A program made the position numbers and the translations under genes. 56,650 nucleotides of DNA from Trichormus sp. M33_DOE_039 (GTDB lineage: Bacteria; Cyanobacteriota; Cyanobacteriia; Cyanobacteriales; Nostocaceae), in the NCBI GenBank assembly GCA_015296085.1, contig DVDT01000051.1, positions 1 to 56,650 of the forward strand, read 5' to 3'. The first letter of the stretch is position 1; each line of letters starts with the position of its first letter. Under the pieces are notes generated by a model. The model saw only the letters and a list, made by a program, of their open reading frames with translations, did no database searches and was not told where the DNA came from. Below, piece after piece: positions 1 through 56,650 of this stretch.

Positions 1-68
1 TACCATTGCGCTTCAAATGCTTGACAAAAATCATCTACATGGCAAAACAAAGCATCTAAACTAAACAT
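1..68 (-). pseudogene. IS982-like transposase, N-terminal end only (runs off the window)
   Basis: The complement reads ATG at 68-66 and stays open to base 1, giving 22 residues beginning MFSLDALFCHVDDFCQ. That pattern (short Leu-rich start, then V-D-D-F-C-Q-x-F) is what I know from the N-terminus of IS982-family transposases. The gene continues beyond the left edge, so I cannot say whether it is intact. A 20-bp terminal repeat lies at 121-140, 52 bp upstream of the ATG, where an element end is expected. Partial by window truncation rather than shown to be broken. Confidence 0.6.
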
Positions 69-120
69 AGGACAGGTTGCTGGATTTAACGCTATTTTCA
101 GCTTACTACCTGTCCCTTTC

Positions 121-140
121 CTTATCCCGAACTCAGGTTA
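121..140. repeat. Terminal inverted repeat of an IS982-like element (inner end)
   Basis: CTTATCCCGAACTCAGGTTA. Its exact reverse complement, TAACCTGAGTTCGGGATAAG, occurs at 56511-56530. Placed just upstream of the transposase start at 68, it marks the insertion-sequence boundary; bases to the right (141 onward) are chromosomal. Confidence 0.65.
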
Positions 141-288
141 AGTAAGTAGCAGCAGAGAGTAAATATGAGTATTTATTTGATAATTTGGCAGTACATAGAT
201 GCGTTTATTAGTGCTTGATATATATCAGAATTAGGTGGAGATAGTATAATATTCTTACAAATTTGGTACCACAAAGTATATATACCAA

Positions 289-3200
289 TTACACGCTAAC
301 AAACTGATTTTTATCAAATTTTTCTGTATTCATTAGTTGCTCAACAGTGGACAGTAACTCATGCTCCAAATATGGCTTAGTCAAGTAGCCTTTTGCACCT
401 AATTCTTGGGCTAGTTGACGATGTTTTTCGGCACTTCGAGAAGTAAGAATGACTACAGGAGATTTGGAAAAATTGGGGTTATGTCGAATCTGGGTTAATA
501 ATTCAAAGCCATTCATTCGCGGCATTTCTAAGTCAGAGATCACAACCTGGATTTGAGGGTATCTTTGTAACTGCTCTAAAGCTTCTATGCCATTTTGAGC
601 TTGTATTACTTGATAACCAGATTTTTGCAGAGTTAAAGAAACAGTCTGCCGTAAACTAATGGCATCATCTACTACTAAAACTACTCCTTGTGATTTTTGT
701 GTTGCTTCTAGAGATTGACTAGCTGCTTCTTCTTGATGAGGGTTTATAGGTTTAGAAGCAGTCAGTAATGGCATTGATTTCAGAGTAGAATCTGAGGCTG
801 TCAAAGTGATATTATTTGGAATACTAGCTTCTGGTAATGCAGCTATATCCAATGTGGCTTGCATCTCAATAGACTGTAATAATAAAGTGCCATCAATTAC
901 CAAGATGAGAGTGCCATTAGCCAAACTACTACAACCATAAATATATTTTGGGGAGGCGATCGCATTTCCTACAGGTCTAATTACTAGTTCTTGTTCACCA
1001 ATAATTTGGTCAACTTCTAAAGCAAACACACCATGATTGTGTTTGAGTAATAACACAGGATTATTCATCACTTCTGTGTTATTTTCAGGTAGTAATTTTT
1101 TATTACCAATACTTGGGGCTAAAGAACCATTATACGACATCAAATCCGACAATTGGTAAAGGCTAACCATAGTTTCATCATTATCTGTATGCCAATGTAA
1201 AACTCTTTTGTCTTCAAATTCTTGTATCTGCTGTGGTGAGGGAATAATAATTTTTTCGATACTGTCTAATAGTAAAGCGTAAACAACGCCACCAGCCTGA
1301 ACTAACATTAATTGGTCAGTAGTCATAGAAAAAGGAATTTTCAAAATAAAAGTTGTGCCTTGATCGGGTTGAGATTGTACGGAGATGGAGGCGTTTAGTG
1401 TTTGTAATTGATTACGTACAATATCTAATCCCATTCCTCGTCCAGAAATTTCACTTACCTGATCAGCAGTGGAAAATCCGGGTGTGAACATAACATCTAA
1501 CAAATCTGATTCATCCCAAGGAGTATTTTTGGGGTGTAGATTTAGCGCATCAGCTTTTTTACGAATTTTCTCTAAATTCAATCCTTGTCCATCATCTCGA
1601 ACTTCGATTACTGTTTGACTACCTTGATGGTAAGCACAAATCTCGATGACACCGATTTCTGGTTTACCTCGTTCCCGACGAACTTGCTGCGACTCAATCC
1701 CGTGGTCGAAAGCATTACGCACTAATTGTAGTATTGGGTCGTATATTTTTTCTGCGATCGCTTTATCTATCAGTAAACCTGTACCAGTCAGTCGCAATTC
1801 CACCCGTTTTTGATAAACATTACCCAGTTGTTTCACCATCTGGGGAAAACGATTCAATATATTACCTAAAGGTAACATTCTAGCTGCGACTAAATTGTCT
1901 AGCAAATTTAAAGCTAAATTTTGTTTTTTATCACTAATTTGGGCTGCTTGTTTTAATAGTAAGTCAATTGATTCTGTCGTTTCTTGTAATTGCAGCGTCT
2001 CTTCTAAAGCTTCATGCAAGGTTAAATGAAATTCTGTATATACATCCATTTCCAAAGAATCAAATTTCACAGATGCAAAATTTTGTGTGTGATGTGATAA
2101 CAAACTGTGCATCTGTAATGGTAAATCACGTAATTGATTGAGAGTTTCTTGATGTCTACTCAATTGTTGAGATAATCTATCTAAAATATCTTGAATTTGT
2201 TCATCGTTTAAAGCTCGACGTTTTTGGTAAACCAATAACTCCCCAGCCAGATAGTTAATCCGTTGAAGTTTATCTACATCTACACGCACAAATGAATTGG
2301 GTTGATTTTTTTTATTGTGAGTAATCTGAGATTTTTCTGCTATTGGTTCATTAACAACATCAATTGCTGTCTCTATAATATCTATATTTGTTGGCGCAAT
2401 AGTAGCTAATGCTTGATCAATATTTTGATGCTCTTGAAGTGACTCGTATTCCTCATTTATGATATCTTGCTTAGTTTCTACTCCCCATATTGTTTCCAAC
2501 AGATTAGAATCTAGGACAGTATTTGTTTTGGATATTTGTTTAACAACTAATAGTTCTTGCAATTTGGGGCTATCAGACCAATTTTTTTCTTGGGAATTCA
2601 CGGGGGAATATTTCTTATATTCTGTTGCCAATAACCCAATTTTATTTTGTATAGCTTTAATAAAAGCAAGACGATTCTCAGACTTTTGCTGAAAATATTG
2701 AAATTTAGCCACAGCCATGAGAATAATCAAAATTATACCTTGGCGATACAGGCAAAGACTCTCACTTTCAGTATCATTGCGAATAAATGTTAAAAATTTA
2801 TTTAGCCAACTCTCTACATAACTTAGATAGTTTTCACCTTCATAATTAGAAATTAACATATCCAAATTCATTTCTGAGGTTGGTATTTCCATTTCATGGT
2901 TAAACCAACCAAATATATAATGTAAAACTTTTAAATAAAATTTAGCTGTTGTTGGCTGGATACAATTATTTTGATTATTATCACCTGTAATTAAAAATTT
3001 ATAAAAATCATGTTCTAAATCTAAAAATTTCAGATTTAGCAATTCTGTAATCGGTGTTTGTGTTGCTGGGTATGAGTGATTGATTGTAGCAACTGTCAGT
3101 TTTTGTAAAGCAATAGAAGGATTACCACCACGAATGCGATCGCCTGCTAATACCTCTATTTGTGATTGCTTCAAATCAGCCAAAGCAGTTTCTGCAATCT

Positions 3201-3873
3201 GACGTACTTGCTGAGGATTAGTTTGCAATGCGGCTAAAATCGCTTTAGCAATTTCACCAAAGCCTGGTAAATTTAAAGATTCTGCTAACCCAAAAAATAC
3301 TTCGGCTTCAGCGGTCAAAAAATCTCTTAATTGAACGTTGTCAGATATATTATTAATAGCAACGCTAATACTTTCTATGCGTTGGTTAACTCCAGTTTCA
3401 AATATAGACTGTACAATATCAAAGCCTAATTCTTCAGAAGTAGGAATATGCGTATTATCACCAAATTTATCACCTATTTTTGCCTGAATCTGAGCAAAAA
3501 TGTCAGTAGCTCTTTGTAAAATTTCTTCTTGATTAATTAGATTATCTGTGATTTCTGAAGTTAAAGCTAAACTTAAACATTCGTAAGCTTGATATAAAAG
3601 TGAATTTAATTCAAAATCTATAATTATATCTGGATTATATAAAGATTTAAATACATCTTCTAAAGAGTGAGCTATTTTATTAATTAAATCTAAGCCAACA
3701 GTAGCTGCGCCACCTTTAATTGTATGAGTTGCCCGCATTAAGTTATGCACTTTATTCGTGCTATGACTTTCTGATAAACTCAACAATTCTTGTTCAATAG
3801 TTTGCAATAATTCAGGAGCTTCTGCTAGGAAATAAATATAGCCCTGTTCACGAATCTCAGCATCTGTAATCAT
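289..3873 (-). CDS. pixL: Hybrid CheA-type histidine kinase/response regulator (PixL/HmpE type)
   Basis: Central kinase of a chemotaxis-like system; passes phosphate from its own His to CheY-like regulators of the type IV pilus/phototaxis machinery. The 1194 residues read: Hpt domain with HTIKGGA (His50); long linker; CheA dimerisation and ATPase region with N box LVRNAFDHG, G1 box VRDDGQGL and G2 box SGRGMGLDIV; CheW-like domain that couples to receptors; C-terminal receiver (about 1070-1185) with VVDDA, phospho-acceptor Asp in ISDLEMP and the TKP lysine. It is the last gene of a five-gene minus-strand operon, about 200 bp after the receptor gene. No CheR or CheB is present, as usual for cyanobacterial loci of this kind. 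The family is sure; the pix rather than hmp/ptx name rests on the photoreceptor next door. Confidence 0.9.
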   Translation of the reverse strand: MITDAEIREQGYIYFLAEAPELLQTIEQELLSLSESHSTNKVHNLMRATHTIKGGAATVGLDLINKIAHSLEDVFKSLYNPDIIIDFELNSLLYQAYECLSLALTSEITDNLINQEEILQRATDIFAQIQAKIGDKFGDNTHIPTSEELGFDIVQSIFETGVNQRIESISVAINNISDNVQLRDFLTAEAEVFFGLAESLNLPGFGEIAKAILAALQTNPQQVRQIAETALADLKQSQIEVLAGDRIRGGNPSIALQKLTVATINHSYPATQTPITELLNLKFLDLEHDFYKFLITGDNNQNNCIQPTTAKFYLKVLHYIFGWFNHEMEIPTSEMNLDMLISNYEGENYLSYVESWLNKFLTFIRNDTESESLCLYRQGIILIILMAVAKFQYFQQKSENRLAFIKAIQNKIGLLATEYKKYSPVNSQEKNWSDSPKLQELLVVKQISKTNTVLDSNLLETIWGVETKQDIINEEYESLQEHQNIDQALATIAPTNIDIIETAIDVVNEPIAEKSQITHNKKNQPNSFVRVDVDKLQRINYLAGELLVYQKRRALNDEQIQDILDRLSQQLSRHQETLNQLRDLPLQMHSLLSHHTQNFASVKFDSLEMDVYTEFHLTLHEALEETLQLQETTESIDLLLKQAAQISDKKQNLALNLLDNLVAARMLPLGNILNRFPQMVKQLGNVYQKRVELRLTGTGLLIDKAIAEKIYDPILQLVRNAFDHGIESQQVRRERGKPEIGVIEICAYHQGSQTVIEVRDDGQGLNLEKIRKKADALNLHPKNTPWDESDLLDVMFTPGFSTADQVSEISGRGMGLDIVRNQLQTLNASISVQSQPDQGTTFILKIPFSMTTDQLMLVQAGGVVYALLLDSIEKIIIPSPQQIQEFEDKRVLHWHTDNDETMVSLYQLSDLMSYNGSLAPSIGNKKLLPENNTEVMNNPVLLLKHNHGVFALEVDQIIGEQELVIRPVGNAIASPKYIYGCSSLANGTLILVIDGTLLLQSIEMQATLDIAALPEASIPNNITLTASDSTLKSMPLLTASKPINPHQEEAASQSLEATQKSQGVVLVVDDAISLRQTVSLTLQKSGYQVIQAQNGIEALEQLQRYPQIQVVISDLEMPRMNGFELLTQIRHNPNFSKSPVVILTSRSAEKHRQLAQELGAKGYLTKPYLEHELLSTVEQLMNTEKFDKNQFVSV

Positions 3874-3984
3874 AAATTTAGGGGTGTAAACGTGTAAGGG
3901 TATAAGGGTGTAGGGCTTTAAGTGGAGTAATTAAGAGGAGATTTATATCCCCTCTTAACTATCTACTTCTCCTGCCTCCTGACC

Positions 3985-4060
3985 CTTCAATTTTAGATTT
4001 GTGATTTCAAATTTTAGATGGGATTGAATAATCCAAAATTCAAGATCTAAAATTATTCTG
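3985..4060. repeat. Degenerate intergenic A/T-rich repeat (TTTTAGAT units)
   Basis: The gap between the receptor and kinase genes contains repeated ATTTTAGAT/ATCTAAAAT words in both orientations. Similar words recur at 30140-30172. They look like dispersed cyanobacterial intergenic repeats; no function visible. Confidence 0.4.
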
Positions 4061-4073
4061 CCTTCTGCCTCAT

Positions 4074-7000
4074 TTAACTAACTTTAAACTTACTAGCAGT
4101 TGTTAACAAGTTTTGTGCCATATCCGATAGATCCTGGAATACAGCCGCTATTTCTTGAGATTCACCAAAAGTTTTGTTAGCAATTTCTGCAACATCTTTC
4201 ATGGAGTTAGTGACAGATACTGACTGTCCCATTTGTTTTTGAGTAGAATCAGTAATCTGGTTAATTAGCTGACTAATTTCCGCAGTAGCAGAAACGATCG
4301 CATTTAAGTTTTGCCGAGTTTCATTGACGAAGTTTGTACCTTCGACTACTTGCTGAATACCAGTTTCCATTGCTACTGCTACTTCCCCAGTTTCCTCTTG
4401 AATCTCTTGGACTAATTTTTCAATTTCAATAGTAGCGGCGGCAGATTGGCGAGACAAAGAACGGACTTCATCTGCTACCACTGCAAAGCCTTTGCCATAT
4501 TCCCCGGCGCGTGTGGCTTCAATGGCGGCGTTCAAAGCTAGTACGTTGGTTTGAGTAGCAAAATTACTAATCAAATTCACGACTTTAGAAATTTTCTGTG
4601 AAGACTCACCTAGGCGTTTAATCTTTTTGCTGGTTTGAGCCACAGTTTCGCGAATTGCTTGAATTGCTTGTACCGTCTTGTTCATGGCTGCATCACCGAC
4701 TTCAACGGTTTGGTTGGCTTGCTTAACTGCTACCTGAACTAATTCAGCACTACCTACTACAGCTTGAGTAGCATTAAGCATCTGTTGAATTTCACTCAAA
4801 GCCAGATTGATTTCGTCAGATTGTTGTTGAGCTAAATTATTTAATCCTGCAAGGGAAGCATTACTGGTGCTAGACGTTTGGGCAACTTTTTGAGCAGATG
4901 TCTGTACTTGTAGTACGATTTGCCGCAGTGCTTGCAGGGTATTGTTATAAGCATCAGCAATTGTACCTAGTTCATCTTCCGTAATTGGTGCGCGTACCGT
5001 TAAATCACCATTCAGGGCTGGTCTCACAGCTGTCAACAGTTGAATAGAACGTTGTTGCAACAATTCTTTAGCAGCTTTATCCCGCGCGGCTGCTTCTGCA
5101 AGTTGAGCTGATTGTGTCTGGAGTTGCTGCAAATATTCGGTTTGTTGTAATGCTAATCCTAGTTGGTCACCAATTCTCGCTAACAAGGCCACTTGTGATT
5201 CTTCCCAATCACGCACACCGGAATTTTGATAGGCTGCTAATAGTCCCCACAATTTTTCCCCAAAGAAAATCGGCACGATAATGTAAGCTCTGACTTCAAA
5301 CTGCTCTAGAATCTCTAAGTGGCAGGCAGCATGACCAGCTTCATAAACATCATTGACAACATAGTTTTCACCTTTGGCGTATCGACCCCCTTGAGTTTCT
5401 TGGATGTAGGTATCTTCCCAAACAGTTCTGATATCGGGGCCGACTAATTTCACCCAATTATGACCAACGGATTCAGCGACAAATACTCCGCCCCAATCTG
5501 GGTTGAAACGAAAAATTGCCACGCGATCGCATTTCAATAATTGCCTGACTTCTTGGGTACTAATCTTGAAAATTTCTTCTAAATCTGAAGCTTGGCGGAT
5601 ACGGTTGACTATCTTAGTCAAGGATTTTTCTTGTTCTGCTATCTGAGTTAATTTTTCAGTTTTAATTCTCGCCTCTTCTAGATAATCTAGTTGTGATTTA
5701 GCTAGGCTAAATTGCCCAGCAATTTGAGTTAAAAAATTGACTTCCCATGTTTGCCATTCGCGGGAACTAGTGTTTTGATATACTGCTAATAGTCCCCACA
5801 ATTTTTCGTCGAAAAAGATAGGAACAATTATGTATGCTTTGGCTTCAAATGCCTCCAATATATCAATATGACATGAAGCTAAACCGATTTTATAGATATC
5901 ATTGACGACATGATTTTCCCCTCTGACATATCGACCTCCCTTAGTGTCTTGGAGGTGAGTATCGTTGAGAACAGTTTGGAGATCAGCCCCTACTAATTTT
6001 GTCCAACCTTGACCAACTGACTCTGCCACAAACACACCACCCCAATCAGGTGTAAACTGGTAAACAACCACGCGATCGCATTTTAAAGATTGGCGAACTT
6101 CTTGAGTGGTAGCTCTAAAAATACTATCTACATCTTGTGCTTGGCGAATGCGATTAACTATCTTAGTAAAAGCTTTTTCTTTTTCAGCAATTTGAATCAA
6201 TTGTTCAGATTGCATTCGCATTTGTTCCAGATATTCTGCATGGGCGATCGCTACACCAAACTGCAACCCAATCTGACTCAGAAAGTCAACTTCCCACTCT
6301 AGCCAAGTACGAGTACCAGAGTTTTGATAAGCCGCTAATAGACCCCATAAATTTTCCCCTGTAAATACAGGAACGATCATATAAGCTTTTGCTTCAAATC
6401 TTTCTAAAATTTCTAGGTGACAAGGAGCATGATTCGTTTTGTACAGATCGTTAACGACAAAGTTTTCTTGATGGCGATAACGTCCCCCTTCTGTCTCTTG
6501 AAGGTAGGTATCTTCCCAAATTGTTTTGATTCCTGGAGCTACTAGTTTCACCCAACCATGTCCTACAGATTCCGCCACAAATTCTCCACTCCAATCGGGG
6601 TTGAAGCGATAAAGGGCGACGCGATCGCATTTTAATAATTGGCGGACTTCCTGAGTGGTGGTTTGAAAGATTTTGTCAATGTTTGATGTCCGTAAAATCT
6701 TATCAACAACTTTTCCTAATGATTGTTTAGACTGGGTGTGTAATTGCAATTCTCGGTGAAATTCAAACGCTTGTAATCTGTAAGTTAATTCTGTGGCAAC
6801 TTGCGATAATAAGGTAATTTCTACTTCTTGCCATTGCCTAGCATAAGCACAACTATTAACAGCCAGTATTCCCCATACTTTACCTGCAATAACAATGGGT
6901 AAACTTAAACTATCTTTAATTTGAAATTTATCTAATAGTTGTTTTTGATAGGGAGTAAGTTGTATTTGGTTAATATCCTCAATGGCTACAGGTTCTACGT

Positions 7001-7385
7001 AGTCGTAATTTGTATGTAAACCAAACATAATACCTGGGAGAATTTCACCCAAAGTTGGAGTCCAACCCAAGTTTCTCGATTCTGCTAAAACTGTGCCACT
7101 GTCAACAGAGTTAAATTGATAAATTAAGGCGCGATCGCAGATAATTTTTTCTCTCACTTTCCCCACAGTCACTTTTAAGACCGTATCTAAATCAGTTGCT
7201 TGACGCATATGATTGATAATATCTTGTAACTGCTGTCGCCAAGTTTTAAATTCCTGAGCGAGTGCATCTGATACTTCTTGCTTATAATTATCGTTTAAAG
7301 TAACATTATCTTTAGTTTTTTCTATTGGTTCTACTTTAGCAATTGAATGCTCATTATCATGGTTTTTATGATAGGTTATTGCCAT
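4074..7385 (-). CDS. pixJ: Soluble methyl-accepting photoreceptor with four GAF domains, three with the bilin-binding Cys-His motif
   Basis: Receptor of the operon; 1103 residues without an obvious membrane segment, so probably cytoplasmic. GAF1 spans about 55-205 and lacks the Cys-His pair. GAF2 (about 235-385), GAF3 (415-565) and GAF4 (595-745) are close repeats, each with a W-x-K-L-V segment, a GGRY segment and the canonical cyanobacteriochrome Cys-His: Cys322 (APCHLEIL), Cys505 (ASCHIDIL), Cys688 (AACHLEIL). A HAMP-like segment (about 780-835) and a methyl-accepting signalling domain with tip [18 protein letters not shown] follow. The layout recalls AnPixJ, whose GAF domains bind phycocyanobilin and sense red/green light. 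SD GAGG stands 8-11 bases before the ATG. Inferred role: light input to CheW/CheA for pilus-based phototaxis. Confidence 0.88.
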
Positions 7386-7461
7386 TTGATCAACCTCAAT
7401 TAATGATGAATTTAATAAATTAGTACTAACTAATTTATTGTAGTGATTACCAAAATTTCAA

Positions 7462-7935
7462 TTAGTTATGATGAGTATATACGGGTGAATTAAGAATAAT
7501 CTCAGCATCTAGATTAAAGATCATTTTCTCTTCATCGTTAATGAAGTATCCTTGTATAAAGGGTGATATTGATGGAGAGAATAATTCCACAGATGGTGCT
7601 TTCATTTGATGGATATCGAACAACTCAATATCCATCAATTGCCTAACTAGTAAACCTAAATACTTACCGTTTTCTTCTAGTACAATCGCCATCATTTTAG
7701 CAAGCATATTGGCTGTTTGTGACAATGGCGGATAACCAAGCATCTCATCGAGATCTACTAACCACAACATTTCATCACGCCAGTTATAAACACCCACAAT
7801 ATAACTAGGCATCTGAGGTACACCACATATATCGCCTAAAGATATTTGCAAAACTTCTGTGATATGTTCTAAAGAAATTACTGCTCTATCTCGAACTCCT
7901 AAGTTAAAACTTAGAAATTTTTCTTGATTTTCCAA
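7462..7935 (-). CDS. pixI: CheW-like adaptor (PixI type)
   Basis: A single CheW domain fills all 157 residues. CheW proteins bridge the receptor signalling tip and the CheA kinase. Visible family features are the opening FLSFNLGVRDRAVISLEHI, the central YIVGVYNWRDEMLWLVDLDEML (the G-V-x-N-x-R-x-x-x-L pattern) and a later AIVLEENGKYLGLLV strand. The gene lies 76 bp upstream of the receptor and 29 bp downstream of the CheY-like gene, consistent with one transcript. The C-terminal tail is slightly longer than a minimal CheW. Confidence 0.85.
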   Translation of the reverse strand: MENQEKFLSFNLGVRDRAVISLEHITEVLQISLGDICGVPQMPSYIVGVYNWRDEMLWLVDLDEMLGYPPLSQTANMLAKMMAIVLEENGKYLGLLVRQLMDIELFDIHQMKAPSVELFSPSISPFIQGYFINDEEKMIFNLDAEIILNSPVYTHHN

Positions 7936-7964
7936 AATTATTTTCCTTTGATTGTCAGAAATAA

Positions 7965-8327
7965 TTATTTCACAAATTTTTTCAGCGTTAATACCAACTC
8001 TTCCTGGTTAATTGGTTTAGAGAGATACGCTTCTGCGCCTAGCATATTGCCCCAAATTTTATCTACATCGCTATTCTTAGTAGAACAAAAAACGACTGGA
8101 ATCTTACTCGTATCAGGATTATTCTTCAGTTCTCTACAAATTTCAAACCCACTTTTACCGGGTAGAATCACATCCAAAAAAATTAAATCTGGTTTATTGT
8201 TGTCTATTTGTGTTTGAGCTTCTTCACTACTTGTTGCACTTATTACAGAACAACCCGCCTGTTGTAAATAACGGCTAAGAATTTCCATATCAGTTAAGCC
8301 ATCTTCAATCACTAAAACAATAGCCAT
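7965..8327 (-). CDS. pixH: CheY-like single-domain response regulator (PixH type)
   Basis: A stand-alone receiver of 120 residues. It has the acidic pair in VIEDG (Glu8-Asp9), the phospho-acceptor Asp52 in IFLDVILPG, a Thr/Ser-type site in VVFCST and the conserved Lys in SKP. It has no output domain, so it probably acts by protein contact with the pilus motor or as a phosphate sink for the CheA hybrid. It lies second in the operon, 217 bp after the PatA-like regulator gene and 29 bp before cheW. PixH and HmpB occupy this slot in related loci. Confidence 0.85.
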   Translation of the reverse strand: MAIVLVIEDGLTDMEILSRYLQQAGCSVISATSSEEAQTQIDNNKPDLIFLDVILPGKSGFEICRELKNNPDTSKIPVVFCSTKNSDVDKIWGNMLGAEAYLSKPINQEELVLTLKKFVK

Positions 8328-8544
8328 AGCAATTCCTTAATTATTTCTTATCAATTGATCGGCATAAATTCATTACTATTAAAGCCATATTAAAATAGCT
8401 TTTTAGTTTGTTATTATTTTGGTAGTTCAAGGGTAAATTTGGCTCAGAAAAAATACTTATTTTTAAGTTTCTTTATTTTCTTTTAAAAAGAGATTGTGAA
8501 TAACTAAAGCTCAATTTAAAAATAATTTAGATACTATTTAGTTG

Positions 8545-9741
8545 CTATGCTATACCTTTAGGAGCAACATCTAAGCAGGTTTGACTGTGCATAGGAGATG
8601 GTATTTTAACTGATAAATATTTACGTAAAATACTCATTACCTTATCTGTATTCACCGGTTTAGTCAGAAAATCAGTCGAGCCAACAACTTTAGCTCGAAC
8701 TCTATCTAACAATCCGTCATTACCTGTTAAGATAATCACAGGTGTATTAGTAAAAGTTGAAATGCGTCGCAACTGGGTGCAAATTTCATAACCACTAGCA
8801 ACAGGCATAATCAAATCTAAAAAAACCAAGTCGGGTTTTTCTTGAATAAGAATTGGCAAAGCCTGTACTGCATCTTGAATTTTAATAAACCTCAATCCAT
8901 GCGAGGTAATAATATCCTCCAGCATTTTACAAACTTGAGGACTGTCATCTACGCAAGCGATTAAGGGTGCATGAGCTTTTTTCGGCGGTGCAGAAATCGA
9001 GTTATTTGGAGATTGTGCTAAAACTAAGGGTAAATCTGGTACTTCCACTAACTCGATAATACCTTTAAGGACATAAGGAAGTAGAGAACGAGACACAGGT
9101 AAAACATTCTGTTTCATTTTGGCCGCTAACTCTCGCAGTGTCAGTCTGCCATTAATCAAAGTTACAAAGTTTTTGTATACTGGTGGACTTACTAGTTCTT
9201 GTAGCTGTTCTGGTCTTCTAATTACTGGTGCTAATTCAGGAAAAACATTTGCTAACCCGGCTTGTGTCCACAGATTCCATGAATCTTGCATTTGTTTCAT
9301 GGACATATCTGCACTTGTGAAACTCATAGGTGCTTCTAAGATCACCTCTTGATTCCGTTCACATTTGACAGCAACAAACTTGGTCTGTTGGGCTAAATCA
9401 AATAAAAGTTCTGCTAAAGTGTTCTCGACAATAGCATTAATTTGTTCTCTTTGAATTTTTTGTTTTTTATACAAAATTTCTAAAAGCCGATAATCCCAGT
9501 AACCAATTGCTATATCTTGTTGGCGCAACTGTATTTTATCCACATTAATTTGTGGACAATATTGAGCCATAAATCTCCGCCATCGCCGAAAAGGATGTGT
9601 TCCTCCTGTCGCCCAGACTATCCGTCCTAAACGATAGTAGAAAGTCCATTGATGCCCCTTTGAACTACTAAGAATTAACTGTCCGTTATATTGCAGGTGT
9701 GTGCAAGTTTTAAATTCATCGAGAATTTTGTTAGATTCCAT
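8545..9741 (-). CDS. pixG: PatA-like response regulator: PATAN domain plus C-terminal receiver (PixG type)
   Basis: First gene of the operon, 398 residues. The N-terminal 240 residues match the PATAN/DUF4388 pattern: a short beta-rich start (YNGQLILSSSKGHQWTFYYRLGRIVWATGG) and then a helical region with ALLFDLAQQ-like sequence. The C-terminal receiver (about 258-378) has ACVDDS, phospho-acceptor Asp309 in VFLDLIMP, ILTGND and the TKP lysine. PatA itself affects heterocyst pattern; PixG/HmpA paralogues head phototaxis operons, and the neighbours favour that role here. Nearly 1 kb of gene-free DNA lies upstream and should hold the operon promoter. Confidence 0.85.
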   Translation of the reverse strand: MESNKILDEFKTCTHLQYNGQLILSSSKGHQWTFYYRLGRIVWATGGTHPFRRWRRFMAQYCPQINVDKIQLRQQDIAIGYWDYRLLEILYKKQKIQREQINAIVENTLAELLFDLAQQTKFVAVKCERNQEVILEAPMSFTSADMSMKQMQDSWNLWTQAGLANVFPELAPVIRRPEQLQELVSPPVYKNFVTLINGRLTLRELAAKMKQNVLPVSRSLLPYVLKGIIELVEVPDLPLVLAQSPNNSISAPPKKAHAPLIACVDDSPQVCKMLEDIITSHGLRFIKIQDAVQALPILIQEKPDLVFLDLIMPVASGYEICTQLRRISTFTNTPVIILTGNDGLLDRVRAKVVGSTDFLTKPVNTDKVMSILRKYLSVKIPSPMHSQTCLDVAPKGIA

Positions 9742-10704
9742 CTTTTCTGAGTGATTTATACTTGTTTTATATCCACAAGCCAGTTTTTTAAATACCCAAG
9801 TAAAAATGTTTGTTAAGCATTCTTAATGTTGGAAACGCTTATTATGCTCACTATGTTAATAGCAGCATTTTTATTGTTTATGTCTCAATATATAGCCTGA
9901 CAATCTGAAGACCGAGAGAAATAATTAAGGTAATTGGAAATATATTATAGATAATGCTAATCGAGAATTTATTATGCCAAATCTTATTTTTAATTCTCAA
10001 TCGTAAGTAAAATTACCAATTAATTTTCACTATTCAAATTAGGTGGCTACAAGTTAAGTTACACTCCTACATTAGAAAGCTTTTCTTTGATGTAACTATT
10101 TTAGAGATTGTTAATTTGATTTATATCCGTATAAATTCTGATTTTTATTAATAACAAAAACAGTACTAGTCAGCAATTTTTGTGTTTTTTATAAAACAAT
10201 GAACAAAAGATTAAATTAAGTTACAAATGCTACATTAATTTATATTAATTAATGTTTTTATTTTTTTATATTCCACCAATAGACTGAGTTGTAAGTTCAG
10301 TGAAGTACTGATGGTGGCTGAGTTAACTATAAGAATTTAAACGAAAAATATGAAAGCGGCATTTTTCAGTCAGCAACTATCTTGAATGATTTGTGCAATC
10401 TTCCCTCGCTAAGATAGTTGTTGCACCCGATTTGCAAGTATATTTGTTGTACTAGCCCTAGCTAAATTGTATTTACATATGTTTTTTAATTCTATTGGAA
10501 CAGGTGCAATTCTCTAATTACCTATTTCTCCGTGATGCCATTACCTGCCTCTTTGCTCCTAAGACAGAATTTGTCAAACTGGAAGGTTTGACATGAACTT
10601 TCTTATTGAATTGTTAAGTAAGATGTAGGTAATGGCTCTTTCTATTTAACAAGGTTATGCAACGAACTCGTTTTCTGAGGTGAACTGAGATTATGGTTCG
10701 TAAC
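9742..10704. other. 963-bp gene-free region upstream of the phototaxis operon
   Basis: AT-rich, with no open frame that looks coding. It should contain the promoter of the minus-strand operon near 9750-9950 and the 3' end of the CPP1-like transcript near 10600-10704. The only structure I can point to is the pair of competing inverted repeats at 10374-10426. Confidence 0.6.
10374..10426. other. Two interleaved inverted repeats (competing stems)
   Basis: CAACTATCTT (10374-10383) pairs perfectly with AAGATAGTTG (10411-10420), while GTGCAA (10393-10398) in its loop pairs with TTGCAC (10421-10426) directly outside it. The stems interleave, so they probably exclude one another. A structured non-coding transcript or chance are both possible. 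Confidence 0.35.
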
Positions 10705-11322
10705 TTAACGCAGAAAACTGCTAACTAGCCATAACAATAAAAAAGTCAGTACCGTCGAAAACTGATTGCCCGTAAGATTAATGAATGGTATTTGTGACAA
10801 GAGCCCGCCAGCAATTAGCCCTCCAGCAATTAAGCCAAAAATCAGTCCTACTAGAGTAAATAAAACTGCTCGTCCGAATCTACCTTCTTTCCGATTGAGA
10901 AAGAAAACACTAACTCCTATCCCAATCACTAACGCTAACTGCAAAACTTGATCGCCTGTAAAAATGCTGATGGCACTCAAACCCACATACCAAGCACCGG
11001 GTAAAAGCACATCTGCCATTGTGGGCTGATCTAGGAAATTTTGCAGCCATGCAGGTGATTGCTCACGAGAAGTTGAACTTTCTTTGGGAGGTGATTGTAT
11101 CCTAAGTTCTGGGAAACGGATACGTTCTGGTACTTTGATTTTTCCTTCCTGGCGCATCCGTAAGCGATCCATTAAAATCGCGTCGTAAGCTGCCTCAACG
11201 ATTTCCACGCTCTTAGCATCGCCACTACATTGCTCCATTAGGCGATTGCGAGCGTCCTGGATCTCGTCAAAGCTAGCATCTTCTGATACCCCAAGTTTTT
11301 CGTAGGGATTTTGATCGCGCAT
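10705..11322 (-). CDS. CPP1-like protein: J-like N-terminal domain and C-terminal membrane segments
   Basis: The 205 residues start with NPYEKLGVSEDASFDEIQDA, a J-like fold opening without the HPD motif that stimulates Hsp70, followed by a KVPERIRFPE segment typical of the cyanobacterial/chloroplast CPP1-like (DUF3353) family. From about residue 105 there are three or four hydrophobic stretches, one Gly-rich (GLIFGLIAGGLIAGGLL), so the protein should sit in a membrane by its C-terminus. The plant homologue helps stabilise protochlorophyllide oxidoreductase; the cyanobacterial role is less clear. It is a single gene between two long non-coding stretches. Confidence 0.75.
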   Translation of the reverse strand: MRDQNPYEKLGVSEDASFDEIQDARNRLMEQCSGDAKSVEIVEAAYDAILMDRLRMRQEGKIKVPERIRFPELRIQSPPKESSTSREQSPAWLQNFLDQPTMADVLLPGAWYVGLSAISIFTGDQVLQLALVIGIGVSVFFLNRKEGRFGRAVLFTLVGLIFGLIAGGLIAGGLLSQIPFINLTGNQFSTVLTFLLLWLVSSFLR

Positions 11323-11998
11323 GGGAGTTTATACTTCAGCCTTTATCAGTGGCAATTTTTTGTTAGAGAATAACAATTGTAGATTTTAATTTGATCGAAG
11401 ACAAATGTATCGACCGAATTTTATGCTCTACCAGGATAGTAGCACGCGTTAGCCAGGTTGACCCAGGAATTTCAACTACAGCCACTTTAACATATTGTTA
11501 TAACTCCGTGTATACCCTCATGCCGTTGCTAAATTCTAGCTTTAACCTAGAATTTGAACTGGGAATACCCAATAATACTATTTTTTATGATTCAGACTTG
11601 TTACTATGCCTTCATTTGAGGACATTGCAATGATTTAGCTTTAATCTCAGTAGTGGTGTCCATCCACATAAAGATTTAAAATTGGAGAGTTTTAAATCAC
11701 CACTCAATTACTATAGGGAATTCTCCTGGCTCAATAAATTATCAGTGGCTCATGACCTAGTATTAGATAGCTGGACACATTAAGTTTCTCATGACAGTAT
11801 CTTACTTAAACTGTAATAATAGTTATCAAAATTCTCCTAGTGTGTTTATCCAGCGTTGTGACTCCACTCTCATTTGGATAATCAGGAAATAGATTTCTGA
11901 GGCTTGTAGCTCCTTAAATAATCCCTAAGTGGAAACTGCGTTTTACGCAATACTGCTGTTAATCTTAAATAAATTTATTTTTGTGTAAAGAGATGGTC
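11323..11998. other. 676-bp intergenic region between divergent genes
   Basis: Lies between the starts of the CPP1-like gene (minus) and the OmpR-type regulator (plus), so it should hold both promoters. No convincing coding frame, tRNA or strong hairpin seen. Confidence 0.55.
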
Positions 11999-12715
11999 AT
12001 GGCTCCTGCCAAGATTCTTGTAGTTGATGACGACCCGGCGGTTCGGAATTTAATCCAACGCTTTTTGTTAAAGCAAAGCTATCAGGTAGAAGCTGCTGAG
12101 GACGGTAAGACCGCTTTGTCCTTATTTGAGCAATTTAACCCAGATTTGGTCATTCTTGATGTCAATTTGCCAGACGTAATTGGCTTCAACCTCTGTCAAG
12201 AGATGCAAAGTCGTAATGGCGTTTTTGTTCTCATGCTGACTAGTCGTGCAGATGAGGCTGACAAGATTCGTGGCTTTGCGAAAGGTGCTGATGACTATCT
12301 CACAAAGCCATTTGGTTTGGGAGAACTTGAAGTCAGAGTGGCAGCGATTTTGAGACGACAGAGGGTAGTGACTACCGCCGAACAAAAACGCTTGCAATTT
12401 GAGAAATTAATGATTGATCCGGTGCGGCGAGAGGTAACACTTAATAGCCAACCTGTTCCATTAACGGCTTTAGAATTTGATTTGTTACATTTTTTAGCTA
12501 GTCATCCTGGTCGAGTTTGGCGACGAGCAGAACTGATTCAAGAAGTTTGGGATTATGAGTATGTTGGGGATCAGCGAGTTGTAGACGTACATATCGGTCA
12601 AATTCGCAAAAAAATTGAGGTTGATGCGAGTCAACCAGCGTTGATTCAGACTGTGCGTGGGGTTGGTTATAAATTTGAATGTCCAACTCATTCCCCGTTA
12701 GAAACAAATTCTTGA
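11999..12715 (+). CDS. OmpR/PhoB-family response regulator
   Basis: DNA-binding regulator of 238 residues from the chosen start. The receiver (1-120) shows VVDDDP, phospho-acceptor Asp54 in VILDVNLP, the switch Thr in MLTSRA and Lys in YLTKPFGLGEL. The winged-helix domain (about 140-230) has the family's LTALEFDLLHFLASHPGRVWRR, the recognition-helix region RVVDVHIGQIRKKIE and the wing RGVGYKFE. In-frame starts exist at 11981 (TTG), 11993 (ATG) and 11999 (ATG); AAAGAG ends six bases before 11999, which decides for that one. No cognate kinase is adjacent. I cannot tell which cyanobacterial regulon it serves. A clear intrinsic terminator follows. Confidence 0.88.
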   Translation: MAPAKILVVDDDPAVRNLIQRFLLKQSYQVEAAEDGKTALSLFEQFNPDLVILDVNLPDVIGFNLCQEMQSRNGVFVLMLTSRADEADKIRGFAKGADDYLTKPFGLGELEVRVAAILRRQRVVTTAEQKRLQFEKLMIDPVRREVTLNSQPVPLTALEFDLLHFLASHPGRVWRRAELIQEVWDYEYVGDQRVVDVHIGQIRKKIEVDASQPALIQTVRGVGYKFECPTHSPLETNS

Positions 12716-12748
12716 TTGCTTTTAAATACTCACAATTTATCTATTAAG

Positions 12749-12780
12749 TTTGGGCATGTTACACCATGCCCAAATTTTTA
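12749..12780 (+). terminator. Intrinsic terminator of the OmpR-type regulator gene
   Basis: Perfect 10-bp stem TTTGGGCATG/CATGCCCAAA with a 6-nt loop, followed by TTTTTA, starting 34 bp after the stop codon. Confidence 0.85.
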
Positions 12781-13040
12781 TTTCATCAAAAAACTGTTGA
12801 GCCTACGATTTTTACAATCGCGATCGCTAAGAGACTACCACAACAATCTTTATTAATTTTGAATTCTTTAACTTGCTTTCCTTCTCTTTCAGAGACGCTA
12901 ACGTCTAGCTTGTTTCTCTGGCCAAGAGAGTACGGAAGCGTAAGCTTACCCGTAGGTGATTTTGAATAATTGAGTACCGTCCGTACCAGCACAGAGGGGT
13001 GTCTGGTACATCAAGACAAGTCGGTACGAAACATTGCTAA
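12781..13040. other. Intergenic mosaic with palindromic repeat-like segments
   Basis: Short frames here do not look coding. Around 12890-12955 there are GAGACGCTAACGTCT- and CGTAAGCTTACCCGTAGG-like words of the kind that recur as dispersed palindromic repeats in Nostoc genomes. A HIP1 octamer lies near 12822. Confidence 0.4.
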
Positions 13041-13238
13041 TTAGCAATGATGAAACAAAGTCTCTAAATAAACGCGGGCAGCACGGCGATCGCTATCGCC
13101 ATTTTGCAGTAAAAACAGTGATAGTGCTGCTGTCAGTACTCGATTTTGATCCCAGTCGGGATGGGCTTCTAAGTAAGTTTTTAGTGATTCATGAAGAGTT
13201 TCGGGGATTTCCGTAAAAATACTAACTGTTGCGTTCAT
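13041..13238 (-). CDS. Small DUF2811-type protein
   Basis: A 65-residue protein whose start is fixed by GGAAGGA about seven bases before the ATG. The sequence (TVSIFTEIPETLHESLKTYL, then an ALSLFLLQNG helix and a VYLETLF end) fits my recollection of the cyanobacterial DUF2811 family. It resembles small ribbon-helix-helix-like helical proteins in size, but I see no proof of DNA binding. It is encoded alone. A near-perfect 15-bp palindrome lies 66-98 bp upstream of its start and could be an operator. Confidence 0.7.
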   Translation of the reverse strand: MNATVSIFTEIPETLHESLKTYLEAHPDWDQNRVLTAALSLFLLQNGDSDRRAARVYLETLFHHC

Positions 13239-13303
13239 GATATTTTCCTTCCGTGAGTTCAGTTAAAAGGAACTATTGCTTGGAGTGAGGCAGTTTTAGG
13301 CAA

Positions 13304-13336
13304 CATCTACACTGACCTCTGAGGTAAGTGTAGATG
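13304..13336. promoter_or_regulatory. Near-perfect palindrome upstream of the DUF2811 gene
   Basis: CATCTACACTGACCT (13304-13318) faces AGGTAAGTGTAGATG (13322-13336) across a 3-nt loop: 15-bp arms with one mismatch. It could be an operator for the minus-strand gene starting at 13238 or an RNA hairpin. No U-tract follows on either strand. Confidence 0.45.
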
Positions 13337-13512
13337 TCAACGGTTGCACAAACTATAAAACCCGGCCGCATCATTGTGCGGCAAGAGGGGGTGGGTTTGT
13401 CAATGCTGCGAAATGTTAAAAACGGTTGTATCAAAAACAAATGCAAACGTAATAATGAGTGTTTCAGATATATTTTCGTTACATTACTTAATAAGAACTC
13501 AGTCCTTTAAGT

Positions 13513-13619
13513 TTATCCACACTGTGAATCAAAAATCCCCAGTAAGCTTGCAAGTGCCTATACCCTCGTAGAGCGTCTGTGGAAAACTGCTAAAATCCCT
13601 GTGGAAACTCTGTGGAATC
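13513..13619. other. Cluster of four DnaA-box-like 9-mers
   Basis: TTATCCACA at 13513-13521 matches the bacterial DnaA box exactly. On the other strand sense TGTGGAAAA (13578-13586), TGTGGAAAC (13600-13608) and TGTGGAATC (13611-13619) follow; the first is the reverse complement of the cyanobacterial box TTTTCCACA. The last three are in the same orientation with start spacings of 22 and 11 bp, one helical turn apart. It lies in the 447-bp gap before the MFS gene. Candidate origin, DnaA-titration site or DnaA-controlled promoter. Confidence 0.5.
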
Positions 13620-13685
13620 GGTGAGGAAAATTTCACCCAATGATAAGAATTACAAAAACATGATCTTTTACTGACATTTCAGCCC

Positions 13686-14951
13686 ATGAAAATCGTGTTG
13701 CACTCCCAGTTATCATCATTGTTACCCTTGATACATCCTCAAGTTAAGATTTTGGCGATCGCCAGATTACTCTCAGAAGTAGGTACAGGGTTTACTCTGA
13801 TTTACGCGCCTATCTTTTTTGTCAATCAAGTGGGTTTATCTACTACAACTGTTGGTTTTGGTTTGGCTAGTGCCTCTTTTTCTGGCTTTTTTGGTAGGAT
13901 TCTGGGCGGTATTTTGACAGATTCACCAAGGTGGGGTCGTCGGCATACTTTATTGCTAGCAACTGCAATTTCTGCTGTTGGGTCACTAGTTTTAGCGACA
14001 ACCAATAGTTTTGTCACTCTGGTAATTGGTAATTTAATTTATGGATTGGGAATCGGTCTGTACTGGCCAGCAACAGAAGCAGTTGTGGCTGATAGCAGCG
14101 AAATAGATAATCGCCGTGAAGCTTTTGCTGTGACTCGATTAGCAGATCATCTTGGACTGGCGATAGGACTAATATTGGCGGGATTAGTAGTAACCAGCAT
14201 TCAAAGTTACCGTTGGCTGTTTGTTGTCGATGCTATCTCGTTTGTAGTGTTTTTTGTGGTTGTCTACGTGGCGATGAAGACACCGGATCAACTCCAGAAC
14301 CAGCAATCACAACAGCCGCAAAACTTAACAGCTTGGATGGTAGCATTGAGCGATCGCCGTTTCCTGATTTATATGGCGGCAAATATCCTTTTCACGATTT
14401 ATATTTCTCAAATCCATAGTACTCTCCCCCTGTACTTGAAAAACTTCATTTCTGTGGGCGAGACTACTCAAGGATTTACTGAAACTACTATCAGTACTTT
14501 ATTTTCTTGGCATCTGATACTAGTGATTATCTGTCAGCTACCCATTACCAACATCTTAAAACGCTACTCCCACCCGCACGCACTGACGGTTTCTGCTGTA
14601 TTGTGGGCTATTGGTTTTAGCCTGATCTGGGTGACAGATAATTTCCCATCCCATCAATTAATTTGGGTGACGTTGGCATTAGCTGTGTTGGCGATGGCAT
14701 CCGTTGCTTATACACCCTCTGCTGCCTCTGTCGTTACCGAATTAGCCCCTGAATCCCATCGGGGGATATATTTTTCTCTGAACTCCCTGTGTTGGGCTTT
14801 AGGCGCGTTTATTGGTTCACCCTTAGGAGGTTGGGCTTTAGAGCAATCACCATTGATTACTCATAACTTCTGGTTGGGTTTTGTCTTGAGTGTAGCGATC
14901 GCTATCACAATTTTGCAGTATTTAAATGGGGTTTTAGTCAATAGTCAATAG
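13686..14951 (+). CDS. MFS transporter
   Basis: An integral membrane protein of 421 residues with about 12 hydrophobic segments. The cytoplasmic loop between TM2 and TM3 has the MFS signature GRILGGILTDSPRWGRRHTLL (G-x-x-x-D-x-x-G-R-R). A second-half loop corresponds to LAPESHRGIYFSLN. The substrate cannot be read from sequence; drug or sugar-phosphate-like efflux are both open. No clear Shine-Dalgarno precedes the ATG. The last five codons lie inside a heptameric repeat (AGTCAAT units), so the C-terminal tail LVNSQ is repeat-derived. Transcription converges on hisIE. Confidence 0.85.
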   Translation: MKIVLHSQLSSLLPLIHPQVKILAIARLLSEVGTGFTLIYAPIFFVNQVGLSTTTVGFGLASASFSGFFGRILGGILTDSPRWGRRHTLLLATAISAVGSLVLATTNSFVTLVIGNLIYGLGIGLYWPATEAVVADSSEIDNRREAFAVTRLADHLGLAIGLILAGLVVTSIQSYRWLFVVDAISFVVFFVVVYVAMKTPDQLQNQQSQQPQNLTAWMVALSDRRFLIYMAANILFTIYISQIHSTLPLYLKNFISVGETTQGFTETTISTLFSWHLILVIICQLPITNILKRYSHPHALTVSAVLWAIGFSLIWVTDNFPSHQLIWVTLALAVLAMASVAYTPSAASVVTELAPESHRGIYFSLNSLCWALGAFIGSPLGGWALEQSPLITHNFWLGFVLSVAIAITILQYLNGVLVNSQ

Positions 14952-14957
14952 TCATTA
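14936..14957. repeat. Heptamer tandem repeat (AGTCAAT)
   Basis: Three 7-bp units, the last degenerate (AGTCATT), overlapping the end of the MFS gene and containing its TAG stop. Short tandemly repeated heptamers are well known in heterocystous cyanobacteria. Confidence 0.6.
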
Positions 14958-15031
14958 CTAGTTAGTCATGGGGCATGTATTCTTTTCACTTCTCCTACTT
15001 CCCCTACTTCTCCTGCTCCCACTCCCTACTC

Positions 15032-15682
15032 CTAACGCCGCCGTTCTTGTAGCTTGCGATAAACAGCCTTTAAATCCACCTGATGGTGAGCTAAGGCGAC
15101 TAGTGTATGGTATAACAAGTCTGCAACTTCACCAGCGATCGCATCTGGTTCATCATCCTTAAATGCCATCACTACTTCAGCTGATTCTTCCCCAATTTTC
15201 TTTAAAATCTTGTTATCGCCGCCAGCGAATAACTTACAGGTATAGGAACTTTCGTTAGGATGATCGCGGCGATCGCATATTACCTGAAACACTTGTGATA
15301 ATGTATCTCCAGGTGGCGCAGTGATTTTTCCTTCCACTTGATGAAAACAACTGCGCTCACCTGTATGGCAAGCAATATCTCCTACTTGCTCTACACCAAT
15401 AAGTAAAGCGTCACTATCGCAGTCATAACGAATACTTTGTACCTTTTGGATATGCCCAGAAGTCGCCCCTTTATGCCAAAATTCTTGACGGGATCGACTC
15501 CAAAACCAAGTCTCTTTTGTATCTAAAGTCTTTTGTAATGATTCTCGATTCATCCACGCCATCATTAACACTGTGCCATCCAGGTAATCTTGGACGATAG
15601 CTGGAACTAAACCCCGTTCATCGTAGCGGATTTTCTCTACGGGTATGGCATTGTGTAATGAGTAAGGATCAGTGGAAAACAT
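15032..15682 (-). CDS. hisIE: Bifunctional phosphoribosyl-AMP cyclohydrolase/phosphoribosyl-ATP pyrophosphatase
   Basis: Catalyses steps 2 and 3 of histidine biosynthesis in the cytoplasm. The 216 residues comprise the HisI domain (about 12-115: [20 protein letters not shown], the metal-binding DCDSDAL with Cys/Asp residues, and [10 protein letters not shown]) and the HisE domain (about 125-212: YTCKLFAGG, then [15 protein letters not shown] and [16 protein letters not shown] with the MazG-like acidic metal ligands). The fused order is standard for many bacteria including cyanobacteria. It is alone here, not in a his operon, as usual in this group. Confidence 0.95.
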
Positions 15683-15778
15683 ACCAGCTAATTTGCTCTA
15701 GTAAAACTAATGAGGTCTGGTTTCACGATACCATTATCAATAGTGCAACTGGCATGATTTTTCCACACAGTATATTGA

Positions 15779-15973
15779 TCATCTTTGTAGAACAACATTT
15801 CTTTCCATTGCCGACTGCATTCTCACAGCACTTAATGCTACATGGTGAGCCTTAGAAACTTCACCATACCAATGCAGAGCTGAGTTAAAAGCGGCACGGT
15901 AAAGGTCTTGGTATGCCTCTGATAGTTCGGTACGTATTTCTAAAGGCAAGTCTTGGTTGGACTTGTATAACAT
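15779..15973 (-). CDS. ChaB-like small protein
   Basis: A 64-residue protein beginning MLYKSNQDLPLEIRTEL, then AYQDLYRAAFNSALHWYGE and HHVALSAVRMQ. This is the ChaB fold pattern (P-Y-x-s-x-x-D-L-P, central A-F-N-x-A, then a histidine-containing A-x-x-A-V helix). The family is named after an E. coli protein linked to cation transport, but its molecular role is unsettled; cyanobacterial versions are common. It lies between hisIE and hemL with little space; no strong ribosome-binding site is visible. Confidence 0.6.
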   Translation of the reverse strand: MLYKSNQDLPLEIRTELSEAYQDLYRAAFNSALHWYGEVSKAHHVALSAVRMQSAMERNVVLQR

Positions 15974-16082
15974 ATCGTTATTTTTTTGGTTCTATTAATT
16001 TTATACGATAGAAGTTCTAGACAAAATTTAACCCTATCCTAAGATAGAGCTTTTTTTGAATGCCCACTGTTAGGAGAGAACC

Positions 16083-17381
16083 TTGGTAAACACCACAATT
16101 AAAACCACAAAATCACAAGAAATTTTTGCTGCTGCCCAAAATCTCATGCCAGGCGGTGTTAGCTCCCCAGTTCGTGCGTTTAAGTCTGTAGGCGGACAAC
16201 CCATCGTTTTTGATCATGTAAAGGGTGCGTATATCTGGGATGTAGATGGCAACCAATACATCGACTATGTAGGCACTTGGGGGCCAGCTATTTGTGGCCA
16301 TGCTCATCCAGAAGTGATCAGCGCACTCCATGAAGCTTTGGAAAAAGGTACTAGCTTCGGTGCGCCTTCATCACTAGAAAATGTCTTGGCAGAAATGGTC
16401 ATTGCTGCTGTCCCTAGCATTGAAATGGTAAGATTCGTCAACTCAGGTACAGAAGCTTGTATGGCTGTTTTACGGCTAATGCGCGCTTTTACTAACCGGG
16501 AGAAAATCATCAAGTTTGAAGGCTGCTACCACGGACACGCTGATATGTTCTTGGTCAAAGCTGGCTCAGGTGTAGCTACTCTAGGTTTACCCGATTCCCC
16601 TGGTGTACCTAAATCAGCAACTAGCAGCACTCTTACCGCTCCTTACAACGATCTAGAAGCCGTTAAAGCTTTATTTGAAGAAAACCGCGATCAAATTGCT
16701 GGTGTAATTCTAGAACCAGTTGTAGGTAACGCCGGATTTATTACCCCCGATGCTGGCTTTTTAGAAGGTTTACGGGAACTAACTCATGAGCATGGCGCGC
16801 TACTCGTGTTTGATGAAGTGATGACTGGTTTCCGGATCGCCTATGGTGGCGCGCAGGAAAAATTTGGCATCACACCTGATTTAACCACTATGGGTAAAGT
16901 CATCGGTGGTGGGTTGCCTGTGGGTGCTTACGGTGGTCGCCGCGATATTATGTCCATGATTGCCCCAGCTGGCCCTGTATATCAAGCCGGCACTCTTTCG
17001 GGAAATCCCCTCGCCATGACTGCGGGGATTAAAACTTTGGAGTTGTTGCAAAAGCCTGGTACTTACGAATATCTAGAGCGCATTACTAAAAAGTTAGCAG
17101 ATGGTTTGCTCAAAGCAACTCAAGAAACTGGTCATGCAGCTTGCGGTGGTCACATCAGTGCGATGTTTGGCTTATTTTTTACCTCTGGCCCTGTGCATAA
17201 CTATGAAGATGCTAAAAAGTCGGATACAGCTAAATTTGGCCGTTTCCATCGTGGGATGTTAGAGCGTGGTGTTTATTTAGCACCCTCTCAGTTTGAAGCT
17301 GGTTTTACTTCTTTAGCTCACACTGAGGAGGATATTGACCAAACAATCGCGATCGCACGGGATGTATTATCTAGCTTGTAA
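16083..17381 (+). CDS. hemL: Glutamate-1-semialdehyde 2,1-aminomutase
   Basis: Converts glutamate-1-semialdehyde to 5-aminolevulinate, the C5-route entry to chlorophyll, haem and bilins. It is a PLP enzyme of 432 residues, the usual length. Visible features: [17 protein letters not shown] at the start, [12 protein letters not shown], the GCYHGHAD loop, [12 protein letters not shown] with the PLP-ring Asp, and the Schiff-base lysine in [17 protein letters not shown]. Translation starts at a TTG: TAGGAGAG (16071-16078) is ideally spaced and no ATG lies nearby in frame. It stands alone with a long palindrome downstream. Confidence 0.96.
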
Positions 17382-17420
17382 GGTTTCTTCAGCATACACA
17401 TTTTCTTAATGTGTGCCTTG

Positions 17421-17471
17421 ATGTAACGGATAAGTAATCTGTAAATGCCATAGATCACTTATCCGTTACAT
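17421..17471. terminator. Long hairpin downstream of hemL
   Basis: A perfect 15-bp inverted repeat, ATGTAACGGATAAGT (17421-17435) and ACTTATCCGTTACAT (17457-17471), with a 21-nt loop. A smaller ACACATT/AATGTGT hairpin precedes it at about 17395-17413. There is no long U-tract, so it may serve as an mRNA 3'-end stabiliser or protein-binding site instead of a simple terminator. Confidence 0.5.
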
Positions 17472-18062
17472 AATTATGCAAAACAATGTATTGTTCATTG
17501 CTGATCTCTACGTCATGTTTTTAGGATGTTAAATATAGATTTAACGTGCCGCTTTTATTTAGTTTCTGTATAAATCCTAGATAACTTAATTTAGTGATTA
17601 TGGTTTGGGTGTAGGCACAAACTTGTGCATTGTCAGCATATTGATATTTGCGCCGCAACTCAACATCACTAATCAAAATTGCCCTTCTACTCAAAACTCA
17701 GCAATTATCAACAACCACAGGTAATTGAATAAATCTTAGTTCAGAAATCTTGATTGCGTATTATCACTTAACCAATGTCTTCTATTTAAAATAAAAAAAA
17801 TTAAATACACCCGCACTTACGTATAAAGAAAGCGATCGCACTCCTTGATTTATAAACAAAAGAGTGACTCGACACTATTTATCAGCTTAGGTATAATAAG
17901 TTGTTTGACATGATAATTGCTTTACAAGAAACAGATTCAACTTTAGCAACTCTTCAAAGGATTTACCGCAAAACTTACCTAGCAAGAGTTGATTTTGGAT
18001 CTCAATAATGGAAACAGAGTCTAACACTCACCGTTACTATTCGTGCAGCGAGTTCACAGTGC
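17472..18062. other. Non-coding stretch between hemL and the protein kinase gene
   Basis: AT-rich with no convincing frame. Small palindrome AACAATGTATTGTT at 17482-17495 and a HIP1 octamer near 17833. The kinase promoter should lie here. Confidence 0.5.
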
Positions 18063-19682
18063 ATGAGCTATTGCATAAATCCAACCTGTCCTAATCCAGA
18101 GAATGTAGCATATAGCCAAAGGTGTGAAGCTTGTGGCTCACAATTAATGTTGCGCGATCGCTATCGAGTGTTGAAGCCATTAGGTCAGGGTGGCTTTGGC
18201 GCAACTTTTTTAGCCCGTGATGAAATTTTGCCAGGAGAACCAAGTTGTGTCATCAAGCAGCTGCGTCCTTCAGGAACAGCACCACAGGTTTTGCAGATGG
18301 CGCGAGAACTGTTTGCGCGAGAAGCCAATACCCTCGGCAAAATTGGTAATCATCCCCAAATACCACGATTACTGGACTATTTTGAAGTGCAAGAACATTT
18401 TTACTTAGTTCAGGAATATATTAGTGGTTCTACTCTCCAACAAGAGGTGAAACTGAATGGCACTTTTAGCGAAGCTGGTGTCAAGCAATTTTTAAGCGAA
18501 ATTCTCCCACTATTGCAGTATATCCACGATCAGAAGGTAATTCACCGTGATATCAAACCAGCCAACTTAATTCGCCGTTCTCAAGATTCTAGAATGGTAC
18601 TTATTGACTTTGGTGCGGTCAAAAACCAAGTTACGCAAGCCACAACTAACCAATCAGGACATACAGCCCTAACTGCATATGCAATTGGTACTCCTGGTTT
18701 TGCACCTCCTGAACAAATGGCGATGCGTCCAGTTTATGCCAGCGATATTTATGCACTGGGAGTCACTTGTGTTTATCTGCTCACTGGTAAAACACCCAAA
18801 GACCTGGACTATAATCCCAGCACAGGCGAGGTTATGTGGGAGCATTTAGTGCAAGTCAGTGACCATCTGATCCTTGTGCTGCGAAAAATGTTAGAAGTAT
18901 CTGTTCGTAGTCGCTACCATTCCGCTACAGAAGTTCTCAAAGCATTAGAAATAGAACCGTATTTAGAAAGCTTGGCTAGCGGACTACTAGTCAAATCAGA
19001 TTCTCATCAAAAAGAACCAACACAAAACCGCTCAGATGATTCTGCGGTTTTGTGTAGTAATCCTTCTGCTGCGGCTACTGGTTTAGGAGTAGCGCAGGTG
19101 GCAGCTGCAATTCGAGCTAGGCGAGCCAAAATCGCGGATGGAACTCGATTAGATGCTGGAGGAACACGACAAGGAGTTCCAGGTGCTAAACCAACAACTC
19201 CAGCTAACAGTAATAGTAATGGTTCACAAAATCTAAAATCTAAAGTGGGGCGTAGACTCGATACCCAAAGTTTACTCACAGCCTATGTGAAGGGAAGACG
19301 AGATTTTGCTCTACATAATCTCAACTTACTCAATCTCCAAGGTGCAGACTTATCATGTACTAATTTTCATTCTTGTCAATTACAAAATACTAATCTTCAA
19401 GGAGCTAATCTACAAAATAGCGATTTTGGTAGAGCTAGTTTAACTCGTGCTAATTTGAAGGATGCGAATCTCAATAAAGCTTACTTCAATCACGCTGATT
19501 TAGAAGGAGCAGACCTACGGGGTGCAGACTTAACTAATGCTTATCTCAGTAATGCTAACCTCCGGGGTACAAATTTGTGTGGTGCTAATTTGACTGGAGC
19601 AAAAATTTCTGATGAACAGTTAGCATTAGCTAAGACCAATTGGATGACGATAAGACCCAATGGTAAAAGAGGTTTATTGTAG
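18063..19682 (+). CDS. Ser/Thr protein kinase with N-terminal Cys motif and C-terminal pentapeptide repeats (SpkB-like)
   Basis: A Hanks-type kinase of 539 residues. A small Cys motif (Cys4, Cys9, Cys21, Cys24) resembles a zinc ribbon or redox site. The kinase domain (about 35-300) has Gly loop GQGGFGATF, the ATP lysine in CVIKQL, catalytic loop VIHRDIKPANLI, metal-binding LIDFGAVK and APPEQM. A low-complexity linker follows, then a pentapeptide-repeat solenoid (about 415-520; A-N/D-L-x-x units). The same layout is known for Synechocystis SpkB, linked to oxidative stress and motility. It probably phosphorylates cytoplasmic proteins; the FHA protein encoded 295 bp downstream is a plausible phosphothreonine-reading partner. 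Confidence 0.9.
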   Translation: MSYCINPTCPNPENVAYSQRCEACGSQLMLRDRYRVLKPLGQGGFGATFLARDEILPGEPSCVIKQLRPSGTAPQVLQMARELFAREANTLGKIGNHPQIPRLLDYFEVQEHFYLVQEYISGSTLQQEVKLNGTFSEAGVKQFLSEILPLLQYIHDQKVIHRDIKPANLIRRSQDSRMVLIDFGAVKNQVTQATTNQSGHTALTAYAIGTPGFAPPEQMAMRPVYASDIYALGVTCVYLLTGKTPKDLDYNPSTGEVMWEHLVQVSDHLILVLRKMLEVSVRSRYHSATEVLKALEIEPYLESLASGLLVKSDSHQKEPTQNRSDDSAVLCSNPSAAATGLGVAQVAAAIRARRAKIADGTRLDAGGTRQGVPGAKPTTPANSNSNGSQNLKSKVGRRLDTQSLLTAYVKGRRDFALHNLNLLNLQGADLSCTNFHSCQLQNTNLQGANLQNSDFGRASLTRANLKDANLNKAYFNHADLEGADLRGADLTNAYLSNANLRGTNLCGANLTGAKISDEQLALAKTNWMTIRPNGKRGLL

Positions 19683-19977
19683 TTTTCAAAAGATCGCGAA
19701 CAGTAAATAGGGTATGGAAAAATTTTTGTTCCAGGTATTTTATTATAGAGGGTTCACAAACCAAATTAACTTCAAAGAGCAATAATATAAACATTATTAA
19801 CTAGAATTTTATATAAAAAATCCCTCATTATTGGTTTTTAAAAAGAAAGAATTGATGTCAAATATTGGATGTTTTGAAATTCTTTTAAAAAAATCTACGC
19901 TATAATTATGTAAAATTAATCCATCATAATCTTAAGCATAATATTAAGTTTAAGATACTCTATTAGTCTCCATAATT

Positions 19978-20724
19978 ATGAATACAAACTTGAAAAAACA
20001 TGAGCTAGAAAAACGTTTAAGTTTATATCATGTATTTCTGTCCTTATATGAAAGACATGGTGATCTCCTGGATAGTATTTTTCAGTTAGAAAATCTCTAT
20101 CAGCCATCATTTACAGGAGTAAACTTGCGTTATGTCCAGGGTGTTGTAGATGCTTCATCTGTCTATGTGATTACTAACTTATGTGACAATCAAACGCAAA
20201 CTCTCCAACAGCCCCAACATATTTGGACAATAGGACGCGATTGCAGCAACGGAATATGGACTGATGATCGACATTTATCTCGTTGCCATGCAGCGATTCA
20301 GTATATTGAAAATCAAGGTTTTTATTTAGTTGACTTTCAAAGTACTAATGGTTCTTTTGTGAATGGAGAATCTATTTATCAACCCACTAAACTCAAAGAT
20401 GGCGATCGCATCCGTTTAGGAAGTTTGATGTTTGATTTTTTCTTAAACAATCAATGTCGTTTTTTACCAGCGTTACCAGTAGATTTACTAGCCCAACTAA
20501 TTCCCATACCAATAGATGTTCAACAGCAAGGATTAAGTAAGCATACTGCAGCTAATCAAGAGCAAGATGAAGTAGCGAATCTGGATGAGACTGTACAAAT
20601 TTCTTTAGATTGCGCTTGGGGTAGGTTAGAGTATGGGCGCGATGGTTTACAGCAGCAACAAAAATCTGACATTTTAGATAGATTTTTCCAGCAGTCCGCA
20701 GATTCTAACTGTCGTTGGGAATAA
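19978..20724 (+). CDS. FHA-domain protein
   Basis: A 248-residue soluble protein with one forkhead-associated domain at about 75-155. It carries the phosphothreonine-binding residues: IGRDCSNGIW (Gly-Arg), DRHLSRCHAAI (Ser-Arg-x-His) and DFQSTNGSFVNG (the N-G pair). FHA domains bind phosphothreonine peptides. The first 70 residues are helical, with no recognised domain; the C-terminal 90 residues are Gln-rich and of unknown fold. It follows a Ser/Thr kinase gene on the same strand, so an effector or substrate-adaptor role is likely. A bidirectional terminator separates it from recA. Confidence 0.82.
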   Translation: MNTNLKKHELEKRLSLYHVFLSLYERHGDLLDSIFQLENLYQPSFTGVNLRYVQGVVDASSVYVITNLCDNQTQTLQQPQHIWTIGRDCSNGIWTDDRHLSRCHAAIQYIENQGFYLVDFQSTNGSFVNGESIYQPTKLKDGDRIRLGSLMFDFFLNNQCRFLPALPVDLLAQLIPIPIDVQQQGLSKHTAANQEQDEVANLDETVQISLDCAWGRLEYGRDGLQQQQKSDILDRFFQQSADSNCRWE

Positions 20725-20766
20725 TCTCATCTGAATCAGGCGTTGATTTCATTAATTATTAAAACC

Positions 20767-20799
20767 AAAAAGATTACTCTCAATAGGAGTAATCTTTTT
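20767..20799. terminator. Bidirectional intrinsic terminator between the FHA gene and recA
   Basis: Perfect 13-bp stem AAAAAGATTACTC/GAGTAATCTTTTT with a 7-nt loop. A-run and T-run ends make it work for both convergent genes. Confidence 0.85.
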
Positions 20800-20905
20800 A
20801 ATTAATACTGCTGTAATTTTAGATTAATAGAGATGGTGCATGGGCATGACTTCATATATTGTTAATTCTGTCCTTTATTGATTGCACCATCCCACAAACA
20901 AAATT

Positions 20906-21979
20906 TTACTCTTCTTCTAGATCACCATCTTCTTCGTCTTCTTCACTAACTTTAGATACAGAGTTAGCTGACACAACAGCACCCTTATCTAATTTTTCTC
21001 GCACTAGTTTTTTAATTTGTTCTGTAAATTCTGGCTTTTCCTCTAGATACTTGATAGCGTTATCGCGACCTTGAGAGATATTATCGCCGTTATAACTGTA
21101 CCAAGCTCCTTTACGCACCAGAATACCAGTCTCTTCTGCTAAATCTACCAGACAACCAATAGTAGAAACTCCCTTACCAAAAATAATGTCAAATTCCGCT
21201 ACTCTAAAAGGCGGCGCAACTTTATTTTTCGCAACTTTAACTTTTACACGGTTGCCAAATTCATCTGTACCTTTTTTCAAGGTTTGAATACGACGAATAT
21301 CTAGGCGGACAGAAGCATAAAACTTTAGCGCATTACCACCTGTAGTAGTTTCAGGACTACCATAGGTAACACCAATTTTTTGCCGTAACTGGTTAATAAA
21401 GATGACGGTACAACCAGATTTGCCGATGTTACCAGTAATTTTACGTAGAGCTTGACTCATTAATCTGGCTTGCAAACCAACATGAGCATCACCCATATCG
21501 CCTTCAATTTCAGCACGGGGAACTAACGCCGCAACTGAGTCAATAACTACGATGTCAACTGCTGCGGAGCGTACTAGTTGGTCAACAATTTCCAATGCTG
21601 CTTCACCGGTGTCTGGTTGGGAAACTAGGAGATTATCAATATCTACACCTAAAGCCCCTGCATAGGTGGGGTCAAGAGCGTGTTCAGCGTCCACAAAAGC
21701 AGCAATGCCGCCTTCTCTTTGCACTTCTGCGATCGCGTGCAGTGCGACAGTCGTCTTACCGGAACTTTCAGGCCCGTAAATCTCAATCACCCGCCCCTTG
21801 GGTAAACCGCCACCCAACGCCAAATCCAAAGTCAACGCACCTGTGGAGATTGTTTCTACCCGCATCCGGGTAGCATCTCCTAGGCGCATGATTGCTCCTT
21901 TACCGAAGCTGCGCTCAATTTGGTTGAGTACCATATTGAGTGCTTTTTGCTTGCCGGAAGTATCGGTATTGATAGCCAT
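20906..21979 (-). CDS. recA: DNA recombinase RecA
   Basis: Strand-exchange ATPase for homologous recombination and SOS co-protease. The 357 residues show Walker A GPESSGKT, the DAEHALDP segment, Walker [10 protein letters not shown], loop L1/L2 region [22 protein letters not shown] and the usual C-terminal domain ending in an acidic tail ([12 protein letters not shown]). Start is supported by GAGG about nine bases before the ATG. It is monocistronic. Upstream at 22136-22150 an AGTAC-N5-GAACT dyad exists but does not match the spacing of the cyanobacterial LexA box I know. Confidence 0.98.
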
Positions 21980-22369
21980 TCGTGCCTCTATTAAGTATAT
22001 GGATTTAAGATGTGTGGGGTTGAGAGTTTTAGTAGAACAGATATACTATTTTAGCCGGAAATTTCTGGAATAGGACTTCTCAAATTAAAAAGTAACTCTG
22101 ACAATATCGTAACGCGATCGCCACTACGTGTAACTAGTACAAAGTGAACTACCCATATTAACCCGAAGAGCTTACAATGTGGGCTGGTTTAGCAGTGCAT
22201 TTGCACTATTGCTTGGTTCTATTTTCAGAATGGCTTGACTAACAAAGTACCATTAACTACTCTTATACCCTGCGAGCGTTCCCTGAATCCCATATAGCTA
22301 ATCAAACATATTCTGCCTTCGCCTAGTCTCAAAAGTTGATACATGAATCGCATCTCTAGAAAGTACTAA
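21980..22369. promoter_or_regulatory. 390-bp region upstream of recA
   Basis: Holds the recA promoter and the 3' flank of the adenylate cyclase gene. Two dyads are visible: AGTAC-N5-GAACT at 22136-22150 and AGTGCA-TT-TGCACT at 22194-22207. A HIP1-like site lies near 22115. No coding frame. Confidence 0.4.
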
Positions 22370-24016
22370 CTAAGGATGAATAATTGTTGGCATTTGGTGT
22401 AATTGTGTTTGATAAACCTTGACTAATCTATCGATACCTTTAAAGCGATAATCTCCCATTTCTTGGAAGTCGTCAGGTTTTGAAATTAATTCATAAGTGG
22501 CTTCACTGATAACACATTCACTAGGAGGACAAACACCTTCCATCCTCGCAGCTAAATTAATAGTCGCACCCAGTGCTGTATATTCCACCCGTTGGGAACT
22601 CCCCACATCCCCAACAACTGCTTTACCACTATTAATCGCAATGCGTAATTGTAAAGGTTCGTGCCAGAAACCATTGGCATTGAGATGTTCTAAGCGAGTT
22701 AACATCCCTTTGGCTGCGGCTGTGGCACGATTCGCGTGGTCAGCTTGCGGTTCGGGTGCGCCAAAAAACGCCATGATACAATCACCGATATATTTATCTA
22801 AAGTACCGCCACAAGCAAACACTTCCTGTAGCATTTCTTCAAATAACTTATTCAATAATTGTGCGATCGCAGTTGGTGTTAACCTTTCAGAAATAGCCGT
22901 AAAACCAACTAAATCTGCAAATAAAATACTAATTTCACTTTCTGCCGGTAGTAAACGTCCATCCGGTAAACCACCTACTGCAATCAACTGCTGCACAACT
23001 GCCGGTGAATGATAACGTTCTAAGCGATGACGAATTACTTCTTCTGTTTTCAGCTTTTCTGCGAGCAACCAACGCTGTACACTTGATGCTACCAGATTAG
23101 CCAACGCCGAAAAAAAGCTAAGTTCTTCTTCTCCATCCTGTTCCCAATGATAAGAAGACAGATGAGCATCAGCATAAAGTACGCCCACTACTTTATTTTC
23201 ATCCCATAAAGGTACAGCCATAGCACTACGAATACCTTTGAGTAAAATGCTATGTTCACCAGAAAATCTTTCATCTTTATGGGTATCAGCAGTTTGAATT
23301 ACCACTTTTTCTTCAAAAACTTTTTGACAAATACTGCGACTAATCCAACTAGCATCTGCTAAGAGATATTTCTGGTTAGTTTTATCTCTAGTACCAGCAT
23401 TAACTAACTCTAAATGTCCACCACCTTTAACATCAATTAATAAAGCCAACCGATCAATACTACTTAGATAGCGAAATACTACTTGTTGGACTTGTGAGAA
23501 AATTTCTTCTATAGATGCGGCAGCACAGAGATTTTTAGCTATATCTACTAAGTCTTTAAGACGAGCAATGGTTTTATTTTTGTCGCCAATATCACCATCA
23601 TTACTATTAGCTTCTATCCACTGTTGTTTTAGTTGTTTAGCATTACGGAAAATTGTTCTTTGCTCGGAATTTTCGGAAATAGTTATCTGTTTAGTTGGTG
23701 GCGGTGGTGGTGGAAGAGGATTTTGAAACAATACCACCAAACTCACATTACCTAACCAAATTACATCACCGTGATGTAACTGTTGGGCTATGCCGACGGC
23801 GGTTTGATTAACCTGTGTGCCGTTTTTACTCCCCAGATCCTCAACTACCCATGTACCATCAGGCTGCTTGACAAGTTGGGCATGCTTGCGGGAAACCCCC
23901 CCAGCAGGTAGATATAAGTTACATTCCGGCAAACGACCGATTGTGAATACATCTCGATTCACAGCAACAGTTGTTTCCGTCTCTCCCTGTTGTAAGCGTA
24001 AAGTCAGTTCAGTCAT
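22370..24016 (-). CDS. cyaD: Class III adenylate cyclase with FHA and GAF domains (CyaD-like)
   Basis: Makes cAMP, a signal in Anabaena motility and respiration control. The 548 residues read: N-terminal FHA (about 1-100: TIGRLPECNLYLP, GGVSRKHAQL, DLGSKNGTQVN), a proline run, a GAF domain (about 165-320), then the cyclase domain (about 355-530) with metal-binding Asp in ILFADLVGFTAIS and KYIGDCIMAFFG, base-recognition Lys in LDKYIGD and a Thr in EYTALGATINLAARM where class IIIb enzymes carry Thr. Anabaena CyaD is described as about 546 residues with an N-terminal FHA domain, a close fit. FHA input suggests control by Ser/Thr kinases. Confidence 0.88.
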   Translation of the reverse strand: MTELTLRLQQGETETTVAVNRDVFTIGRLPECNLYLPAGGVSRKHAQLVKQPDGTWVVEDLGSKNGTQVNQTAVGIAQQLHHGDVIWLGNVSLVVLFQNPLPPPPPPTKQITISENSEQRTIFRNAKQLKQQWIEANSNDGDIGDKNKTIARLKDLVDIAKNLCAAASIEEIFSQVQQVVFRYLSSIDRLALLIDVKGGGHLELVNAGTRDKTNQKYLLADASWISRSICQKVFEEKVVIQTADTHKDERFSGEHSILLKGIRSAMAVPLWDENKVVGVLYADAHLSSYHWEQDGEEELSFFSALANLVASSVQRWLLAEKLKTEEVIRHRLERYHSPAVVQQLIAVGGLPDGRLLPAESEISILFADLVGFTAISERLTPTAIAQLLNKLFEEMLQEVFACGGTLDKYIGDCIMAFFGAPEPQADHANRATAAAKGMLTRLEHLNANGFWHEPLQLRIAINSGKAVVGDVGSSQRVEYTALGATINLAARMEGVCPPSECVISEATYELISKPDDFQEMGDYRFKGIDRLVKVYQTQLHQMPTIIHP

Positions 24017-24242
24017 GAGTTTGATGTATCTATTTTGGGGGCTGGGAGCGCAAACCTATCTGGTTTGTAGGATATTTATGAACCCTTTACCATTTCTTTA
24101 TGGCATTGTTCACAGCGATCGACAACTATTAGTATTAAAAATTACATAATTAAGTACATTTGTAACTGCGTACATATATACACCCCAACTTCCGTAAATG
24201 GCTGTCTAGGCTGTGGAGATAAATATATCTTGATATATCTTG

Positions 24243-24905
24243 ATGATGCGCTTCCCAGCCATGAAATCACTGAAAGAACACCTGCAATTTTGGCAACGTG
24301 TACCAGGAATTCCGCGAAAAACTCCTGAAAAATTGAAACAGCAATATATACTTTCCCCGTTAGAACTACAAGTAGTAGAGGAAACTAACAAGGTACGCAC
24401 CAATCCCCAAGCTTACCTGCCGATTTTGGCCAAATATCGTCGCCAGTTTCAGGGGAATAAAGTAAAGTTAGCTGATCATGTTTATTTGCAAACCCAAGAA
24501 GGGGTCAATGCAGTGGATGAAGCGATCGCTTTCCTCAAGTCTGCACATCCAGTAGGATCATTGGCAATATCTCAAGGTTTATCTTTGGCCGCTAGGGATC
24601 ACGTCAAAGATCAAGGAACAAAAGGTGTTGTCGGTCATCATGGTAGCGATGGTAGCGATCCCTTCATTCGTATGAGTCGCTATGGTAATTGGCAAGTGAC
24701 CGCAGCGGAAAACATTAGTTATGGTTCTCACACTGCCCAAGATATTGTGATGCAATTAATTATTGATGATGGTGTGCGATCGCGTGGCCATCGTACCAAT
24801 ATTTTTAACCCAGCTTTTCAAGTCGCAGGGGTAGCTTTTGGCATTCATGCCACCTACAGGCAAATGTGTGTGATTACCTACGCAGGGGGATACACATCAA
24901 AGTAA
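24243..24905 (+). CDS. CAP-domain (SCP/PR-1-like) protein
   Basis: About 220 residues with one CAP domain (about 45-215): [19 protein letters not shown], the histidine/acidic cleft in [24 protein letters not shown], then [21 protein letters not shown], the signature of bacterial CAP proteins. Bacterial CAP proteins are mostly exported, yet no signal peptide is visible here, only a basic start. Several start codons compete (TTG 24240, ATG 24243, 24246, 24261) and none has a strong ribosome-binding site. Function of the family in bacteria is unsettled. Confidence 0.8.
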
Positions 24906-24910
24906 GGCAA

Positions 24911-24933
24911 AAGTAAAAAGTAAAAAGTAAAAA
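24911..24933. repeat. Heptamer tandem repeat (AGTAAAA units)
   Basis: Three consecutive AGTAAAA units just after the CAP gene stop; a typical intergenic heptamer array. Confidence 0.6.
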
Positions 24934-24986
24934 TTCAAAAGAAAGAAGAATTAAATATATTTAAAGTATAGCAAATCGCCTGATAG

Positions 24987-25886
24987 GTGAGGACATCAAG
25001 CAATCATAAAATTGTTACACTAGGAAGCTTGCAAGTCTCTCACCTGTTACCTGCTAATGCTATGGCTGTAAACCTCAAAGTTGATATTCAAGGTCAAGGA
25101 TTCCCAATTTTGTGTCTACATGGGCATCCTGGCCGTGGTCATAGTCTTTCTGTGTTTACCAATCATTTATCAAAACGCTATCAAACTTTTGCACCAGATT
25201 TGCGGGGATATGGCAAAAGTCGCTTTCGTGGCAATTTTGCCATGACGGATCATTTAACGGACTTAGAAGCCCTCATTGACTGTTTCCAGTTGGAAAAATG
25301 TCTGGTGTTGGGATGGTCTTTGGGTGGGATTTTGGCTATGGAGTTGGCTTTGCGCCTACCACGACGTGTCACAGGATTAATTTTAATTGCCACAGCGGCT
25401 AGACCCCGCGGCAATCATCCGCCAATTTCATGGCAAGACAATCTTTACACAGGTATTGCTGCGCTACTCAACTATATTAAACCTGGTTGGCAGTGGAATA
25501 TTGAGACTTTTGGTAAGCGATCGCTATTTCGTTACCTGATTCAGCAACATACACACACCGCATATAATTACATTGCTCAAGCAGCTGTACCAGCTTATTT
25601 ACAAACCTCTTCAGCTGCTACTCACGCCCTTTACAGTGCCATAAGTTTGGGATATAACCGACTGGAAGACCTGAAGCAAATTCATTGTCCTAGTCTGGTA
25701 ATTGCCGCCTCTCAAGACCGCCACATTACAGCTGAGTCCAGTTTAGAAACAGCTCAACACCTCAAACATAGCTACTGGCAATGTTACGATAACACTGCTC
25801 ACCTTTTCCCCTGGGAAATACCCCAGCAGTTACTCAGTGATATTGACTGCTGGATAGAAAATCATCCCCAAGTAGTTAGCCAATAG
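24987..25886 (+). CDS. Alpha/beta-fold hydrolase
   Basis: A 299-residue enzyme of the alpha/beta hydrolase fold. Oxyanion region LCLHGHPGRGHSL, DLRGYGKSRF, nucleophile elbow VLGWSLGGI (Ser), a cap region, acid in IAASQDRHIT (Asp) and catalytic His in NTAHLFPWE. This is the haloperoxidase/epoxide-hydrolase/esterase type; substrate is not predictable. Start given at GTG 24987; an internal ATG at 25062 (residue 26) would also include the whole fold, and neither has a clear ribosome-binding site, so the N-terminal 25 residues are uncertain. Confidence 0.85.
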   Translation: MRTSSNHKIVTLGSLQVSHLLPANAMAVNLKVDIQGQGFPILCLHGHPGRGHSLSVFTNHLSKRYQTFAPDLRGYGKSRFRGNFAMTDHLTDLEALIDCFQLEKCLVLGWSLGGILAMELALRLPRRVTGLILIATAARPRGNHPPISWQDNLYTGIAALLNYIKPGWQWNIETFGKRSLFRYLIQQHTHTAYNYIAQAAVPAYLQTSSAATHALYSAISLGYNRLEDLKQIHCPSLVIAASQDRHITAESSLETAQHLKHSYWQCYDNTAHLFPWEIPQQLLSDIDCWIENHPQVVSQ

Positions 25887-25911
25887 TTTACAGTCCACAG
25901 CAATAGTTATT

Positions 25912-25932
25912 GGCTGCTGACTGCTGACTGTT
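25912..25932. repeat. Heptamer tandem repeat (GCTGACT units)
   Basis: GCTGCTGACTGCTGACTGTTG; on the other strand CAACAGT/CAGCAGT units, like the CAACAGT class of heptamers described in heterocystous cyanobacteria. Confidence 0.55.
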
Positions 25933-25998
25933 GTCTATAGTTGTCTTCTGTCGCCTTGCGTCAGAAATGTACTATCTCACTATTGACCATTGCCTAAA

Positions 25999-26301
25999 TT
26001 AAATCTGACCGCTAAAGGCAGGCGTTACTTTGCGGTCAATCCGTTCCCCCAGGTCATCAGCAATGGTCAAATTATCGGGTTTACATTGCTTAACGTTTAC
26101 CGCTATCCCTTGTGCGCCTTCTGTTTCTAAGTCTTCTACATAGCCCTTCGTTGCTACTTTGGCATCAGTGGAACTGAGAAAAGGCCCGAAGTAGTAGGTG
26201 CAACGGGGATTTTGAGTTTCGATTTCTACCCACCAAGCCAAGCCCAGCGAGTTGTACGTGTTAATTACAGTTTCCTTCAGGTTATGCCAAATTGTTGTCA
26301 T
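25999..26301 (-). CDS. DUF1816-domain protein
   Basis: About 100 residues with the cyanobacterial DUF1816 pattern: LAWWVEIETQNPRCTYYFGPF, a SSTDAKVATKGYVEDLETEGAQGI segment. The domain is a small alpha/beta unit, found alone or in proteins near phycobilisome-related genes; function is unknown to me. The frame is open from a TTG at 26313, but ATG at 26301 (MTTIWHNLKE) is the more ordinary start. It lies downstream of the rlmB-type gene on the same strand with a 97-bp gap and could share its transcript. Confidence 0.75.
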   Translation of the reverse strand: MTTIWHNLKETVINTYNSLGLAWWVEIETQNPRCTYYFGPFLSSTDAKVATKGYVEDLETEGAQGIAVNVKQCKPDNLTIADDLGERIDRKVTPAFSGQI

Positions 26302-26398
26302 GGTTGCCGCCAATTTATCAAAGTGGTACTGAATGCTAAACGTCTGATATGTTTATATGTCCTATTTACATTTCTTTATACTCTTTTACTCATAATTT

Positions 26399-27346
26399 TT
26401 AAAGAGGTTTTGGTAATTTATCTAGGTATAAAGTGTTAACAGCACGTTGGCGGAAAATCTCGTACAGTGCCATACCTGAGGCTACAGAAGCATTTAGGCT
26501 GGGGGTTTTACCCAACAGGGGAATTGATACCAACACATCACAAGATCTTTGTGTCAACATACTCAGACCTTCGCCTTCCGAACCGATGACTAAAACGATG
26601 GGGCCACGAAAGCTGACAGTGTGGAGCGGTTCGCTAGCATCTGCCGCAGTGCCGTAAATCCAAAAACCAGCCTCTTTCAATTCTTCTAAGGCTCGGCTGA
26701 GGTTGACTACTCTGGCTACAGGAAAGTTTTCTAAAGCTCCTGCGGCGACTTTAACAACAGTAGAGGTAATCCCCGAAGCTCTTCTTTGGGGGATAATCAT
26801 ACCTTGCGCGCCTACAGCCTCGGCAGTACGAATAATTGCACCCAAGTTATGGGGATCTGTGATCCCGTCAGCTACTACAATGACGGGATCTGTGACTGAC
26901 TTAGCTTGCCCTATCAGTTCGTGTAATTCGATGTATGAATAGGGCGCGATTTGTGCGGCTATCCCTTGGTGGTTAGCTTGGTCTGTGATTTGATCTAGAC
27001 GTTTGGGATCTACTTCGTCAATAACTGTACCGTTTTCTTTGGCTTGGAGAATTAGATGATGAAATCGGGGATCGTAACGCAGACGAGATGTTACCCAAAT
27101 GCGGTTGAGTTCACGCTGATTTTCTAAAGCAGTCAAGACTGGATGGCGACCATAGATCATGTCGCTATCTTCTGTTGGTTTGACAGAGACAGACGGAGGA
27201 GTAAATTGACGGCGTGGATGTGCATGATTCTCGCCTTTTCTGGGATGGCGGGGTGAATTAGTCACTACACGCTTACCCTTAAGTTTCAGGACTGGCCCAC
27301 GATTAGGTTCGTTAGCGGTCTTGATTTTTTTAGGTTTATTGTTCAT
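26399..27346 (-). CDS. rlmB: SpoU/TrmH-family 23S rRNA 2'-O-ribose methyltransferase (RlmB type)
   Basis: S-adenosylmethionine-dependent methylation of a ribose in 23S rRNA (G2251 in E. coli). The 315 residues contain a basic N-terminal extension (1-60), the substrate-binding domain ([13 protein letters not shown], about 65-140) and the trefoil-knot SPOUT domain with motif 1 [17 protein letters not shown], motif 2 [10 protein letters not shown] and motif 3 [22 protein letters not shown]. The long basic extension is common in cyanobacterial members. It follows the Mini-RNase III gene 98 bp upstream, another rRNA-processing function. Confidence 0.9.
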
Positions 27347-27444
27347 AGGAGGTTGGGTTATGACGCATGAATAAGCATACCGATTCCCGACTTGACTGAA
27401 CCATTACGTACTGATTTTCCGATCATGGAGATTAAACTGGTTAT

Positions 27445-27924
27445 TTATTTCTCTGGATGGATTTTTTGCAATAGTTCGGTTAAGCGTGGCAAATCGGTGA
27501 GATATAGGTAGCCAATTAATGTTTCTAGACTGGTTGCCTGTTGATATATTTCGGGGTTAACTCGTTTAGGTCGTCCTGTGGCGGCGTTACGGCCTCGCCG
27601 GACAATGTCTAATTCAGTTGTTGTCAAGTAAGGAGTTAGCGATCGCAAATGTAGCGCCTGTGCTTCTGCTCTTACCTGTTCTACTACCAATCTATGATAA
27701 GCTTCTGGCCGTTGTAGTGGTAGCAGGTAATACATTCTAGCATAAAGCTCGTAGATTGCATCCCCCAAATATGCTAAAGCTGCGGGGGAGATTTGCCGTA
27801 CTTGCCCCTGAGAAATCTGTTGAGTGAATTGTGCTGTATGCGCTAAGAGTGATTGATGCCAAGATGTATCCATCTGGGGATCTTCATCTTTGCCATCTAA
27901 TAACTCTTCCTCCTTAGACTCCAC
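27445..27924 (-). CDS. mrnC: Mini-ribonuclease III
   Basis: An RNase III catalytic domain without a dsRNA-binding domain, 159 residues; the family matures 23S rRNA ends. Visible are SPAALAYLGDAIYELYAR with the metal-binding Asp, the VEQVRAEAQALHL helix, RRGRNA and ETLIGYLYL with the second acidic ligand. The frame starts at GTG 27924 (or ATG at 27873, residue 18); the acidic first 18 residues look dispensable. Being next to rlmB suggests a ribosome-maturation transcript. Confidence 0.88.
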   Translation of the reverse strand: MESKEEELLDGKDEDPQMDTSWHQSLLAHTAQFTQQISQGQVRQISPAALAYLGDAIYELYARMYYLLPLQRPEAYHRLVVEQVRAEAQALHLRSLTPYLTTTELDIVRRGRNAATGRPKRVNPEIYQQATSLETLIGYLYLTDLPRLTELLQKIHPEK

Positions 27925-28377
27925 AAATTAACTATTCCTTAACAGGTTACATTTATCAGTATGTGTCTTGTGAAAATTCCAAAATTGCTTTTATTCTCTC
28001 ATAAATATGCTGTATCTATAGACTCAGCATATTTAACACTATCAGAATTATTTGATAATTTTATCTTTTCGCTGGCTATTTTTCTTTAATAGGGCATTGA
28101 AGAAAATATATCTTGGCTGATTTCCAGTAAAAATCTCTACTCGGACATCTTCCGAGTGATAAATTCGCCATCTAAAAGAATTTTTATAAGAATGCGGTAA
28201 ATCTAAATTTTCTTGTTTCTTATATATTCCCTATTCCCTGTTTTTTGCTCCCTGTTACTTGTTACGGTGGCTTTTCCCTCTCCCAGCGGGAGAGGTGATG
28301 GCCAGCCTGTCTGTGAAATTAAGCTATCCCATACGTACATTGTTCGGAATAGCTTAATTAATTATTCGGCCAAGCGA
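27925..28377. other. 453-bp intergenic region with repeats and a hairpin
   Basis: Not coding. Contains CCCTGTT-like heptamers around 28225-28258, a perfect CCTCTCCC-AGC-GGGAGAGG hairpin near 28277-28295, and the inverted repeat at 28318-28358. Confidence 0.5.
28318..28358. terminator. Hairpin downstream of the STAS gene
   Basis: ATTAAGCTAT (28318-28327) pairs with the AATAGCTTAAT end (28348-28358) around a loop of about 20 nt, 20 bp after the STAS stop on the minus strand. Imperfect at the loop side. Confidence 0.45.
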
Positions 28378-28746
28378 TCAAGACTGCTTGATGTTGTCTA
28401 GAGCTGCTTCAACAGAGGTTTGCAGCGAGAGAAACTTCTCTAAGCGCACAAGCTTGACCGTTTGAGTTACACGGGCGTTGGTGACGATTTGCAAAGTCCC
28501 TTCGGCGTTTTGAGCTTGCTTGGCTAGCTGTACCAATGCACCCAAGCCGGAACTATCTACAAAGTCGATTTGCGAAAGATCCAGAATGATGTGCTTTGGC
28601 CCTTCTTCAATTTTAGTGCCAAGAACCTTGCGAAATGTCGGTTCAGAAAAGGCATCTAACAAACCTGTGAGGCGGAATAGCTGATAATTATCCCGTGCTT
28701 CACGAGTACCTCTCAGGCTGACGGTTAGATTCAGTGGTTCAGCAAT
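28378..28746 (-). CDS. STAS-domain anti-sigma-factor antagonist
   Basis: A SpoIIAA-like protein; such proteins are switched by phosphorylation of a Ser by a partner kinase and bind anti-sigma factors or related partners. The domain reads FRLTGLLDAFSEPTF, HIILDLSQIDFVDSSGLGALVQL (phosphorylatable Ser in DSSG) and LQIVTNARVTQTVKLVRLEKFL. No ATG or GTG occurs in frame ahead of the domain. GAGGAGG at 28758-28752 is perfectly spaced for an ATT at 28746; CTG at 28734 or TTG codons further upstream (28839) are alternatives, so the N-terminus is uncertain. It sits downstream of carA. Confidence 0.82.
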   Translation of the reverse strand: MAEPLNLTVSLRGTREARDNYQLFRLTGLLDAFSEPTFRKVLGTKIEEGPKHIILDLSQIDFVDSSGLGALVQLAKQAQNAEGTLQIVTNARVTQTVKLVRLEKFLSLQTSVEAALDNIKQS

Positions 28747-28830
28747 AATTCCCTCCTCATGGTTAAAGTAAACGCTCAAGTATAGATGGTTTTTAGGCTT
28801 GTTGTCTATAGTCTTTGGGGTAGGGAAGGT

Positions 28831-28862
28831 AAAAGGCAAAAGGCAAAGGGCAAAAGGAAAAA
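28831..28862. repeat. Heptamer tandem repeat (AAAAGGC units)
   Basis: About four units of AAAAGGC/AAAGGGC between carA and the STAS gene. Confidence 0.55.
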
Positions 28863-28912
28863 GAGAATTTTTTGCCTTTTAAATTTTTACTTTTGACTTC
28901 TCTAGTCCCTTT

Positions 28913-30079
28913 TTAACTCACTTCATCTGTGGTTGCTTGACGTGCTGTTTGCATGGCTTGGACAAACTGCTCAAACAAGTAATCAGCGTCGTGAGGGCCT
29001 GGACTGGCTTCTGGGTGGTACTGCACTGAGAAGATGGGTAGAGATTTGTGCTTTAAGCCAGCAACGGTGCGATCATTTAAGTTGAGGTGACTAACTTCTA
29101 CGACTGCTTCTGGTAAGGAATCAGGGTCGATCGCAAAGCTGTGGTTTTGGCTGGTAATTTCTATCCTTTGCGTTAAACCCGCAGGCTGATTTAAACCCCG
29201 ATGGCCGAATTTCAGCTTAAAAGTTTCTGCCCCCAAGGCATGACCCAAAATTTGGTGTCCCATACAAATGCCAAAAATTGGTTTTTGACTTTGGAGTAGG
29301 GTTTTAGCAGTGGTAATACCTTCAGAAACGGCGGCTGGATCACCAGGCCCGTTGGAAAGGAAGATACCATCTGGATTGTATTGAAGAATCTCTGCTGCTG
29401 GTGTATCGGCAGGTACAACAATTACCCGACAGCCATAACTAGCCAAGCGGCGTAAGATATTGCGCTTCACACCAAAGTCTAAAGCTACGACTGTCAATGA
29501 TTCCTGATCATTGCTGGTTGCTTTTGGTTTAAATTCCCAAGCGGGGATTGTGGGATCTGACCATTCGTAAACTTGGCGTGTGGTGACTTCCTGAACTAGA
29601 TTTAAGCCTGCCATGTTAGGAGCTGCCTGTACCTGCTCTAGCAACTCTGCCTCATCCAAAATTTCTGTCGAAATCGCACCATTCATTGCCCCATACATCC
29701 GAATTTTGCGGGTGAGGGCGCGGGTATCTATGCCGTAGATCCCTGGAATTTGGTTTTGTTGCAGGTAATCTGGCAAGGATTGAGCCGATCGCCAGTTACT
29801 GGGCTGATGGCAAATGTTGCGGGCGATCGCACCACGGACTTGTGGCTTGGCGGATTCTTCGTCTTCTGGATTAACGCCAGTGTTCCCCAATTCAGGATAG
29901 GTGAACACGACAATTTGACCGCAGTAACTAGGGTCGGTCAAGACTTCTTGATAGCCAGTCATGCCAGTGTTAAACACGACTTCGCCGATGGTTGTTCCCG
30001 TCGCACCGAAAGACCAGCCGCGGTAAGCAGTTCCATCTGCCAAGACTAGTAGAGCAGGAATTGTGTCAGACAGGGGCAT
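28913..30079 (-). CDS. carA: Carbamoyl-phosphate synthase small subunit
   Basis: The glutaminase subunit that feeds ammonia to CarB for arginine and pyrimidine synthesis. The 388 residues have the N-terminal CarA domain ([26 protein letters not shown]) and a class I amidotransferase domain (about 200-380) with nucleophile Cys in [10 protein letters not shown] and the His-x-Glu pair in [12 protein letters not shown]. Length is normal. carB is not in this window, as cyanobacterial carA and carB are often separate. Confidence 0.97.
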
Positions 30080-30398
30080 AAGTGATAGATGGGATTTGGG
30101 ATTGGGGGTTGGGGATTGGGTAATTCAAGGCGTGGATTTTGGATTGGATGCAATCTAAAAATCTAAAATTCCCAGTCTGTTGTTAATAGTGAGCAGTCTT
30201 TAGTTCCCAATTTAGTCAATACTGCGAGTGTTAATTATCCCATAACTTGGTGAATTAAACGTTCCCAAGGAAATTAATTAAAAATTAAAATAAGGAAGTG
30301 ATTCTGAAATTCTGGGTTTTAAATTCTCCATTAGGAAATTAAATCTACAATGGGAATCGGTGGCAGGAGTCCTGGGACAGTTTCAATCAAGAGTAATT
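30080..30398. other. Intergenic region between carA and the protease gene, with heptamer array
   Basis: At 30091-30120 the plus strand reads GGGATTTGGGATTGGGGGTT followed by further GGGATTG units, a G-rich heptamer array (CCCCAAT type on the other strand). At 30140-30172 ATCTAAAA words recur. The remainder should hold two divergent promoters. Confidence 0.5.
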
Positions 30399-31484
30399 AT
30401 GCTTCAGCCCTTTTTTTCTCGTGCAGCCCTGATTTTTCTCTCTGGTGCGATCGCAGTTGCGAGTGTTGGTTGTAGTACAAATAAACCAAAAACCTCTATT
30501 TTGCGGAATCAGCAGTCTGTGGTGACGGATGATCTGGCAATAGCCAAATCTCCTGTTGAGCCTACAACCGTACCAAATATCCCAGCACCAACGAACCTGC
30601 CATCATCGCCACTAGAACCTAGTTCTTTTGAGTTGGGGCTAGATAAGGCAGCAGGTGCGACTAATATTAGTCAATCGGCACAATCGCCGGATGATTGGTA
30701 TTTGGTGGCGAGTCAGTATCATGATGCGATCGCTTTGATGCAGAAGGTGGAACGGCAAAGTCCAGAGTTTGCGATCGCGCAAACCAAAATTGCTGAGTTT
30801 GAGGGACAGATGAAATATGCTATCCGCCAAGCCAATACTGCGGCTAGGCCATCGCCTCAGTCGGTAGCTGTCACTTCTCCCCAGGTGAGAGTGGCGGCGA
30901 ATCGTCGATCTTCACCCCCAGCCGCAACTGCAACCCCTCAATCTAAATTTACGATTCCAGTACCGCCACCAGGAACGACAGAACTACCACCAGAACCGAC
31001 AAGTTTCCCTGTATCAGCCGCAATCACTCCAGATAGAGTATACGTTGCCCCGATTAGACGGCGGGTCGGCGGTACACCTGTGGTGACTGTGACTTTTAAT
31101 GGTCAACAGCAATTTGACATGATTGTTGATACGGGTGCAAGTGGAACTGTGATTACTCAAGCAATGGCAAGTGCTTTGGGAGTAATCCCGGTGGGGAAAG
31201 CTAAAGCCAATACAGCTAGTTCTAAGGCTGTGGAATTTCCGATTGGTTACGTAGATTCCATGAGTTTGGGAGGGGTGAGAGTGAATCGAGTTCCTGTGGC
31301 GATCGCGGGGGCGGAATTGGAAACGGGGCTATTGGGACACGACTTCTTTGGCAATTATGATGTCACCATTAAACGCAATGTCGTAGAGTTCCGCCCACAA
31401 TCGCACTCAGATGCTAGTTCTGGAGGAATCCAACTAACTGTTCCAACTTTGTCCAGGCAGTACCAGTCTGTAGAATCTCCTTAG
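30399..31484 (+). CDS. Retropepsin-like aspartic protease, predicted lipoprotein
   Basis: 361 residues from the ATG at 30399; an upstream GTG (30360) would add 13 residues ahead of a clear lipoprotein signal, so it was not used. The signal is a hydrophobic stretch ending in VASVGC, making Cys25 the likely lipidated residue and placing the protein on a membrane surface. A Pro/Ser/Thr-rich linker follows, then a single retropepsin-like domain: [15 protein letters not shown] (catalytic Asp-Thr-Gly at 244-246) and [14 protein letters not shown]. One half-domain implies a homodimer. The last 71 bp overlap the end of trpD on the other strand, and the tail after FRPQ is outside the domain. Confidence 0.82.
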
Positions 31485-32484
31485 CCACTGTCACACCTTG
31501 GGCATGATCCAACAATGGAATTGCACCGGCTACCTGTAATGCTAAGGAAGCATTCAAGGCTACAGCGTCTTGTTGTGCAGGAGTGCCTTTGCCTTGTAGT
31601 ACCGCTTTTAAGATCACAGCATTTTCTTGGACATCGCCACCTTTGAGGGCTGTAATTGGTGCGGGTGTAATACCCACCTCTTGGGGATTCACCGTAGTTA
31701 ACTTGACTTCACCACCAGATAACACTGCTAAGTCTGTTAAATCACCTAAACCCGCTTCATCCAATCTTTCTCGTCCGTGTAAAACAATCGCTTTTTCTTT
31801 ACCCAAATTATGCAAAGCTTGGGCAACCATTTCTAGAAGTTTGGGTGTAAATAACCCTACTACTTGTCCAGTCGGACGCAAGGGATTTACCAACGGGCCG
31901 AGCAAATTAAACACCGTGCGGATTCTTAAAGTCCGACGTAATTGTGCTACGGCTTTGAGTGCAGGATGCCAACCAGGGGCAAATAGGAAAGTGATCCCGA
32001 CTTCTTGCAGTGCAGCTTGGACTTTTTCGCTAGGAGCATTTAAATTCACACCTAAAGCTTCTAGAACATCAGCACTACCTGTCAAACTTGATGCAGAACG
32101 ATTGCCATGCTTGGCGACAGGTACACCATGAGCAGCCACCACAAAAGCCACGGCTGTAGAAATGTTGAAAGTTGAAGAGCCATCTCCACCAGTCCCACAG
32201 GTATCGATTACAGTGCTGAGTGATTTCGTCCCAGTCCCCGATTTTGATTGAGATTGTAAGACCTCGGCCATACCAGTGAGTTCTTCGGCAGACACCCCTT
32301 TAAAGTTGAGTGCTGTGAGGATTGCGCCGGATAATTCTGGAGGGACGGTTTCACTGAGCCATCCTTGCATTAATTGCGCAGCTTGAGTACGGCTGAGGGA
32401 TTGACCATCAATTAACTGTTGTAGGAGAAGATACCAACTGGTTGAAGATTCGGGAGAAGCGATCGCAGCAGCAGAAGTCGTCAT
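31414..32484 (-). CDS. trpD: Anthranilate phosphoribosyltransferase
   Basis: Second step of tryptophan synthesis: anthranilate plus PRPP. The 356 residues carry the PRPP/Mg site [17 protein letters not shown], the [21 protein letters not shown] segment, [12 protein letters not shown] and [12 protein letters not shown], all hallmark TrpD sequences. Length is normal. Its final 24 codons overlap the protease gene in antisense. No other trp gene is adjacent, typical for cyanobacteria. Confidence 0.96.
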
Positions 32485-32611
32485 AATTACACTGATAACT
32501 TTTACGGATAATTACATTAATTGTCTATGGCTGTTATCCTACCGGAAAATTGGACTCTATTAAAGTTAACTCAAAGTATCAAGTTGCAACTGCAAATCAG
32601 AATGATAAATC

Positions 32612-33454
32612 TCATTTTTTATTGATTATTTTTTCACTATTATCTTTAATCTCATAATTAGTGATAAATAACTCTTTGCCTTTGGCTGCCCGTGCTTGTT
32701 TATAGTTATTCATCCCATATTGTAATTCCCAATCGTAGATATTAGCATATTTGAAATTATCACGAATTTGCGGTGAATCATCGTAAGTTATTAACCATTT
32801 ATGAGGGCATTTTCTTAATATCTCAGCAAATTTTTGATGATTGAAAGATGTATGTAAAATGCCATATTTGCCATATAATTTTGATTTGGTAGCACTGAAG
32901 TATGGCGGGTCTAAAAATAAAAATACATTTTCACCTTCTGCGTTTATTAATTCGCTATAATCCAGGTTGGTAATTTGAATATCTTTAGTTAGAATATTTT
33001 CTAACTTTCCTAAGCGTTCTATGGAAGAATCAGTAAATCTTTTATGAAAAGCTGCTTGAGAAAAACCACCTGATTCTACAGTTCCACTAAACGTAATTCT
33101 ATTGAGTACAAAAAAGCGGACTGCTCTTTCTAAATCAGATAGTCTGTTAACATCAACACTAGTTAATTCTGTAAACAATAATTTGCCATTTGTCTTTTTA
33201 TATTTAATTTGATGTACTTCTTTAACTAACCGAGATATATCAGATTGAGCAATTTTCCAGAACAGGAATAGCTCTTGATTTAAGTCATTAATCCAAAACT
33301 TTAGATGGGGAAATTTTTGCTTTAAGTAAATAAAGACTGAACCACCTCCTATAAATGGTTCACGAAAATCAGCAAAACTTTCTGGTAAGTATTCAACTAT
33401 CTGATTAATAGCTTTTGATTTACCGCCAGGGTAGCGGAGAGGACTTTTAAGCAT
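32612..33454 (-). CDS. D12-class DNA adenine-N6 methyltransferase (Dam-like)
   Basis: Transfers methyl from S-adenosylmethionine to adenine N6. In 280 residues: PLRYPGGKSKAI at the start, AdoMet motif FREPFIGGGSVF (about 30-41), and the catalytic DPPY at 182-185. This is the alpha/D12 group that contains Dam, DpnM and M.EcoRV. No restriction endonuclease gene adjoins it, so it looks solitary. A GATC-type target is plausible, because Nostoc chromosomes are known to be GATC-methylated and HIP1 contains GATC, but sequence alone does not fix the target. It is divergent from the b561-like gene with only 65 bp between the starts. Confidence 0.85.
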   Translation of the reverse strand: MLKSPLRYPGGKSKAINQIVEYLPESFADFREPFIGGGSVFIYLKQKFPHLKFWINDLNQELFLFWKIAQSDISRLVKEVHQIKYKKTNGKLLFTELTSVDVNRLSDLERAVRFFVLNRITFSGTVESGGFSQAAFHKRFTDSSIERLGKLENILTKDIQITNLDYSELINAEGENVFLFLDPPYFSATKSKLYGKYGILHTSFNHQKFAEILRKCPHKWLITYDDSPQIRDNFKYANIYDWELQYGMNNYKQARAAKGKELFITNYEIKDNSEKIINKK

Positions 33455-33519
33455 CAGCTTATAGATATTTAAATAATTTTATAATGTATATTAATTTTAT
33501 CGGTGTTTAATGACTGTTT

Positions 33520-34221
33520 ATGTCTCGTTCTGCCCCCTACCAACCTTTGTTGTTGCGAATTTTGCATGGTGTCAGTGGCATTTTAGCGATCGCCGCTATC
33601 ATTACCGGATTTTTAGTTTACAATACCTTCGATGGTAGATTCGGTAAAATCCTGATTCCTCGCATCAATGCCATTATCGATATTCACGGTACAATTGCAG
33701 TTTTTTTCTTGTTTGTTTTTCCAGCGATCGCTCTTTATAGTTTTCATGCGGGAAATAAAAAACTTCTACAACAAGATTCTTTACAAAACTTAAATCAGGT
33801 TGGTAGACCGATTTGGTGGGTGAGTTTGCAGAGAATTGCTAATACGCTGATGTTGATAGCCTCTGTTTTCGCTTTGATTTCTGGCAGAATGATGCAGGAA
33901 GAATGGCTACCAACAGGAGAGTTAAATCACATCTGGTATTATCTGCATTTGATTGCTTGGGTTGTGATGGTTGTCTGTTTAGCTATTCATCTTTTGATGT
34001 CTAGTAAAGTGGGTGGTTTACCTTTATTAATCTCAATGTTTTTGTTGAAGGTGCGTCCTGAAGATAGCCCTAGTAATTGGTTACGGCGTTGGCGTGATTG
34101 GTGGGGTAATTTATCAGAAAATTTGGAGGCGGGTAATAATTTGCTTTTGAGGGTTGTAGAGGTGATGGTGGTGGTGGGAATTTTGACGGCGTTCCTTTTA
34201 CCTTTGGTGGCTGGGGGTTGA
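33520..34221 (+). CDS. Cytochrome b561-like membrane protein
   Basis: A 233-residue membrane protein with about five hydrophobic helices. Histidines positioned for haem binding lie in separate helices: His16 (RILHG), His56 (DIHG), His137 and His143 (NHIWYYLHLIAW), His157 (AIHLLM). Paired trans-membrane His residues are the mark of b-type cytochromes of the b561/formate-dehydrogenase-gamma group. A redox partner is not evident nearby. It converges with the 377-residue gene of the next operon with 32 bp between stops. Confidence 0.7.
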   Translation: MSRSAPYQPLLLRILHGVSGILAIAAIITGFLVYNTFDGRFGKILIPRINAIIDIHGTIAVFFLFVFPAIALYSFHAGNKKLLQQDSLQNLNQVGRPIWWVSLQRIANTLMLIASVFALISGRMMQEEWLPTGELNHIWYYLHLIAWVVMVVCLAIHLLMSSKVGGLPLLISMFLLKVRPEDSPSNWLRRWRDWWGNLSENLEAGNNLLLRVVEVMVVVGILTAFLLPLVAGG

Positions 34222-34253
34222 GGGTATTATTTTGAAACGCAGAGGGAATTTTT

Positions 34254-35387
34254 CTACCGTGATGAACGAAAGATGACGCGTCCGGGAATTTCTTCATTGT
34301 TAATTTTGGCATAGACTCGCAGACAGGTTAAAACTTCACCAGGGATTCCGCCGCAGTCTAGTTGTAAATCATCTTTAGTTAATGCACAAATGTCAGCATA
34401 AATTCCTGTTAGCTGACGAATTCGCACTTCGTAACCTGCATTAGTGGCGATCGCTACAATTTTTTTTAAAGCACGTCTTGATTCCTGTTGTAGTTTACCC
34501 CACCAAGAATAACGTTCGGCTGGGGGAACAAAGGTTAAGGAGTGGATGGCTTCATCCATGTCAATCCAAGCACGTAGTATTAATAAGGGATCTGTAGTTT
34601 CTTCGGCTTTTTTAGTGCGCTGGAAACGGTCTATTAATGCTTCTATATATTGGGTTCTTTGTTCTGGCTGAGAAGATAAGGGAATTACATCAAAGCTAAA
34701 TACACTCTTGAGTGCATGATATAACTCTGGTTCAAGTTCAATCAATTTAATGAATAAAACTAGAAAACCTGCTAGTAAAGTTAATTCCTCAGAAGCATAT
34801 TCTGGGATGATGTTTTTTTGCTCAAAGGCTGTTTGGGATAAACATAATCCAGGAGAAATCACTGTACCTCTGAGTCCGGGGTAAATGATTTCGTCTCTAA
34901 TGAAGGGTAAATGATAGAGTCGAGAATTATCTGCGATCGCACCTACTTCTTGAGCTAATTCTAAAGCACGTTGTCGCCAACATTCTGCCAAATCTTCAGG
35001 AACACGCAACAGTTTGCGGTGAATTTCATCCCATAAATCGGAATCTGTTTGGCTGTATAGGGGTGAGTCTCCTAAATATAAGCTGAGTTCGGAGTCAGAA
35101 TCAAATGCGGCGCGGAGATAATCCAATTTGGATTCACTTGAAGGTGGTGTAAAAGTATTAGCGTAGCTTACTGTCGGTCTTGCTTGCTCATTTACCTCTA
35201 CTTTTACTCGTACTTGTAACAGATTTTGAATCTCACGCAGCACCTCATCACAGACCTCAATACCAGGATCATTAGGACATTCTGCTTGCGCTTTTTGCAG
35301 CGTAGCTTCTAATCCATGCAGACTATACCGCAATAACTGGGCTAATGTTGAGTTTTCTATTGCCAATAACTTCTTGAGATGCTGCAT
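34254..35387 (-). CDS. Unknown 377-residue protein, third gene of the GTPase/Hsp70-like operon
   Basis: I recognise no family. The first 60 residues are predicted helical (LAQLLRYSLHGLEATLQKAQ, EVLREIQNLLQV), the middle is acidic and polar, a hydrophobic helix TLLAGFLVLFIKLIEL lies at about 225-240 without being a convincing membrane anchor, and the C-terminus is a mixed alpha/beta region ending VYAKINNEEIPGRVIF. AAAGG eight bases before the ATG fixes the start. It lies 67 bp behind the Hsp70-like gene, so the three genes very likely share a transcript. A cofactor or exchange-factor role for the Hsp70-like ATPase is only a guess from position. Confidence 0.75.
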   Translation of the reverse strand: MQHLKKLLAIENSTLAQLLRYSLHGLEATLQKAQAECPNDPGIEVCDEVLREIQNLLQVRVKVEVNEQARPTVSYANTFTPPSSESKLDYLRAAFDSDSELSLYLGDSPLYSQTDSDLWDEIHRKLLRVPEDLAECWRQRALELAQEVGAIADNSRLYHLPFIRDEIIYPGLRGTVISPGLCLSQTAFEQKNIIPEYASEELTLLAGFLVLFIKLIELEPELYHALKSVFSFDVIPLSSQPEQRTQYIEALIDRFQRTKKAEETTDPLLILRAWIDMDEAIHSLTFVPPAERYSWWGKLQQESRRALKKIVAIATNAGYEVRIRQLTGIYADICALTKDDLQLDCGGIPGEVLTCLRVYAKINNEEIPGRVIFRSSR

Positions 35388-35454
35388 GATATTACCTTTC
35401 TTATCTCATACAAAGACCCTCAGAACAACTCTTTGCTTCTCTGCGTGAGGTTTC

Positions 35455-38400
35455 TCAATGTATACCGGAAAAAGGATCGCGTTCCTTATCAACCTCATTC
35501 GGTTGTAAATCCAACTCACCACAGTAAACGCATCCTTCTTGTGTCAGACATTCTAAATCCGGTGATGTCCAGTAAGGTACGTCGCCAGCATGGATGCGAA
35601 GCATACCGCGATCGTCAATGGTGACGCGATACTGACAAGGATAATCTGTGCTGACATCGGGTTTTTTCAGTGCGCCGATGCGTATCCACTTTTTAGTATT
35701 AGTTTCCACATCGGTTTGATACATATAAAAGGTGTGCTGATTAGTGTAGGGGAAGGGAGGTAGAGGATTACTGATTAAACCGCTTCCTGGTTGGCGGATA
35801 CCATCACGTAAGTAATGAAACTGTTGCAGAGGTTTGCTACCATCTTTATCTACTTCAAATACCAAATGATAAGCATCTGGATGATCTACGGTAGCTGATT
35901 CGATGACGTTGACAGCGATATCACCATCATTCAAGTCTTTATAAGGACGTTCAACGGCGATATTCCATTGCAATTTTCCGTTAGCAAATAAAGACGATGT
36001 TTCAGACACTTGCGCTAATGCTGCACCAATATCAATTCCGGGAACATCTATTAAATAATGGGGATTTCCTTGACATAATAGAACGTTAAATTGCAGGGTT
36101 TGGTCAATCTCAAACTGAACTTTGATTTTTTTCAGGAACTCCGCTTCGTCCATCCGCAATTGTTCCATCAAGTGTTTACCGTCGAAGCTACCCCATAAAC
36201 GTAAATCTCCGTCTTCGTAGTCTTGGCGGTAAATAATGTTAGTTAACTGTATCCCTACCCAATTTGTCCGCACTTTGGCGACGTTTTCTGTGGGGGAGAG
36301 TTGATAGAGTTCCTGTCCAGCTTTGAAAACTGTCAGAAGTTCGTTGCTTTGGGTTTTGCGTTTGAAGTTGCAGGGTAGGTAATAAAACAGGTTTTTAACA
36401 TCGATTTCTAATTGGTTCGCACCTTTACGTAGCAAACCTTTTGATTCTTCGGGATCAAATCTCAGTCTCCGCAGTTTTTCAGCATAGCAAGCACCGGCGG
36501 AAGTGGCGAGTTTGGTGTATTCCAAAACAAAGGTGATGCGTTCAGGATTCCAAACGAAGTAAGGGGATTTGCTAAATTCTTGGTAAATCTGGCGTTGTAC
36601 TAGATCGAGATTGCAGGTTTTACCGGAGAGGATTAACCAATCAACTTTATGGGTATTCCAGGGATCTATATTGTTGTTGTCAGAACGCAGACGGCTTTCC
36701 ATTAAGCCCTTTGCAATTCCAATGGCTTCTTTAATCGCGGAGGAAGCAGCGCGTTCAAATTGTTGAATGTCTAAGGTGACGCAAATATTTTCGGAGTTTC
36801 TCGCCTGGAATTTTATCGCGCTTTGGGTGAGGAGTTCGGCAATTTGCTGTTCAGAAATTGTGAAGGTTGAGAGGGAATTGTCAGGTTTCTGCCCAAGTTT
36901 GAGTTTAGCAGTTTCCGCATGATCCCAGAGCGTGTAAAAGGTTTGTAGGCGTTGGGGTGCTTGTTGCCAACGGGTGGGGATAACTTTTTCAGCAGTATCT
37001 AAAGCATCTTTATAAGCTGCGTCACCTTCGGGGTTTTCTTTATCAACACATTTTAATAAACTACCAGTTTTAAATTTACCTTGTTCTAAAAAGCGTTCGT
37101 TTAATTCTGCGTTGATTAAGTCTTCTAGTTTGTCGCTTTCGATGTCGCCTCTGGTGACTGCTGTTAGTAAAAAGTCAGCGATCGCCACTTTCAATAATCT
37201 AAATACTCTCAGAGTAATTAACTCACCACCTAACTGTAAATGTCCCGAAGAACCCAATAATTTCGGAGTTAATTTATAGTAACGTCCTCCTAAACCCCGG
37301 TCTTCATGATTAGCAAAGTAGGGGGTGTTATCTTCTAAGGTGAGTTCAATTAATGCTAAGTCTGTTGTACCGCCACCAATATCTAAAACTAGAACATTTT
37401 GTGACCATTTATTATTTTCTTGGCGACAACGGGTTTTAAAAGATTCAATCCCAATATTTAGATTACCGCCAAATTCTCGCCATAAAAAGAAGATGGCGAC
37501 AGATACAGCTTCATCATAAGCTGTCTGTACGTCATCAATCCCCAATTGTTCGACTAATTGCTTAACCTCTTTCCTGACTACAGGTGGTGCGACGGTGGGG
37601 TAAGTGACGACTGCTGTTAAAAATTCTCCTTCCGAAAATCTGCGTCTAGCACGTTGACGATAATCTTCAGTTAATTCGACTAAATGCGCCCATGCGGCTT
37701 GGATGAGTTGGTTAACATTAATAATATCTTCTGAGCCATCCAACATTACAGAAAAATTTCTGTCTTGTCCAAAATAACGCTTGGGTGAATGGTGAAACCT
37801 GCTGATGATTTCTTTTAAAGAACTGCTTGTTCCTTGGGCAATTGCTTTCTTGCGATTATCTCTAGCTTCTCTTCCCATGCGTAGTTTAATAGCTTCTAAA
37901 CTTGCCACTTCTAACTCGCTGGGTATCTCTGTATCGCGGCGGTCAATATCTAAAACTACGGGGATTAAATTCTGCGATTCTAATGTCGGGACGCGGAAAA
38001 CTTCATGATAGATTTGATAGAGTTTTTTACTAACAGCACGGCGAAATTTATCGCTATTCCCTAAACATAATTCAATTTGCCGAATTGCTTCTAAAAATCT
38101 AGGTTTATTATCACTACTAAAAACTTCACTTAAACTACTGGGTGCAATTTCGAGATTTTTACTAATATCAACAATAAACTTTTCCCATTCAATTTCGCTT
38201 ACTTCTGGTAATGCAATAGCAGCTGGAGAACTCAACCACTGCGACAGGCGATCGCGTAATCTGATTTCCTGTTCTCTTGGTAAAACTTCCGCAATGGGGA
38301 CTTCAATGGGGTCGAATAGGGTCACGGTAGAATTAGATGTGCCGAAATCTACAGCTAGCCATCCCGGAAACCTTTTTTTGGGTTTGCCATTGGTTGGTTT

Positions 38401-38841
38401 TTCGCTCCGAACTTCGATAGGATTGACAACTGGATTATTGAGTATTTTTTGTTCCATAGGTAGTGACCACAGATGACAATAAGCTGCAACTTTCTGTCTT
38501 ACAGATAACAGTGGATTTCCTGAGTTATCAGAATCAAAATATTCCACCATTACCCGTAAATGACAGTTGATTGTTTGTGTTAAAGGTTGCTCTAATTTAC
38601 AAGGATACTGTTCTAATTGACCAATTTGGGAAATTTTAGGAATCTCAGAATCAAACTTTTTATACGCCTGTTGAATTTTAGTTGCTAACTCACTTGGTAT
38701 GCCTTTAACTGTGCAGGTAATTCGAGAAATATGTGGGACATTATTTCCCGCAGCTAGCAGTTGAATACTGGGTAATTCTAAATACTTCTTATGATTAACC
38801 CGCACTTGGAAGCGAGGCATAAGTTGAATTTCTACAGGCAT
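35455..38841 (-). CDS. Giant Hsp70/actin-fold ATPase (SrfB-like layout)
   Basis: A 1128-residue protein. Residues 1-155 form a beta-rich N-terminal region of unknown fold. An Hsp70/actin ATPase follows: phosphate-1 WLAVDFGTSNSTVTLFD (Asp165), the VVTYPTVAPP segment (about 411-420), AYDEAVSVAIFF (441-452), phosphate-2 VLDIGGGTTDLALIE (487-494) and the adenosine motif DWLILSGKTCNLD (734-746). Large insertions (180-400, 560-660) make it much longer than DnaK, and there is no DnaK peptide-binding domain. The C-terminus has a possible metal site, Cys1098, Cys1104, Cys1107. SD AAGGAAG sits about seven bases before the ATG. SrfB-family proteins combine such an ATPase with a GTPase neighbour, as here. 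Confidence 0.8.
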   Translation of the reverse strand: MPVEIQLMPRFQVRVNHKKYLELPSIQLLAAGNNVPHISRITCTVKGIPSELATKIQQAYKKFDSEIPKISQIGQLEQYPCKLEQPLTQTINCHLRVMVEYFDSDNSGNPLLSVRQKVAAYCHLWSLPMEQKILNNPVVNPIEVRSEKPTNGKPKKRFPGWLAVDFGTSNSTVTLFDPIEVPIAEVLPREQEIRLRDRLSQWLSSPAAIALPEVSEIEWEKFIVDISKNLEIAPSSLSEVFSSDNKPRFLEAIRQIELCLGNSDKFRRAVSKKLYQIYHEVFRVPTLESQNLIPVVLDIDRRDTEIPSELEVASLEAIKLRMGREARDNRKKAIAQGTSSSLKEIISRFHHSPKRYFGQDRNFSVMLDGSEDIINVNQLIQAAWAHLVELTEDYRQRARRRFSEGEFLTAVVTYPTVAPPVVRKEVKQLVEQLGIDDVQTAYDEAVSVAIFFLWREFGGNLNIGIESFKTRCRQENNKWSQNVLVLDIGGGTTDLALIELTLEDNTPYFANHEDRGLGGRYYKLTPKLLGSSGHLQLGGELITLRVFRLLKVAIADFLLTAVTRGDIESDKLEDLINAELNERFLEQGKFKTGSLLKCVDKENPEGDAAYKDALDTAEKVIPTRWQQAPQRLQTFYTLWDHAETAKLKLGQKPDNSLSTFTISEQQIAELLTQSAIKFQARNSENICVTLDIQQFERAASSAIKEAIGIAKGLMESRLRSDNNNIDPWNTHKVDWLILSGKTCNLDLVQRQIYQEFSKSPYFVWNPERITFVLEYTKLATSAGACYAEKLRRLRFDPEESKGLLRKGANQLEIDVKNLFYYLPCNFKRKTQSNELLTVFKAGQELYQLSPTENVAKVRTNWVGIQLTNIIYRQDYEDGDLRLWGSFDGKHLMEQLRMDEAEFLKKIKVQFEIDQTLQFNVLLCQGNPHYLIDVPGIDIGAALAQVSETSSLFANGKLQWNIAVERPYKDLNDGDIAVNVIESATVDHPDAYHLVFEVDKDGSKPLQQFHYLRDGIRQPGSGLISNPLPPFPYTNQHTFYMYQTDVETNTKKWIRIGALKKPDVSTDYPCQYRVTIDDRGMLRIHAGDVPYWTSPDLECLTQEGCVYCGELDLQPNEVDKERDPFSGIH

Positions 38842-38900
38842 TTTTTAACTTCCTTAACAGGCAAAATTCAATAATCAATAAATTTATGACTAATTACTGA

Positions 38901-41450
38901 TTACTGATTAGCCACTAAGGAATCAGAAATGTTGGCAATTTCCGTGAGGTGATGTAGCCAAGTGGGAACGGTCACTCCTGATTGGGATTCGCCAGCCGCG
39001 ATAAATCTCAGCAAGCTATCTTTTTTGGAGAAGTTTTGTAAAGTAGGAATAATTTGATCTAAAATTCCCTCTAATTCAGAATTGACTTGTTGATTAACTT
39101 CGCTGACATACTGCACCAGATGTAAGCTAGCAATGGCAGTGATTTCATCACGTAATCGTAAGACAAATAACTGGTGATTAGCTGATCTCGGTAAACCTGG
39201 ACTTTTTTCTGGCGACCAATCAAAGATTTGACCAATATTGTGTTTTTCATCTTGACGTGCTAAGGGAAACATGACTTCAGGAAGGAGAGATTTATCTTGA
39301 TGATTAATCTCTTCTAAAATTACGTCTTGCCATTTATTGGGGTCGCATCCTAACAACAATTGATAAAATAAATCAGCTTCTTCTGGGCCAAATTGCGCTT
39401 CAATTTCTTGTTCCATCTCTGGTGTCAAAATTGCCAAGATGCGATCGCGTTCTGGGGCGATGCGGTGCGATAATCTACTGAGTAAGTCTACTACAGCCTG
39501 ACGGATGCGATCGCGCGCAAATTCTTCGACTTCTTTGACTGTCTTGGCAAAGGCAGGATAAAAGTCATCGCTTTTAGTCGGGATGCTGCTATTAGTTCTA
39601 CTACCACGGTCAAATAACTTACCTGCTGCACCTTTCGATTCTGTTAGGGTAATTGTGCCATTGTTGACTTTGTTAAATAATAAAGTCCACTGACTCCAAC
39701 TAATGACTCTAAAAGTGAGTTCATCTTTTACCACATCGCTAACCACTGTTCCTCGGCGGTCTTTGAGTGGTTGTGTTCCTAAATCTTTTTGGAAATGACG
39801 ATAGGTTTTATCTAAACTTTCAATGGCATTTCTTAAGTCAACTAAAGCCTGACTATCGCCACTAGGAATCCCTTGGGTGTGAATTTCGGCAATAATATTT
39901 TTCAGGTTTTCTTGTTGTAATTTTAAATTCTCCGCCGCACGCCTAGTATCTTCATATAGTTGTTTCAGTCCGTGAGTCGCAACATGATTTTGAATCAATT
40001 CCCGTAGCTTGGCGATACCCCCATCTTGAGCAAAGTAACCCAGCTTTCTACCTAAACCGTGACGCGCATCTGATTCTAACAGGCGATCGCTCAACCTCCG
40101 CCACTTTTGTTGCAGTCGCTTCGACCTCTCCAAATACTCTGGATAATCTAAGTTCGCTAAAAACTCCGGTGAACCTGCTTTCACACTGCTAGAACGTTTA
40201 GCTAATTCCGCCAGTCCCAACAGGGGAGATAGTAAAACGATGCGGTCTTGATTAATAGTGAATGCACTTGCACCGTCGATGGTGGTTTGTAGCACTTTAA
40301 GTTTTCGCAACACCATCTCAGCTGTAAGTTGGGGGGTGTGGCTATCATTGATGAGTAAATCTAACTCCCGTTCACCGCCTTCACTTTCTAAAGGTAACTG
40401 GTCAAAACGTCCCACTCCTACCAGAATTAAATCCTTGAGGTCTTGTCCCGGACGCTGTTGTTGCATCATCGTGAAAATTTTATTGGCGCGATCGCTCCCT
40501 GGTGATTTACCATTCAGCAGTACCAGAATTGTTTGGACTTCCGCCAATTCTCGCAGCGATAAAAACGTATCTCTCGCGCCGGAGTTCGCTGCACCCAAAC
40601 CCGGAAAATCTAACAAAATAAATCTATCAGCACCAGTCACATCCCAAATTTCTTGAGAAATTCTGACTTCAATATCAATCCGTCGAATTAAAGGGAAACT
40701 ATTTTGTAATAACTTGGTGGGTAAATTTTGAGGTGGACTGGGTAAACGAATATGTGCTGGCGGTAAATCTTCAAACCGGAGAGTTTGGATAGCCATCTGC
40801 TGTTCGGCTAACTGTAAACCGTCCCGCGCTGTAGCTGCATCAATTTCGTAGCGTTTACCGCACAACGCCTCATAGGAACTATAGGCGCGTAAAAACACCA
40901 CTAATTCCCGTACTAGATAACGTAGTTCTAAGTTATTGCTGCTATTCCAAGTTTCTTGACACCAGTTGAGAATTTCGTTCCCAGAATTGAGTGTGGCTGC
41001 AGGGATAGGAGGAAGTCCTGCGGCTATGGTGCGGCAGTTAGCTTCTCCCAACATGAAGCGCAAGCACTCATTCACCCCTTCCCGACTTAAATATTCCACA
41101 GTAAAGTTACCTACCTGTGTCGTTGCAAAGCCTGGTTGGGGGATGATATGAATAGCGGTGACGTTCCCCGTCGTGGGATTTTCACTGATGGGTAAAGCGT
41201 CACCATAGCCAATTAAGCTGCCTAACAGTAAAGTTTTGCCGCTACTAAACTCTCCCATCACGCCGATTTTTACAGGCGAAGTAGCAAGGTCTACAGTTTT
41301 CTCCGCAGCTTCTCGGAGACGCAAAATACATTCATCTAAGCTAGCGGGAACCCAATCTTCTTGTTGAGAAAGATTTTGCGGAACAGAATTAATTTTTTCA
41401 AGTATAAGTTCGCCGTACTCTTTAAAACGTCCTATTTTTTCTAGTTCCAT
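38901..41450 (-). CDS. Dynamin-like large GTPase
   Basis: 849 residues from ATG 41450; the frame is open to a TTG at 41498. GTPase motifs (numbered from that TTG; subtract 16): G1 GEFSSGKT (82-89), candidate G2 Thr in NPTTGNV (about 109), G3 DFPGLG (297-302), and GVGRFDQL in the G4 place, a departure from N/TKxD. About 180 residues lie between G2 and G3, far more than in Ras-like GTPases. The C-terminal half is helical with coiled-coil-like heptads (about 500-560, 800-840); no clear membrane helix. Bacterial dynamin-like proteins remodel membranes or act in defence. It is the promoter-proximal gene, 59 bp before the Hsp70-like gene. Confidence 0.82.
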   Translation of the reverse strand: MELEKIGRFKEYGELILEKINSVPQNLSQQEDWVPASLDECILRLREAAEKTVDLATSPVKIGVMGEFSSGKTLLLGSLIGYGDALPISENPTTGNVTAIHIIPQPGFATTQVGNFTVEYLSREGVNECLRFMLGEANCRTIAAGLPPIPAATLNSGNEILNWCQETWNSSNNLELRYLVRELVVFLRAYSSYEALCGKRYEIDAATARDGLQLAEQQMAIQTLRFEDLPPAHIRLPSPPQNLPTKLLQNSFPLIRRIDIEVRISQEIWDVTGADRFILLDFPGLGAANSGARDTFLSLRELAEVQTILVLLNGKSPGSDRANKIFTMMQQQRPGQDLKDLILVGVGRFDQLPLESEGGERELDLLINDSHTPQLTAEMVLRKLKVLQTTIDGASAFTINQDRIVLLSPLLGLAELAKRSSSVKAGSPEFLANLDYPEYLERSKRLQQKWRRLSDRLLESDARHGLGRKLGYFAQDGGIAKLRELIQNHVATHGLKQLYEDTRRAAENLKLQQENLKNIIAEIHTQGIPSGDSQALVDLRNAIESLDKTYRHFQKDLGTQPLKDRRGTVVSDVVKDELTFRVISWSQWTLLFNKVNNGTITLTESKGAAGKLFDRGSRTNSSIPTKSDDFYPAFAKTVKEVEEFARDRIRQAVVDLLSRLSHRIAPERDRILAILTPEMEQEIEAQFGPEEADLFYQLLLGCDPNKWQDVILEEINHQDKSLLPEVMFPLARQDEKHNIGQIFDWSPEKSPGLPRSANHQLFVLRLRDEITAIASLHLVQYVSEVNQQVNSELEGILDQIIPTLQNFSKKDSLLRFIAAGESQSGVTVPTWLHHLTEIANISDSLVANQ

Positions 41451-42226
41451 AGAGTAGCCTGCCAAATAGGGTAATTTTCTGTGAGTTTTATAACACAAAA
41501 AAAGTCTGCAACTTATATATCTACAACTTGTTTGGCATATCTTTCGGAAGATTTTGCCATAATTTACTCTTTTAAATCAATTCTTATTGATAAATTCAAA
41601 TCTTTTGCATATCTAAAACTCTATTTTTTGATTTCCAGGTAATGGGAAGTGATAAAAATTTAGTGACAAATATAAAATAAATAATTTTATTTATAGATCA
41701 ATATAATGTTAAATAAAATTAATTGGCAACTACGTATTTATTCTAATTGGATTTAATTCTCTAGCTGCAGTCTGTATGCTACTTAAACTTTTTAATTTAA
41801 ATCGTCATAAAATGGAACAATTAATATTTTAAGCTAATAATTTTCAGTAGTATTACTAATACTCTCTGCATAGGAATGATTTAGCATATGTTTAAAATGT
41901 TCATCAATTAATATAGAAATATAGCCACAAAATTATATGTTTATATAAATTATAAAATTCATTTAAAAAATAATAGATTGTTTCTGCTAGAATCAGATGA
42001 TTTGTTTTTAAAAATCGGCTTGTATTTAATGTTCAATAAACTCAGTATACCGCTGATTTTAGTTCCTGTTATTTATGCTTTGTTTTCTGCCCAAGAGAGT
42101 GGTTATAGATAAGTTACGCTGTACTAACGGAAATAAAATTGCATTGCTATATGCACATACACATTAATCTAACTAACAAGTTAGGAAAATATAACAAATT
42201 ATCAAGAAAACTAGGGTGAGAAAGCG
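41451..42226. promoter_or_regulatory. 776-bp AT-rich region between divergent genes
   Basis: Separates the GTPase-operon start (minus) from the histidine kinase start (plus) and must hold both promoters. Very AT-rich, no open frame of note and no strong palindrome recognised by eye. Confidence 0.5.
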
Positions 42227-45082
42227 GTGTCACTATCAAATAATGAATTATTAACAACAGATATTTTAGAAAAGCTGCAAACTGCAATTACAGAACACGA
42301 ACTGACTAAACAGAAACTATGCCAAACAAATTTAGAATTGGCAGCTATTTTTAAATTAATCCCAGACACATACTTACGACTGGACGTAAATGGGATAATA
42401 CTAGATTATAAACCTAGTCAAACTAAATCTGCCGATAGTCTACCAAAAATGCTCCCAGGTAGCCCTGTTATAGAATACTTCCCAGAATATCTCAGAGATG
42501 ACTTTCAACAGGCGATCGCACAAACATTGCAAACGCAATCTCCCGTAACATTAACTTATAATTTATCTATATCTAAGAGCGTATTTACTTTTGAAGCTAG
42601 ATTATTAGCTCTACCATCACAGGAAATTATAATTTTAATTCGTGAAACTAACCAAGAATTAATAACCCAAATTATTGCTAAAGAGAAACAATTTCAGGAC
42701 ATTGTAGAAAATGCTAACAATATCATATTTGTACTGACAGGAGATGGGATATTCTCTTATGTCTCCCCAAATTGGACAGAAATTTTAGGACATGATATCG
42801 CAGATGTGACGAATAAATCCTTTGTCCCTTTCGTTCATCCTGATGATCTTCAACTTTGTACAGATTATTTATCAACAGTTGTAAGTACTGGTCAAAAGCA
42901 AGATCCGATTGAATATCGGGCAAAGCATAAAAATGGCGAATGGCGATGGCATACAAGTAGTGCGGCTGCAATTAAAGATGCCAACAACAAGGTTTTATAT
43001 TGTGTTGGTATTTCCTACGATATTACAACTCGCAAACTGACAGAAGCAGCATTAGCAGAGAGAGTTAAATTAGCGGATTTTCGGGCTGAAGTTGATACTT
43101 TATTAACTCAAAGTTGTACCTTACAAGAGATGATGTCCGGGTGTACTGAAGCCATAGTCAAACATTTAGATGCAGCCTTTGCCCGGATCTGGACATTGAA
43201 TAAACAAGAAAATATTCTAGAGTTGCAAGTCAGTTCGGGAATGTATACTCACATTGACGGATTTCATCAACGTGTACCAGTTGGTCAATTCAAAATTGGC
43301 TTAATTGCCCAAGAAGGTAAACCTCATTTAACAAACTCGGTACAAACAGATCCGCGAGTAGGTGATAAGCAATGGGCTAAACATCAGGGTATGGTGGCTT
43401 TTGCTGGTTATCCCTTGGTTATGGAAGGAGAAACATTAGGAGTCATAGCCATGTTCTCTCGCCACACACTCAGCGAATCTACCTTTAAAATTTTAGAAAT
43501 TGTCGCTGCTGAAATTGCAATTGGGATTAAACGCAAAAATACTGAAGTAGCACTCAGAAAATCTGAAGCAAAATTTCGAGAAATTGCCCAAAAAGAAGCC
43601 TTAATCAACCGTCTTGCTAGTCATATTCGCGCTTCCTTAGAATTAAACTATATTGTGGAAACCGCAGTCCAAGAGATTCACAACCTCTTCCAAATTGATC
43701 GCTGTGCTTTCTGGTGGTATCGGCAAAATGTTGATGTATCTGACTGGGAGATTGTTTATGAAGTACAGAGTTTTCCTGGTAAATGTTTGTTAACTGAAGA
43801 AGTTAAAAATGCCAAAGTTAGACTGATAGCCACAAAAACTTTAAATAAAGAGATTATTCGCATTGATGATGTAGAAACAGCGAAAGATGCGACTGCACAA
43901 GAATTTTTGCGTAATTTCGGTTTAACCGCTTTTATCTCCGTACCTGTACACACTCAATCAGGGGAGATTGGGGCTTTTATTTGTGGTTATTGCAGTGGTT
44001 TTAGGCCTTGGTTAGATAGCGAAGTAGAATTACTGCAAGCCGTGACAAATCAACTTGCGATCGCTATCGACCAAGCTCAACTCTACACTCAAAGCCGCAT
44101 TGCTGCCCAAACAGCCCAAGAAAAAGCCCAGCAATTAGAAGCCGCTTTACTAGAATTGCAACAAGCCCAAGTGCAATTAATACACTCTGAAAAAATGTCC
44201 AGCTTAGGACAATTAGTAGCAGGTATTGCCCACGAAATTAATAATCCTGTCAATTTTATTTACGGTAACATTAACCACGCTCGCGAATATGTAAAAGATT
44301 TGCTGGACTTGATCGCACTTTATCAACAGCATTACTGTCCACCAGTACTGGAAATTCATGAACTAATCTATGACATAGATTTAGATTTCCTCACTCAAGA
44401 TTTACTCAAAGTTTTAGATTCCATGAATATAGGTGCTGAACGCATTCGGCAACTAGTTCTCTCTTTACGCAATTTCTCTCGCTTAGACGAAGAAGGCATG
44501 AAACCAGTAGATATTCATGAAGGTATTAATAGCACTTTGTTGTTGTTGCAAAACCGCTTGAAAGCTAAATCAGGAACGACTGAAATTCAGGTCATTAAAG
44601 AATATGGTAATTTACCCAAGATAGTCTGTCATGCTGGACAGATGAATCAGGTATTTATGAATTTGTTAACTAATGCAATTGATGCTTTAGAAGAGTCAAA
44701 AATCAACAGTGAAATAGTACGTTCCTATCGCCTGGTGTCAGAAATTAACTATCAAACCAGTGAGAGTCAACAGTCAACAATGAATCATCATGAACTATTG
44801 ACTAAACCTCAAATTATTATTCATACTCAACTTACTCCTGATCAGCAAGTCATGATTCGCATTTTAGACAACGGCCCAGGTATGACGGAAGAAATCCGCA
44901 GTCGCTTATTTGACCCTTTCTTCACCACAAAACCAGTAGGAAAAGGTACGGGAATGGGTTTGTCAATTAGCTATCAAATTATTGTTAACAAACACCAAGG
45001 AAAATTAGAGTGTGTGTCCAGCCCAGGAGAAGGGGCAGAGTTTATTATTACAATTCCACTGATAGAGTCAGCACCTGGATGA
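42227..45082 (+). CDS. PAS/GAF sensor histidine kinase
   Basis: A 951-residue soluble kinase beginning at a GTG. Domains: a PAS-like region (about 35-140), a second PAS plus PAC (about 150-275, IIFVLTGDGIFSYVSPNWTEILGH), GAF (about 295-440), GAF (about 465-625, ending in the typical AIAIDQAQLYTQ), then the kinase core: H box LVAGIAHEINNPVNFIYGN with phospho-acceptor His669, N box FMNLLTNAIDALE, G1 LDNGPGM, F box FDPFFTTKPVGKGTGMGLSIS. GAF2 lacks a Cys-His bilin motif. An insertion of about 30 residues after the N box contains a heptamer-derived stretch. No response regulator gene is adjacent. Confidence 0.9.
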   Translation: MSLSNNELLTTDILEKLQTAITEHELTKQKLCQTNLELAAIFKLIPDTYLRLDVNGIILDYKPSQTKSADSLPKMLPGSPVIEYFPEYLRDDFQQAIAQTLQTQSPVTLTYNLSISKSVFTFEARLLALPSQEIIILIRETNQELITQIIAKEKQFQDIVENANNIIFVLTGDGIFSYVSPNWTEILGHDIADVTNKSFVPFVHPDDLQLCTDYLSTVVSTGQKQDPIEYRAKHKNGEWRWHTSSAAAIKDANNKVLYCVGISYDITTRKLTEAALAERVKLADFRAEVDTLLTQSCTLQEMMSGCTEAIVKHLDAAFARIWTLNKQENILELQVSSGMYTHIDGFHQRVPVGQFKIGLIAQEGKPHLTNSVQTDPRVGDKQWAKHQGMVAFAGYPLVMEGETLGVIAMFSRHTLSESTFKILEIVAAEIAIGIKRKNTEVALRKSEAKFREIAQKEALINRLASHIRASLELNYIVETAVQEIHNLFQIDRCAFWWYRQNVDVSDWEIVYEVQSFPGKCLLTEEVKNAKVRLIATKTLNKEIIRIDDVETAKDATAQEFLRNFGLTAFISVPVHTQSGEIGAFICGYCSGFRPWLDSEVELLQAVTNQLAIAIDQAQLYTQSRIAAQTAQEKAQQLEAALLELQQAQVQLIHSEKMSSLGQLVAGIAHEINNPVNFIYGNINHAREYVKDLLDLIALYQQHYCPPVLEIHELIYDIDLDFLTQDLLKVLDSMNIGAERIRQLVLSLRNFSRLDEEGMKPVDIHEGINSTLLLLQNRLKAKSGTTEIQVIKEYGNLPKIVCHAGQMNQVFMNLLTNAIDALEESKINSEIVRSYRLVSEINYQTSESQQSTMNHHELLTKPQIIIHTQLTPDQQVMIRILDNGPGMTEEIRSRLFDPFFTTKPVGKGTGMGLSISYQIIVNKHQGKLECVSSPGEGAEFIITIPLIESAPG

Positions 45083-45101
45083 ACAATTAAATCTAGTTAA
45101 T

Positions 45102-45119
45102 GCTGGATAATTTTCCAGC
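45102..45119 (+). terminator. Weak hairpin after the histidine kinase gene
   Basis: GCTGGA-TAATTT-TCCAGC followed by TATTAAAAT, about 20 bp after the stop. Short stem and no true T-run, so only a possible terminator. Confidence 0.35.
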
Positions 45120-45277
45120 TATTAAAATATATCTAGCAATCTTGAATCTGTCAGATAAATACTTTTAGTAACTATCTTTAGACAGATTATGTCAGTTATA
45201 TTTTCATTACCTCAGAGAGATGAATAAAAGATGAAAATAGCAGAACTTAATCATAATTGAGGTAAATATAAAGATTA

Positions 45278-46141
45278 GTGGTCAGGCGAAAGCAGAATAT
45301 TTTTAAAAGTGAGCTAAATGATATTGTGAGGGGTGCTTGTGGAGGCTTTCTATTTGGCATCCCCTTGCTATACACTATGGAAGTTTGGTGGGTAGGATCG
45401 CTAGTCAAACCACAACTTATGATGATTGCGATCGCTTTAATGTTTGTTGTGGTTTTCTTACTCAATAAGACAGAAGGATTTCGTAAACGCCAACGTCGAG
45501 GCCGACCTTATGAAGCAATCACAGATACTATAGAAGCAATAGCTATCGGTATAATTTGTTCTACTTTGATGTTGATATTATTACGAGAAATTACACCTGA
45601 AACATCACTGAAGGAATCTATAGGCAAAATTATTTTTGAAAGTGTTCCTTTTACTTTTGGAGTAGCATTAGCTAACCAATTTTTGGGAGAAAGTAATAAT
45701 AATCAACAAGCAAGCAAAAATCATGCAAAGCATAATAATAATTTAGATGCTACTTTTGCTGACTTAGGTGCTACTCTCATTGGTGCAACTGTGATTGCAT
45801 TTAATATTGCGCCTACAGATGAAGTTCCTATGATAGTGGCGGCGGTTTCAGCACCTTGGCTTTTAGCAATTATCGCAGCATCACTAGTTATTTCTTATGC
45901 AATTGTCTTTCAAGCAGGTTTTTCTGATCAGCAAAAGCGTAAACAGCAAAAAGGTATTTTCCAAAGACCATTAAGTGAAACAGTTGTTTCTTACTTAGTA
46001 TCATTACTAGCAAGTGCTTTTATGCTGTGGTTCTTTCACAAATTAAGCTTGAGCGATCCTGGGAATATTTGGCTAGAAAATAGTTTAATACTAGGATTAC
46101 CTGCAACTATTGGTGGCGCAGCAGGTAGATTAGCAATATGA
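45278..46141 (+). CDS. TIGR02587-family integral membrane protein
   Basis: 287 residues from a GTG start. About six to seven hydrophobic helices; a conserved-looking basic/aromatic loop KTEGFRKRQRRGRPYEAITDTIEA lies between helices 2 and 3. The order of segments fits what I remember of the TIGR02587 family, whose function is unknown and whose genes travel with TIGR02588, as here. A His/Asn-rich cytoplasmic or periplasmic loop (about 143-160) may bind metal, but this is speculation. Its stop overlaps the next start in ATGA. Confidence 0.72.
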   Translation: MVRRKQNIFKSELNDIVRGACGGFLFGIPLLYTMEVWWVGSLVKPQLMMIAIALMFVVVFLLNKTEGFRKRQRRGRPYEAITDTIEAIAIGIICSTLMLILLREITPETSLKESIGKIIFESVPFTFGVALANQFLGESNNNQQASKNHAKHNNNLDATFADLGATLIGATVIAFNIAPTDEVPMIVAAVSAPWLLAIIAASLVISYAIVFQAGFSDQQKRKQQKGIFQRPLSETVVSYLVSLLASAFMLWFFHKLSLSDPGNIWLENSLILGLPATIGGAAGRLAI

Positions 46142-46536
46142 ATCAATCAGAACTAAAGACAGAAAGATCACCAGCAGAATGGATAACTTTTAGCATTGCT
46201 TTATTCATACTGACCGCAATTATTAGTCTAGTAGGATATATTTGGGCTAATGAAAAAGACCAACCACCCATTATTTCCGTCAATCAAAAGCAGACGATTC
46301 GTGAAGTAAATGGTCAATTTTATGTTCCTTTTGAAGTTGTGAATACCGGGGGAGAAACTGCTGAGTCAGTGCAAATTATTGCGACGTTAAAGATTGCTAG
46401 TCAAGAAGAAGAAATAGGAGAGCAGCAAATTGACTTTTTATCTGGTGGCGAAAAGGAAGAGGGAGCGTTTGTGTTTAGCCAAAATCCACAACTTGGTCAA
46501 GTAATTATACGTGTTGCTAGCTATAAATTACCTTAG
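46138..46536 (+). CDS. TIGR02588-family membrane-anchored protein
   Basis: 132 residues: one N-terminal membrane helix (about 15-37, WITFSIALFILTAIISLVGY) followed by a beta-rich domain (EVNGQFYVPFEVVNTGGETAESVQI) that looks like an immunoglobulin-type fold outside or at the membrane surface. Four-base ATGA overlap with the preceding gene means translational coupling and a probable complex. Function unknown. Confidence 0.72.
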   Translation: MNQSELKTERSPAEWITFSIALFILTAIISLVGYIWANEKDQPPIISVNQKQTIREVNGQFYVPFEVVNTGGETAESVQIIATLKIASQEEEIGEQQIDFLSGGEKEEGAFVFSQNPQLGQVIIRVASYKLP

Positions 46537-46628
46537 CAGAATGAAAATGCTCAATCTAAATGAGCAACTGAATGCTTGAGGCAATCGCCTAAAAAATTCT
46601 ATGCTGTAGTGGTTAAATTCATGTTTTC

Positions 46629-47585
46629 ATGCTGGAATTTTACGAACAACTAGCAACCGCTTTAAGACACAATGCTGTAGTTCTCGCTACAGTCATCAGT
46701 ACTAAAGGTTCTGCACCTAGAGAAGTAGGCGCGAAAATGCTGATTAGTACTGATGGAAAAACTTACGGTACAATCGGCGGTGGTGCTGGAGAAGCAAAAG
46801 TTTATCAGCAAGCTTTGCAAGTATTCCAAACTAGGAAAAAACAATTTATAGAAATTGATTTATCAGGCGCACCACAACGCGATATTCAAGGCGTGTGCGG
46901 TGGCACAATGCTGGTATGGTTGGATTTATGGTCAGGTGACAGTTGTTTAAATTTAGTTGATGAGATTATTGAACAACTCGCATCTGGCCAAGCAGTGGCA
47001 ATTATTACACCTTTAAATATTAATAGCCAGCCCTATTTAGAAACATTAAATATTCCCGATTTCCCGCAACTGCAAAATCAAGTTTTCATTGAACCATTAC
47101 TACCGCCACAAACTCTCTTAATTATTGGTGCAGGACATATTGCAATTCCATTAGCAAAGATTGCTAAGATTGCTGGTTTTAGAATTATTGTACAAGACGA
47201 TCGCTCCGAATTTGCCACACCAGAAAGATTTCCCGATGCCTCATTGGTACTAGCCCAACCTATCAACTCTATTCAGGAAATTATTTGTCAAATTCCTAGT
47301 TTATATATTGCTTTAGTGACTAGAGGTTATTTACAAGATGTCGCTGCTTTAGCAGTATTAAAAAATTGCCCCGCGAAATATATTGGTATGGTAGGCAGTA
47401 AAAAACGCATCGATACTGTTTACAAAATGTTGCAGAAGGAGGTTGATTTGCCACAGATATATGCACCCATTGGTTTAGATATTGGGGCTTTAACACCAGA
47501 AGAAATTGCTGTTAGCATCTGTGCAGAATTGATTAAAGTGCATCGTGGTGGCACTGGGCGATCGCTATCCCAAGACTCTGTTTAA
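46629..47585 (+). CDS. XdhC/CoxI-family molybdoenzyme maturation protein
   Basis: XdhC-type chaperones bind the molybdenum cofactor, promote its sulfuration and insert it in xanthine dehydrogenase-like enzymes. The 318 residues show the N-terminal XdhC/CoxI domain (VVLATVISTKGSAPREVGAKML, IGGGAGEAKVYQQA, DIQGVCGGTMLVW with the conserved Cys) and the C-terminal Rossmann domain (LLIIGAGHIAIPLAKIAKIAG, IVQDDR, YIGMVGSKKR, IGLDIGALTPEEIAVSI). The MobA-like gene 65 bp downstream supports the assignment. No molybdenum hydroxylase gene is in the window. Confidence 0.9.
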   Translation: MLEFYEQLATALRHNAVVLATVISTKGSAPREVGAKMLISTDGKTYGTIGGGAGEAKVYQQALQVFQTRKKQFIEIDLSGAPQRDIQGVCGGTMLVWLDLWSGDSCLNLVDEIIEQLASGQAVAIITPLNINSQPYLETLNIPDFPQLQNQVFIEPLLPPQTLLIIGAGHIAIPLAKIAKIAGFRIIVQDDRSEFATPERFPDASLVLAQPINSIQEIICQIPSLYIALVTRGYLQDVAALAVLKNCPAKYIGMVGSKKRIDTVYKMLQKEVDLPQIYAPIGLDIGALTPEEIAVSICAELIKVHRGGTGRSLSQDSV

Positions 47586-47650
47586 TGTAGTATCTTACTA
47601 AGATTTTTAGTAACAGATGATAACTATAAAACTATCTAAATTTTCCTTTA

Positions 47651-48331
47651 TTGGTGCGTTTGAAAGATATTGCTGTTTACGCTGCTTGTTTGAACCAAAA
47701 ATGGATAAAGTCGAGCTTAAATATTAATCAAACATTGACAAACTTTGCTCTTATTTTAGCGGCGGGAAAATCTACCCGCATGGGTATTTGCAAAACCTCA
47801 CTACCTTGGAGTGCTGGTCGAACTTTATTAACTTATCAACTAGAACAGTGGTTAAGTATCGGTTTTACACCATTGGTAGTGCTAGGTTTACATAATATTG
47901 ACTGCCAAAAAGATTGTCTGTTTGGTAGTTTAACTGTGATTAATTCTTACAGTCATATGGGTAAAACAACTTCTATTTTGGCAGGACTAAAACATATCCC
48001 TCAAAACTATGAAATATTAGCTATTTCCGCAGTTGATCAACCTAGAAAAGCCGAAATTTATCAACAATTAGTCAAGGCACATCAAGATAACTTAGCCCTA
48101 ATTACTGCACCTACGTATGAAAATAAAATGGGGCATCCCATATTGTTTGCTAATCAGATGCGATCGCACCTAGAAAATATCCGCGAAGAAACTCTAGGTT
48201 TACGTCAGATTATCCAAGAATTTTACAGTGCAATTAACAAAGTTACCTTCGATGATCCGACTATCTTATTAGATATCAATACACCAGAACAATACAGGGA
48301 ACTGGGAACTGGGGAAACAAGCCAGGAGTAA
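47651..48331 (+). CDS. MobA-like NTP transferase (molybdenum-cofactor nucleotidyltransferase, MocA type)
   Basis: A 226-residue nucleotidyltransferase with FALILAAGKSTRMGICKTSLPW (NTP and Mg loop), a central ISAVDQPR (metal-binding Asp) and GHPILFANQM. MocA transfers CMP to molybdopterin for XdhC-dependent enzymes; the XdhC gene just upstream makes this the best reading over MobA (GMP). The start is unclear: the frame opens at TTG 47651, but the domain begins only about 30 residues later, and a TTG near 47735 would give a compact protein; no good ribosome-binding site decides. The last codons run into a GGGAACT heptamer repeat. Confidence 0.8.
   Translation: MVRLKDIAVYAACLNQKWIKSSLNINQTLTNFALILAAGKSTRMGICKTSLPWSAGRTLLTYQLEQWLSIGFTPLVVLGLHNIDCQKDCLFGSLTVINSYSHMGKTTSILAGLKHIPQNYEILAISAVDQPRKAEIYQQLVKAHQDNLALITAPTYENKMGHPILFANQMRSHLENIREETLGLRQIIQEFYSAINKVTFDDPTILLDINTPEQYRELGTGETSQE
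48297..48314. repeat. Heptamer repeat (GGGAACT) at the 3' end of the MobA-like gene
   Basis: Two GGGAACT units plus GGGG, within the last codons of the gene (RELGTGE region). CCCAATT-like words continue downstream at 48344-48364. Confidence 0.5.
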
Positions 48332-48363
48332 TCAATGCCCAAGACCCAATAATTCCCAATTCC

Positions 48364-49569
48364 CTAAACCTGATTTTTAGCAGGCGTGGCAATACCTCGC
48401 TGCACTAGATTGCTTTCTAATTCTTGAATGAATTGCATATCTGTTTCTAGTAGCGGTTGGTTACTTACACTAGAAGGGTTTTTCTCTAAAAAAGCGAAGG
48501 CTTGACGAAATTCATTGGGACTAGTTGCAAATGGTGCGTCAAAATGACAGGCAATAATTTGCTGAAAATCCCATTTTGCGACTTGATTCACCCAATTGAG
48601 TACTCGGTTCGGTGCTTGGGGCAGAATCAGGGTTTGTAAAATGGGGGCTACAAATGGTCTACCATGACCTCGCAGTGCGGTAAATGACTGCTGCCAATTC
48701 TCTTGCCAGCGAAATGGAAATAAGCCAAAGTACGCTTTGGGTGAGTGATCTTGGGCTTGCGTGGCATCACGTAGCATCTGCCCTAATCCAGTTAGTTGCA
48801 GCGCACTAGGGCGAAAGTAAATGGCAAATAGGCAAATGCGTTGCCATCCTTGGCGGCGGTTGGTGACGTTATCTGTAATTCTTTGTTGTGCGTTTTCCCT
48901 GGCGTGGAATAGCAAGGGATAGGGGTCTAATTGACTGATGGCGGGTGGATCTTCTGGTATTGATAATACTGTATCAGTAACGAGGAGAGTCCGCGATCGC
49001 TTGTGGAAAATAGCCACTTCTACAAATGATCCCCTTCCTAGGTTGATGTCTAAAATTGCATAATCCAACTCATCAGCAAAGGGAACTTGACTACTATCCT
49101 CTGGTAGTATGTGCGTGCGCTTTTGGGGAAAACCCAGCCAACTCAAAGGCATATTCCAAGGGAAACTCCACTGGTGGGGAGCAATCCATACCTGGGCTTG
49201 GGGAAAACATCTCGCAAACGGGCCAACGAAGACTTTATGTTCTAAACCCGAACTAGTGGGCAGAATAATATACTTAACTTCCCCATGCTGGGCTACCAAC
49301 TCTTTGACCAGTCTGACACATTCTGGAGTTGCAGCCACAGGTGCATAAACCAACAAACCACCTGCATCTAGCTTGATCACAGTCATCCGAATAGGGATTA
49401 TGGTGTAGAGAATGCCGTGCAGCTGGTCGAATGTCCAAATAGTGTCTTTCACAACTTCTCGACAAAGCGTCCGCCGTTTGTTGTAGGGATAAAGCGGCAA
49501 AGCTGGCCAGAATGGCCACAACCAATCTTTAGGATTCTCATCCGGTGACTCTACCCGTGATGTCATCAT
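48364..49569 (-). CDS. DUF4336-domain protein
   Basis: 401 residues. A Trp/Pro-rich start (DWLWPFWPALPLYPY) and then MTVIKLDAGGLLVYAPVAATPE, VKYIILPTSSGLEHKVFVGPFAR and LDINLGRGSFVEVAIFHKRSRTLLVTDTVL, the pattern of the cyanobacterial/plant DUF4336 family. The strand order recalls a metallo-beta-lactamase fold (IILPTSSGLEHK at the place of the HxHxDH loop), but the metal ligands are not intact, so an enzyme role is unproven. A late HFDAPF may be a residual His/Asp site. It is transcribed alone. Confidence 0.75.
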   Translation of the reverse strand: MMTSRVESPDENPKDWLWPFWPALPLYPYNKRRTLCREVVKDTIWTFDQLHGILYTIIPIRMTVIKLDAGGLLVYAPVAATPECVRLVKELVAQHGEVKYIILPTSSGLEHKVFVGPFARCFPQAQVWIAPHQWSFPWNMPLSWLGFPQKRTHILPEDSSQVPFADELDYAILDINLGRGSFVEVAIFHKRSRTLLVTDTVLSIPEDPPAISQLDPYPLLFHARENAQQRITDNVTNRRQGWQRICLFAIYFRPSALQLTGLGQMLRDATQAQDHSPKAYFGLFPFRWQENWQQSFTALRGHGRPFVAPILQTLILPQAPNRVLNWVNQVAKWDFQQIIACHFDAPFATSPNEFRQAFAFLEKNPSSVSNQPLLETDMQFIQELESNLVQRGIATPAKNQV

Positions 49570-49760
49570 CTTTACAAACTATTCAAAAAAGGAATATGGA
49601 ATCAAGAATAGTCTTCCCTCTTGAAGCTCCTTTTCAATTTCTAGCATTGCAGATGGTGTATTAGGGCATTAACCTATAATAATTAAGAAAGATTAAGCAC
49701 TACTCTGAATTTTAAGTGCTGAGTAAGCAATTCTTTAATTTTGAATTTTGAATTGATTTT

Positions 49761-50447
49761 ATGAGCCAAATTGCCCTCAATCTAGTTGCCATATCTGTTT
49801 TTCTGATGACGTTATCGGCATTGTTGGGGCCGTTAATTAACTTATCTCCCGCTATCCCCGCAATTGCGACTTTCACAATTTTAGGTATAGCCACGATTGA
49901 TAGTTTCAGTTTGCAAGGTCAGGGGGGCGCGATTCTCGTGGATTGGATTGCGAGATTTTCTCCACAGCACCGCGATCGCATTATTCACCATGAAGCCGGG
50001 CATTTTCTGGTTGCCCACTTATTAGGAATTCCGGTTACAGGTTATACCCTTAGTGCTTGGGAAGCCTGGAGACAAGGACAATCCGGGCAAGGGGGTGTGA
50101 CTTTTGATGATCAAGAATTAGCTTTGCAGTTGCAGCAGGGTAAAATCAGTACCCAAATGGTGGATCGTTACTGCACTGTTTGGATGGCGGGTATTGCCGC
50201 AGAAAACTTAGTCTTTGATCGGTCTGAAGGTGGTGCTGATGATCAAAGCAAGTTAGCTAGTGTCTTAAAGGTATTGGGTTTTTCCCAGTCAGCCTATCAA
50301 CAGAAACAAAGATTTCACGCCTTACAAGCGAAAACTCTCTTACAAGAAAATTGGTCTAGTTACCAAGCTTTAGTTGAAGCGATGGGACAACGCGCTACAG
50401 TTGCAGACTGTCAGCAAGCGATCGCTAGTTCAATTCAGCAAAATTAG
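49761..50447 (+). CDS. M41-like membrane zinc protease without AAA domain
   Basis: 228 residues: two N-terminal hydrophobic helices (about 5-48), then a protease region with the zinc motif HHEAGHFLVAHLLGIPV (His77, Glu78, His81) and a downstream acidic site AENLVFDRSEGGADDQSKL that stands where FtsH has its third zinc ligand Asp. So it resembles the M41 domain of FtsH with the AAA ATPase removed. Such short homologues occur in cyanobacteria and plastids; whether they are active alone is unknown. A perfect 8-bp hairpin follows the stop. Confidence 0.78.
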   Translation: MSQIALNLVAISVFLMTLSALLGPLINLSPAIPAIATFTILGIATIDSFSLQGQGGAILVDWIARFSPQHRDRIIHHEAGHFLVAHLLGIPVTGYTLSAWEAWRQGQSGQGGVTFDDQELALQLQQGKISTQMVDRYCTVWMAGIAAENLVFDRSEGGADDQSKLASVLKVLGFSQSAYQQKQRFHALQAKTLLQENWSSYQALVEAMGQRATVADCQQAIASSIQQN

Positions 50448-50467
50448 CGGGGCTGACGTTAACGAGA

Positions 50468-50487
50468 TTCCTGGTACAAACCAGGAA
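50468..50487 (+). terminator. Hairpin after the M41-like gene
   Basis: TTCCTGGT-ACAA-ACCAGGAA, perfect 8-bp stem 20 bp after the stop; no T-run, so transcript end or stabiliser. Confidence 0.45.
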
Positions 50488-50575
50488 GCGAGTAAAGGTG
50501 CAATAACAATGAGTAGCTTTTTCACACCTATTACCCGTATATCTCCACACCCTTGGTTTTAATGCGGTGTCATTT

Positions 50576-51643
50576 CTAAGCTTGCCTCAATCCCACTATT
50601 TTTCTGTCTTTTGCCTTTTGCTTTTCATCCAATACAGCATTGTCCAAGTTGGAGACTTGAGAGTATTGTTCCCAAACAATAACTTGATTTCTGCCTGCTG
50701 CTTTGGCAGCTAAGAGACATTGATCGGCACGGTGTATCAAATTCACGCCTTGTTCATCGTCATTGGGTTGCAAACAAGCTACACCTAAACTGATGGTGAT
50801 ATGCAAATGCAACTGACTGTTAATCGCAAAGGGTTGTTCTCTCACTATACGATTAAGACGTTCAGCTACTGTCAGTGCCTCTTCACCATTTGTATAAGGT
50901 AAAAGTACAACAAATTCTTCACCACCGTAACGGAATGCTGTGTCCTGACTACGTAAATTGTGACGCAGACGACTACATAGCAATTGTAAAAGACGATCTC
51001 CCACTAAATGCCCATGTTGATCATTAACTCTTTTAAAAAAGTCTACATCCAGAATAATCAAACTTAAGGGATTATCTTGACTTCGGGCTTTATTAATCTG
51101 TCTAGGTAAGTCCCATTCTAGGGCGCGACGATTGTTTAAATCTGTGAGTGAATCTGCTAAAGCGATCGCTGAGAGAATATCATTTGTATTCATCAAGTCG
51201 CGATACTTTTTAACTTTTCGCACGCCTGCTATTAATTGACTGAGAATTAAGCTTTTGGTTGCATTTGTTAGGCGATTTTCTGTCTCTTCAGTTAATAACC
51301 AAATATAAGCATCTGCACCTTGGTTCAATGCCTTAGCAGTCATCTCAAACTCCCATTCACAACCGCGTTGAGCTTTATCAATTAGCTGCTGGGGACGATC
51401 TTCTACCAAAATACAATGTATCCAAGATAGCTGATTTTGTTCTTTTAACCATTTACAAATCTTGATGCTACCCTTCCAACTTGCCTGCACAAATATCACA
51501 TCTGGCTGCACAATTTGTATGTGCGACACTGCCTGATTATAATCACTAAACACTTTTAAACTAAAAGTGTTTGTATCATGAATCTGATCAGGAAGTGTGG
51601 CAAGAAATTTATGACTTCCAAAGACCAGAATGCTGGTTTTCAT
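50576..51643 (-). CDS. Diguanylate cyclase with N-terminal receiver-like domain
   Basis: Makes cyclic di-GMP. The 355 residues start with a receiver-like domain (about 1-135: ILVFGSHKF, PDVIFVQASW where the phospho-acceptor Asp should stand), so it is probably not phosphorylated in the standard way. The GGDEF domain (about 160-325) has DSLTDLNNRRALE, LIILDVDFFKRVNDQHGH, the active-site GGEEF at 240-244 and an inhibitory I-site RxxD (RSQD, 231-234) five residues before it. It is thus expected to be active and feedback-inhibited. Divergent from the long gap before alaS. Confidence 0.9.
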   Translation of the reverse strand: MKTSILVFGSHKFLATLPDQIHDTNTFSLKVFSDYNQAVSHIQIVQPDVIFVQASWKGSIKICKWLKEQNQLSWIHCILVEDRPQQLIDKAQRGCEWEFEMTAKALNQGADAYIWLLTEETENRLTNATKSLILSQLIAGVRKVKKYRDLMNTNDILSAIALADSLTDLNNRRALEWDLPRQINKARSQDNPLSLIILDVDFFKRVNDQHGHLVGDRLLQLLCSRLRHNLRSQDTAFRYGGEEFVVLLPYTNGEEALTVAERLNRIVREQPFAINSQLHLHITISLGVACLQPNDDEQGVNLIHRADQCLLAAKAAGRNQVIVWEQYSQVSNLDNAVLDEKQKAKDRKIVGLRQA

Positions 51644-52920
51644 TGCTGTGCTTTTTGCCTTTATTCTTGCAAATATTTGAATTTATTTCCCACTACTCTA
51701 TAGATTTATTTCTCTCCAGAAATGTTTGTATATATCTATACATTCTTACCTCGAAATAGATAAAAACCTTAAAATTTAATATCCTCTTAATACATTTACT
51801 GAAATATATAAAAACTAAATTGTTTTCACTGATTTCAATTAAAACTTGATTTATTTTTTATTTTTATAACAGTAAAAATACTGAATATTATACGGACGTA
51901 TGATATTTATAATGTATTTATGAGGCTATGATGATTTAATTAAATGTAAAGCAGTGATAAAGTGATAATTGAAGCCTCAAAAAAACTAAAATTTAACTTA
52001 CTTCTAATATCATATTAATACTCAACCCTAAAGCATCAGTATAAACAACTAAAAATATATATAAAAACATCTAGTCTATACACAGATTTTCTAAGCATTT
52101 TTGCTTAAAACTGTTCTTTCATGGATAAATTACGCATAAATATCAAGTTTTGTCGTAATACTCTATACTTCCTATATAAATGTAAAATTTTAATAAACAT
52201 CGTACAAAAATCCCCATGAAAATAGTTATTATGTCCTGCTGATAATCATCGAAAAAAATATATCTAATCTATAAAATATCAGTAATCACAAGCATGAAAT
52301 TGACAAAATTCAATGTAGTTGAGTCATATTTGATTGCTCAGATATGGCAAATGCTCCGAATTGAGTCTTTTAAGTAATAGCTAAGTGCAAATTGATTTAT
52401 TAAAATCATTAAAAAGCTGGCAAATATATAGCGATAAAATTACAAGTTGCTACTAGTCCTGAATTTTTTATTGATATATTGCGGATTTACCAGGATAATT
52501 TTTGGTAAAAATTTACATTCATCAGGGTATTTGTAATGCTCACTTAGTTTTCACCGCGATTTCCATGCAATTTTCTTTTGAGAATCATTAAGTTAACGTA
52601 AGTCTTCAATAAATTAAAAATTAAGCATTGCGTGTTGAGCCTGCATCTGTTTGAAAACAGGTTACTGAAATATTACAGATATAGACTGCAAATTTGTGGC
52701 AGCAACGGGAAACAAAATGCAAAAATATATAAAGTTCTGTTAGCAGTGGCGGCGCGTTGAGCCAATGTTGTTAGCAAGCGGGACATGAGCCGTGTGCTGA
52801 GTAAAAATACTAGCCTTTAGCCTCTAGTCTCTAGTACAGTGCGGCATACATAAAGCCATCATCATCCAATAGGCAAAAAGCCCCACTCTTTTAAATAAAA
52901 CTAGTTTGTCATTTCTTCCC
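51644..52920. other. 1.28-kb AT-rich non-coding region upstream of alaS
   Basis: No frame with coding character on either strand. Mostly very AT-rich; a GC-richer patch at about 52625-52800 has two similar words (GCGTGTTGAGCC near 52629 and GCGCGTTGAGCC near 52753) and a CTCTAGTCTCTAGT repeat near 52822. No tRNA-like fold recognised. The alaS promoter is expected in the right part. Confidence 0.5.
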
Positions 52921-55563
52921 ATGTCTTCAAACCCCCAGTTCATCGGCGGTAACGAAATTCGCGCCAAATTCCTTAACTTCTATGCCCAAAGGGGACACCA
53001 AATTCTGCCTAGTGCTTCCCTCGTGCCAGAAGATCCAACTGTGCTGCTGACGATCGCGGGGATGCTACCATTTAAACCGATATTCCTGGGGCAGCGCACA
53101 CCAGAATTTAACCGGGCGACAACTTCCCAAAAGTGTATTCGTACTAACGATATCGAGAATGTCGGACGCACCAAACGGCATCATACATTTTTTGAGATGC
53201 TGGGTAATTTTAGTTTTGGTGATTATTTTAAAGAACAAGCGATCGCTTGGGGTTGGGAAATCTCCACAGAGGTGTTTGGCTTACCCAAGGAACGTTTAGT
53301 TGTCAGCGTTTTTGAAGACGACGACGAAGCTTTTGCTATCTGGAGGGATCAAATTGGTGTACCAGAAGCCAGAATTAAACGCATGGGTAAAGATGATAAC
53401 TTTTGGGTATCCGGCCCGACTGGCCCCTGTGGCCCTTGTTCCGAAATATATTACGACTTCCACCCAGAACGGGGCGATGACAATATAGATTTAGAAGATG
53501 ACACCCGGTTTATCGAGTTTTATAACTTGGTGTTCATGCAATACAACCGGGATGCAGACGATAACTTAACACCCCTGCAAAATAAAAACATTGACACTGG
53601 GATGGGTTTGGAGAGAATGGCGCAAATTCTCCAACAAGTGCCGAATAATTATGAAACAGATTTAATTTTCCCGATTATTGAGACAGCCGCCAAAATCGCG
53701 GGGCTCAATTACCACAACAACGACGAGAACACCAAAGTTTCTTTAAAAGTCATCGGGGATCATGTCCGTTCCGTGGTTCACATGATTGCAGATGAAATCC
53801 GCGCCTCTAACGTGGGAAGGGGTTACGTATTGCGGCGATTAATTCGGCGGGTGGTACGTCATGGAAGATTAATTGGCATTACAGGCGAATTTATTAACCA
53901 AGTTGCCGAAACTGCGATCGCACTCTCGGAATCAGCATACCCCAATGTGCGCCAAAGAGAAGCAGCAATCAAAGCCGAACTGCAACGAGAAGAAGCGAAT
54001 TTCCTCAAAACGTTGGATAGGGGAGAGAAACTCCTAGCAGAGATCATCACTGAGGTGAAAAAGCAAGAACAAACCCAAGTTAGTGGTAAAGATGCTTTCA
54101 CTCTTTACGATACCCACGGTTTCCCTCTTGAACTCACCCAGGAAATTGCTGAAGAAAATAACCTGACAGTTGATGTTGAGGGATTCCAAAAGCAAATGGA
54201 AATCCAACAACAAGGAGGCCGAGGCGCACATGAAACCATCGACTTAACAGTGCAAGGTTCTCTCGACAAACTCGCGGAACACATCCACGCCACCGAATTT
54301 TTAGGTTATACCCAACCAGCCGCAACAGCGAAAGTCGAAGTTTTATTAGTAGCTGGAGTTTCCCAAGAGGAAGCCGAAGCGGGAACAGACGTGCAGATTG
54401 TCCTCAACCAAACCCCATTCTATGCGGAATCAGGTGGACAAATAGGCGATCGCGGTTATATCTCCGGTGATGGCGTAGTTGTGCGAGTGGAAGATGTGAA
54501 GAAAGAATCCGATTTCTTTGTCCACTTCGGACGCATCGAACGCGGAACACTGCGCGTAGGCGATAGCGTCACCGCCCAAATTGATCGCGCTTGTCGTCGT
54601 CGCGCCCAAGCTAACCATACAGCCACCCACCTCCTACAAGCAGCGTTAAAGAAATTTGTTGATGACGGCATATCTCAAGCAGGTTCTTTGGTATCCTTCG
54701 ACAGATTGCGCTTTGACTTTAACTGTCCCCGCGCTTTAACTCCAGAGGAAATCCAACAAGTTGAAGAACAGATCAACACCTGGATAGCCGAAGCCCACTC
54801 CGCCAAAATCGAAGTATTACCCTTAGCAGAGGCGAAAGCTAGAGGTGCGGTAGCGATGTTTGGGGAAAAATACGGTGATGAAGTCCGCGTGATAGATTTC
54901 CCTGGCGTATCTATGGAATTATGTGGAGGTACGCACGTAAGTAATACTGCGGAAATTGGTGTATTCAAGATAATTACTGAAGCTGGCGTGGCTTCTGGGG
55001 TGCGACGGATTGAGGCGGTATCTGGCCCTGCTATCCTAGATTACCTGAATGTACGGGATAAAGTAGTTAAAGACTTAAGCGATCGCTTTAAAGTCAAACC
55101 CGAAGAACTACCAGAGAGAATCACAACCCTGCAAAGCGAACTGAGAAACGCAGAGAAGCAACTAGAAACGCTTAAAGGACAATTAGCGATCGCCAAATCC
55201 GACAGCTTGCTACAAACAGCGACAACTCTAGGCGAACATAAAATTATCGTCGCCGAGTTAGAAGGCGTTGACCCCGAATCCTTGAAAACCGCCGCCGAAC
55301 GCCTACTACAAAAAATCGGTAACGGTGCAGTGGTATTGGGTTCAGTTCCCGAAGAGGGGAAAGTCAGCTTAGTTGCAGCTTTCAGTCCTGAAGTGAACAA
55401 AAAAGGATTACAGGCGGGTAAATTTGTGGGTGCGATCGCGAAAATCTGCGGTGGTGGCGGTGGCGGTAGACCAAACCTTGCCCAAGCCGGCGGACGCGAC
55501 GCAAGTAAATTACCAGCAGCCTTAGAACAAGCACAGAGTGATTTAAATTCCGCCTTGGGTTAA
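52921..55563 (+). CDS. alaS: Alanyl-tRNA synthetase
   Basis: Charges tRNA-Ala. 880 residues from ATG 52921 (an in-frame TTG at 52906 adds five). Class II core at the N-terminus: [70 protein letters not shown]; editing domain with NHTATHLL zinc-binding His residues and MELCGGTHV Cys/His; C-terminal coiled coil (about 725-765) and the Gly-rich [15 protein letters not shown] end of the C-Ala domain. Full length and intact. Terminator follows directly. Confidence 0.97.
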
Positions 55564-55571
55564 CTTCTTGT

Positions 55572-55600
55572 AGGGTAGGCATCTTGCCTGCCCTAAAATC
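55572..55600 (+). terminator. alaS terminator
   Basis: AGGGTAGGCA-TCT-TGCCTGCCCT, 10-bp stem with one G-T pair, then AAAATC. Similar GGGTGGGCA hairpins are repeated in Nostoc genomes, so it may also be a dispersed repeat. Confidence 0.6.
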
Positions 55601-55620
55601 TTTCAATACAAGGTTCATTT

Positions 55621-55869
55621 ATGGCTCAAACACAGAGAATTACAGTTGATGATATTCAACAAGATCCCTTGAAATACTTGAATCAAGTAGCAGCAGGTGA
55701 AAGCTTTGTGATTCTCCAGGCAGATCAAGCAATTGCTGAACTAAAACCAATTCAACACACACAAAAACAAAAGCGACCATTTGGTTTATGTGCAGGAGAA
55801 TTTACAGTACCTGATGATTTTGATGCTCCTTTACCGGAAGATATTTTAAACGCATTTGAGGGTCGATGA
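55621..55869 (+). CDS. Phd/YefM-type antitoxin
   Basis: 82 residues: ITVDDIQQDPLKYLNQVAAGESFVIL and AIAELKPI are the Phd/YefM N-terminal DNA-binding fold, and FGLCAGEFTVPDDFDAPLPEDILNAFEG is the C-terminal toxin-binding tail seen in antitoxins paired with PIN toxins (G-L-x-x-G-x-F-x-x-P-D-D-F-D). It should repress its own promoter and neutralise the toxin. Its stop overlaps the toxin start in ATGA. The antitoxin itself looks intact although the toxin is broken. Confidence 0.88.
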   Translation: MAQTQRITVDDIQQDPLKYLNQVAAGESFVILQADQAIAELKPIQHTQKQKRPFGLCAGEFTVPDDFDAPLPEDILNAFEGR

Positions 55870-56248
55870 AAATTCTTCTAGACACTCATATTTTTCTCTG
55901 GTTTATCAATGGTGATCATCGTTTATCTACTGATCTCAGAGAGATTATTGCCAATTTAGACAATCAAGTATATCTGAGCGTTGTTTCCATATGGGAGTGT
56001 ATTGTTAAATATCAATTGGGTAAGCTTCCACTTCCCGAATCACCTGAAATTTATATTCCTAAACAACGCGATCGCCATAAAATTGCTAACCTGGACTTAG
56101 ATGAAGGCAGTGTTTCTCAGCTTGTTAGCTTGCCGTCATTACACAAAGATCCCTTTGATGAATGCTTATCTGTCAAGCTTTACATCACGATTTAACCATT
56201 GCCACAGTTGATGCAGCAATCCTAGCCTACACTGTCAAAATCATTTGA
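55866..56248 (+). pseudogene. VapC-type PIN-domain toxin, frameshifted near the C-terminus
   Basis: PIN nucleases cut RNA with four acidic residues. The open frame (109 codons, to 56195) has MKILLDTHIFLWF (Asp6), VVSIWECIVK (Glu44) and LPSLHKDPFD (Asp95/98). After codon 98 it leaves the family pattern. The frame starting with ATG at 56162 restores it: MLICQALHHDLTIATVDAAI and on to TGA at 56246-56248. One base missing near 56160 (canonical would be DPFDRML) explains this. The lost part holds the fourth acidic site (TVDAAI), so the toxin is probably inactive unless the shift is a sequencing error or is bypassed. Intact length would be about 127 residues. Confidence 0.82.
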
Positions 56249-56317
56249 AGTTATTGATTCAACTAGAACTTTTTCTTGCATCTCGAAAGAAAAATTCTCT
56301 TTGCGTCTTTGCGCCTA

Positions 56318-56350
56318 CCCTGCGGGAACGCCAAGGGCGAATGCGTGATG
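56318..56350. repeat. Dispersed intergenic repeat with inserted palindromic words
   Basis: The stretch CTGCGGGAACGCCAAGGGCG and its flanks interrupt a common CTTTGCGTCTTTGCG...GCGTGATG intergenic sequence; this kind of word recurs in Nostoc genomes. Function unknown. Confidence 0.35.
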
Positions 56351-56380
56351 AAATAATTCCGGCATCCACCACAGCCAAAA

Positions 56381-56510
56381 TTACTTCACCCTCCCCCCAC
56401 CCATTAAAAACCCAACCTCCTCAACCGTCGCCGTTTGTGCATCTAAAATCGCCACCGACTCACCCTTGTACATTACCGCGATGCGATCGCTCATCATAAC
56501 TGCTTCTAAC
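56381..56510 (-). pseudogene. C-terminal remnant of an ABC-transporter ATPase, cut by an IS end
   Basis: The complement reads LEAVMMSDRIAVMYKGESVA and continues ILDAQTATVEEVGFLMGGG to a TAA at 56383-56381. L-x-x-V-x-x-x-S-D-R-I-A-V-M-Y-x-G is the segment around and after the switch region of sugar/nucleoside ABC ATPases (the YufO/NupO group ends with this EE-x-G-x-L-M-x-G tail). Upstream the frame meets a TAG at 56513-56511 at the edge of the 20-bp IS terminus. The rest of the gene is presumably beyond the element, outside the window. Confidence 0.7.
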
Positions 56511-56530
56511 TAACCTGAGTTCGGGATAAG
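56511..56530. repeat. IS982-like terminal repeat (second copy)
   Basis: TAACCTGAGTTCGGGATAAG, exact inverse of 121-140. The element extends to the right; the internal bases differ from those inside the left terminus, so this is likely the opposite (3') end of an element whose transposase also runs on the minus strand. No transposase frame is recognisable in the last 120 bases. Confidence 0.6.
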
Positions 56531-56650
56531 AAATCCTCGAAACCCTTGAGTTCTCGTTGTTCGGTCTGAAGCTATGTTTTCATCTATTCTCAATAAAGCA
56601 TGTTGTTGAGATTAATCTCATTTGTGAAACTTAGTGACAAAATGATTCCA

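Follow-up and report, generated by a model that had tools for sequence, protein, structure and literature searches.

Do the three neighbouring genes at positions 34254 to 41450 of this Trichormus DNA belong to one system and, if so, what could that system do? The window, i.e., the whole stretch of 56,650 nt that was analysed, carries them one behind the other on the minus strand, and a preliminary description had read them as a two-NTPase machine with an additional partner. The features that the following analysis relies on are:

38901..41450, minus strand: gene A, dynamin-like large GTPase of 849 aa, first of the trio (Dynamin_N profile; G1, G3 and degenerate G4 motifs)
35455..38841, minus strand: gene B, SrfB-related Hsp70/actin-fold ATPase of 1128 aa (SrfB profile; phosphate-1, phosphate-2 and adenosine motifs)
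34254..35387, minus strand: gene C, partner protein of 377 aa, predicted to be mostly helical (homologue alignment, low-confidence model)
41476..41500, minus strand: conserved extended -10 promoter-like element TTTTGTGTTATAAAACTCACAGAAA, about 45 nt upstream of the A start
38437..38841, minus strand: beta-rich domain at the N-terminus of B (roughly residues 1-135), which some genera lack

The observation itself (three genes, their layout and their motifs) is confirmed, and the ORF coordinates reproduce the intergenic gaps of 59 and 67 bp that had been reported. For A, the open reading frame covers 38901-41498 and encodes 865 aa when read from a TTG, while the ATG at 41450 yields 849 aa; the respective Met is invariant across a 27-row alignment, in which row starts were chosen by a script.

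By its GTPase domain, A is dynamin-like. Dynamin_N matches the window's protein with an E-value of 6e-6 and 26.8 bits, i.e., 0.2 bits under the cut-off of 27, and aligns with only 46 of 168 profile positions. The search against dynamin families that had been proposed earlier finds this profile in all 27 A members at E<=1 (best E 5.5e-9). The motifs G1 (GEFSSGK[TS]), switch (T93/T94) and G3 (DFPGLG) as well as a degenerate G4 (GRF[DN]) are invariant or nearly so in the 27 rows, which bears out the large dynamin-type GTPase with G1 and G3 that had been read from the letters. No dynamin model matches the remainder of A beyond the GTPase region, and A lacks a strong hydrophobic segment (the highest 19-residue mean is 1.16). 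The genome holds eight other places that score better than A for Dynamin_N. SrfC, the Srf partner to be expected here, is a GTPase. At E<=1, the 27 A members together match 23 families, and that of SrfC, which we take to be Virul_fac (PF10139), is absent from them.

Among Pfam families, B is by its sequence closest to SrfB, weakly but consistently. The window's protein obtains an E-value of 7.4e-6 and 24.7 bits against a cut-off of 27.1, and all 28 B members match at E<=1 (best E 4e-6). The match spans about 75 of 992 positions and scores about at the cut-off. Of the suggested cyanobacterial branch of SrfB/SrfC, the SrfB half has partial support at this level, and the SrfC half finds no match among the A members. 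In a six-frame SrfB search, 3 of 117 genomes were above cut-off, with the window's own genome at 27.1 with neighbours; three large alphaproteobacterial records gave no SrfB match, which does not show absence.

The motifs DFGTSNS (residues 165-171), DIGGGTTD (487-494) and LILSGKTC (736-743), on which the Hsp70/actin fold of the 1128-residue protein had been based, are invariant in 28 rows, and the phosphate 1, phosphate 2 and adenosine motifs stand in the right order in 28/28. The HSP70 profile reaches the window's B with E 0.16 at residues 479-519 only (best of the 28 members: E 0.0011), and a match to the full HSP70 model including the substrate-binding domain was not obtained. As absence of a match, not as a structure, this agrees with the earlier view that B has no DnaK substrate domain. 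Foldseek ranks Hsp70 chains as the top seven matches of the B model (E 1.3e-5 to 8.6e-4) at low TM-scores of 0.13-0.15 by query, given a model with a mean pLDDT of 56.3. Within this model, the first ~126 residues belong to the more reliable stretches. For the N-terminal domain, 13 loci were checked: ten show no match, one a partial and two a near-full one, and in the ten loci without it B has 966-997 aa.

C had been called unfamiliar, and so it is: Pfam yields nothing at E<=1 for the window's protein and only scattered weak matches in a few other members, none of them convincing (best E 0.01). C is 45-76% identical to 26 homologues. Its structure model is of low confidence (pLDDT 63.7), and a structural search with it gave no usable fold; neither did sequence searches of solved structures return anything useful.

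Mean column identities of 77% for A (27 rows), 78% for B (28 rows) and 69% for C (27 rows), together with an order A-B-C on the same strand in 54 of 57 loci, put the trio far beyond chance. Tabulating adjacency across genomes had been named beforehand as the test of co-conservation, and this count answers it in favour of the trio. Within the sampled cyanobacteria, where the heterocyst lineage was scored by family membership, 31 of 291 genomes carry A, and the identical 31 carry B and C; they all belong to one family, and none of the 260 others carries the trio. At larger scale, B occurs in 186 of 192 genomes of this family, which makes heterocysts, i.e., cells that fix nitrogen. A is missing in five of the six family genomes without B; in G405, a draft of 89% completeness, A is present and B absent. 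Further deviations are a region with B and C and no A beside them (G335; A was sought at that region only), joint decay of A and B (G304), a frameshifted B (G301) and two genomes that keep an unlinked C (G048, G172). Each of G294, G407 and G416 has two complete trios, and the second-lineage copies stay intact at other genomic places. The gene trees of A, B and C each have a deep split of nearly identical membership, and the pairwise distances correlate with r 0.97 for A-B (54 loci) and 0.89 and 0.86 for A-C and B-C (52 loci). It is thus well supported that the three genes were for the most part passed on, duplicated, degraded and lost together, and this joint duplication and loss speaks against the first outcome that was to overturn the idea, i.e., genes that are not co-conserved. 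Given co-conservation and absence from the other sampled cyanobacteria, A, B and C look like one machine. The family restriction may reflect ancestry rather than heterocysts.

Upstream of A, the element TGNTATAA is found 42-48 nt before the start in 50 of 55 loci, while shuffles give 0.9. The conserved 25-mer of the window has no second copy in its genome at up to 3 mismatches, i.e., a regulon search there returned nothing but the element itself. As promoter candidates, the NtcA site GTAN8TAC (12/54 upstream stretches, scattered) and TCCGGA (4/54) are not conserved and were rejected, in contrast to the extended -10-like element, which was kept. No RNA family reaches its gathering threshold within the window. 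The gap between A and B exceeds 600 bp in 4 of 54 loci (L004, L075, L078, L080), such that a single transcript is not assured everywhere.

The trio probably corresponds to alr1146-alr1148 of Anabaena sp. PCC 7120, a mapping that we infer and that the neighbouring genes printed in the accessible parts of PMC2821919 and PMC3898017 did not settle. Gene alr1146 is printed as a Nostocales-specific gene of 847 aa (PMC2823733 Table 4d), and alr1146, alr1147 and alr1148 appear consecutively as heterocyst-specific with function unassigned (PMC4365693 Table 6). The same table gives fold changes after 12/21 h of nitrogen starvation of 9.1/5.3 for alr1146, 2.5/1.8 for alr1147 and 8.7/7.7 for alr1148. The counterpart of B thus rises least of the three. 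Since 434 chromosomal genes are up at least 5-fold by 12 h (PMC3141674), induction of the trio says little by itself. Also according to PMC4365693, alr1147 is listed as lacking in 'Nos2', a label that, going by the order used in the paper, most likely stands for Nostoc azollae; alr1146 and alr1147 have one or two actinobacterial relatives, with Frankia and Streptomyces aurantiacus named. No domain, system or mechanism is printed for these genes in the accessible text of PMC4365693 and PMC2823733, and we found no description of the trio as a system in the literature. The label of an undescribed system is therefore apt for the system and too strong for the genes, which, if the mapping holds, are in print as heterocyst-specific.

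Our preferred reading, to which we assign a probability of roughly 40%, is a single three-protein NTPase machine that belongs to the core of the heterocyst-forming lineage and remodels or guards membranes during differentiation under nitrogen starvation. Under this reading, B would act as a switch powered by ATP, by which the dynamin-like A is loaded onto a membrane, unloaded or remodelled there, while C could serve as an adaptor that links A and B to their target or site. The machine, induced once combined nitrogen is exhausted, might remodel membranes at the septum or pole or those of the thylakoids, or else guard them while cells differentiate. It would be a distant SrfABC relative on the ordinary, non-toxin side.

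The strongest competitor, to our mind clearly less probable, is a general machine for membrane stress and repair in large multicellular cyanobacteria, for which nitrogen starvation is one of several inducers. Elsewhere, a stabilising or remodelling effect on membranes is reported for dynamin-like proteins (review PMC9950537, accessible part), and the heterocyst-type upstream motif is not conserved. Furthermore, nifK is present in all 20 genomes tested, including the six without B and G304, so that nitrogen-fixation genes do not strictly depend on the trio for their persistence. The induction in print, however, follows nitrogen step-down (PMC4365693), and the 260 other sampled cyanobacteria face such stresses yet do without the trio.

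Rather improbable is a link to another trait of the same lineage, i.e., akinetes, hormogonia or the joining of cells in branching or tapering filaments. Many members of the family share these traits besides heterocysts, and five nifK-positive genomes lack A as well as B. Against this, the expression data concern nitrogen step-down only (PMC4365693).

Slightly less probable still is an anti-phage defence system in the manner of LeoABC or DynA, with a dynamin-like GTPase at its core, a lead that the data disfavour. The PADLOC LeoA model does match A (E 5.6e-6), but only in the G1 region at residues 16-101, and none of the Leo models hits the other three proteins scanned, i.e., B, C and the product of the Dam gene. 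Defence systems are usually patchy and mobile, whereas the trio is near-universal in its family (186/192) with distances that track those of TrpD (r 0.84-0.86, 23 loci). Across 72,556 plasmid records, neither A nor B reaches a match at E<=0.01, and viral contigs, when scanned by a pattern-seeded search, yielded no B relative either. On these grounds, a mobile or defence element was rejected as main reading, even though another bacterium uses a dynamin in its defence against phages (PMC9950537) and some genomes have lost the trio or carry it decayed.

That three unrelated neighbours are held together by slow rearrangement alone is very improbable. Among 27 named loci, Dam (16), trpD (15), cytochrome b561 (14) and a histidine kinase (13) are also often nearby, but A and B are there in all 27 and C in 26, the remaining contig ending within B; trios of the second lineage at other places, retention of an unlinked C and the mostly joint loss of A and B point the same way. 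A set of secreted toxins or effectors, which has been claimed for SrfABC of Xenorhabdus, is hardly credible for a trio that is core in a family of free-living phototrophs and whose A has no SrfC match, despite SrfB being the best Pfam match of B and size classes like those of SrfABC (PMC6950479).

Heterocyst formers serve as model organisms for multicellularity in bacteria, and PMC4365693 lists 51 lineage-specific genes without assigned function. With the trio, three such genes gain a joint identity as GTPase, ATPase and partner, i.e., one unit to study, along with a conserved promoter-like element, and SrfB-type ATPases gain a model outside pathogens.

Compared to known systems, A shares a large GTPase with G1 and G3 with the bacterial dynamin-like proteins (Nostoc punctiforme bDLP1, Synechocystis DLP, DynA, LeoA) and differs from them in its linkage to an ATPase and a third protein. 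Counterparts of LeoB and LeoC were not found among A, B, C and Dam. With the actin-fold ATPases Hsp70 and MreB, B has all three nucleotide-binding motifs in common, and Hsp70 chains lead its structural matches; what sets B apart is the extra N-terminal domain, the 322 residues that separate phosphate 1 from phosphate 2, and a long C-terminal region that does not match the DnaK substrate domain. From SrfABC, the trio differs in its order (GTPase, ATPase, third protein), in an A without SrfC match, in a C without family and in having no known toxin context. The likeness comprises three genes side by side (54/57 trio loci, a matter of architecture only) and, at the weak and short match given above, an ATPase related to the Hsp70-like SrfB (PF07520). 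Srf had been taken as a two-gene pair, which does not hold since the known operon srfABC has three genes, whose products of 51.3, 114.2 and 101.8 kDa resemble C, B and A in size class (PMC6950479). By this analogy, C may correspond to SrfA. We regard it as doubtful, a shade more so than the membrane-stress alternative, that the trio arose, or was acquired and retained, when heterocyst formers originated, for ATP/GTP-driven membrane remodelling in differentiation or long-term survival without combined nitrogen, with the pair of SrfB-type ATPase and dynamin-like GTPase being a general bacterial device. If true, the proteobacterial 'SrfABC toxin' would be one specialised use of this general remodelling device.

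The three genes under study, namely A (dynamin-like GTPase, 849 aa), B (Hsp70/actin-fold ATPase, 1128 aa) and C (a 377-aa partner), lie in the window as the preliminary description had placed them, i.e., on the minus strand with gaps of 67 bp (C-B) and 59 bp (B-A), and they are transcribed in the order A, B, C. The GTPase (G) and ATPase motifs it had named were found as well and are invariant or nearly so among 27-28 aligned sequences. The features of the window are:

289-9741, chemotaxis-like signalling cluster (CheA-type kinase, chemoreceptor-like protein, receiver protein)
22370-24016, minus strand, adenylate/guanylate cyclase (FHA-GAF, 548 aa)
28913-30079, carA, a few genes past C (named by sequence matches)
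32612-33454, minus strand, adenine methyltransferase D12 (Dam-like), near the trio
34254-35387, minus strand, gene C, open reading frame
35455-38841, minus strand, gene B, open reading frame
38901-41450, minus strand, gene A, open reading frame

Within the signalling cluster, the CheA-type kinase carries Hpt, CheW and receiver domains, the chemoreceptor-like protein is GAF-rich and a 398-aa protein has a C-terminal receiver domain. A Dam-like methyltransferase gene is near the trio in 16/27 named loci.

With low-to-moderate confidence, we read the trio's role as membrane remodelling during nitrogen-starvation differentiation. The machine would combine a dynamin-like GTPase, an Hsp70-type ATPase in which no DnaK substrate domain is recognisable and a helical partner. 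For A, Dynamin_N (Pfam) is matched by 27/27 members at E<=1 (best 5.5e-9), the window's own A scoring 0.2 bits under the cut-off with 46/168 positions aligned; its G4 motif is degenerate (GRF[DN]). The Foldseek search with the low-confidence model of B returned Hsp70 chains as the seven best matches (E 1.3e-5 to 8.6e-4), though rmsd was high and the TM-scores were low (0.13-0.15 by query). The model of C, also of low confidence, is mostly helical and yielded no fold match at E<=0.001; the window's C matches no Pfam family, and a few members show scattered weak matches. The N-terminal ~130 residues of B are missing from ten loci (L019, L020, L075, L077-L083) and were not found there (13 loci checked), while L018 retains a short piece.

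The expectation that the three genes travel together was borne out: among 57 loci, of which 27 are named and 30 unnamed (L002 and L059 being one and the same contig), A, B and C stand side by side in the same order and strand in 54. The exceptions are L027, whose contig stops inside B, as well as L082 and L085, where C does not adjoin B and is found elsewhere on the same contig (genomes G048 and G172). The A-B gap exceeds 600 bp in 4/54 loci, and B-C gaps range from 28 to 335 bp. B is found in 186/192 genomes of the cyanobacterial family f1, and five of the six genomes without it also lack A (in one, G309, the sole A match has E 5e-4 over 48 positions in a different 652-aa frame); the sixth, the 89% complete draft G405, retains A. 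An extra set of 12 regions from 9 genomes holds the complete trio in 9 regions, A alone in G405, B and C with no A within the region in G335, and decayed pieces of both A and B in G304 (L114, G304:C1:3768000-3782000). One of the nine complete trios, that of G301, has a frameshift near B residue 40 that splits the gene. Two complete trios each occur in G294, G407 and G416; at L118 (G294:C58), the A open frame reaches 1219 aa, starting ~370 residues ahead of the usual start, and an N-terminal stretch of B is repeated.

When midpoint-rooted, the tree of each gene is deeply split, with near-identical membership across the three; for the second copy of G416, B and C group with the second lineage and A falls on the other side (low support, 0.42). 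Pairwise distances of the three proteins correlate strongly with one another (r 0.86-0.97) and with those of TrpD (r 0.84-0.86, 23 loci), suggesting that the main lineage was passed on mostly vertically. Anatomy and co-inheritance together point to a single remodelling machine.

In an evenly spread sample of 291 genomes from the cyanobacterial phylum, A, B and C were each detected in 31 (B by single sequence and profile), all of family f1, and in none of the other 260. The non-matching genomes ranked by kinship begin outside f1, implying that each f1 genome of this sample has the three genes. The named loci (n=27) include Anabaena, Nostoc, Nodularia, Anabaenopsis, Tolypothrix, Calothrix and Chrysosporum; these and similar genera are heterocyst formers, and we read f1 as a heterocyst-forming family from them. 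Ancestry alone could suffice for such a restriction. nifK was found in 20/20 genomes tested, including six without B and one with decayed A and B, such that the trio is not strictly required for nitrogen-fixation genes to persist. Both points count against the differentiation role.

In 7/20 genomes, nifK itself gives fragmented matches whose breaks recur near NifK residue 435 (G300, G308, G309, G405, G415; the last also near 94) or 155 (G172, G343). Four of the six B-less genomes are among them. This suggests interruption by DNA elements, perhaps excised in heterocysts. G304 (4.9 Mb, 4 contigs) still has nifK despite its broken A and B.

We take carA to be alr1155 in Anabaena sp. PCC 7120 and G301 to be probably a Nostoc azollae strain. 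Based on protein length, the run of three, a shared restriction and carA a few genes past C, we infer that alr1146, alr1147 and alr1148 are A, B and C. The three consecutive genes are listed in heterocyst-specific clusters with function unassigned there (PMC4365693), and alr1146 is given as 847 aa and Nostocales-specific (PMC2823733). The former names as non-cyanobacterial relatives one for alr1146 (Streptomyces aurantiacus), two for alr1147 (Frankia EUN1f, S. aurantiacus) and zero for alr1148 (PMC4365693). It further reports that 'Nos2', which judging by the sequence of genomes in that paper is most likely Nostoc azollae, lacks alr1147; together with the frameshifted B of G301, this fits alr1147 being B. 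Fold changes after 12/21 h of nitrogen starvation are given there as 9.1/5.3 (alr1146), 2.5/1.8 (alr1147) and 8.7/7.7 (alr1148) (PMC4365693, from Flaherty et al. 2011). PMC3141674 counts 434 chromosomal genes with an increase of 5-fold or more by 12 h, such that this induction is by itself not specific.

Upstream of A, a promoter-like TGNTATAA (extended -10 type) is located 42-48 nt ahead of the start codon in 50/55 loci, i.e., all except L081-L085, compared to a chance mean of 0.9 (50 rounds, shuffled sequence). The flank TATAAAACTCAC is common to 25/55 loci, and the 25-base element has one copy in the window's genome with <=3 mismatches allowed. NtcA-type sites are found at scattered positions in 12/54 upstream stretches and TCCGGA in 4/54; the conserved part is thus not a canonical nitrogen-control or heterocyst motif.

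In the literature searched, the tags alr1146-1148 were found only in PMC4365693 and PMC2823733, and no such cyanobacterial system was described, judged mostly by titles and abstract starts. In its way of working, we liken the trio to two-NTPase machines of the SrfB/SrfC type, of which the preliminary description had proposed a cyanobacterial branch. The SrfB side of this proposal is borderline. SrfB (PF07520) is matched by 28/28 B members with a best E of 4e-6, and HSP70 (26/28, best 0.0011) and MreB (26/28, best 0.072) trail behind it; PF07520 matches in 16/117 cyanobacterial genomes, all of f1 and always inside gene B. The SrfB match covers ~75/992 positions and ends just beyond the second phosphate motif. 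The SrfC side found no support, as no A member among 27 gave an SrfC match at E<=1. Membership in the proteobacterial SrfABC operon family is therefore not established, and we class the trio as a variant beside SrfB/SrfC-type machines.
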